A stretch of 40,425 nucleotides of DNA from Ruminococcus sp. (GTDB taxonomy: Bacteria; Bacillota; Clostridia; Oscillospirales; Ruminococcaceae), in assembly GCA_017437285.1 (NCBI GenBank), contig JAFSBM010000088.1, forward strand, positions 1 through 40,425. Reading direction: 5' to 3'. The notes below the pieces were generated by a model. That model saw only the letters and a list, made by a program, of their open reading frames with translations. It searched no databases and was not told where the DNA came from. Below, piece by piece: positions 1 to 40,425 of this stretch (within the stretch, counting starts at the first letter, position 1; every line of letters starts with the position of its first letter). Position numbers and translations under genes: made by a program.

Positions 1-25
1 ATATCAAGTTGAAAGGATGATTATT

Positions 26-625
26 ATGTTTATGAATGATGAAAAGCCAAAGAATTTGCAGGAATGCTTTGAGAGAATTAAAAAAGCATGCGAAACACTT
101 GAAAATGAATACGGATATTCAAAATATGCAAAGTTCAACCCACCTTTAACAGAAAAAGAAATACAGGAGTTAGAAGAATATGAAAGCCGTCTTGGCTTTA
201 AATTGCCCGAAGCGTACAGAGAATTTCTGAAATTCTCAAATGGTGCAGTAATAAATGGACTGGAAATATATGAACTTGACATGATTGGAATGCCTGACGA
301 TTATGTTCCTGACGGTTATCTTGCTATAAGCAGTACAGAAATGACAAGCAGAAGATTGGCTATTTCAGATGAAAATGGAACACTCTATTTATTCTGGGAT
401 TTACAGCCTGATACTTGGGATTTTGAGTATGAGATAATGAGCTTGCTTGAAAAATGCGAAAATGAAGTATACGATTGTAAATATGAGAAAGAAAGAGAAG
501 AACGCAGAAAAGCAGGGATAACTGAGGAACAGGAATACGAAGAAATACGTGAAAGAATCAAGGCAGCCCAAAAGAAACTTGCTGAAAAGTTAAAAAGAAT
601 TGATGAGGAAAAGAAACAAAAATAG
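26..625 (+). CDS. SMI1/KNR4 (SUKH) family protein
   Basis: A cytoplasmic protein of about 199 aa with no signal peptide. The middle part (PLTEKEIQELEEYESRLG, then LPEAYREFLKFSNGA) matches the start of the SMI1/KNR4 (SUKH) fold: an acidic helix followed by the LP..Y..FL...NG motif. The last 50 residues are a highly charged Lys/Glu-rich helix that probably forms a coiled coil. The in-frame ATG at 17 abuts the GAAAGG at 11-16, so the ATG at 26, 9 nt downstream, is the likelier start; an ATG at 32 is also possible. In bacteria, SUKH proteins are often immunity proteins for polymorphic or contact-dependent toxins, but many have unknown roles. No toxin is visible downstream, and the upstream neighbour lies outside the window. 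Family assignment is fairly secure; function is open. Confidence 0.75.
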   Translation: MFMNDEKPKNLQECFERIKKACETLENEYGYSKYAKFNPPLTEKEIQELEEYESRLGFKLPEAYREFLKFSNGAVINGLEIYELDMIGMPDDYVPDGYLAISSTEMTSRRLAISDENGTLYLFWDLQPDTWDFEYEIMSLLEKCENEVYDCKYEKEREERRKAGITEEQEYEEIRERIKAAQKKLAEKLKRIDEEKKQK

Positions 626-678
626 CAAGTAATGTTAAGCAATAGAAAATAAAGAGCATCTCTAAAGGAGGGATTGAT

Positions 679-1416
679 GTGAATACTAACCGTGACCTTA
701 ATTATCGCCTGTATATTCAGAACGAGGAGAAGTTCCACCGAACTTCATTTAACAGGGAGATGTCATTCTATCACCTTGTAAGTTCGGGAAATGTGGAGGC
801 GGTAAAAGACTACTACGAGAAAAATGTGCGAAATAAATTTGCAGAGGGAAAGGGAGTTCTTTCCGATAATCCGCTGACAAATTACCGATACCACTTCATA
901 ACATCCCTTGCTGTAATTTCAAGAATCTGCATTACTGATGGAATGAACCACGATATTGCATATACTCTCGGAGATATCTACATCAGAAAAATGGATAAAA
1001 TGACTGTTCCCGATGATGTTCTTGAACTGCAATACGATATGTTTCTGGATTTTTGCAGCAGAATGAGGGAAATCCGCAAAAATAACGCCACTTCAATTCA
1101 TATCCGAAAGTGTATCGACTATATCTACGACCACCTTGCGGAGAAAATCACCATTGTAGATGCAGCGAAATTTCTGAAGCTTGACCCCTCATATCTGTCA
1201 AAGCTTTTTAACCGTGAAACAGGAACAAGCTTCCGAAAATATATTATCAATGCTAAGGTCAATACCGCAAAAAATATGATTGCCAACTCTGACCTGACAT
1301 TTCTTGAAATCTCCCTTGCACTGGGATTTTCCTCCCAGAGTGCATTTATTTCAACATTCCGCAAAGTCACAGGGGATACCCCGGGTGAATACAGAAAAAA
1401 ATATCACGAATTATAA
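679..1416 (+). CDS. AraC/XylS-family transcriptional regulator
   Basis: A DNA-binding regulator of 245 aa. The C-terminal third is a typical AraC double helix-turn-helix: IRKCIDYIYDHLAEKITI opens it, DPSYLSKLFNRETGTSF is the first recognition region, and ISLALGFSSQSAFISTFRKV plus TPGEYRKKY is the conserved second helix-turn-helix and tail. The N-terminal 140 residues are helical and have no recognisable cupin sugar-binding signature; they may sense an unknown ligand. The start is GTG at 679, chosen because a strong AAAGGAGGG lies 6 nt upstream. It ends 14 nt before the thioesterase gene, which has its own weak AGAGG site, so the two are probably co-transcribed. The target genes are unknown. 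Confidence 0.9.
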   Translation: MNTNRDLNYRLYIQNEEKFHRTSFNREMSFYHLVSSGNVEAVKDYYEKNVRNKFAEGKGVLSDNPLTNYRYHFITSLAVISRICITDGMNHDIAYTLGDIYIRKMDKMTVPDDVLELQYDMFLDFCSRMREIRKNNATSIHIRKCIDYIYDHLAEKITIVDAAKFLKLDPSYLSKLFNRETGTSFRKYIINAKVNTAKNMIANSDLTFLEISLALGFSSQSAFISTFRKVTGDTPGEYRKKYHEL

Positions 1417-1430
1417 AAAGAGGTAAAATT

Positions 1431-1853
1431 ATGATTAAACCATACAGCCGCAGAGTATACTATTATGAAACAGATAAAATGGGAATTATGCACCACTCAA
1501 ATTACATAAGAATTTTTGAGGAAACCCGTGTTCACTTTTTACAGCAGGCAGGCATTCCCTTTAGCGAAATGGAATCAAGAGGCTTGCTTATGCCTGTGCT
1601 TTCTGTGGATTGTTCCTATAAGCACCCCCTGAGATTTGAGGAGCCTTTTGAAGTTGAGCTGACTATTACAAAATTTAACGGCGTTTCTCTCTATGTGTCG
1701 TATATTATAAGAAATTCCGATACAGGAGAAATATGCGTTACAGGCAGTTCATCCCATTGTTTTACCGATGAAAACCTTAAACCCGTCCGCATAAAAAATG
1801 CACATCCCGATATTTACAAGGTATTCTACGACTATATGAAAAATAAAGAATAA
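1431..1853 (+). CDS. Acyl-CoA thioesterase, hotdog fold (YbgC/FadM-like 4HBT)
   Basis: A 140-aa cytoplasmic hotdog-fold thioesterase. The N-terminal motif DKMGIMHHSNYIRIFEETR is the 4HBT signature (D-x-M-G-x-x-x-H-x-x-Y-x-x-x-x-E-x-x-R), in which the Asp and His belong to the active site of YbgC-type enzymes. Length is normal for the family. It hydrolyses short or aromatic acyl-CoA thioesters in characterised relatives; the substrate here cannot be told. It follows the AraC regulator by 14 nt and is followed by a separate promoter in front of the DtxR-type gene, so it probably ends the first small operon, although no strong terminator is seen at its end. Confidence 0.88.
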   Translation: MIKPYSRRVYYYETDKMGIMHHSNYIRIFEETRVHFLQQAGIPFSEMESRGLLMPVLSVDCSYKHPLRFEEPFEVELTITKFNGVSLYVSYIIRNSDTGEICVTGSSSHCFTDENLKPVRIKNAHPDIYKVFYDYMKNKE

Positions 1854-1858
1854 AATGT

Positions 1859-1901
1859 ACTTGTAATTTTTGGAAAATCGTGTTATAATAGACTTACAAG
1901 T
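1859..1901 (+). promoter_or_regulatory. Promoter of the DtxR-type gene flanked by an inverted repeat
   Basis: The -35 box TTGTAA (1861-1866) and -10 box TATAAT (1884-1889) are separated by exactly 17 nt. An 8-bp perfect inverted repeat, ACTTGTAA (1859-1866) and TTACAAGT (1894-1901), covers the -35 box with one arm and the expected transcription start with the other. Such placement suits a repressor, plausibly the DtxR-type protein encoded directly downstream, but that link is inference. Confidence 0.75.
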
Positions 1902-1922
1902 TTTTTGAAAGGAGAGAATGAA

Positions 1923-2306
1923 ATGGCTATTACAGAAGCTGTTGAAAACTATCTCGAAACTATACTTATTTTATCAAAGGCACAGCCCGATGTCCACGCA
2001 ATTGATATTTGCTCTTATCTCGGCTATTCACGCCCCACTGTGTCAATTATTCTTAAAAAGATGAAAGATGAAAAGCTGGTTAATGTAAACGACGACAACC
2101 ACATCACCCTCACAGACGAGGGCAGAGCCGTTGCAGAACGTATTTTTGAGCGTCATAATCTGCTTTCCTCTTTCTTTATATATCTCGGTGTTAAAAAGGA
2201 CCAGGCTCTTGAAGATGCCTGCAAAATCGAACACGACCTTTCACAGGAAACATATGAACTTCTGAAAAAACACTACGAAAAACTCATTGACGAAAGCGGT
2301 AAATAA
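1923..2306 (+). CDS. DtxR/MntR-family metal-dependent transcriptional regulator (short form)
   Basis: A 127-aa regulator with an N-terminal winged helix (AIDICSYLGYSRPTVSIILKKM) and a metal-binding dimerisation domain (RHNLLSSFF, then DACKIEHDLS). It lacks the C-terminal SH3-like domain of full-length DtxR, as MntR does. Compared from memory with MntR and DtxR, the Glu of the first helix, the His of RHNLL and the Glu-His of IEH are kept. The residue before IEH is Cys as in iron-type DtxR, not Glu as in MntR, and the first-helix Asp is Asn. The start is the ATG at 1923, 7 nt after AAAGGAGA; an upstream TTG at 1905 lies before that site. It is 9 nt ahead of murL and probably co-transcribed with it. 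Confidence 0.88.
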   Translation: MAITEAVENYLETILILSKAQPDVHAIDICSYLGYSRPTVSIILKKMKDEKLVNVNDDNHITLTDEGRAVAERIFERHNLLSSFFIYLGVKKDQALEDACKIEHDLSQETYELLKKHYEKLIDESGK

Positions 2307-2315
2307 GGAGAATTA

Positions 2316-3698
2316 ATGGATAAATACAATAAATTCAGACAGGATTTTCCTGTATTTACTTATAAGAATTATTCTGTTGAAGAAACTGCCGATACAGTAA
2401 AAATCGGCTATACATTCACAATTGACGGACTTGCAGAATTCACTCCTTCATGGGTATTCCCAAAGCCTGCAGATTTCAGCGTAAAAAATGACATGACCTT
2501 TGAGCGTCTTGCATTTTCCCTTGGAATGGCTGAGGCGGTAAGCTACTGGAAAGCTGCTTGCTCCCCTGTTTTTCGTGTGGAATGTGGCGAACTTTCAGCT
2601 GAGCAGGTAAAATGGTGGAAGAAGCTTTATTTCCTCGGACTGGGAGAATTTTTCTATATCAACGGCATAACTGCCGATGTGGAGTCATTCGTTGACATTC
2701 AGCCAACGGGAAAATTTCTTTCATCATCTGCGGCAGAACGTACTGCTCCCACAGGCTGTCTTGTGCCTATCGGCGGCGGAAAAGACTCCGCACTCACTCT
2801 TGAAACTCTCACTCAGGCAGGTATGAAATGCCGCTGTTACGCTATAAACAGCCGCAAATCCATATCAGAAACTGTCCGTGCTGCTGGTCTTGAAGAAAAT
2901 GCACTTATAACTGCAAAGAGAAATTTTGACCGTTCCCTCGTTGAACTCAACAAGCAGGGTTACCTCAACGGTCATACTCCATTTTCTTCTGTTGTGGCAT
3001 TTTCTGCGGAAATTACGGCATATCTCAACGGCTTGAAATATATCGTTCTCTCCAACGAGGACAGTGCAAATGAAAGCACCGTTGCTGGGCAGGCTGTCAA
3101 CCACCAGTATTCAAAATCCTTTGAATTTGAGCAGGATTTCCACAATTATGAGGAAAAATATCTCAATACGGGAATTTACTATTTCAGCTTCCTCCGTCCC
3201 CTTTCGGAATTTCAAATTGCGAAAATGTTCGTAAGCCACAAAAAATATCTCCCCATTTTCAGAAGCTGCAACCTCGGAAGTAAGGTTTCCCCTGATATTT
3301 GGTGCGGCGATTGCCCGAAATGCCTGTTTGTGGCACTTATCCTTTCGCCATTCCTTACTGTTGATGAATTGGCTGAAATATTCGGCAAGGATATGCTCAA
3401 TGATGTGAATATGGAGAATTATTTCATTGAACTTATCGGTAAATCGGAGCATAAGCCTTTTGAATGTGTGGGAAGTATTGACGAAGTTAATCTTGCCGTA
3501 TCTCTTGCAATTGGAAATATCCTTGAAAATAGCGGAAATATGCCATATCTTTTCAAGAAATATATGGATATGGGAGCATATCAGCCTCAGCTGACAGCTG
3601 TTAAAAATAAGGAATACTGCGGAAAATACAGCGAAATCAATCTTCTCCCCAATGATTTTTCCGCAATTTTAAAGAAAGAAATGGAGCGACTTCTTTGA
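2316..3698 (+). CDS. murL: MurL-type UDP-MurNAc-L-Ala-L-Glu epimerase
   Basis: A 460-aa cytoplasmic protein. A PP-loop ATP-pyrophosphatase motif, GGGKDSALTLETL, begins near residue 153, and a Cys cluster, WCGDCPKCLFV, lies near residue 335. This arrangement, together with the immediately following murD, fits MurL. In Xanthomonas, MurL inverts the terminal L-Glu of UDP-MurNAc-L-Ala-L-Glu to D-Glu and uses ATP, giving AMP and PPi. It would replace the usual supply of free D-Glu from glutamate racemase MurI. The start ATG at 2316 follows AAGGAG at 2305-2310, which overlaps the stop of the DtxR-type gene. The stop overlaps the murD start by 4 nt. The assignment rests on motif and neighbour, without an alignment. 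The alternative is an uncharacterised PP-loop ligase. Confidence 0.75.
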   Translation: MDKYNKFRQDFPVFTYKNYSVEETADTVKIGYTFTIDGLAEFTPSWVFPKPADFSVKNDMTFERLAFSLGMAEAVSYWKAACSPVFRVECGELSAEQVKWWKKLYFLGLGEFFYINGITADVESFVDIQPTGKFLSSSAAERTAPTGCLVPIGGGKDSALTLETLTQAGMKCRCYAINSRKSISETVRAAGLEENALITAKRNFDRSLVELNKQGYLNGHTPFSSVVAFSAEITAYLNGLKYIVLSNEDSANESTVAGQAVNHQYSKSFEFEQDFHNYEEKYLNTGIYYFSFLRPLSEFQIAKMFVSHKKYLPIFRSCNLGSKVSPDIWCGDCPKCLFVALILSPFLTVDELAEIFGKDMLNDVNMENYFIELIGKSEHKPFECVGSIDEVNLAVSLAIGNILENSGNMPYLFKKYMDMGAYQPQLTAVKNKEYCGKYSEINLLPNDFSAILKKEMERLL

Positions 3699-5047
3699 GT
3701 ACAAATAAATTTATTGAATATATTCAGAATTACACAGCGGGCAAATCAGTCTGTATTCTCGGCTTTGGCAGAGAGGGAAAATCAACTTACAACATTCTGA
3801 AAAAATACTGCACTCCCTCTGAAATCGCCATTTGCGATTTATACAATGTTGACCGTGAAGCGCATAATCTCCCCGATGATGTAAAGCTTATCTGCGGTGA
3901 AAGCTATCAGGAGTGCCTTGACGATTTCGATATGGTTTTTAAAAGCCCCGGAATTGTCCTCAATAAGCAGCCAAAGGAACTGAAATGCCTTATAACCTCC
4001 GAAACACAGGTGTTTTTTGAGGTTTACCGTGAGCAGATTATCGGCATTACAGGCACAAAGGGAAAAAGCACAGTTACTTCCCTTATCTATCACATTCTGA
4101 AAGAAAACGGCAAGGACTGCCGACTTGCAGGAAATATCGGTATTCCCGTTTTTGATATTGCAGAGGGAATGACCGAGGATACCCTCGTTGTATGCGAACT
4201 TTCCTGCCACCAGCTTGAATATATGACAGTTTCACCTGCCTGTGCGGTTTTCCTCAATCTCTTTGAGGAGCATCTCGACCACTACGGCACTATGGAAAAT
4301 TACCGCAAGGCTAAGAAAAATATCTATATTCATCAGCAGGACGGCGACTGCCTGCTGATTGAAAGCACAATTGCTCCCCGTCTGTCAAATGCCTACGTTT
4401 ACTCCATTTCTACTGAGGATTCAAAGGCTGATATTTACGTCAGCAACGGCATTATCGACAACAATAACAGCGGTGATACCTACATTATCCCCACGGAAAA
4501 AATCAAGCTTTTAGGAATTCACAACCACTACAATATAGCTGTTGCCCACTTCATAACAGCTCCTTTTGTCAATTTCAAGGAATTTGAAACGGCACTTTCA
4601 AGCTTTAATCCCCTTGCCCACCGCCTTGAATTTGTGGGAAATATCAAGGGTATCCGCTGGTATGACGATTCTATTTCAACTGCCTGTGCAACTGCAATTG
4701 AGGCTGTGAAAAGCGTTCCCGACGCTAAAACAATTCTCATAGGCGGAATGGACAGAGGTATTGATTATACGACTCTTGTTGATTATTTCAAGGTTTGCGA
4801 TATAAACGTAATCTGTATGGAAGCTTCGGGCAAGCGTGTTTATGATATGATACAAGAGGCGGATTATGCCGATTTATCACGTATTCACCTTGTCGAACAT
4901 CTCGAGGACGCTGTAAAGCTTGCAGCTGAAATAACTCCCGAGGGTATGAGCTGTGTACTCTCCCCTGCTGCCGCAAGCTACGGCATTTTCAAGAACTTTG
5001 AGGAGCGTGGTGACGCTTTCAAGGAATGCGTAATGCGTATTTCGTAA
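3695..5047 (+). CDS. murD: MurD-family ligase, probably UDP-MurNAc-L-alanine--L-glutamate ligase (MurD2-type)
   Basis: A 450-aa Mur ligase that adds glutamate to UDP-MurNAc-L-Ala in the cytoplasmic stage of peptidoglycan synthesis. The N-terminal UDP-binding Rossmann part has VCILGFGREGKST; the ATPase P-loop is GITGTKGKSTVTSL; ELSCHQLEYM and FEEHLDHYGT are central-domain motifs; and AHRLEFVG with WYDDSISTACATA marks the start of the C-terminal domain. The start is TTG at 3695 inside the murL stop (TTGA overlap), with GGAG at 3683-3686, so translation is probably coupled to murL. Pairing with murL suggests that it uses L-Glu, as MurD2 of Xanthomonas does, rather than D-Glu. That specificity cannot be read from the sequence by eye. 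The last codons run into a short GTAATGCG repeat. Confidence 0.88.
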   Translation: MSTNKFIEYIQNYTAGKSVCILGFGREGKSTYNILKKYCTPSEIAICDLYNVDREAHNLPDDVKLICGESYQECLDDFDMVFKSPGIVLNKQPKELKCLITSETQVFFEVYREQIIGITGTKGKSTVTSLIYHILKENGKDCRLAGNIGIPVFDIAEGMTEDTLVVCELSCHQLEYMTVSPACAVFLNLFEEHLDHYGTMENYRKAKKNIYIHQQDGDCLLIESTIAPRLSNAYVYSISTEDSKADIYVSNGIIDNNNSGDTYIIPTEKIKLLGIHNHYNIAVAHFITAPFVNFKEFETALSSFNPLAHRLEFVGNIKGIRWYDDSISTACATAIEAVKSVPDAKTILIGGMDRGIDYTTLVDYFKVCDINVICMEASGKRVYDMIQEADYADLSRIHLVEHLEDAVKLAAEITPEGMSCVLSPAAASYGIFKNFEERGDAFKECVMRIS

Positions 5048-5056
5048 TGCGTAATT
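5025..5056. repeat. Short GTAATGCG intergenic repeat at the murD 3' end
   Basis: Alternating copies of GTAATGCG and TTCGTAATGCG span the last four codons and the stop of murD. The same motif, inverted, recurs at 34544-34577. It looks like a simple intergenic repeat that has extended into the murD tail. Confidence 0.6.
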
Positions 5057-5110
5057 ATTGCAAAATCTATAAATTATTGTAGGCGAGGTTGCTCTGTCCT
5101 ACAAAAATGC

Positions 5111-5147
5111 AAAATGGCGGTCTGTTATTTGACCGCCATTTTTATTT
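5111..5147. terminator. Bidirectional intrinsic terminator between murD and the kinase-like gene
   Basis: A 12-bp perfect stem, AAAATGGCGGTC (5111-5122) with GACCGCCATTTT (5131-5142), encloses an 8-nt loop and is followed by T-rich sequence. The A-run on the left gives a T-run on the other strand. It lies between two convergent genes, so it can serve both. Confidence 0.92.
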
Positions 5148-5164
5148 TATACCAACTCTAATTA

Positions 5165-6076
5165 TCAAAATATATAACTACATGTCGTTTTCCATTCACG
5201 AAAAAACTCAGTGAATGTTAAATAACGTTCACCTTTATTAAGACTGACCGCCTTTGTTGCAACTCTATAGCTTTCTTCATTTAATTGCCACTTACTTAAT
5301 GAACAAGGATTAAATTGATTGTTACAATATCTTTGATGTATTTCTTCATCAGTATATTCACCAAAAAACTCAAAAATCAATGCTCCCAAAGTAAAAATAT
5401 TAGTCTGCTCATCAATAGCACAGCCTTCTATATATTCCTCTGGTGCTTTCAGCCTCTTTGTTCCAAACCATTCAATTCCTTTATCATTAATAACTGGAGC
5501 TTTTCTGAAAAAATCAATATCACAAATTGTAGTTACATCTGTTAAAAAGTCGTACATAATACTCCCGTCATAGAAATCAACAGCAACATACCCCTTTTGG
5601 TTTGCATTCTGCAAAAAAGAGAATAAAACTTCTATTGCTTTCAACTTTTTATTAACAGATAACTCTTTAAATTTCTCCTTTGGACTTTTAATATTGGTAT
5701 CTCTTTGGTAAGTTTCAAAGTTCCAATGATCAAATAAGCATTCACCATCAGCCCATTCAAAAACTGCAACATAGAATTGCTTGTAATCGTATGCTTCAAT
5801 AATTTTAATTAAACTTGGATGTGCCAAATCATAATACAGACGAACCGCTTTTTTCAGTATTTTCACAGACTCTTTCGGCGAAACCTCTGCTTCTATTGTA
5901 TTTACTCCTGCGACTTTACAGAAATATTTTCTTTCGGCATCTTCCATTCCAATACAAATACAGCCTGAACCGGTTTCATCTACAACCCAAAACGCTGTAC
6001 CATATTTCTTTAACCAAGTAAAATCATGTAATTCATTAAGTCTAAATTCGATAGAATCAAGTTTGTTAATTATCAT
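5165..6076 (-). CDS. Divergent serine/threonine protein kinase-like protein
   Basis: A 303-aa soluble protein with the layout of a protein kinase fold. YFCKVAG carries the probable ATP-binding Lys. YVAVFEWADGECL looks like the hinge. GYVAVDFYDGSIMYD stands where HRDLKPxN is expected: the catalytic Asp seems kept, while the metal-binding Asn is replaced by Ser. ICDIDFF stands for DFG, and LKAPEEY matches the APE motif. There is no transmembrane segment or PASTA domain, so it is not a PrkC-type receptor kinase. It may be a weak kinase or a pseudokinase. The ATG at 6076 has GGAGGA just upstream on the minus strand. It is monocistronic, with its own terminator and an inverted repeat around its likely promoter. 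The substrate is unknown. Confidence 0.75.
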   Translation of the reverse strand: MIINKLDSIEFRLNELHDFTWLKKYGTAFWVVDETGSGCICIGMEDAERKYFCKVAGVNTIEAEVSPKESVKILKKAVRLYYDLAHPSLIKIIEAYDYKQFYVAVFEWADGECLFDHWNFETYQRDTNIKSPKEKFKELSVNKKLKAIEVLFSFLQNANQKGYVAVDFYDGSIMYDFLTDVTTICDIDFFRKAPVINDKGIEWFGTKRLKAPEEYIEGCAIDEQTNIFTLGALIFEFFGEYTDEEIHQRYCNNQFNPCSLSKWQLNEESYRVATKAVSLNKGERYLTFTEFFREWKTTCSYIF

Positions 6077-6093
6077 TGTTCCTCCTTAAATTC

Positions 6094-6122
6094 GTGGAGG
6101 ATTATAATATTCTTCCCTCCAC
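6094..6122 (-). promoter_or_regulatory. Likely -10 region of the kinase-like gene enclosed by a 7-bp inverted repeat
   Basis: GTGGAGG (6094-6100) and CCTCCAC (6116-6122) are perfect inverted arms around a 15-nt spacer. The spacer holds TATAAT on the minus strand (6106 to 6101), 25 nt before the start codon. No good -35 box is seen 17 nt upstream. The next 190 bases, up to 6314, hold no gene, only AT-rich sequence and a short CTAACAT tandem repeat near 6287-6310. Confidence 0.45.
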
Positions 6123-6314
6123 TTTATTTGTTAAACGACTATTATTTCTATTTTTCATTTACAATCAGCTCCTTTACAATTTAATATCTATGTGAACTCT
6201 ATCAGAGAGCTTAATGAGCAAAATAAATCAAATTAAGCTTTCTTTGTGAAAATTCAAATTATTTCATTTAGTTATAAATCATAACCTAACATCTAACATC
6301 TAACAGCTAAAAGC

Positions 6315-7556
6315 TTATTTAAATAAATTCAGCAATATCTGTGATACAACAACTACAGAAATAAGGGCAATGGGATAAGTTGCAGCATATGCAGACGCTA
6401 CATTTTCTGTCTTAGCTGTACCGATAAGCGTACCCAAAGCAGGAGTTGAAGTCATACCGCCTGTGATAGAGCCGAGATTGTTCAGCAAGCTCAGTTTCAA
6501 CACATACTTTGCAAAGAGGAAACCAACAATCATAGGAATAACTGTCATAACAACGCCATAGAGGAAGTATACGCCCTTGAAATATGTGACAAAGTTTGCA
6601 CCGCCTGCGATTCCTGCACCAATGAGGAACAGAATAAGTCCGAATTCACGGAAAACTTTGAGAGTTGTATCCTTTGGCATAACCGACATTTTTCCAAATC
6701 TGCCGAAATGACCGAAAATCAATCCCATAAGCAGACAGCCGCCTGTTGTAGTGAGAGAGAAACTGCCGAACTTTATTGAACCAACGAATATACCAACAAT
6801 TGCTGCAAGAGCAAAAGGCATAATTCCGAAATCGTCCATTTCTATAAGCTTGCCCTTGTATTCCTTTTTTGTTCCCTTTGTATCGGCTGTAATGAGCAAT
6901 TCACGCTCCTTAGCCATATCAGCTTTCATAAGCTTTGGCATAATCTGAATGAAAAGCACAACTCCGATTACTCCGAAAAGATATGCAATTCCGTATCCTA
7001 CTGTTACATAATCCTCTAAAACTGCACCATTTACACGGTCTGCAACTGTTGTTTTAGCCGCTGAAAATGCAGGGGTACTTGTCAACGCACCTGCAAGAAG
7101 TCCAACAAGCATTGACGCTGTATTTTCCACAGGTTCTCCCGAAATTTTTGTATCAAGAAGAATACAGCCTGCACAGGTTAATCCGCCTGTGATAATTATT
7201 ACAAGTCCCAGCAATACGTAATTCTTGAAATTTTTCTTGAAATTCCCGAAGAAATTGGGGCCTGCAATAAATCCTACAGATGTTACAAAGAGGATAAGTC
7301 CCATATTTTCTACAACTTTAAGGGCATTTTTTACGTATGACTCCCCTGCAATCATAAGATTTTCGCTTAAATTATCATAGAAGAAACATCCGTAAAGCAG
7401 AGCGATTATGAAAACTCCCGCAGAACCTAAAGATATGCCCTTAATGGTAATTCTTCCCAGTAAATAGCCAACCGCCACAATAAGAAATACGGAAAACACC
7501 AGAAAAGCAACCGATGTTACAGAGATTGAAAAATCGCCTATGGTAATTAAATCCAT
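6315..7556 (-). CDS. AspT/SucE-type (YidE/YbjL duplication) transporter, putative succinate or dicarboxylate exporter
   Basis: A 413-aa integral membrane protein with about ten hydrophobic segments in two repeated halves. Each half ends with the family motif: GALTSTPAFSAAK in the first and GGMTSTPALGTL in the second, with GFIAGPNF and GAGIAGGANF preceding them. This duplication defines the aspartate:alanine exchanger family, which includes the succinate exporter SucE1 of Corynebacterium. Family members usually have about 550 aa with a soluble TrkA_C region between the halves. Here only a short charged loop (KERELLITADTKGTKKEYKGK) is present. It is the last gene of the fumarase/fumarate reductase block, 112 nt after the flavoprotein gene, with its own GGAAG ribosome site. 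That context favours export of succinate or exchange of C4-dicarboxylates, which is inference. Confidence 0.8.
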   Translation of the reverse strand: MDLITIGDFSISVTSVAFLVFSVFLIVAVGYLLGRITIKGISLGSAGVFIIALLYGCFFYDNLSENLMIAGESYVKNALKVVENMGLILFVTSVGFIAGPNFFGNFKKNFKNYVLLGLVIIITGGLTCAGCILLDTKISGEPVENTASMLVGLLAGALTSTPAFSAAKTTVADRVNGAVLEDYVTVGYGIAYLFGVIGVVLFIQIMPKLMKADMAKERELLITADTKGTKKEYKGKLIEMDDFGIMPFALAAIVGIFVGSIKFGSFSLTTTGGCLLMGLIFGHFGRFGKMSVMPKDTTLKVFREFGLILFLIGAGIAGGANFVTYFKGVYFLYGVVMTVIPMIVGFLFAKYVLKLSLLNNLGSITGGMTSTPALGTLIGTAKTENVASAYAATYPIALISVVVVSQILLNLFK

Positions 7557-7618
7557 AGTAAAAACACTTCCTTAGATAAAAAATTGTGCAACTTTACAAA
7601 TTGCCTATTCGCACAAAT

Positions 7619-7650
7619 CGACGGACAGGGATTTCCCTATATGTCCGCCG
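7619..7650 (-). other. Intercistronic hairpin between frdA and the transporter gene
   Basis: CGACGGACA (7619-7627) pairs with TGTCCGCCG (7642-7650), nine pairs of which one is a G-U wobble in RNA. The 14-nt interior contains a further GGGA/TCCC stem. No T-run follows on the minus strand, so it is more likely an mRNA-stability or attenuation structure than a full terminator. Confidence 0.55.
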
Positions 7651-7668
7651 ATTTATAATATTTATAGT

Positions 7669-9270
7669 TTATGATTTACGTGCATACTTTGGAAGCAGCA
7701 TTGGTGAAGCTGTTTCACTTGCTATGCCTGCATTTTCAAGTTCCTTGCTGAACTTTTCAATATGCTCCAGAGTGAGCTTTTCGGGAACTGCTGTTTCCTT
7801 TGCCTTTGCAGCCGCATTTTTTCCTGCATCTCTGCCGAATACGATAACATCAAGGAGAGAGTTACCCATAAGGCGGTTTCTGCCGTGGATACCGCCTGCT
7901 GCCTCGCCTGCGGCATAAAGGTTTTCAACATCAGTTGAACAATCAGCTGAAATATTCAGACCGCCATTCTGATAGTGAAGTGTTGGATAAACGAGAATAG
8001 GCTCTTTGCGGATATCAATGCCGTATTTGCCGAACATACGCATCATTGCAGGGATTCGCTTTTCAATTGTACCCTCGCCGTGCTTATACTCAATCATAGG
8101 TGTGTCAAGCCATACAGCCTTACCAAGTGAAGTTTCAATTCCCTTGTCACGCTCCTGACACTCACGTATAATTGAAGCCGCTGTTACATCACGGGTTTCA
8201 AGAGGATGCATAAATACTTCACCGTCAATATTTACAAGCTTTGCACCGAGAGAACGAACCTTCTCAGTAACAAGCGCACCGAAAATCTGTTCGGGATAAC
8301 CTGTACCTGTGGGGTGATACTGGAGAGTATCAGCATAGAGAAGTCTTGCACCTACACGGTAGCCGAGAATAAGTCCGTCAGCTGTTGCACCGTAGTGGTT
8401 TGATGTGGGGAATCCCTGATAGTGAAGTCGTCCTGCACCGCCTGTTGCAATGATTACTGTCTTTGCACGGGCAACAAGAAGTTCCTTTGTTTCCATATTC
8501 ATAAGAACCGCACCTGCTGCCTTGCCATTTTCGTCAAGGATAATTTCAACAGCCGCTGTAAAATCAATTACGGGAATACCTCTGTTAAGAACTTCATCAC
8601 GGAGTGTACGCATAATTTCTGCACCTGTATAGTCCTTTGCAGCGTGCATACGCTTGCGGGAAGTACCGCCGCCGTGAGTTGTTACCATTGTGCCGTCAGC
8701 TTCCTTGTCAAATTCAACGCCAAGTTTATTGAGCCACTGAATTGCTTCGGGAGCTTTTGTAACAAGATTTTTTACAAGTTCAGGCTTTGCGGCAAAGTGA
8801 CCGCCGCCAAATGCGTCAATATAGTGAATTGCAGGGGAATCATTGGGCTTATCTGCCGCCTGAATTCCGCCCTCTGCCATCATTGTGTTAGCGTCACCGA
8901 TACGAAGCTTTGTGACAATCATAGCCTTTACGCCAGCTTCGTCAGCCTCAATAGCCGCAGATGCACCTGCTCCGCCGCCGCCGATAATAAGCACATCTGT
9001 GTCATAATCGGGAGCATTGAGGTCAACGTCAGCAGCAGAAATTCTGCTCTTGCCCTGTAAAAGCTCTGCAAGCTGTGTAGGAACTTTATCGCCCTTGTTA
9101 ACACCTGCGGAAAGAACTGTAAATTCCTCCTGCTTATAGTCGGGGTGGAAAGTTGCAAGGAGATTATCCTTTTCCTCTGCTGTCATTCTTCTTGGCTCTA
9201 AATCGGCATTTGCAGCTCTTTTTTCAGCTACGATTTTTGCCAGCTCATTGAATTTTTCAATTTTATACAT
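7669..9270 (-). CDS. frdA: Fumarate reductase-type flavoprotein subunit (FrdA/TfrA-like)
   Basis: A 533-aa FAD protein that should reduce fumarate to succinate in the cytoplasm. The Rossmann motif VLIIGGGGAGASAA is at about residues 93-106. Catalytic-type elements follow: HPTG at 319, the RDV arginine at 360, HYQNGG at 432, and GRNRLMGNSLLD from 463. The family histidine that binds FAD covalently (H-T-x-A-x-G-G) is absent; the sequence reads NTMMAEGG near 128-135, so FAD should be bound non-covalently, as in methanogen TfrA and L-aspartate oxidase. About 90 residues precede the FAD domain and match nothing I recognise. GGAGGGG upstream fixes the start. It follows frdB by 12 nt. No membrane anchor (FrdC/FrdD) is nearby. 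L-aspartate oxidase is the main alternative, but nadA and nadC are absent. Confidence 0.83.
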   Translation of the reverse strand: MYKIEKFNELAKIVAEKRAANADLEPRRMTAEEKDNLLATFHPDYKQEEFTVLSAGVNKGDKVPTQLAELLQGKSRISAADVDLNAPDYDTDVLIIGGGGAGASAAIEADEAGVKAMIVTKLRIGDANTMMAEGGIQAADKPNDSPAIHYIDAFGGGHFAAKPELVKNLVTKAPEAIQWLNKLGVEFDKEADGTMVTTHGGGTSRKRMHAAKDYTGAEIMRTLRDEVLNRGIPVIDFTAAVEIILDENGKAAGAVLMNMETKELLVARAKTVIIATGGAGRLHYQGFPTSNHYGATADGLILGYRVGARLLYADTLQYHPTGTGYPEQIFGALVTEKVRSLGAKLVNIDGEVFMHPLETRDVTAASIIRECQERDKGIETSLGKAVWLDTPMIEYKHGEGTIEKRIPAMMRMFGKYGIDIRKEPILVYPTLHYQNGGLNISADCSTDVENLYAAGEAAGGIHGRNRLMGNSLLDVIVFGRDAGKNAAAKAKETAVPEKLTLEHIEKFSKELENAGIASETASPMLLPKYARKS

Positions 9271-9282
9271 ATCCGCCCCTCC

Positions 9283-9957
9283 TTACTTCTCAATCTCTCT
9301 TGTATTATAAAGCTCCTTGATTTCATCAATGGGCTTCTGCATAAGATTTTCGATAAGCTCCTCAAATGTGCCGTCCTTGATTTCCTTTACTCTGTCCTCA
9401 AGATGACCGCAGTCGGGAGCAAGATATTTACCGTTAAGACGGCGTGCAAGCATTGCAACCTGTGGGTGAGAAATTCCCGCAGGACAGCGTGATGAACAAA
9501 CTCCGCACATTACGCAGTCAAAGCTTTCCTCTGCACATTTCTCATACTCGCCACGCTGTGCATATGCGATATACTGCATTACATTAAGTTCCTGAGTGCA
9601 AGCCTTTGTGCAGGCATTACAGCCGATACAAGCGTAAATTTCGGGATAAAGCTGCATCATAATCTGCTCTGTGGGCTTGATTTCCTCAATGTTGTAAATC
9701 TGCTTTACAAGGGGGAAGAAAGGCAGGGTTGCAACATACATTCCCTCCTGAACCTCTGTCTGACAAGCAAGACAAGCATGAAGTTCCTGTTTGCCGTGAA
9801 TTCTGTAAATTGTAGCACAAGCACCGCAGAATCCGTTACGGCAGCCGCAGCCTCTTACAAGGTCATAGCCTGCATATTCCATAGCAGTCATTATAGTAAG
9901 TCCCTCGGGGACAGCATATTTTTTGCCGAAAAGATAGACATTAACCATATTTTCCAT
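9283..9957 (-). CDS. frdB: Fumarate reductase-type iron-sulfur subunit (FrdB/TfrB-like, no CCG domain)
   Basis: A 224-aa iron-sulfur protein. The N-terminal plant-type ferredoxin domain holds GCGCRNGFCGAC and CLAC for one [2Fe-2S] cluster (about residues 32-65). The C-terminal half has CIGCNACTKAC and CVMCGVCSSRCP for two [4Fe-4S] clusters. In SdhB/FrdB one of these would be a [3Fe-4S] site with a different spacing. The layout matches the front half of methanogen TfrB, but TfrB carries a C-terminal CCG (HdrB-like) domain that is missing here and is supplied by the separate HdrB. The start is ATG 9957, with AAGGAGGT 7 nt upstream; longer in-frame reading upstream has no such site. It should pass electrons from the Hdr/Flox proteins to the flavoprotein. 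Confidence 0.85.
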   Translation of the reverse strand: MENMVNVYLFGKKYAVPEGLTIMTAMEYAGYDLVRGCGCRNGFCGACATIYRIHGKQELHACLACQTEVQEGMYVATLPFFPLVKQIYNIEEIKPTEQIMMQLYPEIYACIGCNACTKACTQELNVMQYIAYAQRGEYEKCAEESFDCVMCGVCSSRCPAGISHPQVAMLARRLNGKYLAPDCGHLEDRVKEIKDGTFEELIENLMQKPIDEIKELYNTREIEK

Positions 9958-9970
9958 TGCAATTACCTCC

Positions 9971-10798
9971 TTAATATTCATCGGGAAGCTCGCCCAGTTC
10001 ATCATATCGGAACACGGGACCGTCCTTGCATACATACTTATTGCCGATGTTGCAGCGTCCGCATTTGCCAACTCCACACTTCATACGCAGCTCCATAGTT
10101 GTGTATACCTGAGTTTCAGAAAATCCCAGTTCTTTAAGTCCTGCAAGGGTAAATTTAATCATTATGGGAGGGCCGCACACAAGTACAGTCTTATTTGTGG
10201 AGGGCATAAGTTCCTTGACATAGTTTGGAACAAAGCCAACATGACCGTCCCAGCCCTCCTGCGGATTGTCAATAGTGAGGTTTACCTGAATATTGTCATC
10301 AGCCATCCACTCGTCGATTATCTCCTGATAATCCACCAAATCATCCTTGGAACGTGAACCGTAGACAATCTGCACATCACCATAATTTTCTCTGTTGTCA
10401 CGGACATAATTTATTACAGAGCGAAGTGGTGCAAGACCAATTCCGCCTGCAACAAAAAGCAAATCCTTGCCCTTTAATTCGGTTTCAACAGGAAAATAAT
10501 TTCCGTAAGGTCCTCTTATTGTAATCTGCTGACCTACGTCCATTGCGTGAAGCCATTCTGTAAGACAGCCGCATTTCTTTATGCTGAACTCCATAAACTC
10601 CTTATTTGTGGGAGATGAAGTGATAGAGAACATAGCCTCGCCAACTCCGGGGATTGAAAGCATTGCACACTGACCCGGCATATGCTCAAAAACCTTGCCG
10701 CCCTCAAGGGCATTTACTCTGAAAGTCTTTACATCGGGAGTATCCTGACGGACATCAGTAACAATGCCCACAAGGGGTATTAATGTATCATTATTCAT
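9971..10798 (-). CDS. floxA: FloxA: FAD/NAD(P)-binding oxidoreductase subunit with [2Fe-2S] cluster
   Basis: A 275-aa ferredoxin-reductase-like subunit expected to oxidise NADH and pass electrons to FloxB/FloxC. The N-terminal FAD-binding barrel includes MPGQCAML and FSITSSP (about residues 40-63). The nucleotide-binding domain has VAGGIGLAPLRS (117-127) and VCGPP. The C-terminal PyrK-like loop CGVGKCGRC...C begins at 241 and should bind a [2Fe-2S] cluster. Length and domain order match sulfhydrogenase gamma and anaerobic sulfite reductase B relatives, among which FloxA is defined by its neighbours FloxBCD and HdrABC. It starts directly at the floxB stop (1-nt overlap, TAATG), so translation is probably coupled, and lies 13 nt ahead of frdB. 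Confidence 0.87.
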   Translation of the reverse strand: MNNDTLIPLVGIVTDVRQDTPDVKTFRVNALEGGKVFEHMPGQCAMLSIPGVGEAMFSITSSPTNKEFMEFSIKKCGCLTEWLHAMDVGQQITIRGPYGNYFPVETELKGKDLLFVAGGIGLAPLRSVINYVRDNRENYGDVQIVYGSRSKDDLVDYQEIIDEWMADDNIQVNLTIDNPQEGWDGHVGFVPNYVKELMPSTNKTVLVCGPPIMIKFTLAGLKELGFSETQVYTTMELRMKCGVGKCGRCNIGNKYVCKDGPVFRYDELGELPDEY

Positions 10799-11817
10799 TA
10801 CTTATCCTCCAATGCTTTCATTACCTTGACAATATTAAGTGATACGGGACACTTTGAAAGACATCTTCCGCAGCCTACACAGCCGAATTCTCCCTCGTGA
10901 TTTGAGGGGTGATATACAAGCTTGTGCATAAAACGCTGTCTGAATCGTTCAAGCTGTGATGTTCTTGGATTTCCGTGTGCCATTTGTGTAAAATCGGAAT
11001 ACATACAGGAATCCCAGCAGCGGAAACGCTTTATGCCGTTTCCTGTATCATAGTCACGTATATCGTAGCATTGACAGGTAGGGCATACAAATGTGCAGGT
11101 ACCGCAGCCGATACAAGCCTCTGAAAGCTCTGCCCATTTCTCGGAATTGAAATGCTCCATAAGTCTTTCGCCGCCGAATGAATCGGTAGTGAGATTTGCA
11201 AGGGGCAGACGAGTCATAATTTCTCTTGCCTTTGCCTGAACCTCGGAAAGCTTTGTTACATCGCCCTCCTCCAGCATATCGGAAATTGAAGCCATAAACG
11301 CCTTTCCCTTATCGGTAAAGGGAACAAAGAAATAGCTTTCACCGTCAAAATATACGGAAGCATCTCCACCGGGAACAGTAGGATTTATGCCGAAAGTTGT
11401 GCAGAAGCAGGTTTCTTCGGGACGAGTACAAGCCATTGTCACGATTGTACCGTGTTCACGGCGGTTTTTATAGAACGAATCAACAGGCTCGGTTAAAAAT
11501 ACGCTGTCCAGAATTTCAAAGCTCTTTGCATCGCAGGCACGCACGCCGAAAACTACGAAATCCTCGTTTTCCTTACGGATATCCTTAACCTCGATAGTCT
11601 TTCCGCTTAACTTGAATTCCGCAAGATTTTCCGTCTGTGGGAAGAAGAAATCCTTTGCACTTCTCACGGTATTAAGTGCCTTGCTCAATGTCATTCCGCT
11701 TTCGTATTTCTTGTATTCAGCCTGCTTATCCTCACGGTCAACGGGGATATAGAGTGTCTTCTGTGAAGCAATTTTATCGAAAAGCTCATTTATTTTTTCA
11801 GCTGAAATTTTAAGCAT
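10798..11817 (-). CDS. floxB: FloxB: 4Fe-4S dicluster electron-transfer subunit
   Basis: A 339-aa iron-sulfur protein related to anaerobic sulfite reductase A and sulfhydrogenase beta subunits. The N-terminal domain includes VFGVRACDAKSF and CTRPEETCFC. The C-terminal half has two cluster motifs, CIGCGTCTFVCPTCQC (about residue 234) and CVGCGRCLSKCP (about 313). It should relay electrons between FloxA and the Hdr proteins. It shares one base with the floxC stop upstream and one with the floxA start downstream, so three consecutive genes are translationally coupled. This tight order is what is known for flox operons in other anaerobes. Confidence 0.85.
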   Translation of the reverse strand: MLKISAEKINELFDKIASQKTLYIPVDREDKQAEYKKYESGMTLSKALNTVRSAKDFFFPQTENLAEFKLSGKTIEVKDIRKENEDFVVFGVRACDAKSFEILDSVFLTEPVDSFYKNRREHGTIVTMACTRPEETCFCTTFGINPTVPGGDASVYFDGESYFFVPFTDKGKAFMASISDMLEEGDVTKLSEVQAKAREIMTRLPLANLTTDSFGGERLMEHFNSEKWAELSEACIGCGTCTFVCPTCQCYDIRDYDTGNGIKRFRCWDSCMYSDFTQMAHGNPRTSQLERFRQRFMHKLVYHPSNHEGEFGCVGCGRCLSKCPVSLNIVKVMKALEDK

Positions 11818-12788
11818 TACTCAACACCCCTTTCGTGAACGATTGAGGGTTCACAGTCATTTACATCATAATCGGTAAGGGGACATTTTGTAGTTCTGTC
11901 CGCACCTGCCTGAAATTCGCCGTAAAAGCTGTTTATATCCTTGATGAATTTTCTGTTGAGCAGGTGTAGAGGAATATTCACGGGGCAAACTCTTGTACAT
12001 TCGCCGCAGTCAGTACATCTTCCTGCAACGTGGAATGCACGGATAATATGATACATCTGCTCCTCAAAGCTGTCAGCAGCTGCTTTCTGTGCAATACCCG
12101 ACTTTGGATTGTCAAATACGCAGTTTTCACAAGTACAAGCAGGGCATACATTACGGCAGGCATTGCAGCGGATACACTTTGAAAGCTCTCCCTGCCAGAA
12201 ATCATAACGCTCCTGTGCTGTCATATTTTCAAGCTTTTCAACCATTTCAAAACGCTTGGAATTGAGAATTGTACCCTCATCGCCTATAAGCTCGTCATAT
12301 TCAACGTGGAGTTTGCTCTTGCAGTTAGAGCATTTTTCGCTTACAGCCTCGTAATACGGCATAGTTTCTGTGCCGTAGAGAGTTTCGATTTTAAGAGTAA
12401 ATCCGTCCTTGGAAACTCCTGTAATTCCGTTTATGCCCTTTGCCTTTATCTTTTCAACGTCAAGCTTCGGACCGCCCGGGATACCGATAACGTACACGTT
12501 TTCACGGATAATTCTATGCTCGTTCAGAAGCTGATTGAAGCTGTATGTATCGCAGGGTTTGAGGAATGCAAGAATTTTTCCGTCCTTGCGTGATTCTTTT
12601 ATGAGATATTTTGACAGATTAGCCTGTGTGAAATCGTCACAGACAAAATCTCTTTCAAGCTCCTCTGCTGATTCGAATACAGCAGGTGAGGAATCGTATG
12701 CAAATTCGCCCTTTTTCCAGCCCATCACACGATTTACCGTGCCGTCGGCAAGAAGCTCCTTTGCTCTTTTTATCATTGTTTCCTGCAT
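11817..12788 (-). CDS. floxC: FloxC: FrhB-like 4Fe-4S subunit
   Basis: A 323-aa soluble iron-sulfur protein. It has an N-terminal FrhB/coenzyme F420 hydrogenase beta-like region (FLKPCDTYSFNQLL, VIGIPGGPKLD), a Cys pair CSNCKS, and two ferredoxin-type motifs, CIRCNACRNVCPACTCENC (about residue 208) and CTDCGECTRVCP (about 260). It is the third electron carrier of the Flox module. The ATG at 12788 has GGAGGA 8 nt upstream; a second ATG at 12776 overlaps the floxD stop as ATGA and is an alternative start. It overlaps floxD by 16 nt at the first start. Confidence 0.83.
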   Translation of the reverse strand: MQETMIKRAKELLADGTVNRVMGWKKGEFAYDSSPAVFESAEELERDFVCDDFTQANLSKYLIKESRKDGKILAFLKPCDTYSFNQLLNEHRIIRENVYVIGIPGGPKLDVEKIKAKGINGITGVSKDGFTLKIETLYGTETMPYYEAVSEKCSNCKSKLHVEYDELIGDEGTILNSKRFEMVEKLENMTAQERYDFWQGELSKCIRCNACRNVCPACTCENCVFDNPKSGIAQKAAADSFEEQMYHIIRAFHVAGRCTDCGECTRVCPVNIPLHLLNRKFIKDINSFYGEFQAGADRTTKCPLTDYDVNDCEPSIVHERGVE

Positions 12789-13213
12789 CTCAGATCCTCC
12801 AATCTGCGGTTAGGGCCAAGCTTTCTTACATCTTCGGTAAACTGATTCATTACAGCTGCAAACTTTGCTCCCTCTGCGGCAGATACCCATTCAAGACGGG
12901 TTCTGTTACGCTCAATTCCGAGGAAGTCAAGCATACTGTAGAGAAGTGTAATTCTTCTTCTTGTGAAATAGTTTCCCGATGTGTAATGGCAATCTCCGGG
13001 GTGACAGCCGCATATAATTACGCCGTCTGCTCCCCTCTGGAATGCACGGAGAATAAAAATCGGATTAACTCTGCATGAGCAGGGTACACGGATTATCTTT
13101 ACATTTGCAGGGTAATTAAGTCTGTTTGTGCCTGACAAGTCTGCTCCTGCATATGAACACCAGTTACAGCAGAAAGCAACGATAACAGGCTCAAAATTTT
13201 CATTTACTTGCAT
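12773..13213 (-). CDS. floxD: FloxD: MvhD-like [2Fe-2S] adaptor between Flox and Hdr
   Basis: A 146-aa protein of the MvhD family, which in methanogens links the electron-donating module to HdrA. The invariant cysteines are in CCNWCSYAGAD (residues 14-24), VPCSCRVNP (about 43-51) and CGCHPGDCHY. The start is ATG 13213, chosen from GGAGGT 9 nt upstream; it overlaps the 3' end of hdrA by 10 nt. In some organisms mvhD is fused to hdrA, but here it is separate. Its presence between hdrA and floxC argues that the two modules form a single complex. Confidence 0.88.
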   Translation of the reverse strand: MQVNENFEPVIVAFCCNWCSYAGADLSGTNRLNYPANVKIIRVPCSCRVNPIFILRAFQRGADGVIICGCHPGDCHYTSGNYFTRRRITLLYSMLDFLGIERNRTRLEWVSAAEGAKFAAVMNQFTEDVRKLGPNRRLEDLRCRKQ

Positions 13214-15195
13214 ATTGCGTCTACCTCCGACATAATCTGGCTGTTTGAGAAGCCGTTGAGATCCATTGCTCCCGACGGACAAGCAACTGTACAAGCGCCG
13301 CAGCCCTGACATACAGCAGGATTAACGCTTGCCACACGACGGATAGCCGTTGTGCGGTCAGGCATTCTGAATTCCTTGTTCTCGTATGTAATTGCACCGT
13401 ATGGACATACCTTTTCACAGGAAGAACAGCCGTTGCACATCATTTCATCGCTGTGGGCAACACATGGGTTGCAGGTGATGCTGTTCTTGCAGAGAAGTCC
13501 GATAGCCTTTGCAGCTGCGGCACTTGCCTGTGCAACTGTTTCGGGAATATCCTTTGGTCCCTGACAAGCTCCTGAAAGGAAAATACCTGCTGTTGCGGAT
13601 TCCACAGGGCGAAGCTTGGGGTGGGCTTCGGTGAAGAAATCGTTTGTATCCATTTGTGTTGTAAGCATTGTTGCAAGCGGACGAGCCGTTTTATCAGGCT
13701 CAATTGCAGTTGCAAGAACAACCATATCAGCGTCAATGTGAAGCTGTTCATTTGTAAGCAAATCAGATGCCTGAACGTCAATTTTTCCGTCAGACTTTGG
13801 ATTTACCTTGCCAACCATACCCTTGATGTAGTGAACTCCGTACTGCTCAACGGCACGGCGGTAGAACTCGTCAAAGTTCTTACCCGGAGTACGCACATCA
13901 ATATAGAATACATAAACCTCTGTATCGGGATATTTCTCACGGATAAGCATTGCGTGTTTTGCGGTATACATACAGCAGATTTTGGAGCAGTATGGCTTAC
14001 CCTTTTCATCGTCGCAGCGTGAACCTACACATTGTACGAATACGATTGTGTGAGGGTGCTTTTTATCCGAGGGGCGAAGAAGTGTTCCGCCGTTAGGACC
14101 TGCGGCATTCATAAGTCTTTCAAGTTCAAGTGATGTAACAACATCGGGACACCAGCTGTATGCGAATTCGTCATACTTATCGGGCTTAATCGGATTAAAT
14201 CCCGTAGCAACTACGATTGCACCGTATTTCTGCTCTACAAAGCGGTCAGTCTGCTTGTAGTCAATAGCACCAACGGAGCATACCTTTGAACAAATTCCGC
14301 ACTTGCCGTTTTTCAGCATAAGGCAGTAATTGGGGTCAATTGATGCTACCTTTGGTACAGCCTGTGCAAAGGGAATATAAACAGCCGTTCTGTTGTCAAG
14401 TCCCATATTGAACTCATTGGGTACTTTCTTCATAGGACATTTCTCGGTACAAAGTCCGCAGCCTGTACACTTTGTTTCGTCAACATAACGTGCCTTTTTC
14501 TTGATTGTAACTGTGAAATTACCCACAAATCCCTTAACATCGCTGATTTCGCTGAATGAGTGGATTGTGATTTTTTCATTCTGTGCAGCCTCAACCATTT
14601 TCGGGGTAAGAATACAAGCAGCACAGTCAAGAGTTGGGAAAGTCTTGTCAATCTGTGCCATTTTTCCGCCGATTGTAGGCTCTTTTTCAACAATATCAAC
14701 TTCAAAGCCTGCCTCTGCAATATCAAGGGCAGTCTGAATACCTGCAATTCCGCCGCCGATAACCAATGCACGTTTTACAACAGGGCTTTCACCTGCGGTA
14801 AGAGGTGTATTGAGATGAACCTTGGCAATTGCAGCTTTACCGAGAACAATAGCCTTATCGGTTGCAGATGCAATTTCCTTGTGAATCCATGAACACTGCT
14901 CACGGATATTTGCAATTTCCACAAGATATGGGTTAAGACCTGCTGAAGCAGCAGCCTTTCTGAATGTATTCTCGTGCATACGAGGTGAACAGGAGCAGAC
15001 AACAACACCTGTGAGGTTATGCTCCTTGATTGATGCCTTTACTAAATCCTGTCCCGATTCGGAGCACATATACTGATAATCCTGAGATATAACAACTCCA
15101 GGTTCATTTGCAAGAGCTGCCGCAACTGCCTTTACATCAACGGTAGCTGCTATATTTGTTCCGCAATGGCAGACAAAAACACCTATTCTCTGCAT
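13204..15195 (-). CDS. hdrA: HdrA: FAD-containing heterodisulfide reductase subunit A (bifurcation site)
   Basis: A 663-aa iron-sulfur flavoprotein, normal length for HdrA. It begins with the N-terminal Cys domain (VCHCGTN, CSCSPRMHE) and continues with the FAD Rossmann motif VIGGGIAGIQ (about residues 145-154), TLDCAACILTPKM, an inserted ferredoxin (CTGCGLCTEKCP, CGICSKVC) and a second FAD-domain part (CVGSRCDDEKGK). The C-terminal ferredoxin has CNGCSSCEKVCP and CQGCGACTVACP. In Hdr complexes this flavin splits electron pairs between a high-potential acceptor and ferredoxin. The start has GGAGGAG upstream. It lies 12 nt after hdrC. Whether it bifurcates here cannot be read from the sequence, but all expected cluster motifs look present. 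Confidence 0.93.
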   Translation of the reverse strand: MQRIGVFVCHCGTNIAATVDVKAVAAALANEPGVVISQDYQYMCSESGQDLVKASIKEHNLTGVVVCSCSPRMHENTFRKAAASAGLNPYLVEIANIREQCSWIHKEIASATDKAIVLGKAAIAKVHLNTPLTAGESPVVKRALVIGGGIAGIQTALDIAEAGFEVDIVEKEPTIGGKMAQIDKTFPTLDCAACILTPKMVEAAQNEKITIHSFSEISDVKGFVGNFTVTIKKKARYVDETKCTGCGLCTEKCPMKKVPNEFNMGLDNRTAVYIPFAQAVPKVASIDPNYCLMLKNGKCGICSKVCSVGAIDYKQTDRFVEQKYGAIVVATGFNPIKPDKYDEFAYSWCPDVVTSLELERLMNAAGPNGGTLLRPSDKKHPHTIVFVQCVGSRCDDEKGKPYCSKICCMYTAKHAMLIREKYPDTEVYVFYIDVRTPGKNFDEFYRRAVEQYGVHYIKGMVGKVNPKSDGKIDVQASDLLTNEQLHIDADMVVLATAIEPDKTARPLATMLTTQMDTNDFFTEAHPKLRPVESATAGIFLSGACQGPKDIPETVAQASAAAAKAIGLLCKNSITCNPCVAHSDEMMCNGCSSCEKVCPYGAITYENKEFRMPDRTTAIRRVASVNPAVCQGCGACTVACPSGAMDLNGFSNSQIMSEVDAICK

Positions 15196-15207
15196 ATCTG
15201 CTCCTCC

Positions 15208-15591
15208 TTACTTCGTATATTTTCTGAATGCTGTGACAATAGCCTGCTGGGGCATATCTTCATCAAGCATATCTGGTATCATATCGGGGATAAGTCGGTT
15301 ATTCCCCTGCTTTCTTACAGCTGTAAGACGTACAGCCTCAACTACCTTTGCAGGCTCAACACCTCTTGGGCATCTCTCCACACAGGCAAAGCAGGTAAGG
15401 CATTTATAAAGTGACTCTGAATTGAGAAGCGGCTCTATATTGCCTTTTTCAACCATATATACAAACTGGTGGGGATGATATTCCATTTCATTGAAAGAGG
15501 GGCAAGCAGCTGTACATTTGCCGCATCTCATACATTTGCGGACATCAACTCCGCTTGTAATATCAATCCAGTCCTTATCGTACTTATTCAT
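15208..15591 (-). CDS. hdrC: HdrC: 4Fe-4S heterodisulfide reductase subunit C
   Basis: A 127-aa two-cluster ferredoxin-like protein with CMRCGKCTAACPSF and CLTCFACVERCPRG, each a full [4Fe-4S] motif. It carries electrons from HdrA to HdrB. Its short length and position between hdrB and hdrA are typical. The start ATG 15591 follows AAGGAGG, and the gene overlaps the hdrB end by 8 nt, which suggests coupled translation. Confidence 0.93.
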   Translation of the reverse strand: MNKYDKDWIDITSGVDVRKCMRCGKCTAACPSFNEMEYHPHQFVYMVEKGNIEPLLNSESLYKCLTCFACVERCPRGVEPAKVVEAVRLTAVRKQGNNRLIPDMIPDMLDEDMPQQAIVTAFRKYTK

Positions 15592-16378
15592 TGCCAGCCT
15601 CCTTCAGACCGAGAGCCTCTGCAAGAAGCTCTGTGAAATAGTACACAGGCATATCATTGCCTGAATTTTTCTTCAAATTGTAAAGGCAGAGAGGGCAGGC
15701 AGTTATAATCATTTCTGCACCCATTTCCTCTGCGGAAGCCATAACGGCTCCGCTTCTTCTCTCCGCCTGTGCTTTGTCCTCCAACGCAATATATCCGCCG
15801 CAGCACTCGTTTCTCTGAGAGTAAATAACGGGAGTTCCGCCGATTGCTCTGATGAAATTCTCCATAATAACTGGATTTTCGGGATTATCCATAGCAAGTG
15901 CCTTTGAGGGACGGAGAAGCAGACAGCCGTAATATGCGGCAATTTTTCTGCCTGTAAATGGATTAACAACCTTTTCTTTAAGCTTGTCAAATCCCACTAC
16001 ATCACGTAAAAGCTCCAAATAATGATATACAGCGGTTTCGCCCTTGTACGGGTCATCAAGTCCGAGATAACGCTGTACCTTGACAGCCATTGCCTCGCTG
16101 TGGGATATATCATAATTTGTCTGCTTTATTACATTGTGACAGGCTGAACATACTGTAACAAGTCCTGCTGTTTCCTTTGCCGCCATAAGCGTTCTTACAG
16201 AGGAAAGTTTTGTAGCAGCCTCATTTGTAGCTGTAGTATACGCACCGCCGCAGCATTGCCAGTTTTCAGGCTCAACAAGACTGATACCGAGAGCTTCTGC
16301 GGAAATTCTTGCGTATCTGTCCAGTTCCTTTGCCTTGGTTCTCAATGTACATCCGGGATAATATGTAAATGTTTCCAT
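15584..16378 (-). CDS. hdrB: HdrB: heterodisulfide reductase subunit B with two CCG domains
   Basis: A 264-aa protein with two CCG domains: CCGGAYTTATNEAATK with later CSACHN, and NECCGGYIALEDKA with CPLC. In HdrB these bind two unusual non-cubane [4Fe-4S] clusters that cleave CoM-S-S-CoB in methanogens. This bacterium should lack that heterodisulfide. HdrB here may reduce another disulfide or may simply pass electrons to the FrdB-like subunit, which lacks the CCG domain found in TfrB. The start is ATG 16378, after AAAGGA; upstream in-frame codons to 16435 overlap the fumC stop region and have no ribosome site. It lies 53 nt after fumC. Confidence 0.92.
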   Translation of the reverse strand: METFTYYPGCTLRTKAKELDRYARISAEALGISLVEPENWQCCGGAYTTATNEAATKLSSVRTLMAAKETAGLVTVCSACHNVIKQTNYDISHSEAMAVKVQRYLGLDDPYKGETAVYHYLELLRDVVGFDKLKEKVVNPFTGRKIAAYYGCLLLRPSKALAMDNPENPVIMENFIRAIGGTPVIYSQRNECCGGYIALEDKAQAERRSGAVMASAEEMGAEMIITACPLCLYNLKKNSGNDMPVYYFTELLAEALGLKEAGNE

Positions 16379-16431
16379 AGCATTTTCCTTTCTGATTAAT
16401 ACCTTATAGCTAAAAGCTAAAGGCTGATAAA

Positions 16432-17808
16432 TCAAACCATCTGCTCGGGGTGGAATACCTCGTCAAATTTTTCTGCTGTAAGGAATCCCAGTTCAACACA
16501 GGCTTCTTTAAGGGAGATATTGTCCTTAAATGCCTTTTTCGCAGTCTTAGCGGCATTTTCATAGCCGATATAGGGATTGAGTGCCGTTACAAGCATAAGT
16601 GAATTGTGGAGATTATGGTGCATTTTCTCCTTATTTGCCTTTATTCCAACTGCACAGTTATCGTTGAATGACATAATTGATTCAGCAAGAAGTCTTGCAG
16701 ACTGTAGGAAATTATATGCACATACGGGCATAAATACGTTCAGTTCAAAATTACCTTGTGATGCAGCCATACCTACAGCTACATCATTACCCATAACCTG
16801 AACTGCAACCATTGTCGCCTGCTCGCATTGTGTAGGATTTACCTTGCCTGGCATAATTGATGAACCGGGTTCATTTTCGGGAATGAAAATTTCTCCAAGA
16901 CCGTCACGGGGACCTGATGCAAGCCAGCGTACATCGTTGGCAATTTTCATCATATCAGCTGCAAGAGCCTTTAATGCACCGTGGGCAAATACAATTTCAT
17001 CCTTTGAAGTGAGGGAGTGGAATTTATTTGGAGCAGTAATAAATTTCTTTCCTGTAATGTCGCTTATAGCCTCTGCGGATTTCTCAGCAAATCCCTCGGG
17101 GGCATTAAGTCCTGTGCCTACAGCTGTACCGCCTAAAGCAAGTTCTTTCAGTTCCTCACAGGAAGAAATAATCATCTTTCTGTCCTTTTCGAGGGAAGAA
17201 CGCCAGCCGCTTATCTCCTGTGAAAATTTAATGGGAGTTGCGTCCTGCAAATGTGTACGTCCGCTTTTTACAATTCCCTCATTTTCTGCTTCAAGGCGGA
17301 TAAAGGTTTCAATCAATGTATCAACAGCGGGGATAACCTTATCCTCAATGGCAATTACAGCGGCAATGTGCATAGCTGTGGGGAATGTATCGTTGGAGGA
17401 CTGGCTCATATTTATATCATCATTGGGATGAAGAAGCTTGCTTCCTGCAATTTCATTTCCTCGGTTAGCTATAACCTCATTTGCGTTCATATTGGACTGC
17501 GTACCGCTTCCCGTCTGCCATACAACAAGGGGGAAATGGTCGTTAAGCTCACCGCTTATAACCTCATCGCAAGCCTGTGTAATAGCCGCAAGCTTTTCAG
17601 CTGTCATTTTTTCGGGCTTCAGCTGATTATTTGCAATAGCTGCTGCCTTTTTCAAAATGCCGAAAGCATGAGTTATCTCACGGGGCATTGTTTCAATTCC
17701 AACTCCGATAGGGAAATTCTGATGACTTCTCTCAGTCTGTGCTGCCCAGTACTTGTCAGCAGGCACTTTTACCTCACCCATAGAGTCGTGTTCAATACGA
17801 TAATCCAT
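16432..17808 (-). CDS. fumC: Fumarate hydratase class II
   Basis: A 458-aa, iron-free class II fumarase that interconverts malate and fumarate. The family signature GSSIMPGKVNPTQCEQ is clear, as are SGRTHLQDATP and TGSGTQSNMNANEV. It starts at ATG 17808, preceded by AAAGGTGGT; the longer reading to 17832 has no ribosome site. It is the first gene of the hdr-flox-frd run, so its product fumarate is the substrate of the reductase encoded downstream. A weak Rex-box match and a 7-bp hairpin lie in its upstream region. Confidence 0.96.
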   Translation of the reverse strand: MDYRIEHDSMGEVKVPADKYWAAQTERSHQNFPIGVGIETMPREITHAFGILKKAAAIANNQLKPEKMTAEKLAAITQACDEVISGELNDHFPLVVWQTGSGTQSNMNANEVIANRGNEIAGSKLLHPNDDINMSQSSNDTFPTAMHIAAVIAIEDKVIPAVDTLIETFIRLEAENEGIVKSGRTHLQDATPIKFSQEISGWRSSLEKDRKMIISSCEELKELALGGTAVGTGLNAPEGFAEKSAEAISDITGKKFITAPNKFHSLTSKDEIVFAHGALKALAADMMKIANDVRWLASGPRDGLGEIFIPENEPGSSIMPGKVNPTQCEQATMVAVQVMGNDVAVGMAASQGNFELNVFMPVCAYNFLQSARLLAESIMSFNDNCAVGIKANKEKMHHNLHNSLMLVTALNPYIGYENAAKTAKKAFKDNISLKEACVELGFLTAEKFDEVFHPEQMV

Positions 17809-17837
17809 TGTAATTACCACCTTTACAAGCATTTTAC

Positions 17838-17856
17838 ATCTCTGCTTTACAGAGAT
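17838..17856. other. Hairpin in the fumC leader
   Basis: ATCTCTG (17838-17844) and CAGAGAT (17850-17856) form a perfect 7-bp inverted repeat with a 5-nt loop, about 30 nt before the fumC start. No T-run follows on the minus strand, so it is not a terminator. Confidence 0.5.
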
Positions 17857-17873
17857 AGTGATTTTTTTAACAA
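17856..17873 (-). promoter_or_regulatory. Degenerate Rex-box candidate upstream of fumC
   Basis: On the minus strand the 18-mer TTGTTAAAAAAATCACTA has a perfect TTGTTAA half and a weaker ATCACTA half at the right spacing for a Rex operator (TTGTxAAxxxxTTxACAA). It lies between rex and fumC. The match is partial, so the call is tentative. Confidence 0.35.
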
Positions 17874-17916
17874 GTGATTACATTTAAAAAAACTTTATGG
17901 AAACATTCAGCTTTTA

Positions 17917-18567
17917 TCAGTCGTTTCCGCAAGTTTCACTTTCAGAATTAAGACGATAGGAAAGTGTTGCAAGGCTGTCACCAAGGTGAACATTTTCCAC
18001 CGAAACATCAGAATGATTTATACGCAGGTCATAGTGTGTGAAATTCCAGAATGCACGGATTCCCTTCGCTATAAGCCTGTCAACCTCTTTTGATGCCGCC
18101 TCTTTCGGTATACAGAGAATTGCACAGCGTGGATTGTGTTCTTCACAGATTTTATCAAGCTCATCCATATCTGAAATCTCCACATCGCCTATCTTATCGC
18201 CGATAATTGCAGGGTTTGTGTCGAATATTCCCACAAGCTTGAAGCCCTTGCTCTCGAAATTAATATGTGACGCAATTGCTCTGCCGAGATTTCCCGCACC
18301 GAGAAGAATAGTCGGTGTAATCTTGTCAAGTCCGAGAATTCTGCCGATTTCAATTTTAAGAGCCGCAACATTATAGCCGTATCCCTGCTGACCGAATTCG
18401 CCAAAGCAGTTGAAATCCTGACGTATCTGTGAAGCGGTAAGTCCCATTTTTTCCGCAAGCTCTCTGGAGGAAATGCGGACATATCCGTTGGTTTCCAGTT
18501 CGCCTAAAAAGCGGTAATATCTTGGGAGTCGCCTTATAACTGAATTTGATATTGTATTTTTTGACAT
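17917..18567 (-). CDS. rex: Redox-sensing transcriptional repressor Rex
   Basis: A 216-aa repressor that binds DNA when NADH is low and releases it when NADH rises. The N-terminal winged helix includes RLPRYYRFLGEL and the hallmark RQDFNCFGEFGQQGYGY. The Rossmann domain has LLGAGNLGRAIA for NAD(H). The start ATG 18567 is preceded by AAGGG; a longer reading to 18588 has no ribosome site. It lies between icd and fumC in the same direction, inside the block it probably controls. A good Rex-box match lies at the promoter upstream of acn. Confidence 0.96.
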   Translation of the reverse strand: MSKNTISNSVIRRLPRYYRFLGELETNGYVRISSRELAEKMGLTASQIRQDFNCFGEFGQQGYGYNVAALKIEIGRILGLDKITPTILLGAGNLGRAIASHINFESKGFKLVGIFDTNPAIIGDKIGDVEISDMDELDKICEEHNPRCAILCIPKEAASKEVDRLIAKGIRAFWNFTHYDLRINHSDVSVENVHLGDSLATLSYRLNSESETCGND

Positions 18568-18595
18568 ATTTCTGCCCTTCTTAATCATCTTTAGC

Positions 18596-18624
18596 TGCGG
18601 AAGCTGCTGAAAACAGCTTCCGCA
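18596..18624 (-). other. Strong intercistronic hairpin between icd and rex
   Basis: An 11-bp perfect stem, TGCGGAAGCTG (18596-18606) with CAGCTTCCGCA (18614-18624), has a 7-nt loop. It lies 9 nt after the icd stop and about 30 nt before the rex start. No T-run follows on the minus strand. It could protect the upstream message or set different levels for icd and rex. Confidence 0.75.
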
Positions 18625-18633
18625 TAAAGAGTC

Positions 18634-19845
18634 TTACATCATCTTATCAAGGTTAACTTTGATTTCTTCAAGGAATGTCTTTGAGTCAACCTTCTTCTTA
18701 TTTTCAAGCTTGGAAATAAGGTAGAGGTCGCCTGTCATAATGCCGTTTTCGATAGTCTGGATTGTAGCCTTTTCAAGCTTATCAGCAAACTCGCAGAGTT
18801 CGGGAGTATTATCAAGCTCGCCTCTCTTGCGGAGAGCGCCTGACCATGCGAAAATTGTAGCAACGGAGTTTGTAGATGTTTCCTCACCCTTAAGGTACTT
18901 GTAATAGTGACGCTGAACTGTACCGTGAGCAGCCTCATACTCGTAAATTCCGTCGGGAGAAACGAGAACAGATGTCATCATAGCAAGTGAGCCGTAAGCT
19001 GTGGAAACCATATCAGACATAACGTCGCCGTCATAGTTCTTACAAGCCCAGATGTAGCCGCCCTCAGAACGGATAACTCTTGCTACAGCGTCGTCAATGA
19101 GTGTGTAGAAATACTCAATGCCTGCTGCCTCATACTTTTCCTTGTACTCGTTGTCGTAGATTTCCTGGAAAATATCCTTGAATCTGTGGTCGTACTTCTT
19201 GGAAATTGTATCCTTTGTAGCAAACCATACGTCCTGCTTTAAGTCAAGACCGTAGTTAAGACAAGCTCTTGCAAAACCTGCAATTGAGTTGTCGAGGTTG
19301 TGAAGTCCCTGAATGATACCGTCAGATTTTGCAAAATCGTGAATAAGCTCACGTGTTTCGTTGCCCTGTGCGTCAGTTACAACAAGTTCAGCCTTGCAGC
19401 CCTTTTCAACACGGATTTCAGCATTCTTGTAAACATCGCCGTAAGCGTGACGAGCAATTGTGATAGGCTTTGTCCATGTGGGGATATATGGCTCAATTCC
19501 CTTAACGATAATGGGAGTTCTGAATACTGTACCGTCAAGAGCGGCTCTGATTGTACCGTTAGGTGACTTCCACATCTGTGTGAGGTTGTACTCAGGCATT
19601 CTTGCAGCGTTTGGAGTGATTGTAGCACACTTTACAGCAACGCCGTACTTCTTTGTTGCCTCAGCAGAATCAAGAGTAACCTGATCCTTAGTTTCCTCAC
19701 GGTGCTTAAGTCCGAGGTCGTAGTACTCTGTGTTAAGCTCTACATATGGAACGAGGAGAATATCCTTGATCCACTGCCAGAGGATTCGTGTCATCTCGTC
19801 GCCGTCCATCTCGACGAGGGGTGTTTTCATAATAATTTTAGCCAT
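18634..19845 (-). CDS. icd: Isocitrate dehydrogenase (NADP-type, eukaryote-like subfamily)
   Basis: A 403-aa homodimer-type isocitrate dehydrogenase that oxidises isocitrate to 2-oxoglutarate. The N-terminus ([13 protein letters not shown]), [19 protein letters not shown], and the C-terminal [15 protein letters not shown] with [14 protein letters not shown] match the type found in mitochondria and many anaerobic Firmicutes, not the E. coli type. Cofactor choice is inferred from the subfamily. The start has GGAGGT 8 nt upstream. With aconitase upstream it gives the oxidative branch to 2-oxoglutarate and glutamate, while fumC and frdAB downstream give the reductive branch. No citrate synthase is in the window. 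Confidence 0.95.
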
Positions 19846-19879
19846 TGGTTTTTACCTCCATTTTTTAATGTCCGCATAC

Positions 19880-20596
19880 TTATATGTAGAGAATTGAAAC
19901 AATACCCAATAAAATAAGGTGTGCGGGATAGAATATATAAAATATCCATTTAGTATGCTTTGATCCGCCTCTTTCGCCGTTATACATTGTCAACAGCGGA
20001 ATTGGCAGAAATACCCCTAATTTGTAAAGATTCTGCAGAACTACTTCAGGTGCAGTAAATAAATATTTGAAAATCGGGATTATAAGCACCAAAAATGCAA
20101 CTGCTCCAAAGCCAGCAAGCTGTTGTTTCTTATTTCCCCTTGCAAGCTCAAAGGCAAAGGTAAACAACAGTGCTTTACTTCCCCAATCGCAATATTCTGT
20201 AAGCATTGCTATAACAAGCAATGCAACGTATTTCCATACAGTCGGAATTTTTTCGTGATTGTATATATGCAACCCGATAAGACACAGAAAGAGCGTAGTT
20301 ATCATACTCTCATTACATTTTCCGAAAAAGCTTTCCGTCTTATAAAAACAGTATGCAAAGTGGGAGATCACCGCAAATATTCCCATACGCATAACATATT
20401 TTTTAAAATTGCTTGTATGGTGATAGCCCTCCGAGAGAAAAAAACACATAACAGGAGCTGTTATTCTGCCTATAGCATGCATAATTTGTCCCAACGGAGA
20501 AGCTGTTGGAATTGCAAGCCAGCCGATATGATCTATAAACATGGCAAGGATTGCAATGTACTTCAAGTCAGAAGCAGTTATACCTTTCTTTTTCAT
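19880..20596 (-). CDS. TraX-family membrane protein
   Basis: A 238-aa multi-pass membrane protein of the TraX family. It has ITASDLKYIAILAMFIDHIG at the N-terminus and the motifs GRITAPVMCFFLSEGYHHT and GGSKHTKWIFYIFYPAHL, with eight or so hydrophobic segments. TraX acetylates pilin in F plasmids; most chromosomal copies in Firmicutes are of unknown function and share an acyltransferase-like fold. The start is ATG 20596 after GGAGG with an 8-nt gap; the longer reading to 20635 overlaps the preceding gene. It lies 34 nt ahead of icd. Confidence 0.87.
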   Translation of the reverse strand: MKKKGITASDLKYIAILAMFIDHIGWLAIPTASPLGQIMHAIGRITAPVMCFFLSEGYHHTSNFKKYVMRMGIFAVISHFAYCFYKTESFFGKCNESMITTLFLCLIGLHIYNHEKIPTVWKYVALLVIAMLTEYCDWGSKALLFTFAFELARGNKKQQLAGFGAVAFLVLIIPIFKYLFTAPEVVLQNLYKLGVFLPIPLLTMYNGERGGSKHTKWIFYIFYPAHLILLGIVSILYI

Positions 20597-20612
20597 AGGA
20601 ACAGCCTCCATT

Positions 20613-20951
20613 TTATTTTTCAACCAGACAGACAATACTCAACATCAAAACAATACCGATGAAAAAGACAATTATTTCCATAAGAACAGCTCTTTGATTT
20701 GCCTTATACGGCTCACCGATTTTCAGAAATATTTTTTCTGTAAGGTCAAATAATTTCTTTCCAATAAATGAGAAAATAAGAAAAAACACGAGAAAAGAGC
20801 ATGATATAGCGATTGCTGCGGGGCTTGATTTGCTGAGTTTTGTATCCGAATTTACCACAAAGCAAACCTCTATTATCATAATTGCTAAGGAGAATGCAAC
20901 AGCATATAAGCATCCCGGCTTATGTTTTCTGCCTTCAAAGTGTATCTTCAT
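20613..20951 (-). CDS. Small membrane protein, paralogue of the gene at 20962-21342
   Basis: A 112-aa protein with three hydrophobic segments. It shares KPGCLYAVAF near the N-terminus and GKKLFDLTEKIFLK in the central loop with its upstream neighbour (FPGCLYGLLL and GKKIFDFTERKFSK), in the same order and spacing. The pair is therefore a diverged tandem duplication. AAAGGGGG before ATG 20951 fixes the start. No family is recognised and the function is unknown. Confidence 0.75.
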   Translation of the reverse strand: MKIHFEGRKHKPGCLYAVAFSLAIMIIEVCFVVNSDTKLSKSSPAAIAISCSFLVFFLIFSFIGKKLFDLTEKIFLKIGEPYKANQRAVLMEIIVFFIGIVLMLSIVCLVEK

Positions 20952-20961
20952 ATATCCCCCT

Positions 20962-21342
20962 TTAATCCCAACTGTTGATACTTTCAGATACTGATGATGA
21001 ATTTTCATTGTAAACTTCAACAAGCAAAGGAACAAATATAAATAAAAGAATTACACCGAAAAACACAGCAACCTCAGTAAGCTTTGCAAAGAATTGTGCT
21101 TTTTTGCGATTCTTTTTACATTTACTGAATTTTCGCTCTGTAAAATCAAATATCTTTTTCCCTGCCTTACAGCAAATCAGATAGAAAGCAATAAACAGTA
21201 TTAAAGCAATGCTTTTAACCCAAAGCTGAACAGAATGTTCTGACCACCATATTCCGATAACGACAGATAATGGAATCATCAGCAATAAACCGTATAGACA
21301 GCCGGGAAAATATCTTGCTGCACCCTTTAATCTTCTTTTCAT
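20962..21342 (-). CDS. Small membrane protein, paralogue of the gene at 20613-20951
   Basis: A 126-aa protein with a basic N-terminus, FPGCLYGLLL, three hydrophobic segments and a Lys/Arg-rich loop (ERKFSKCKKNRKKAQ). It is followed after 10 nt by its paralogue. No family is recognised. It lies in the acn-icd interval and probably belongs to the same transcript. Confidence 0.72.
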   Translation of the reverse strand: MKRRLKGAARYFPGCLYGLLLMIPLSVVIGIWWSEHSVQLWVKSIALILFIAFYLICCKAGKKIFDFTERKFSKCKKNRKKAQFFAKLTEVAVFFGVILLFIFVPLLVEVYNENSSSVSESINSWD

Positions 21343-21362
21343 ATCCTCACCTGTTGATTATG

Positions 21363-21728
21363 TCAATCAGTTATTGCAATTATGGCGAAAATAATAATCC
21401 AGAAAGCCACAATAATAACGTGTCGGATTACCGCATATTTCAAAGCGATACCCTGACGGTACACGCTGTTGAGTACGCCCAGTCCCACAGCACCGATTGC
21501 TCCAAATACAGGATATGCCGCACCGCCCATACCAAACATTTTTGTAAGGGCAAGACCAAGAAGAAAGCCAAGTATATTCGGCAGCATAGTCACAAAAAAG
21601 CCTATATCAAAGCCGTTGCGTCGTGCGTCCCATGATGTGCTGCCCATATTTCTGTACATATCGGTGTAAGAATCAGCACTATGAACTGTATCGTCAAAAA
21701 TGTCCTTGATAATTTCTAAAATTCTCAT
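21363..21728 (-). CDS. Small membrane protein of unknown function
   Basis: A 121-aa protein with a soluble N-terminus of about 45 residues (DSYTDMYRNMGSTSWDARR), then a glycine-rich hydrophobic region (LGFLLGLALTKMFGMGGAA) and a second helix pair. AAGGGG before ATG 21728 supports it. It is 16 nt from the preceding gene and in the same direction. Not recognised. Confidence 0.72.
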   Translation of the reverse strand: MRILEIIKDIFDDTVHSADSYTDMYRNMGSTSWDARRNGFDIGFFVTMLPNILGFLLGLALTKMFGMGGAAYPVFGAIGAVGLGVLNSVYRQGIALKYAVIRHVIIVAFWIIIFAIIAITD

Positions 21729-21744
21729 AAATAATCCCCTTTTA

Positions 21745-21966
21745 TTATATCATTGCCACAAGCAGCATAATCATCAATATGCCGAATAAAAGCAGACCGA
21801 TGACATCAACTGCCTTTTGAAATTTTGTCCATTTTCCGCTTTTTGCGTGTCTGAAAAGGTTAATACCCCATAGTACCATAATCAGACCAACAAAAAATAT
21901 CAGAATTCTGAGCATACCCTCCGCAGAATCAGCTGCGGAGAGCATTACTGTCAGATTAGTTTTCAT
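21745..21966 (-). CDS. Small two-helix membrane protein of unknown function
   Basis: A 73-aa protein with two hydrophobic helices separated by a basic loop (FRHAKSGKWTKFQK). Its ATG shares one base with the aconitase stop (TAATG), so it is probably translated by reinitiation. It is too small to assign to a family. Confidence 0.68.
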   Translation of the reverse strand: MKTNLTVMLSAADSAEGMLRILIFFVGLIMVLWGINLFRHAKSGKWTKFQKAVDVIGLLLFGILMIMLLVAMI

Positions 21967-23903
21967 TATTTCATTGACTCTCTTGTAAAGTCAAGAAGTC
22001 CGCCTGCAAGGATAATATCCTTTGTACGTCCTGAAAGTTCGCAGAGTACAGGGATTTCTGCACCATTTGTCTTGTTTACAACTGTAAGTTCAGACTTGCC
22101 CTCAGCAATATCCTTTCTTACGTCAGCAAGTACAAGAACATCGCCCTCGTTAATCTTGTCGTAGTCAGCCTCGTTTACGAATGTAAGAGGAAGAATACCT
22201 GCATTTACGAGGTTTGCACGGTGAATACGTGCGAAGGACTTAACAAGAACTGCCTTAACTCCGAGATAGAGAGGAGCAAGTGCAGCATGCTCTCTTGATG
22301 AACCCTGTCCGTAGTTTGAACCGCCTACGATAATGCTCTTTCCAAGTTCCTTTGCTCTTGTTGGGAATGCCTCGTCACATACAGCAAAGCAATGCTGTGA
22401 AATAGCGGGAATATTTGAACGGAGAGGAAGAATCTTTGCACCTGCGGGCATAATGTGGTCAGTTGTGATGTTATCGCCAACCTTTAATGATACAGGAGCA
22501 TCAATTGTTTCAAGGAGAGGTGCTGTATCTGGATAAGGCTTGATGTTTGGTCCACGGAGGATTTCAACGCTGTCCATTTCCTCAGCAGGTACAGGTGCAA
22601 CAACCATATTGTCGTTGATTGTGAATTCCTCGGGAAGCTTGAACTCAGGCATATCGCCGATTTCCATTGGGTCTGTGAGGTAGCCTGTAATAGCGGAAAT
22701 AGCAGCCATTTCAGGAGATACGAGATAAATCTGACCGTCCTTTGTTCCTGAACGTCCCTCGAAGTTTCTGTTGAATGTACGGAGGGAAATACCCTTTGAG
22801 TTAGGTGACTGTCCCATACCGATACATGGACCGCAGGCACTTTCAAGAATTCTTGCACCAGCGTCAATGAGAGTTGCCAAAGCACCGTTTTCAGCCATCA
22901 TATTGAGAACCTGCTTAGAGCCGGGAGCAATAGCAAGTGATACGTCTGGGTGAACTGTCTTGCCCTTTAAGATGTGAGCAACCTTGAGCATATCAAGGAG
23001 TGAGGAGTTTGTACATGAACCGATACAAACCTGGTCAATCTTGAGTTTACCGATTTCCTCAACGCTCTTTACGTTGTCGGGAGAATGAGGACAAGCAGCA
23101 AGAGGCACAAGTTCGCTGAGGTTGATGTTCAGTTCTTCATCGTATACAGCGTCCTCATCAGCTGAAAGGGGAACCCATACTTCCTCACGCTTCTGAGCCT
23201 TGAGGAACTGCTTTGTGATTTCGTCAGAGGGGAAAATTGAAGTTGTAGCACCAAGCTCTGCACCCATATTTGTGATAGTTGCACGCTCAGGAACTGAGAG
23301 AGTCTTAACGCCCTCGCCTACGTACTCAATAACCTTGCCTACGCCGCCCTTAACGGACATTCTTCTGAGAACTTCAAGGATAACGTCCTTAGCAGCAACC
23401 CATGGACGAAGCTTTCCTGTAAGGTTAACCTTTACAACCTTAGGGCAAGTTATGTAGTATGCACCGCCGCCCATAGCTACAGCAACGTCAAGTCCGCCTG
23501 CACCGATAGCAATCATACCGATACCGCCGCCTGTGGGAGTATGGCTGTCTGAGCCGATAAGTGTCTTTCCTGGAATACCGAATCTTTCAAGGTGAACCTG
23601 GTGACAGATACCGTTGCCTGGACGTGAGAAGTAGATGCCGTGCTTCTTAGCAACAGAACCGATGAAACGGTGGTCATCTGCGTTTTCGAAACCACTCTGG
23701 AGTGTGTTGTGGTCGATATATGCAACTGAACGCTCTGTCTTTACTCTTGGTACACCCATAGCCTCAAATTCAAGGTATGCCATTGTACCTGTAGCGTCCT
23801 GTGTAAGTGTCTGGTCAATCTTTATTCCGATTTCCTGACCTTTTACATACTCACCGTCAACGAGGTGAGCTTTCAAGATTTTTTCAGTAAGTGTTAAACC
23901 CAT
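21966..23903 (-). CDS. acn: Aconitate hydratase
   Basis: A 645-aa aconitase that converts citrate to isocitrate with a [4Fe-4S] cluster. The cluster cysteines are in VCIGSCTNSS and ESACGPCIGMGQSP. GSDSHTPTGGGIGM is an N-terminal motif, and the swivel domain has GGSNYGQGSSREHAAL. The size is that of the shorter bacterial aconitases (about 640 aa), not the 890-aa AcnA. It is the first gene of the long minus-strand block. AAAGGA precedes the start, and a consensus promoter with an overlapping Rex-box match lies about 50-75 nt further upstream. Confidence 0.95.
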   Translation of the reverse strand: MGLTLTEKILKAHLVDGEYVKGQEIGIKIDQTLTQDATGTMAYLEFEAMGVPRVKTERSVAYIDHNTLQSGFENADDHRFIGSVAKKHGIYFSRPGNGICHQVHLERFGIPGKTLIGSDSHTPTGGGIGMIAIGAGGLDVAVAMGGGAYYITCPKVVKVNLTGKLRPWVAAKDVILEVLRRMSVKGGVGKVIEYVGEGVKTLSVPERATITNMGAELGATTSIFPSDEITKQFLKAQKREEVWVPLSADEDAVYDEELNINLSELVPLAACPHSPDNVKSVEEIGKLKIDQVCIGSCTNSSLLDMLKVAHILKGKTVHPDVSLAIAPGSKQVLNMMAENGALATLIDAGARILESACGPCIGMGQSPNSKGISLRTFNRNFEGRSGTKDGQIYLVSPEMAAISAITGYLTDPMEIGDMPEFKLPEEFTINDNMVVAPVPAEEMDSVEILRGPNIKPYPDTAPLLETIDAPVSLKVGDNITTDHIMPAGAKILPLRSNIPAISQHCFAVCDEAFPTRAKELGKSIIVGGSNYGQGSSREHAALAPLYLGVKAVLVKSFARIHRANLVNAGILPLTFVNEADYDKINEGDVLVLADVRKDIAEGKSELTVVNKTNGAEIPVLCELSGRTKDIILAGGLLDFTRESMK

Positions 23904-23946
23904 TTTTAATCATTCCTTTCCTGCGGTTTGATACCGCTATCCACTA

Positions 23947-24000
23947 TATATTTTACACTATTTCACGAACTTTGTCAAGAAATAAACAATGTAAAATATA
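23947..24000 (-). promoter_or_regulatory. acn promoter region with an 11-bp inverted repeat
   Basis: On the minus strand TTGACA (23978-23973) and TAAAAT (23955-23950) are exactly 17 nt apart, a near-consensus sigma-A promoter. TATATTTTACA (23947-23957) and TGTAAAATATA (23990-24000) are perfect inverted arms 32 nt apart that cover the -10 box and the region upstream of -35. Confidence 0.85.
23972..23989. promoter_or_regulatory. Rex-box candidate overlapping the acn -35 box
   Basis: TTGTCAAGAAATAAACAA matches 12 of the 14 fixed positions of the clostridial Rex operator TTGTTAAxxxxTTAACAA. It covers the whole -35 hexamer of the acn promoter. Rex is encoded 5.4 kb downstream in the same block, so NADH-relieved repression is likely. 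Confidence 0.65.
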
Positions 24001-24049
24001 GCTTGATATCCCTTTTTGTTAGTACGTCAAAACATCATAAATATAATCG

Positions 24050-24093
24050 TTCGGTAAAAAAGAAATCCCCGAAAAATCAAATCTTCAGGGATT
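24050..24093 (-). terminator. Intrinsic terminator after the CPBP protease gene
   Basis: On the minus strand AATCCC-TGAA pairs with TTC-GGGGATT (24064-24093, one internal mismatch) and is followed by TTTCTTTTTT. It separates the protease gene from the acn promoter. Confidence 0.75.
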
Positions 24094-24123
24094 ATTATGT
24101 AATATTCAGTTTTGAACTCATAT

Positions 24124-24729
24124 TTAAATAATCAAAAATGCAGCACATATACCAGAAAACAAGTTGGAAATAGTATGTATAATCCAACTTGGAATTATCG
24201 AACCATTCGAATACTTCTCATTAATATATCCCATAAACCATGCTATAACACCAGTAAATATGATTATCAAAATAGCTTTTACTACACCTACAAGCAAAAA
24301 GAACATTGCTCCATGCAACACACCAAATAATAATGCTTGAATAATATTTGCTATATTAAATCCAAACTTATTTGCCAATCTCTTTAATAAGAATCCTCTA
24401 AATAACAATTCTTCCGGAAATGCAGTATTAAAAGCAGCATAAACAACTATTGCCGGAATTGCCATGATTCCAAGTCCTGTAAATTCAGAAGCTGCTGTTT
24501 CAATCCCTTTTATCGCATATAGGGTTATTGCTCCTGAAAATAAAAAAGCAATGGAAACAATAATAATTGCAGTTAATGTTTTCTTGCCGCCCTCAATTTT
24601 CTTCAATCCAATCCACTCAACAAATTTTTGTTGTTTTCTTGCAGTTGCCAACCACCAAATAAATGGTATAATCGCAAACAAAATTATTTGCACTATACTA
24701 CTCACCACTTTGCTGATAAATAAATTCAT
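24124..24729 (-). CDS. CPBP-family intramembrane glutamic endopeptidase (CAAX protease-like)
   Basis: A 201-aa membrane protein with about six hydrophobic segments. The family motifs are FPEELLFRGFLLKR (motif EExxxR), FGVLHG (motif FxxxH) and IIHTISNLF (third motif). Bacterial members are linked to bacteriocin self-immunity, peptide maturation or signalling, and the substrate here is unknown. GGAGGTG before ATG 24729 supports the start. It has a terminator at its end and a 9-bp inverted repeat in its upstream region. No bacteriocin precursor is visible nearby. Confidence 0.87.
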   Translation of the reverse strand: MNLFISKVVSSIVQIILFAIIPFIWWLATARKQQKFVEWIGLKKIEGGKKTLTAIIIVSIAFLFSGAITLYAIKGIETAASEFTGLGIMAIPAIVVYAAFNTAFPEELLFRGFLLKRLANKFGFNIANIIQALLFGVLHGAMFFLLVGVVKAILIIIFTGVIAWFMGYINEKYSNGSIIPSWIIHTISNLFSGICAAFLII

Positions 24730-24764
24730 ATGACACCTCCAAATTTTCTTTCTCTTGTTTCTCC

Positions 24765-24800
24765 TTATCAGAGGTCATAACAAACTATACACTCTGATAA
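24765..24800. promoter_or_regulatory. 9-bp inverted repeat upstream of the CPBP protease gene
   Basis: TTATCAGAG (24765-24773) and CTCTGATAA (24792-24800) are perfect inverted arms around an 18-nt spacer containing TATAGT on the minus strand, a possible -10. The placement suggests an operator. Confidence 0.5.
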
Positions 24801-24814
24801 TTCGAAAATGTTTA

Positions 24815-24972
24815 GGGCATCTCTAAAAACTCGTTTGATTAAAGAAAAAACAGATAGGTATGACAGCTGCAAGGAAACCTTCCGAAGGCGTGCTTTCGCA
24901 CTCCGAGGGAGGTTGACGAAATAGATGTCGTGCATAGCTGTTTTTTCTCAAAAGGGGTTTTTAGAGATGCCC
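24815..24972. mobile_element. 158-bp MITE-like element, copy A
   Basis: A non-coding element with terminal inverted repeats GGGCATCTCTAAAAAC and GTTTTTAGAGATGCCC. It is flanked by the 4-bp direct repeat TTTA (24811-24814 and 24973-24976), a target-site duplication. Copy B at 31597-31754 has exactly the same length and differs at about nine positions, mostly in hairpin loops. The interior can fold (GTGC/GCAC hairpin near 24890-24902). No coding capacity. It starts 6 nt after the lysA stop codon. Confidence 0.9.
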
Positions 24973-24978
24973 TTTAGT

Positions 24979-26277
24979 TTAAATATCATTTCTGATTATA
25001 TCATCAAGAGTCTGTCTTTTAACTGCAATTCTTGATTCGCCGTTATTTACGAATACAAGTGCAGGTCTGCAAAGTCTGTTATAATTTGAGGACATTGAGA
25101 AATTATACGCACCTGTGGCACATACGGCTATAATATCCCCTGATTCTGCGTGCTGGAGAGGCATATTTTCACCGATAAGATCGCCGCTTTCACAGCATTT
25201 GCCTGCAATAGTAACTCTTTCGGAGCGTTCCTCCCCTGCCTTATTTGCTACAATTGCCTCATACTCGGATTTGTAGAGGATATATCTGGGATTATCCGCC
25301 ATACCGCCGTCAACAGAAACATATGTTCTTATATTGGGAATTTCCTTTCTTGTACCCACGGTATACAGCGTAATTCCTGCACTTGCGGCAATTGATCTGC
25401 CTGGCTCGATATAGATGAAAGGACGGTTGATTCCGAGATTTTCACACTCAGAAATAACCACCTGTGAAACTCTCTCCATAAATACACCGAATGGCTGCGG
25501 ATCGTGTTCTTCAAGGTATTTTATACCAAATCCGCCGCCAAGATTAAGTCCCTGAATTTCATAATTCAGCTCATTTTTAATCTTAGCAATAAGTTCAAGC
25601 ATTACCTTTGCAGCTTCCTCAAAGGGAGCAATATCGAATATCTGTGAGCCTATATGGCAATGCAGACCGTAAAGTTCCGCATTTTCGCAGTTTATAGCCT
25701 CTTTTACAGCGTCAAATGCCTCACCTGTTTCAAGGGCAAAACCAAATTTGCTGTCAATCTGTCCTGTTTTTACAAAATCGTGGGTATGTGCGTCAATTCC
25801 TGGCTTGATACGGAACATAATGTGCGGCTTTTTACCCATTTTTCCCGCAATTTCAGAAAGTCTGCGGAGTTCGTCGATATTGTCAACAATGATATGTCCT
25901 ACACCAACTTCAAGGGCATATTCAAGTTCCTCATTTGTCTTATTATTGCCGTGGAAACCGATTTTCGCAGGGTCAAATCCAGCCTTTACAGCGGTATAAA
26001 GTTCACCGATAGATACAGCATCAAGACCAAGTCCCTCGCTTGCAACTATACGGCACATTTCCATACATGAAAGTGCCTTGCTTGCATAGTGAACTCTGCC
26101 TTTTTCGCCGTAGAATTTTCTGATATTTTCATTGAATTCACGGCAGTTTTTACGCACAAGCACCTCGTCCATAACATAGAGAGGTGTGCCGTATGTCTTT
26201 GCCAACTCAACAGTATCAGCACCGCCGATAGTGAGATTGCCATTCTCGTTTATACTTAAATTTTCAGATACAAACAT
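24979..26277 (-). CDS. lysA: Diaminopimelate decarboxylase
   Basis: A 432-aa PLP enzyme that decarboxylates meso-diaminopimelate to lysine. YASKALSCMEMC has the PLP lysine; HCHIGSQI-type (GLHCHIGSQIFD), GGGFGIKYLEEHDP, EPGRSIAASAG and CCESGD are the fold-III motifs, and ATGAYNFSMSSNYN is near the C-terminus. The start is ATG 26277 after AAAGGAAG; the longer reading to 26307 overlaps the ysxC stop. It lies 26 nt after ysxC and is probably the last gene of a lon-ysxC-lysA unit. A MITE-like element follows its stop directly. Confidence 0.95.
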   Translation of the reverse strand: MFVSENLSINENGNLTIGGADTVELAKTYGTPLYVMDEVLVRKNCREFNENIRKFYGEKGRVHYASKALSCMEMCRIVASEGLGLDAVSIGELYTAVKAGFDPAKIGFHGNNKTNEELEYALEVGVGHIIVDNIDELRRLSEIAGKMGKKPHIMFRIKPGIDAHTHDFVKTGQIDSKFGFALETGEAFDAVKEAINCENAELYGLHCHIGSQIFDIAPFEEAAKVMLELIAKIKNELNYEIQGLNLGGGFGIKYLEEHDPQPFGVFMERVSQVVISECENLGINRPFIYIEPGRSIAASAGITLYTVGTRKEIPNIRTYVSVDGGMADNPRYILYKSEYEAIVANKAGEERSERVTIAGKCCESGDLIGENMPLQHAESGDIIAVCATGAYNFSMSSNYNRLCRPALVFVNNGESRIAVKRQTLDDIIRNDI

Positions 26278-26303
26278 TTTTAATCTTCCTTTCGGACAGA
26301 TAA

Positions 26304-26894
26304 TCAATCCTCTGTCACTTCTTCAACAATTGCCCTCAGTTCCTCAACTCCCTCAAAGGTAACAGAGGAAAAGGGTATAACGTGCATATCCTCAAAGCAC
26401 GGTATTTCGCTTTTAAATGCCTCCATACGCTTTTCACGCTCCATTTTTTTCAGCTTATCAGCCTTTGTGAGAACGAGAATAAAGGGCATTTCCGTATCAA
26501 TGAGGAAATCAATCATCTTTAAATCGTCCTTTGTGGGAGCGTGTCGCATATCTACCAGCATAAATACAATACGAATATCTCTTTCGGAGCTGAGATAGCC
26601 GTCAATAAGTCCAGACCAGCGTTCTTTCTCCGACTTTGCAACCTTGGCATAACCATAGCCCGGGAGGTCAACAAAGTATATATTTTCCAGACCGTAAAAA
26701 TTTATAGTAGCGGTTTTTCCCGGAACTGAACTTACTCTTGCAAGATTTTTACGGTTGAAAAGTTTATTTATAAGCGTGGATTTTCCCACATTTGAATGAC
26801 CTGCAAAGGCGATTTCTACTCTGTCGCCCTGCGGTAACTGGGAATATGTACCGTAGGAGGCTACAAATTCCGCTTTATTGTAATTGAGTTTCAT
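26304..26894 (-). CDS. ysxC: Ribosome biogenesis GTPase YsxC/EngB
   Basis: A 196-aa GTPase needed for late 50S subunit assembly. G1 is GHSNVGKSTLINKL, G2 lies around SSVPGKTATINFY, G3 is DLPGYGYAKV, and G4 is LTKADKL. Length is normal. It is preceded by GGAGGA and follows lon by 11 nt. The lon-ysxC pair is conserved in many Firmicutes, which supports both assignments. Confidence 0.96.
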   Translation of the reverse strand: MKLNYNKAEFVASYGTYSQLPQGDRVEIAFAGHSNVGKSTLINKLFNRKNLARVSSVPGKTATINFYGLENIYFVDLPGYGYAKVAKSEKERWSGLIDGYLSSERDIRIVFMLVDMRHAPTKDDLKMIDFLIDTEMPFILVLTKADKLKKMEREKRMEAFKSEIPCFEDMHVIPFSSVTFEGVEELRAIVEEVTED

Positions 26895-26905
26895 AGCAGT
26901 CCTCC

Positions 26906-29227
26906 TTATATAATCGCATTTTCCAGAACATTTGTGAGAGTTTCCGCAAATACAAATTCAAGATTATTTTTAACAGCGTCGTCAACTTCTTCAAGGTCAG
27001 GCTTATTGTCAATGGGAATAATCACCTTTTTAATGCCAAGCTTGTACGCTGCCATTGTCTTTTCACGGAGTCCGCCAATTGGAAGAACCTTTCCGTGGAG
27101 AGTGATTTCGCCTGTCATAGCCACATCTGAGCGAACCTTGCGGTCTGAAAGTGCGGACACAAGAGCCGTTGTCATTGTTACGCCTGCGGAGGGACCGTCC
27201 TTTGGAACTGCACCCTCGGGAGCGTGAATGTGAATATCCTTCTTTGTGAAGAATTCCTTGTCAATGCCATATTTATCGGCAATACTGCGGACATAGGTAA
27301 CGGCAATTTTGGCACTTTCCTTCATTACATCACCAAGAGAGCCTGTAATTTCAATCTTTCCTGTTCCCTCAAGTGCAAGTACTTCAAGGGGCATAACAGT
27401 ACCGCCAACAGCTGTCCACGCAAGTCCGTTTACAACTCCCACCTGATCCTTATCGGAACTGAGGTCACGGGTATATTTGTGGACACCAAGCCACTTTTCA
27501 ACGTCCTTAGCCTTTATGCTTATTCTCTTTGCGTCGCCGTCAGCTATCTTCTTAGCCGCCTTTCTGCAAAGTGAAGCAATGCGGCGTTCAAGATTTCTTA
27601 CACCTGCTTCTCTTGTGTAATATGCGATAATATCATCAATTGCATCATCGGCAATTTTAAGCTGTGTGCCTTTAAGTCCGTGTTCGCCAAGCTGTTTTGG
27701 AATTAAATGGTCCTTTGCAATGTGGAATTTCTCCTCCGCCGTATAGCTGGGAAGTTCAATAAGCTCCATACGGTCAAGAAGCGGAGAGGGAATATTTCCC
27801 ACATCATTGGCAGTTGTTATAAATACCGCCTTGCTCAGGTCAAAGGGAACTTCAATGAAGTGGTCACGGAATGCACAGTTCTGCTCGCTGTCCAGAACTT
27901 CAAGCATTGCAGATGAGGGATCGCCCTTAATATCGCTGCAAAGCTTGTCTATTTCATCAAGAAGAATCATGGGATCAGCTGTTCCCGCCTGCTCCATAGC
28001 AGCCATAATTCTGCCGGGCATTGCACCTACGTATGTCTTTCTGTGACCTCTTATATCAGCCTCGTCACGGACTCCGCCGAGAGATACACGGACATATTTT
28101 CTTCCCATAGCCTTTGCAATAGAACGGGCAATTGATGTTTTACCGATTCCGGGAGGGCCTGCAAGACAGATAATCTGTCCCTTTATATCGGGATTAAGGG
28201 TATGAACCGCAAGAAATTCAAGTATGCGTTCCTTTACCTTTTTAAGTCCGTAATGCTCATCATCAAGGATAGTTTCAGCCTTATCCATAGAAATTTTAGT
28301 CTTTGTATATTTTCCCCAAGGGAGAGATAAAACAGTATCAAGATAATTCTTGATTACAAATGCCTCCTGTGATGCTGAGGGCAGCTTTGCAAGTCTGTCA
28401 GTTTCACGAATAAGCTTGTCACGGCTTTTTTCGTCAATTTTAAGCTTGATTATCTTTTCACGAAGCTCGTAAACCTCGTCAACTTCATCATCGCCCAGCT
28501 GTTCCTGAATAATTCTCATCTGCTCACGGAGATAGAATTCACGCTGTCCCTTGTCAATGCTCATTCTTGTCTGCTCGTTAATTTCATTTTCAAGTTCAAG
28601 AATTTCCACCTCTGCGGCAAGAAAAGTCGCAAGAAGTGTAAGCTTTCTGATAATATTTGTTTCCTCTAAAAGAGTCTGCTTATCACGATAATTGATATTT
28701 GAGTTAAAGCAGACAGCCTCGAAAAGCTTCACAGGATTTGACTGTGCCATAACGGCAGAGAGCAATTCACGGGGAATTTTCGGAAAAAATGAAGTATAAC
28801 GCTCAAAAATATCCTTGACTGTGCGGACAAGTGCCTCCGCCTCCAGTTCGTTATACTTACTTCTTGAATAAGTCGGCACACGCTTTACCTGTGCAAGGAG
28901 AACGTCGCCCTCATCAGTAAGCGAAGTCATTTCAGCCCTGTACATTCCCTCAACGAGAACCTTTACCACATTATCGGGGAGCTTTAAAATCTGCTTTATC
29001 TCAGCGACAACGCCCACCTTAAACAAATCCTTTTCAGTTGGCTTTTCAACTTCAATCTCCTCCTGTGCCACGAGGAAAACATAGCCGTCGCCCTTTACTG
29101 CTCTTTCAACGGCATTGATTGTCTTTTCTCTCGCTGCGTCAAAATGCATTACCATTTTCGGGTATGCAACCATTCCCTTTAACGCAACTGCATAAAACGT
29201 ATTGGATTTTTTATTATTCTGTTCCAT
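26906..29227 (-). CDS. lon: ATP-dependent protease Lon (LonA type)
   Basis: A 773-aa cytoplasmic AAA+ protease. The N-terminal substrate-binding domain starts at FYAVALKGMVAYPKM, and a coiled-coil region (QREFYLREQMRIIQEQLG) follows. Walker A is GPPGIGKTSIARS, Walker B ILLDEIDKL. The protease domain has the catalytic Ser at about 680 in PKDGPSAGV and the catalytic Lys at about 723 in GLREK, 43 residues apart as in E. coli. The start is ATG 29227 after GGAGAAGGA; the longer reading to 29296 lacks a ribosome site. It has a consensus promoter about 110 nt upstream. Confidence 0.97.
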   Translation of the reverse strand: MEQNNKKSNTFYAVALKGMVAYPKMVMHFDAAREKTINAVERAVKGDGYVFLVAQEEIEVEKPTEKDLFKVGVVAEIKQILKLPDNVVKVLVEGMYRAEMTSLTDEGDVLLAQVKRVPTYSRSKYNELEAEALVRTVKDIFERYTSFFPKIPRELLSAVMAQSNPVKLFEAVCFNSNINYRDKQTLLEETNIIRKLTLLATFLAAEVEILELENEINEQTRMSIDKGQREFYLREQMRIIQEQLGDDEVDEVYELREKIIKLKIDEKSRDKLIRETDRLAKLPSASQEAFVIKNYLDTVLSLPWGKYTKTKISMDKAETILDDEHYGLKKVKERILEFLAVHTLNPDIKGQIICLAGPPGIGKTSIARSIAKAMGRKYVRVSLGGVRDEADIRGHRKTYVGAMPGRIMAAMEQAGTADPMILLDEIDKLCSDIKGDPSSAMLEVLDSEQNCAFRDHFIEVPFDLSKAVFITTANDVGNIPSPLLDRMELIELPSYTAEEKFHIAKDHLIPKQLGEHGLKGTQLKIADDAIDDIIAYYTREAGVRNLERRIASLCRKAAKKIADGDAKRISIKAKDVEKWLGVHKYTRDLSSDKDQVGVVNGLAWTAVGGTVMPLEVLALEGTGKIEITGSLGDVMKESAKIAVTYVRSIADKYGIDKEFFTKKDIHIHAPEGAVPKDGPSAGVTMTTALVSALSDRKVRSDVAMTGEITLHGKVLPIGGLREKTMAAYKLGIKKVIIPIDNKPDLEEVDDAVKNNLEFVFAETLTNVLENAII

Positions 29228-29334
29228 ATTTATCCTTCTCCAAACTATCGCTCCACCAATTAACTTTTGAATTTTCCATACTGCTTGGTGAAGCAATACA
29301 ATTTATCCGAGTTACATTTTTCTATATACATTAT

Positions 29335-29363
29335 ATTATACTATATTCTTATAAAAAAAGCAA
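29335..29363 (-). promoter_or_regulatory. lon promoter
   Basis: On the minus strand TTGCTT (29363-29358) and TATAAT (29340-29335) are 17 nt apart. No CIRCE or CtsR operator was seen nearby. Confidence 0.75.
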
Positions 29364-29412
29364 GTTCAAGTTACAATAATATTAAAGGTTATATTTTTTT
29401 GTCAGAAATATA

Positions 29413-29441
29413 TTGATTTCTTGTAAAAAGTATGTTATAAT
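29413..29441 (+). promoter_or_regulatory. mtnN promoter
   Basis: TTGATT (29413-29418) and TATAAT (29436-29441) are 17 nt apart, about 34 nt before the start codon, which has AAAGGAG upstream. Confidence 0.78.
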
Positions 29442-29474
29442 ATATCTATATTGATATAAAGGAGTAAAAAACAA

Positions 29475-30152
29475 ATGAAAAAAATTGCTGTAATCGGTGC
29501 TATGCCCTCAGAACTTGCTGACATTCGTCTTATGCTTGGTGAGGCTGAAATTAAAAGAATTTCAGGCTTTGACTTCTACATAAATGAGTACAAGGGAAAT
29601 AAAATCATCAATGCCTGCTGCGGTATCGCTAAGGTTAATGCCGCACTTTGCACACAGGTTTTGATTGACAATTTCTCACCTGATTACGTTATAAATGCAG
29701 GTGTTGCAGGGGGTATGAATACTGCTGTTAAAGTCTGCGATATCGTTATTTCAACAGAAGTTCTCCCCCACGACCTTGACCCTCATTTCCTTGCAGATTA
29801 TCCACCATACTGTGCAGTTTTCAAAGCTGATGACAAGATTATGGATACTGCTGAAAAGGTTTGCGGTGAATTTTCTGTAAATTCTTTCCGTGGACGTATT
29901 GTTTCAGGTGAACAGTTTATTTCAGATAGTGCCGTAAAAGCCGCTATACAGGAGAAATTCGCTCCTTATGCCGTTGATATGGAAAGTGCAGCTGTAGGTC
30001 ATTGCTGCTTCCTCAACGAAATGCCCTTTGCAAGCATCCGCTGCATTTCAGACAATGCCGACGACGAAGGTGCAATGTCATTTGATGAATTCGAAAAAAT
30101 TGCTGCAAAGCGTGTGGCTGAAATCGTTCTCAGAATGACAGAATTACTGTAA
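29475..30152 (+). CDS. mtnN: 5'-methylthioadenosine/S-adenosylhomocysteine nucleosidase
   Basis: A 225-aa enzyme that removes adenine from methylthioadenosine and S-adenosylhomocysteine, a by-product recycling step. The N-terminus IAVIGAMPSEL, the central NAGVAGGM, the substrate motif VDMESAAVGHCC and the C-terminal SDNADDEGAMSF match the family, including the catalytic Glu and Asp. It has its own promoter, and the cohesin/dockerin gene follows after 38 nt. That interval holds only a small CTCCC/GGGAG stem, so read-through is likely. Confidence 0.94.
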   Translation: MKKIAVIGAMPSELADIRLMLGEAEIKRISGFDFYINEYKGNKIINACCGIAKVNAALCTQVLIDNFSPDYVINAGVAGGMNTAVKVCDIVISTEVLPHDLDPHFLADYPPYCAVFKADDKIMDTAEKVCGEFSVNSFRGRIVSGEQFISDSAVKAAIQEKFAPYAVDMESAAVGHCCFLNEMPFASIRCISDNADDEGAMSFDEFEKIAAKRVAEIVLRMTELL

Positions 30153-30190
30153 AAAACTCCCCTGAGGGAGATAAAAAAGGAGAAATAATT

Positions 30191-31543
30191 ATGAAAAAAT
30201 CACTTTCACTCTTATCCGCCGCAGTCCTCACTGCCTCATGCCTTTCTATCACAACTGCAAGTGCAGATGTAGAAGCAACACCTCTTTTCTACATGAAAGC
30301 GGCAGAATCAGGCAATTATGAAATCAACGGCGAAATGAATGTTATCAAGATTGATTCACTTGAAACAGAAATGACAATCAGTGCAAAGATTTATTTTTCT
30401 GACGATTCCAAGGGTGCGTGGAGCATTTCACCAAAGTGGAATTCCAATTCTGAGCATATCAAAATTACAAATGTGTATAACCCACTTGAAGATGGCAATC
30501 TTAAGGAATTTGCTTACGCTGAAAAAGATGCAGACGGAAATCTTATAGTTTCCAGAAACGGATGCGACTATTCTGTTAATAAAAATTACGGTTCCCACAA
30601 TTTCACTGTAAGAAGTGCTGACGGAAAAGCACTTGTTCCCTACGGTGAATGGTCAGATTCATACCCTCTTTTGACCTTTGATTTCACAATTGACGCTGAT
30701 ACTCCCGACGGTACATATGAAATTTTCTTTACTAAAGATGAGGATAATGCTACAAGATGTGCTATGGACGCAGCAAACGGCAATACAATTTACACATTCC
30801 CCGACAATCCTCCAAGCCTTTCAAACCTGACAATTATTATCGGAGAAGATGCGCAGGCAGGTGACATTTCCTTACAGGGCAAGCCTGTTGAGGCTGCACC
30901 CGGAGAAAAGGTTGAAGTTGATTTCGTAATCAATGCTCCCGAAAATACAAAATCAGGAATAAGCGGCGTATTCTTCAAGGTTGACTCAGGTGAAAAGCTC
31001 AATTTTGTTTCAGCTGAATTCGATGACGCTTTCAATTTTTATGGAATGTACAACGCTGAAACAGGCGAAGTTGCTTTTGCAAATCCCGATGGAAAAGATG
31101 TTCCTGCATCAAACGGCGATACTTTAGTAACTTTGACATTTGAAGTTCCTGCCGATGCCGCAAAGGGCGATGTTTACAAAATCGGATTGAACGGACTTGA
31201 AATAGTAAATACTAACGGTGTTAATGTTACATCAAATGCAGCTATTCAGCCCGTTGAAATCAAAGTAACTGATTCCCTTACACCAAATTACGGTGACATA
31301 AATCTTGACGGTGTTGTTGACGCTTCTGACGCTTCAATGGCTCTTGTTGAATATGCTTCAATGTCAACAGGCGACGGTACAACTCTCAACGCTCAGCAGG
31401 CACTCAACGGTGACGGCAACTTTGACGGCACAGTAAACTCCAGTGATGCTTCTGATATTCTTTCTTACTACGCTCATGTACAGACATCAGGAGATGACGC
31501 TAAAACATTCCTCGATTTCTTTAACAGAAAAGCACCTGTGTGA
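30191..31543 (+). CDS. Secreted cohesin- and dockerin-containing protein (cellulosome-type)
   Basis: A 450-aa exported protein. The signal peptide is MKKSLSLLSAAVLTASCLSI with a likely cut after TTASA. Residues about 27-215 form a beta-rich domain that looks like a diverged cohesin. Residues about 220-375 (ISLQGKPVEAAPGEKVEVDF through KIGLNGLEIVN) match a cohesin domain. Residues about 378-440 are a dockerin with two calcium loops, DINLDGVVDASDAS and DGNFDGTVNSSDAS, of the Ruminococcus type. No catalytic domain is seen. It resembles a small adaptor scaffoldin, such as ScaC-type proteins that carry one cohesin and one dockerin; this is inference. Preceded by AAAAAGGAG and followed by a strong terminator. 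Confidence 0.85.
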   Translation: MKKSLSLLSAAVLTASCLSITTASADVEATPLFYMKAAESGNYEINGEMNVIKIDSLETEMTISAKIYFSDDSKGAWSISPKWNSNSEHIKITNVYNPLEDGNLKEFAYAEKDADGNLIVSRNGCDYSVNKNYGSHNFTVRSADGKALVPYGEWSDSYPLLTFDFTIDADTPDGTYEIFFTKDEDNATRCAMDAANGNTIYTFPDNPPSLSNLTIIIGEDAQAGDISLQGKPVEAAPGEKVEVDFVINAPENTKSGISGVFFKVDSGEKLNFVSAEFDDAFNFYGMYNAETGEVAFANPDGKDVPASNGDTLVTLTFEVPADAAKGDVYKIGLNGLEIVNTNGVNVTSNAAIQPVEIKVTDSLTPNYGDINLDGVVDASDASMALVEYASMSTGDGTTLNAQQALNGDGNFDGTVNSSDASDILSYYAHVQTSGDDAKTFLDFFNRKAPV

Positions 31544-31558
31544 AAATAAAATAATATA

Positions 31559-31589
31559 GGGACGTTCCGATTTTGGAGCGTCCCTTTTT
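31559..31589 (+). terminator. Intrinsic terminator of the mtnN/cohesin-dockerin unit
   Basis: GGGACGTTCC (31559-31568) pairs with GGAGCGTCCC (31575-31584), ten pairs with one G-U, loop GATTTT, followed by five T. Confidence 0.93.
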
Positions 31590-31596
31590 GCCGTAA

Positions 31597-31754
31597 GGGC
31601 ATCTCTAAAAACTCGTTTGATTAAAGAAAAAACAGATAGGTGCGTCAGCTGCAAGGAAACCTTCCGAAGGCGTGCTGCCGCACTCCGAGGGAGGTTGACG
31701 ATGCAGATGTCGTGCATAGCTGTTTTTTCTCAAAAGGGGTTTTTAGAGATGTCC
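31597..31754. mobile_element. 158-bp MITE-like element, copy B
   Basis: Same element as at 24815-24972, in the same orientation. The left end is GGGCATCTCTAAAAAC and the right end GTTTTTAGAGATGTCC, with one base changed from a perfect terminal repeat. It is flanked by the 4-bp target duplication GTAA (31593-31596 and 31755-31758). It begins 6 nt after the stop codon of the minus-strand response regulator and 7 nt after the T-run of the plus-strand terminator. Confidence 0.9.
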
Positions 31755-31760
31755 GTAAGC

Positions 31761-32384
31761 CTATACAAGATTATTTTTTATTGCATATACCGCAAGCTGT
31801 GTGCGGTCTTTAAGTTTCAGCTTTTCCAACAGCTTTGATATACTGTTGCGGACAGTTCCCTCCGCAAGAAAAAGCTCAGCGGCAATTTCCTTGTTGTCGT
31901 ATCCCTCGCATATCAGACGGAGAAAATCCACTTCACGTTCAGTTAAATCAAGATTTTTCGGAGCCTGCTTCACAGGCTCTTTTTTTATTGCCTGAAAAAC
32001 ATTGTCGCAGAATACGTTAATTCCCCCTGCCACAGCCTTGATTGAATTTATAACCTGTGCGCTGTCCATTTCTTTGAGAATATAGCCGTCTGCACCGCTT
32101 GCCATAGCCTTTTCCACCGTTTCCTTATCGTCAAATGTAGTGAGAACAAGCACCTTTATGCCTTTCAGCTTGTCCTTAATCTGACGTGTGCCGTAGCCTC
32201 CGTCAAAATCGGGCATACGCATATCCATAAGCACCACATCGGGTTCAAGCCGCAATGCAAGTTCATATGCCTCCTTGCCGTTGCCAGCCTCCCCCACTAC
32301 CGTAATATCGGGTTCGCCTGCAAGCACAGCCTTTAAGCCCATACGCAAAACTGCCACATCATCTGCAATAAGCACCTTAATCAT
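31761..32384 (-). CDS. NarL/FixJ-family response regulator
   Basis: A 207-aa two-component regulator. The receiver domain has the acidic pair at residues 8-9, the phosphorylated Asp at 54 (VVLMDMRMPD), a switch Thr in VLTTFDD and Lys in GYILKE. The C-terminal LuxR-type helix-turn-helix has LTEREVDFLRLICEGYDNKE and EGTVRNSISKLLEKL. It starts 4 nt after the kinase stop, with AAAGGA inside the kinase tail, so the two are co-expressed. The target genes are not evident. Confidence 0.94.
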   Translation of the reverse strand: MIKVLIADDVAVLRMGLKAVLAGEPDITVVGEAGNGKEAYELALRLEPDVVLMDMRMPDFDGGYGTRQIKDKLKGIKVLVLTTFDDKETVEKAMASGADGYILKEMDSAQVINSIKAVAGGINVFCDNVFQAIKKEPVKQAPKNLDLTEREVDFLRLICEGYDNKEIAAELFLAEGTVRNSISKLLEKLKLKDRTQLAVYAIKNNLV

Positions 32385-32388
32385 ATTA

Positions 32389-33984
32389 TCATCCTTTCTC
32401 TACGGGAATTTTTATCATCGTAGTAAATCCCTCACCCTCTACAGAGGAGAATTTCACCGTTCCGCCTAAATCCTCTATGCGGCGGCGAATACCGCTTAAA
32501 CCGTTATTTTCCTTGATTTTACCGCAGCCCTTGCCATTGTCAAAAATGTAAAGTTCCAGTCTGTCGCCAAGAAATTTTATGATTATATCAATTCTCTCCG
32601 CCGATGAATAACGCATTGTATTTGTAACGGTTTCCTTGACGGAATCATAAATCTGTCGTATACAGAAAGCATATCGGCTGTCCTCCGTACCCTGCACGCA
32701 CACGTCAATATCAACAGTCCGCACCGCATCTGTTACGGTTTTAACTGCCCTTGTTACAGAGGTCATAAATTCGTCATCACGGAGATTGTTTATAGAGCAT
32801 CTCAGCTGTGTAATTCCGCTTCGGGATAAGCCGTCAATTTCCGCTATATATTGCGGAATTTCCGTAAATTTTCCGCTTTTCAGTTCCGTCTGAGTAATCT
32901 TTGCAAGGGAGCTTATCATTGTAAACGTGTGACCTGCGGAGTCGTGAATTTCCTGTGCAATTCTGTTTCGCTCATGCTCAATTGACAGCTTTTTCTCTGT
33001 CTGTGCCAGTTCAAAATATTCGGTTATGTTGCTTATGAGAACAATTTCTGCAATTTCAGTTCCCAATTCATTTAAAATCAGACTTTTTTTCACGCTGTAT
33101 CGCTCATTTTCCACAGAAAATTCCGCTGAATTTCCCGTAAAATCAATGACCTCGCCCGAAAGTTCCGATAAAGCCGAACACAGTTCCGAAATATGGCTGT
33201 ATTCCGCAGAAACAAGAGTTTTCATCGCCTTATTTCTATACGTCACATTTCCCTCAGTATCGAATACCGCCGCCGCTGTTTCGATATTGTCAAAGGTGTC
33301 CTGAATGGCTATCTGATTAATGTCAAGAAGTCCGTAACGCCTTATCGCCACAAGCACCATTATAACAGAAAATGCAAAAAACAGCGGTGTAAGCTCGATT
33401 TCAGATTTAATTACACCGCAGAGAGTCAGCATATTTATCATAAGCGGAACAAGTGCCGCCAATGCTAAAAACATTGACTGGGCGGAAATTACTTTTCCCT
33501 TTGAATGGCGGATAAACATAAGGGAAATTCCCCATATAATGAATATGTAGAATAAAAGCTGGAAAATGTAAAATAACATTCCGTAGCTTATGCCGTTTAT
33601 GCCGAATTCCCTGTAATACAGCTTGTGAAGCGGATTTGTGATAATTGCAGCATACATTACAACGGACAAAATCGGAAGAAAATCTGCCATTTTTCTGAAT
33701 TTCGCCGATGTTTCCGAATATTCAGCAGAAAACATAAGCCAGAATGACGGGAAACAGCATATTCCCACATAGCCTATAAGATAGCTGATTTTAAGCTGCA
33801 TATCATTGACGGAAAATAAAATCAGAAGCTGTGACACAAGCCACATCACAATTGACATCTGACAGACAATGAAAAGCCGTGTCATTTTATTTTTATTTCC
33901 TCTGGACAAAATCCAGCCTACCGTCCCCAGCATACCTGTAAGACCTATAATAAGCAGGGCTGTAGCCAATATTTTTACCGCCAT
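32389..33984 (-). CDS. Sensor histidine kinase (7TM input, PAS-like, HisKA_3)
   Basis: A 531-aa membrane kinase. The first 215 residues contain seven hydrophobic segments, like the 7TM histidine-kinase input domain. A PAS-like region (about 225-325) includes AVFDTEGNVTYRNKAM. The HisKA_3 motif RIAQEIHDSAGH has the phosphorylated His at 347. The ATP-binding domain carries FDNGKGCGKIKENNGLSGIRRRIEDLGG. This is the DesK/LiaS/NarX class that pairs with NarL-type regulators, as encoded next. AAAGGA lies 9 nt before the start. The signal is unknown. A 164-bp MITE-like element separates it from the gene upstream and may supply its promoter. Confidence 0.93.
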   Translation of the reverse strand: MAVKILATALLIIGLTGMLGTVGWILSRGNKNKMTRLFIVCQMSIVMWLVSQLLILFSVNDMQLKISYLIGYVGICCFPSFWLMFSAEYSETSAKFRKMADFLPILSVVMYAAIITNPLHKLYYREFGINGISYGMLFYIFQLLFYIFIIWGISLMFIRHSKGKVISAQSMFLALAALVPLMINMLTLCGVIKSEIELTPLFFAFSVIMVLVAIRRYGLLDINQIAIQDTFDNIETAAAVFDTEGNVTYRNKAMKTLVSAEYSHISELCSALSELSGEVIDFTGNSAEFSVENERYSVKKSLILNELGTEIAEIVLISNITEYFELAQTEKKLSIEHERNRIAQEIHDSAGHTFTMISSLAKITQTELKSGKFTEIPQYIAEIDGLSRSGITQLRCSINNLRDDEFMTSVTRAVKTVTDAVRTVDIDVCVQGTEDSRYAFCIRQIYDSVKETVTNTMRYSSAERIDIIIKFLGDRLELYIFDNGKGCGKIKENNGLSGIRRRIEDLGGTVKFSSVEGEGFTTMIKIPVEKG

Positions 33985-34009
33985 ATTTTCATTCCTTTCA
34001 ATGGCAATT

Positions 34010-34030
34010 CCGCACGTATAAAACGTGCGG
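34010..34030. promoter_or_regulatory. 8-bp palindrome upstream of the histidine kinase
   Basis: CCGCACGT (34010-34017) and ACGTGCGG (34023-34030) form a perfect inverted repeat with a 5-nt loop, in the leader between the MITE-like element and the kinase start. It may be an operator or an mRNA hairpin. Confidence 0.5.
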
Positions 34031-34046
34031 TATGCCCTGATATTTA

Positions 34047-34210
34047 GGGAACCTCTAAAAACCTCCCTTACGGCTGAATTTCTATGATAAACATTATTTG
34101 CTGTGTTGCCAAACCTTGCAATACATCAAGTATTACTGCGGTTCGTCGCCTTGCAAATAATATTTATCATGTACGAAATTCATCTCGTATTCCGGTTTTT
34201 AGAGAACCCC
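34047..34210. mobile_element. 164-bp MITE-like element, related termini (copy C)
   Basis: The termini are GGGAACCTCTAAAAACC and GGTTTTTAGAGAACCCC, imperfect inverted repeats that share CTCTAAAAAC with the 158-bp elements. It is flanked by the 4-bp duplication TTTA (34043-34046 and 34211-34214). The interior differs from copies A and B and contains an 18-bp inverted repeat with one mismatch (34084-34101 and 34153-34170), so most of the element can fold back. No coding capacity. Confidence 0.83.
34084..34112 (-). promoter_or_regulatory. Candidate outward promoter inside MITE-like copy C
   Basis: On the minus strand TTGGCA (34112-34107) and TATCAT (34089-34084) are 17 nt apart and point toward the histidine kinase 100 nt away. 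No other promoter fits between the element and the kinase. Confidence 0.4.
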
Positions 34211-34211
34211 T

Positions 34212-34511
34212 TTATTTTTTACCCCAATCCCTGTTCTTTGAAAACTTAGTAATAATCAAAGCTAAAATGCTTCCAATCATTGCACTTACTGTATAAGTTC
34301 CCATGAATGTCGCAAAATATTGATTTTCTGCCATTACGCTCTCGGAATTTACTGCATACGAACCGAGATAAACTGCAAGACAAGCAATTGAAGCCAATGA
34401 AGATATAATCATTGGTAAAAATTTTACTGCTCTGCATTTTACTTTGCTTGCCATAACATATTGAATACTGCTGAAAATCGCCAAAATCAAAATTGGTAAT
34501 AATATTTTCAT
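34212..34511 (-). CDS. Small three-helix membrane protein
   Basis: A 99-aa protein with three hydrophobic segments (ILLPILILAIFSSI, FLPMIISSLASIACLAVYLG, VSAMIGSILALIITKF) and a basic C-terminus. GGAGGT before ATG 34511 supports translation. Its stop codon TAA coincides with the target duplication of the MITE-like element, so the insertion lies exactly at the end of the gene. Not recognised. Confidence 0.7.
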   Translation of the reverse strand: MKILLPILILAIFSSIQYVMASKVKCRAVKFLPMIISSLASIACLAVYLGSYAVNSESVMAENQYFATFMGTYTVSAMIGSILALIITKFSKNRDWGKK

Positions 34512-34543
34512 TGTAATACCTCCTCGTTTTTATGCAAATAACT

Positions 34544-34577
34544 GAATTACGCATTACGAATTACGAATTACGCATTA
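34544..34577. repeat. Short ATTACGCATTACGA intergenic repeat
   Basis: Alternating AATTACG and CATTACG units, the inverse of the GTAATGCG repeat at 5025-5056. It lies between two minus-strand membrane protein genes. Confidence 0.55.
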
Positions 34578-34583
34578 TCACAC

Positions 34584-36941
34584 TCACCATGTCCAGTCTG
34601 AAAATGTCTTTGAAACTGTCGCCTTGATTGATTCGCCCTTTTTGCGTGATGCCTCGTTAACAGCGGCAATTGCGATGAAGATAACGCCTACTGCAAGGAG
34701 ATATACCCACCAGCCTGCTGATGTGAAATACTTAGCTGTGAGAAGAATTGTGAGAATTACAAGAGCGATTGAAGATACGCTGAACCATGTCTTGCTCTTG
34801 GCGTAGAATGAGAAGATGAGAACTGCTGCTGTTACTGCAAGTACGAAAATTCTGTTGAGCATATTGTCGTGTCCGATTCCGTCAACTATAAGTCCTGCAA
34901 ATGCAAGGATGAACATTATTGTTGAGATAATTCTTGAAGCGTCCTTGTGATTTCTCCAGATAAATCTGTATACAACACCAAGGAGAAGAATAATTCCGAG
35001 ATTGATTTTGCTTGAAACGAGAGATGAGTCAAATACAAAGAACTGTCTTGTGATAAATGCAAAGGCTACAAAAAATGCTGATACTGAAAGAATAACTGCC
35101 GCTGCATTTTTATTTGTGTTTTTCTTGATGAATGCTGCTACAAATACAGCAATTGCAATGTAAATGAGGAAGCTTGTTACGTTGTCAATTCCTGAGATGC
35201 CGAATAAAGCGATTACCGATACAGGAAGAAGTACGTCAATGTTAATTCTGTCATCCTTTTTGCAGATTAAAGATTCGGGGAATATAATTCTTGATGCAAT
35301 TACAAGAACTGCAAATAATCCGAACATAAGGTAATCTGAAATTCTGTCGCTTACGATATTTTCACCGATAATTTCTTTTAATGTAACTACCAATGCAATA
35401 ACAGAACCTGCTGCAGTGATGTTGCATTTCATAAAACAGGAAATGATGAAATGCAATACGATAACTGAAAGTGAAATAAAGCAGAATTCTGTATATCCTG
35501 AGATTGCGAAAAGTGCGAATACTGCGGCTGTCATAAGGCTGTATGACGCTGTGTGTGCCTTAACAGGGTGGTTTGCATGGAAGCTGAATGAAATTTTAGG
35601 AAGAAACAGGAGGAATGATGCCATAACCACATACAGCAGTGCAAGAATACCATATACTGCAACATAAAGCTTATCCGTTGTTTCATTGTATACGTATAAA
35701 TTGTCATAGATGTTGTATGCCATGCAAATGGGCATTATCGGAAGTGCGATACCTGCAACAAACTGAATATCCTTTGAGTTGTGGAGGCAATATCCCATTA
35801 TAAATACTGTGAGGATAAATGGGAAAAGAAGATTTAATCCGTATACTGCGTCAAAGTTTGCATTAAGGGCAACAATTGAGCCTATGATAAATCCGATGAA
35901 TGAAACAACCTTTGATGCTGTGAGATTTTCGGGAATTAAGCAATTGATAAGGTAAATCACAAATGTGATTGCTCCGAAAAGAAGCATTGCCCAAGGCTCA
36001 CCGATTTCGCCCTCAAATCCGCCTGTTACTATGAGAGCTGTGTAAAAACCGATAATATCTGCAAAAATGAACATCCACTTCTGATTTTTAAGGAAACCAT
36101 AGCCGAAAAGCTGAACGAGAAGTATGCCAAGAACTGCAAATGTATACCATGTAGCGTCAATTGTTGTTGCAACTACATAAACCATAGCAATAATCTGATA
36201 GAGAACAGCTGAGATGTCGCTGATGATTTCAGCAGGATTTTCAAACGCTGTACCCTTATGAGGCTTGAAAATGTGAATAACTGCTGTAATGATAAGCTGT
36301 GCAAATCCGATAAGAACTGCATACTGATCAAAATTGTCTGAAAACTGCATACAAAGGAAGATGATTGCAATTGAAATAAATGAAAATCCTGTGTAGTAGA
36401 ATGAGGGATGCTTATAGAAGTTCTGACCTGCAAAAGCAGATACAGCTGCAAGTGATGCCATAACTGCAAGGAACATTCCGCAGCCAAGTCCGTCAAAGCT
36501 GAACCATTCACCGAAAAGGTTGTAATAGCCTGCTGTGCCGAATGCAACGATTGCAATAAGCGTACCAATCATATAAAATGCTGATGAAGTCTGTACAAGC
36601 TCTGAAGCCGCTTTCATAACTCCGCAGATTGCAAATGCGATAACCGCCGCACCTGCAAGGGCGAATACTCTTGTTACAGGCTCCATATTAAGCCAGTTTG
36701 CAGCCACAAATGTGATTGAGGACAGCATAATGAAGATTGTACCGATTATAAGCATAACGGAAGATGCGGACATCTTCTTTTTAGGCGGCTTAGGGGCTTG
36801 GTAAACAGGTCCGTAAACCATTGATTTCTGCTGAGATTTCTTTTTTTCATATTTTACAAGTGCCATAATTCCCAGAACAATACCAACGGGAACACCAATG
36901 AAAAGAATTATCAGCAATGCTAAAAGTAATGTAATTGTCAT
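34584..36941 (-). CDS. Large polytopic membrane protein, possibly DUF2157-type
   Basis: A 785-aa protein with roughly twenty hydrophobic segments and no soluble domain beyond a short KKKSQQKS-type basic loop near residue 40. After that loop, SASSVMLIIGTIFIMLSSITFVAANWLN resembles the start of DUF2157-like membrane proteins of unknown function. The start is ATG 36941 after AGGAG with an 8-nt gap; the longer reading to 36959 includes the ribosome site. It has a recognisable promoter and an operator-like inverted repeat upstream. Substrate and role are unknown; the family call is tentative. Confidence 0.7.
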   Translation of the reverse strand: MTITLLLALLIILFIGVPVGIVLGIMALVKYEKKKSQQKSMVYGPVYQAPKPPKKKMSASSVMLIIGTIFIMLSSITFVAANWLNMEPVTRVFALAGAAVIAFAICGVMKAASELVQTSSAFYMIGTLIAIVAFGTAGYYNLFGEWFSFDGLGCGMFLAVMASLAAVSAFAGQNFYKHPSFYYTGFSFISIAIIFLCMQFSDNFDQYAVLIGFAQLIITAVIHIFKPHKGTAFENPAEIISDISAVLYQIIAMVYVVATTIDATWYTFAVLGILLVQLFGYGFLKNQKWMFIFADIIGFYTALIVTGGFEGEIGEPWAMLLFGAITFVIYLINCLIPENLTASKVVSFIGFIIGSIVALNANFDAVYGLNLLFPFILTVFIMGYCLHNSKDIQFVAGIALPIMPICMAYNIYDNLYVYNETTDKLYVAVYGILALLYVVMASFLLFLPKISFSFHANHPVKAHTASYSLMTAAVFALFAISGYTEFCFISLSVIVLHFIISCFMKCNITAAGSVIALVVTLKEIIGENIVSDRISDYLMFGLFAVLVIASRIIFPESLICKKDDRINIDVLLPVSVIALFGISGIDNVTSFLIYIAIAVFVAAFIKKNTNKNAAAVILSVSAFFVAFAFITRQFFVFDSSLVSSKINLGIILLLGVVYRFIWRNHKDASRIISTIMFILAFAGLIVDGIGHDNMLNRIFVLAVTAAVLIFSFYAKSKTWFSVSSIALVILTILLTAKYFTSAGWWVYLLAVGVIFIAIAAVNEASRKKGESIKATVSKTFSDWTW

Positions 36942-37003
36942 ATGAAACGCTCCTTTCATTTTTGAGAGGTTTTCTTGAGAGGTTTTCCTCTCCCTGTGAC
37001 TAT

Positions 37004-37032
37004 ATTATACCATATCTGTATAATTTTGTAAG
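37004..37032 (-). promoter_or_regulatory. Promoter of the large membrane protein gene
   Basis: On the minus strand CTTACA (37032-37027) and TATAAT (37009-37004) are 17 nt apart. Downstream, GAGAGG can pair with either of two CCTCTC copies in the leader (36964-36992). Confidence 0.68.
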
Positions 37033-37060
37033 ATGTCATTCGTCACTTTATGAATGACAT
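37033..37060. promoter_or_regulatory. 9-bp inverted repeat directly upstream of the -35 box
   Basis: ATGTCATTC (37033-37041) and GAATGACAT (37052-37060) are perfect inverted arms around 10 nt. GTCAC also occurs at 37042-37046 and 37063-37067. Its location just upstream of the promoter fits an activator or repressor site. Confidence 0.6.
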
Positions 37061-37104
37061 TTGTCACATTGTTAATGATATTAGTTTCATATAACAGCCT
37101 AATT

Positions 37105-38532
37105 TTAGTATTTCAGCATTTCTGCAATTTTTATGCCGTCCCTGAGCCATATGCCCTTTACTTTATAAGGGGAGGGCGTTTCCCCTGTAAACCATATAAC
37201 TATAGTGCATTTGCGGAAAATCCGCTGTATAATGTTGCGGTTTATCTGCACCATAGTCACATTATTTCTTTTGGCGGTTACGGTGTGGAATTTCGTTCCC
37301 GTAACGCATCTGATAATAATTCTGTCGCTGTATACCGTTATTCCGCTTGTACATAATGCCGCAACTTTAACCAAAACAAGCCACACAAGGGGTATATATG
37401 CCATTATTGCAAGGAATTTCCACAATCCACGGTCGTCCCACAATAAATAATCGGAAAAATGATAGAGAACCGCAACTGCAATTATGCTGAAAAATGGTAC
37501 TCCTGCATAGCTGAAAAATGATGTCCGTGTAGGGCGGTATCTCATCAATTCATCGTCATCTGCTCCCCATATGCCCGATTTTTTGCGGTTTCCAATGGGA
37601 TATACAACAGGGAGATGTGATTCGCAGCCATAGCCGGGACAATTGATACTAACCGTAAAAACACCGCATATCTTCATTATAAGATTCTGCCGCAGGTCGA
37701 TATAATTAATGTGTGCCGTTCTTATTCTATGCTTTCGCCTTTTGAAAATTCCGAATGACACATTGAGAAAATCCCTGTCTGCCGATACCGAAAACCACGC
37801 ATACATCAGCAAATTCCGTATAAATGACACCAGCCACAGACCGATGAAAATAAAGGCTGCAATGGTTACAACAAGAGGAATTCCGCTTAAAAGCCGTGAA
37901 TGTATCACTTCCGCCTGCCTTGTAACTCTGTCAAAGGCTATGGAAATCAACTCTTTTGCAATATCGCCGCCCTTGAATAAAAATGCCACGATATAGACAA
38001 CTCCCGAAAATCCCCCTGAAAAGAATACGGAAAAAAGCATAATTGAAATAAGTCCCGATTTCGGAATATCCTTTATCTCATTTTCCTTTTTTACATCGGG
38101 AATATGCCCCATTATTTCATCTGCCCACTTCTTTTTCAAAAGCAGTTTCATATCGGCGGATTTATAAAAGCCTGCCCCCGTATCAATACGGACGCTGACC
38201 GCTTTCACAGGAACGAGGAAAAACAATATTTCCTCCGCCGCTGAACTGACTATATCAAAGGGAATTACCGTTTTTGTTCTGAATATTATTCCTCTTTTGT
38301 GGCAAAGCTTATTTTCGTCAACGGTAATTTCCGAGAAATGCCATTGTATAAATCCGTAGAGAATAATTATGCCGATTACCGCAAGGTCAAGCCATGCACC
38401 TTTAATCCAGCGGTAAATTCCCGATAAATCGAATTTCAGCACCGATATACCACGGAGCAGCGGAAACAGCAGCAGCCACAGATTTTTTGCGGAATACCGC
38501 AGAATACGCAAAGGATGCTCGTGAAATCTCAT
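37105..38532 (-). CDS. Membrane protein with bacterial PH (bPH2) domains, YdbT-like
   Basis: A 475-aa protein with three hydrophobic pairs alternating with soluble PH-like segments: CHKRGIIFRTKTVIPFDIVSS, FGIFKRRKHRIRTAHINYID (followed by LRQNLIMKICGVFTVSI), and ITVYSDRIIIRCVTGTKFHT. Each has the beta-strand pattern and the basic-loop-then-I-Y/V-D/Q order of bPH2 domains. This is the layout of Bacillus YdbT, encoded next to YdbS as here. The start overlaps the ydbS-like stop by 4 nt (ATGA). YdbST has been linked to resistance to amylolysin-type lantibiotics in Bacillus, but the role here is unknown. Confidence 0.82.
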   Translation of the reverse strand: MRFHEHPLRILRYSAKNLWLLLFPLLRGISVLKFDLSGIYRWIKGAWLDLAVIGIIILYGFIQWHFSEITVDENKLCHKRGIIFRTKTVIPFDIVSSAAEEILFFLVPVKAVSVRIDTGAGFYKSADMKLLLKKKWADEIMGHIPDVKKENEIKDIPKSGLISIMLFSVFFSGGFSGVVYIVAFLFKGGDIAKELISIAFDRVTRQAEVIHSRLLSGIPLVVTIAAFIFIGLWLVSFIRNLLMYAWFSVSADRDFLNVSFGIFKRRKHRIRTAHINYIDLRQNLIMKICGVFTVSINCPGYGCESHLPVVYPIGNRKKSGIWGADDDELMRYRPTRTSFFSYAGVPFFSIIAVAVLYHFSDYLLWDDRGLWKFLAIMAYIPLVWLVLVKVAALCTSGITVYSDRIIIRCVTGTKFHTVTAKRNNVTMVQINRNIIQRIFRKCTIVIWFTGETPSPYKVKGIWLRDGIKIAEMLKY

Positions 38533-38957
38533 ATTTCCGCCCTCTCTGCCCCAAGGTCAACTATTTCCTGCATATCCTTTTTACTGAGAAACATAAGTGT
38601 AAGCCGTCCGCCGTACATAAACAGCACGGCAAAATTCAATCCCGTATGCTGTGAAAACGGCGTAGTTGCACTTGTTATATATCGGACAGCGGAAAATTCC
38701 GCCGTTTTGCTTGTATGAAAAATTACTCCGCAATTTTTTGTAATACATCTGCCGTCGGTTTCGTAGTTTAAACTGCGGAAATAAAGAGGAATGTATATAA
38801 AATCGAGAACTGCCGTAAGAATAAGCAGAATAATCGCTGAAATCTTCGTATAATCGGGTACAAAAAGCCGTATTGCAAATATCAGAACTGCCGCAATAAA
38901 GGCAATTGCAAGCTTTGTAAATGACGCTGCATTTTTATCGGGAAGAAATTTTTTCAT
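38529..38957 (-). CDS. Single bPH2-domain membrane protein, YdbS-like
   Basis: A 142-aa protein with two N-terminal hydrophobic helices (LAIAFIAAVLIFAIRLFV, AIILLILTAVLDFIYI) followed by a bPH2 domain (DGRCITKNCGVIFHTSKTAEF, then ITSATTPFSQHTGLNFAVLF). It is upstream of and overlaps the YdbT-like gene, the usual order. AAGAAGGTG precedes the start. The two products probably form a membrane complex. Confidence 0.8.
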   Translation of the reverse strand: MKKFLPDKNAASFTKLAIAFIAAVLIFAIRLFVPDYTKISAIILLILTAVLDFIYIPLYFRSLNYETDGRCITKNCGVIFHTSKTAEFSAVRYITSATTPFSQHTGLNFAVLFMYGGRLTLMFLSKKDMQEIVDLGAERAEI

Positions 38958-39051
38958 CGCACACCTTCTTTGAAATAATATTCTTTTTTTCTACATAAAT
39001 ATATTATAACTCATTTTTCAAAAAAAGTATAGCTTTTTAGGAGAATTTCTT

Positions 39052-40302
39052 ATGATTCTTGAAAAAATTAATAATTTTATCTGGGGAAACGGTCTTGTAT
39101 TCCTCCTTTTAGTTACAGGTCTTATTCTCACTTTTAAGCTGAAATTCATACAATTCCAACTGCCATTCCTGCTGATAAAGCACGGTAAATCGGGGAATAA
39201 TCAAGGCTTATCCCAATTCAAAACCGTCTGTATGAGCCTTGGAACTGCTATGGGTACGGGAAATATTGCAGGCGTTTCCTCCGCAATTGCCATAGGCGGT
39301 GCAGGGGCGGTTTTCTGGATGTGGATTTCTGCATTTCTCGGAATGGCTACGGTTTACTGGGAAAATATCCTCTCTGCCCGATACAGCGACAATGAACTTA
39401 AAGGCCCTATGGCTTATCTCACAAAATGTCTTGGCAGTCCCCTTATGGCTCTGTTTTTCGCCATTTTCTGCGTATGCACTTCCCTCGGAATGGGCAGTAT
39501 GGCTCAAATAAGCGTTTTTGCCGACGCTTTCGGGCAATGCATCAATTTCAGCCGCCCGATTATGGCTGCGGCAGTTTTCGCTGTTGTTCTTATCGTTGTA
39601 AGGGGCGGCGGTCAGCGTATCGGAACAGCTGCACAATTTCTCCTGCCCCTTGCATCTGTCGCCTACACAGTCGCCTGCATCGGGGTAATCGCCTTGAATA
39701 TCCGCCATATTCCCCATATTTTCGGGGAAATCTTCTCAGAGGCTTTCAATTTCAAATCCGCTGTGGGAGGCGGTATAGGAGCTGCAATTTCAACAGGTAT
39801 CCGCCGTGGTCTTTTTTCAAACGAAGCAGGTCTTGGAAGTTCCCCCATTCTCCATAGTGCCGCCGACAGTTCATCTTCCGAAACACAGGGATTATGGAGT
39901 ATGTTTGAAGTATTTTTCGACACCATAATCTGCTGTACGCTCACGGCTCTGACTGTTCTGTGCGGCTCTGAAAATTTCTCCCCTGCCGCCGCAATTTCAG
40001 CTGTTTTAGGGGAATTTTCGGATACTTTCATTACAGCTGAACTGGGAATTTTCTCATTCTGCACCGTTATAGGCTGGTATTTCTGCGGTATGACAGCTTT
40101 CAACCACATTTTTAAAGGCAGATTTACGGAATATTTTGCCCTTGTCTATGCCGCCCTTGCCGCCTGCGGTGCGTTATTTTCAGCGGAATCCGTGTGGATT
40201 TTGTCGGATATTTTCAACGGTCTTATGGCTTTTGTCAATATATCGGGAATTATTATAATTATTATTTTTAATAAGTGTAATAGTTTCATACCAAACGCAT
40301 GA
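39052..40302 (+). CDS. Sodium:alanine symporter (AGCS family)
   Basis: A 416-aa polytopic membrane protein that should import alanine or glycine with sodium. The AGCS signature is visible in LGTAMGTGNIAGVSSAIAIGG (about residues 65-84), with WMWISAFLGMATVYWENILS, IRRGLFSNEAGLGSSPI and FWYFCGMTAFNH-type (GWYFCGMTAFNH) blocks downstream. It is slightly shorter than the usual 440-480 aa, mainly at the C-terminus. AGGAG 8 nt or so before ATG 39052 supports the start. No terminator is obvious before the next promoter. Confidence 0.93.
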   Translation: MILEKINNFIWGNGLVFLLLVTGLILTFKLKFIQFQLPFLLIKHGKSGNNQGLSQFKTVCMSLGTAMGTGNIAGVSSAIAIGGAGAVFWMWISAFLGMATVYWENILSARYSDNELKGPMAYLTKCLGSPLMALFFAIFCVCTSLGMGSMAQISVFADAFGQCINFSRPIMAAAVFAVVLIVVRGGGQRIGTAAQFLLPLASVAYTVACIGVIALNIRHIPHIFGEIFSEAFNFKSAVGGGIGAAISTGIRRGLFSNEAGLGSSPILHSAADSSSSETQGLWSMFEVFFDTIICCTLTALTVLCGSENFSPAAAISAVLGEFSDTFITAELGIFSFCTVIGWYFCGMTAFNHIFKGRFTEYFALVYAALAACGALFSAESVWILSDIFNGLMAFVNISGIIIIIIFNKCNSFIPNA

Positions 40303-40325
40303 GTGAAAAAACGGTAACAAAAAGG

Positions 40326-40354
40326 TTTACAAAAGGAAAAGGAAGTGGTAAAAT
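40326..40354 (+). promoter_or_regulatory. Promoter of the gene cut by the window end
   Basis: TTTACA (40326-40331) and TAAAAT (40349-40354) are 17 nt apart, followed by AAAGGAG and the ATG at 40385. Confidence 0.7.
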
Positions 40355-40384
40355 AGAATAAAAAAGGAAAAAGGAGCAAAAAGA

Positions 40385-40425
40385 ATGGAAGAATTTATAA
40401 AATGGCTGGAATGCATAGAAGATAA
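40385..40425 (+). CDS. Start of an unidentified gene, cut by the window end
   Basis: Only 13 full codons are present (MEEFIKWLECIED). The AAAGGAG 7 nt upstream and the promoter 31 nt upstream make it a convincing gene start. The product cannot be identified from so little sequence. Confidence 0.6.
   Translation, partial: MEEFIKWLECIED

What the first reader, a model, noticed from the sequence alone, without database searches (positions are those of the whole stretch)
6315..17808. Candidate soluble, NADH-dependent and possibly electron-bifurcating fumarate reductase: FumC-HdrBCA-FloxDCBA-FrdBA-exporter
Eleven consecutive co-directional genes, many overlapping by 1-16 nt, encode a fumarase, a full HdrABC, a full FloxABCD, a fumarate reductase-type flavoprotein and iron-sulfur subunit, and an AspT/SucE-type carrier. 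No membrane anchor subunit is present. Known: Flox-Hdr oxidises NADH with a low-potential and a high-potential acceptor in other anaerobes, and methanogen TfrAB reduces fumarate in the cytoplasm. Inference: here fumarate is the high-potential acceptor, and the energy of NADH oxidation by fumarate is saved as reduced ferredoxin. That would be an anchor-free route to succinate that saves energy without a quinone. I do not know of a characterised example.
Basis: partly seen in the sequence, partly recalled or inferred. Interest (0 to 1): 0.92.

Follow-up and report, generated by a model that had tools for sequence, protein, structure and literature searches.

The report
Soluble fumarate reductase wired to NADH
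Rumen Ruminococcus and related gut bacteria carry a conserved run of ten genes for proteins without membrane segments that are predicted to turn fumarate into succinate with electrons from NADH and would save part of the energy as reduced ferredoxin; the same idea was published in 2019-2020 for another bacterium, and we found no test of it.

Summary
In detail: eleven same-strand genes (FumC, HdrBCA, FloxDCBA, FrdBA, AspT-type carrier) sit at 6315-17832 of a Ruminococcus genome, beside Rex. All ten enzyme genes occur in this order in 65 of the 80 closest loci kept; 14 others are cut by contig ends, one lacks fumC. FrdA keeps the fumarate-site residues but has Asn for the flavin-linking His (118 of 118). 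FrdB has a second [4Fe-4S] motif instead of [3Fe-4S] (115 of 115). HdrB resembles SdhE, the ten-cysteine subunit of E-type fumarate reductases, so it probably replaces the 'missing anchor' as wire from HdrA to FrdB. The genome has Rnf, FeFe hydrogenase and GTP-PEPCK, but no Sdh cytochrome and no menaquinone marker above cut-off.

Best reading: an NADH-driven, probably ferredoxin-reducing fumarate reductase. The idea is not new: it was proposed for the 'succinate operon' of Pseudoclostridium thermosuccinogenes. Added here: spread among gut Oscillospirales, resemblance to SdhABE, and modularity (18 of 39 distant FrdA loci show no Hdr/Flox nearby, yet the full module occurs on three FrdA branches, in different gene orders). 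Bifurcation is untested.

The parts
16432..17832 (-). fumC, class II fumarate hydratase (start probably 17808)
   Evidence: TIGR00979 707.8 bits, over its cut-off of 664.75; PF00206 + PF10415
15584..16435 (-). hdrB, two CCG domains with ten cysteines (start probably 16378); proposed wire from HdrC to FrdB
   Evidence: PF02754; best NCBIfam model SdhE of methylmenaquinol:fumarate reductase 131.6 bits, then HdrB 126.3, both below cut-off; methanogen HdrB structures; each of the ten Cys kept in 71-73 of the 72-73 ungapped rows of 82
15208..15591 (-). hdrC, two [4Fe-4S] motifs
   Evidence: eight Cys in 76 of 76 rows
13204..15195 (-). hdrA, FAD and Fe-S subunit, predicted site of bifurcation
   Evidence: residues 3-660 match HdrA of 5odc, E 1.9e-210; 22 cysteines of its cluster motifs and K413 invariant in 82 of 82 rows
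12773..13312 (-). floxD/mvhD-type subunit (start probably 13213)
   Evidence: PF02662 185 bits
11817..12788 (-). floxC, 4Fe-4S protein
   Evidence: PF13183 and others
10798..11817 (-). floxB, 4Fe-4S protein related to sulfhydrogenase beta / AsrA
   Evidence: PF17179; 9nez_B E 1.9e-42
9971..10798 (-). floxA, FAD/NAD(P)H-binding subunit; predicted NADH entry
   Evidence: PF00970, PF00175, PF10418; 9nez_C E 1.9e-56
9283..9957 (-). frdB, [2Fe-2S] plus two [4Fe-4S] motifs
   Evidence: twelve cluster cysteines in 115 of 115 rows (of 119 copies fetched), including one where E. coli FrdB has Val at its [3Fe-4S] site
7669..9270 (-). frdA, fumarate reductase-type flavoprotein with an N-terminal extension of about 88 residues and no Succ_DH_flav_C match
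   Evidence: PF00890 247 bits; substrate residues conserved and covalent-FAD His replaced by Asn in 118 of 118 rows (of 119 copies fetched)
6315..7556 (-). AspT/YidE/YbjL-type carrier, predicted dicarboxylate (succinate) exporter
   Evidence: PF06826 201 bits; TIGR01625 145 bits over its cut-off of 71.95
17917..18588 (-). rex, redox-sensing repressor, likely regulator
   Evidence: PF06971 + PF02629; Rex of at least 60% identity upstream of fumC in 30 of 60 loci with room for it
17856..17873 (-). weak Rex-like operator before fumC
   Evidence: 11 of 14 consensus positions, only equal to the 95th percentile of shuffles in the window; 18 of 28 related loci exceed theirs; consensus recalled

Best explanation
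The ten genes fumC-hdrBCA-floxDCBA-frdBA encode a fumarase and the subunits of a soluble protein set that is predicted to work as one NADH-dependent fumarate reductase, which would split electrons from NADH so that one half reduces fumarate to succinate and the other half reduces ferredoxin. Proposed route: NADH gives a hydride to FloxA; FloxB, FloxC and FloxD carry electrons to the flavin of HdrA; the high-potential electron goes HdrC - HdrB - FrdB - FrdA to fumarate, and the low-potential electron leaves through HdrA's ferredoxin-like domains. Expected net reaction: 2 NADH + fumarate + 2 Fd(ox) -> 2 NAD+ + succinate + 2 Fd(red), about -33 to -49 kJ/mol at standard potentials. HdrB would stand where SdhE stands in E-type fumarate reductases, which is why no membrane anchor is needed. 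GTP-PEPCK and FumC would feed the pathway, the AspT-type carrier would export succinate, and Rnf and FeFe hydrogenases would reoxidise ferredoxin. Shown: the genes, motifs and their conservation. Inferred: complex formation, direction, electron route and bifurcation.
For: All ten genes in order in 65 of 80 close loci, 14 of the rest cut by contig ends. In 40 genomes (own plus 39 relatives) an FrdA ortholog (E below 1e-100) and HdrA are both present in 22, both absent in 15, discordant in 3: G003 (320 contigs) has HdrA about 4 kb from a contig end, so that FrdA would fall off it; G005 (310 contigs) and G016 (220 contigs) have FrdA at or near a contig start and no HdrA in the assembly. FrdA keeps H232, T244, E245, R287, H355 and R390 of E. 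coli FrdA in 118 of 118 rows (one Ser at T244) and lacks the Glu of L-aspartate oxidase (numbers recalled). The covalent-flavin His is Asn in 118 of 118; FrdB has a second [4Fe-4S] motif in 115 of 115. PMC2680327 (passages) gives the same two traits for SdhABE of Wolinella, with a ten-cysteine SdhE related to heterodisulfide reductase; HdrB's best NCBIfam model is that SdhE, by 5 bits. HdrA matches methanogen HdrA nearly end to end. The full Hdr-Flox set sits with FrdBA on three separate FrdA branches in three gene orders. Context: GTP-PEPCK, complete rnfCDGEAB, FeFe hydrogenase in 24 of 24 genomes, Sdh cytochrome in 0 of 24, MqnA/D-type menaquinone genes in 0 of 24. In P. thermosuccinogenes the operon with the same block order rises about 4-fold under CO2 limitation (not significant for every subunit), and added H2 was reported to nearly abolish succinate.
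Against: No enzyme was assayed. FrdBA occurs without Hdr/Flox nearby in 18 of 39 distant loci, so it can probably take electrons from other partners. Hdr-type genes alone are not sufficient evidence for bifurcation (PMC5861303, passage). In gnotobiotic sheep, fumarate reductase/succinate dehydrogenase genes of two ruminococci were not highly transcribed ('data not shown'), and that paper lists acetate, formate and H2 as ruminococcal products (PMC8092306, passage); this flavoprotein often has only a generic name (18 of the 20 named entries among the 120 listed) and may have been missed. R. flavefaciens makes less succinate when a methanogen keeps H2 low (Latham and Wolin as cited in PMC7174568), not what ferredoxin release alone would predict. 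RnfC was not found in G002, G004, G006 and G014, which have FrdA. FloxA's preference for NADH over NADPH was not tested; its closest solved relative is a sulfhydrogenase 1 subunit that NCBIfam names NADPH-dependent.
Confidence: 0.66

Rival explanations
1. A soluble NADH:fumarate reductase without bifurcation: electrons run from FloxA through HdrA to HdrCB and FrdBA, HdrA serving only as a wire.
For: [quoted passage not shown] only its reference line seen). NADH to fumarate is strongly downhill without coupling.
Against: A full-length HdrA with its cluster cysteines, those of the C-terminal ferredoxin-like domain included, is kept in 82 of 82 rows, which a plain wire would not need.
Confidence: 0.17
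2. HdrABC-Flox reduces a disulfide (a thiol carrier or protein) and FrdBA oxidises the thiols with fumarate, so the two are linked by a diffusible thiol, as in methanogen thiol:fumarate reductase.
For: FrdA's best NCBIfam model is TfrA (353.5 bits, cut-off 718 not met); HdrB keeps both non-cubane cluster motifs.
Against: TfrB carries its own fused CCG domain (recalled; part of the TfrB model matches HdrB); FrdB here has no PF02754 match, so the CCG sites lie in HdrB. Four distant loci have HdrCB directly beside FrdBA with no HdrA hit nearby.
Confidence: 0.07
3. The complex runs in the oxidative direction in vivo (succinate to fumarate, with reduced ferredoxin, to NAD+), or serves biosynthesis only.
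For: Aconitase and isocitrate dehydrogenase lie just upstream.
Against: The covalent-flavin His is lost in 118 of 118 rows; such flavin favours fumarate reduction over succinate oxidation (recalled from E. coli mutants; PMC2680327 mentions yeast SQR mutants in a passage that was cut off). FumC, GTP-PEPCK and a carrier fit the reductive branch.
Confidence: 0.05
4. FrdBA is an L-aspartate oxidase or reduces another enoate (urocanate, acrylate and the like), not fumarate.
For: The FAD_binding_2 fold is shared; nadB is the second NCBIfam model (287.7 bits).
Against: The Glu of L-aspartate oxidase is Gly or Ala in 118 of 118 rows, while the genome's separate paralog beside a QRPTase gene keeps it; the fumarate residues are intact; fumarase sits in the operon and beside a distant FrdBA copy.
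Confidence: 0.03

Closest known systems
'Succinate operon' of Pseudoclostridium thermosuccinogenes (Koendjbiharie et al., PMC7282089, passages; preprint 10.20944/preprints201912.0288.v1, title only)
   Same: Fumarate hydratase, Flx-Hdr (seven locus tags), fumarate reductase (two) and a possible succinate transporter, in this block order; the same bifurcation hypothesis; GTP-PEPCK.
   Different: A thermophile of another lineage (family recalled).
FlxABCD-HdrABC of Desulfovibrio vulgaris (Ramos et al. 2015; reference lines and mentions)
   Same: The seven-subunit NADH dehydrogenase/heterodisulfide reductase-type module.
   Different: There ferredoxin and disulfides are the proposed acceptors; here FrdBA is added.
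8-Methylmenaquinol:fumarate reductase SdhABE of Wolinella succinogenes (E-type; PMC2680327, passages)
   Same: Predicted non-covalent FAD, second [4Fe-4S] in the Fe-S subunit, ten-cysteine SdhE/HdrB-like subunit.
   Different: SdhABE is membrane-associated and uses methylmenaquinol (name of the model); here HdrB belongs to HdrABC-Flox and no menaquinone marker passes its cut-off in the window's genome.
Methanogen thiol:fumarate reductase TfrAB (Heim 1998, reference line)
   Same: CCG-type clusters linked to fumarate reduction; TfrA is the best NCBIfam model of FrdA.
   Different: CCG domain fused in TfrB, CoM/CoB thiols as donor (recalled); no Flox.
Soluble NADH-dependent fumarate reductase of Hydrogenobacter thermophilus (Miura 2008, reference line)
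   Same: Soluble, NADH-linked.
   Different: Five subunits with scattered genes (recalled); sequences not compared.

Membership tests
FlxABCD-HdrABC module | All seven subunits with their cofactor motifs | tested here: met
FlxABCD-HdrABC module | Bifurcation of NADH electrons to ferredoxin | not testable with these tools
   needs assay
Fumarate reductase flavoprotein | Substrate-binding and catalytic residues (H232, T244, E245, R287, H355, R390 of E. coli FrdA; list and numbering recalled) | tested here: met
   118 of 118 rows, one Ser at T244
Quinol:fumarate reductase (QFR) | Covalent FAD through His44 | tested here: not met
   Asn in 118 of 118 rows
Quinol:fumarate reductase (QFR) | [3Fe-4S] site in FrdB | tested here: not met
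   the extra Cys is present in 115 of 115 rows
Quinol:fumarate reductase (QFR) | Membrane cytochrome/anchor | tested here: not met
   none in the operon; PF01127 in 0 of 24 genomes, 7 of 14 controls positive; PF02300/PF02313 anchors not searched
E-type fumarate reductase (SdhABE/MFR) | Second [4Fe-4S] in the Fe-S subunit and a ten-cysteine SdhE/HdrB-like subunit | tested here: met
   SdhE model 131.6 bits, below its cut-off of 500, so resemblance rather than membership by model
E-type fumarate reductase (SdhABE/MFR) | Missing His for covalent FAD (trait of the Wolinella and Campylobacter enzymes) | tested here: met
   paper passage
E-type fumarate reductase (SdhABE/MFR) | Membrane association | tested here: not met
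   no hydrophobic segment in FrdA, FrdB or HdrB; amphipathic helices not tested
E-type fumarate reductase (SdhABE/MFR) | Menaquinol-type donor | tested here: inconclusive
   menD over cut-off in 1 of 24 genomes, not in the window's; MqnA/D-type family in 0 of 24; the donor itself needs an assay
Thiol:fumarate reductase TfrAB | TfrB with fused CCG domain (recalled) | tested here: not met
   FrdB has no PF02754 match; TfrA cut-off not met
L-aspartate oxidase NadB | Glu121 for the amino group (recalled) | tested here: not met
   Gly in 116, Ala in 2 of 118 rows
P. thermosuccinogenes succinate operon | Block order fumarase - Flx-Hdr - fumarate reductase - carrier | tested here: met
   paper passages,
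P. thermosuccinogenes succinate operon | Orthology by sequence | not tested
Hydrogenobacter soluble fumarate reductase | Subunit homology | not tested
   paper not held

The most novel reading that the evidence does not exclude
An electron-bifurcating E-type fumarate reductase: a portable FrdBA core takes HdrB in the place of SdhE and so plugs into HdrA-Flox, making succinate formation a ferredoxin-charging step without quinone or membrane; clostridia have assembled this union up to three times, and it is the succinate-forming enzyme of Ruminococcus flavefaciens and many gut Oscillospirales.
Probability: 0.5. Interest if true: 0.76.

Novelty: new member of a known kind. Interest (0 to 1): 0.52.

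Why it matters
Succinate from fibre-degrading ruminococci feeds propionate production, and I found no settled enzyme for the fumarate step in them. If the complex charges ferredoxin, succinate formation would yield extra energy through Rnf or extra H2 through hydrogenase, which changes rumen hydrogen budgets. Of the 20 named entries among the 120 best FrdA homologs listed, 18 bear generic names ('FAD-binding protein', 'FAD-dependent oxidoreductase') and 2 are named succinate dehydrogenase/fumarate reductase; it stays below the cut-off of every one of the 25 NCBIfam models shown, so surveys by such models could overlook it. The modular FrdBA core is also a natural experiment in swapping electron donors on one enzyme.

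Tried and rejected
The AlphaFold2 model of FrdA (24 near relatives, mean pLDDT 65.4) was too weak, above all around the active site, to interpret the N-terminal extension, so no fold search was run; an alignment for FrdB was made but the second job was not used. Rex site: only suggestive; the window's own site does not beat shuffles. The first residue count had 3 gapped rows of 118 for FrdA, and the first tree left out L113, L114 and L139, because of my extraction script; one search repaired this and changed no conclusion. Counts rest on 118 (FrdA) and 115 (FrdB) of 119 copies fetched; L090 (FrdA) and L089, L106, L140 and L143 (FrdB) fell under 85% coverage or had no hit. The 9-10 gapped rows in the HdrB count come from the unrepaired extraction. 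ATP-type PEPCK gave no match, GTP-type did. RnfC is in 18 of 24 genomes (own, 14 of the genus, 9 of the order), not in G002, G003, G004, G006, G014 and G031. MenD is over its cut-off only in G002; G012 has 180 of the 244 bits needed, so not every relative need be quinone-free. HdrA is not specific to Frd: 127 of 398 phylum genomes carry it, 35 of 39 with FrdA and 92 of 359 without (Fisher test, not corrected for kinship). Listings of paper searches showed no experimental test of this complex; they cover open-licence papers only, and I saw the top 5-30 rows of each.

Full report
WHAT IS THERE. The window lies in a 4.1 Mb genome (G000, contig C67) whose nearest named relatives are Ruminococcus sp. 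and R. flavefaciens, many from ruminant guts. Eleven minus-strand genes run fumC-hdrB-hdrC-hdrA-floxD-floxC-floxB-floxA-frdB-frdA-carrier, with rex directly upstream and isocitrate dehydrogenase, a TraX-like gene and aconitase beyond. None of the ten enzyme subunits has a hydrophobic segment.

CONSERVATION. All ten genes are hit in order in 65, in 62 of them with at least 85% of each protein; in 14 the block starts at base 1-3 of a contig end; L084 lacks fumC. The carrier lies within 700 bp downstream in 57 of 70, Rex of at least 60% identity upstream in 30 of 60 loci with room. In 40 genomes (own plus 39 relatives) FrdA ortholog and HdrA are both present in 22 and both absent in 15; the 3 others (G003, G005, G016; 320, 310 and 220 contigs) have the one gene at or near a contig end.

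THE CATALYTIC CORE. Against E. coli FrdA, SdhA and NadB, all six substrate residues are conserved in 118 of 118 rows apart from one Thr to Ser, while the His that binds FAD covalently is Asn in all 118 (residue list and numbers recalled). The residue specific to L-aspartate oxidase is absent, and the genome has a separate NadB-like paralog that keeps it, beside a QRPTase gene. FrdB carries [2Fe-2S] and two complete [4Fe-4S] motifs in 115 of 115 rows; where E. coli has Val at its [3Fe-4S] site, these have Cys. Passages of PMC2680327 give these two traits for SdhABE of Wolinella, with a ten-cysteine SdhE related to heterodisulfide reductase; the second [4Fe-4S] is called characteristic of E-type enzymes, the non-covalent flavin is predicted for the Wolinella and Campylobacter ones. 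HdrB of the window has the ten cysteines and scores slightly higher with the SdhE model (131.6 bits) than with HdrB models (126.3), all below cut-off. I therefore read FrdBA + HdrB as an E-type-like fumarate reductase whose SdhE is at the same time the HdrB of HdrABC-Flox. That would explain the missing anchor. This is inference from motifs.

THE INPUT SIDE. HdrA matches the HdrA of the solved methanogen complexes over residues 3-660, with 22 cluster-motif cysteines and the lysine aligned to residue 409 of 5odc invariant in 82 of 82 rows. FloxA and FloxB resemble sulfhydrogenase gamma and beta subunits; FloxD is MvhD-like. With potentials of +33 mV for fumarate (recalled) and -320 and -420 mV for NADH and ferredoxin (PMC5861303), 2 NADH + fumarate + 2 Fd gives -49 kJ/mol, or -33 with ferredoxin at -500 mV, so bifurcation is affordable.

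MODULARITY. Of 398 phylum genomes, 39 (own included) have a FrdA homolog at E up to 1e-80. I fetched all 39 distant copies (50-66% identity, 38 genomes). FrdB is directly upstream in 37; of the other two, L143 is at a contig end and L140 shows none. Partners: full HdrABC-FloxABCD in 5; HdrABC, then a gap of about 3 kb or more, then MvhD in 9, with 2 more whose contig ends inside that gap (a giant HdrA-like protein of 1070 and 1489 aa was read there in L119 and L144; the other nine were not read); HdrCB alone in 4; contig end in 1; no Hdr or Flox in 18, three of which (L115, L117, L129) had only 2-5 kb upstream. In 13 of the 17 genomes behind these 18 loci an HdrA is encoded elsewhere, so unlinked pairing is not excluded. 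Among the 18 are copies near NapC/NirT-type cytochromes (L133), a b-type cytochrome (L149), pyruvate carboxylase (L112), malic enzyme (L111) and class I fumarase (L117). A maximum-likelihood tree of 53 rows (window, 10 of the 80 close ones, 39 distant, 3 E. coli outgroups) places the full module on three separate branches (3 label changes, 3-3 across bootstraps), with three gene orders: the window's; HdrCBA-FloxDCBA-FrdBA without a fumC hit (L146); and FrdBA-HdrBCA-FloxDCBA (L123, L130, L132, L134; followed to floxA; a fumC of 39-40% identity precedes L123 and L132 only). Three changes may be one gain and two losses; either way the association survived rearrangement, which argues for function.

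PHYSIOLOGY. The genome encodes GTP-PEPCK and a complete Rnf. In 24 genomes (own, 14 of the genus, 9 of the order) FeFe hydrogenase is in 24, Sdh cytochrome in 0, MqnA/D-type menaquinone genes in 0 with 4 of 14 controls positive, menD over cut-off in 1, not the window's. R. flavefaciens is cited as a succinate producer whose succinate falls in methanogen co-culture (PMC7174568 and PMC4649033, passages). That H2 effect is opposite in sign to the one reported for P. thermosuccinogenes and does not by itself favour bifurcation. In gnotobiotic sheep the ruminococci showed no high transcription of annotated fumarate reductases.

PRIOR ART. The decisive finding is in PMC7282089 (passages): the 'succinate operon' of P. 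[quoted passage not shown] The listings showed no experimental test. The claim 'no known example' must become 'no biochemically tested example found'.

VERDICT. A real, strongly conserved operon; very likely a soluble fumarate reductase (about 0.9), probably NADH-driven and electron-bifurcating (0.66). Not a new kind, but a new and widespread member with an SdhABE-like signature and a modular history.

Noticed in passing
L119 7932-11144 (also L144): In L119 and L144 FrdBA lies downstream of HdrA, a 1070 or 1489 aa protein with HdrA-like parts and (by tblastn) MvhD; seven more distant loci have the same HdrABC-gap-MvhD-FrdBA spacing and two are cut inside the gap: another electron-input module for the same core.
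   Followed up: partly
L133 7376-9716 (L139 looks alike by ORF layout, not scanned): FrdBA downstream of NapC/NirT-type multihaem cytochromes and an FMN_bind/4Fe-4S protein, with one 160 aa ORF between, suggesting a membrane-quinol route to the same core.
   Followed up: partly
L167-L169 (G146, G052, G069): HdrA copies with an in-frame TGA exactly at the position of Cys194 of the window's HdrA (3 of 3 checked; many more rows show one TGA): likely selenocysteine forms; the window has Cys.
   Followed up: partly
upstream of fumC in loci L038-L065: A Rex-like palindrome TTGTTAnnnnnnTATCAA is the best site in 13 of 28 loci, about 80-126 bp before fumC.
   Followed up: partly
window 23972-23989: A better Rex-like site (12 of 14 positions, shuffle 95th percentile 11) before aconitase, hinting at shared control of both TCA branches.
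   Followed up: no
window 18634-23903: Aconitase, TraX-like and isocitrate dehydrogenase genes upstream of rex: oxidative and reductive TCA branches side by side.
   Followed up: no
window 5165-6076: ORF with weak protein-kinase similarity (PF00069, 26.2 bits, cut-off 31.7) after the operon.
   Followed up: no
L123, L132: A class II fumarase of only 39-40% identity precedes the rearranged frdBA-hdrBCA-floxDCBA cluster, so fumarase seems to have been recruited separately.
   Followed up: partly
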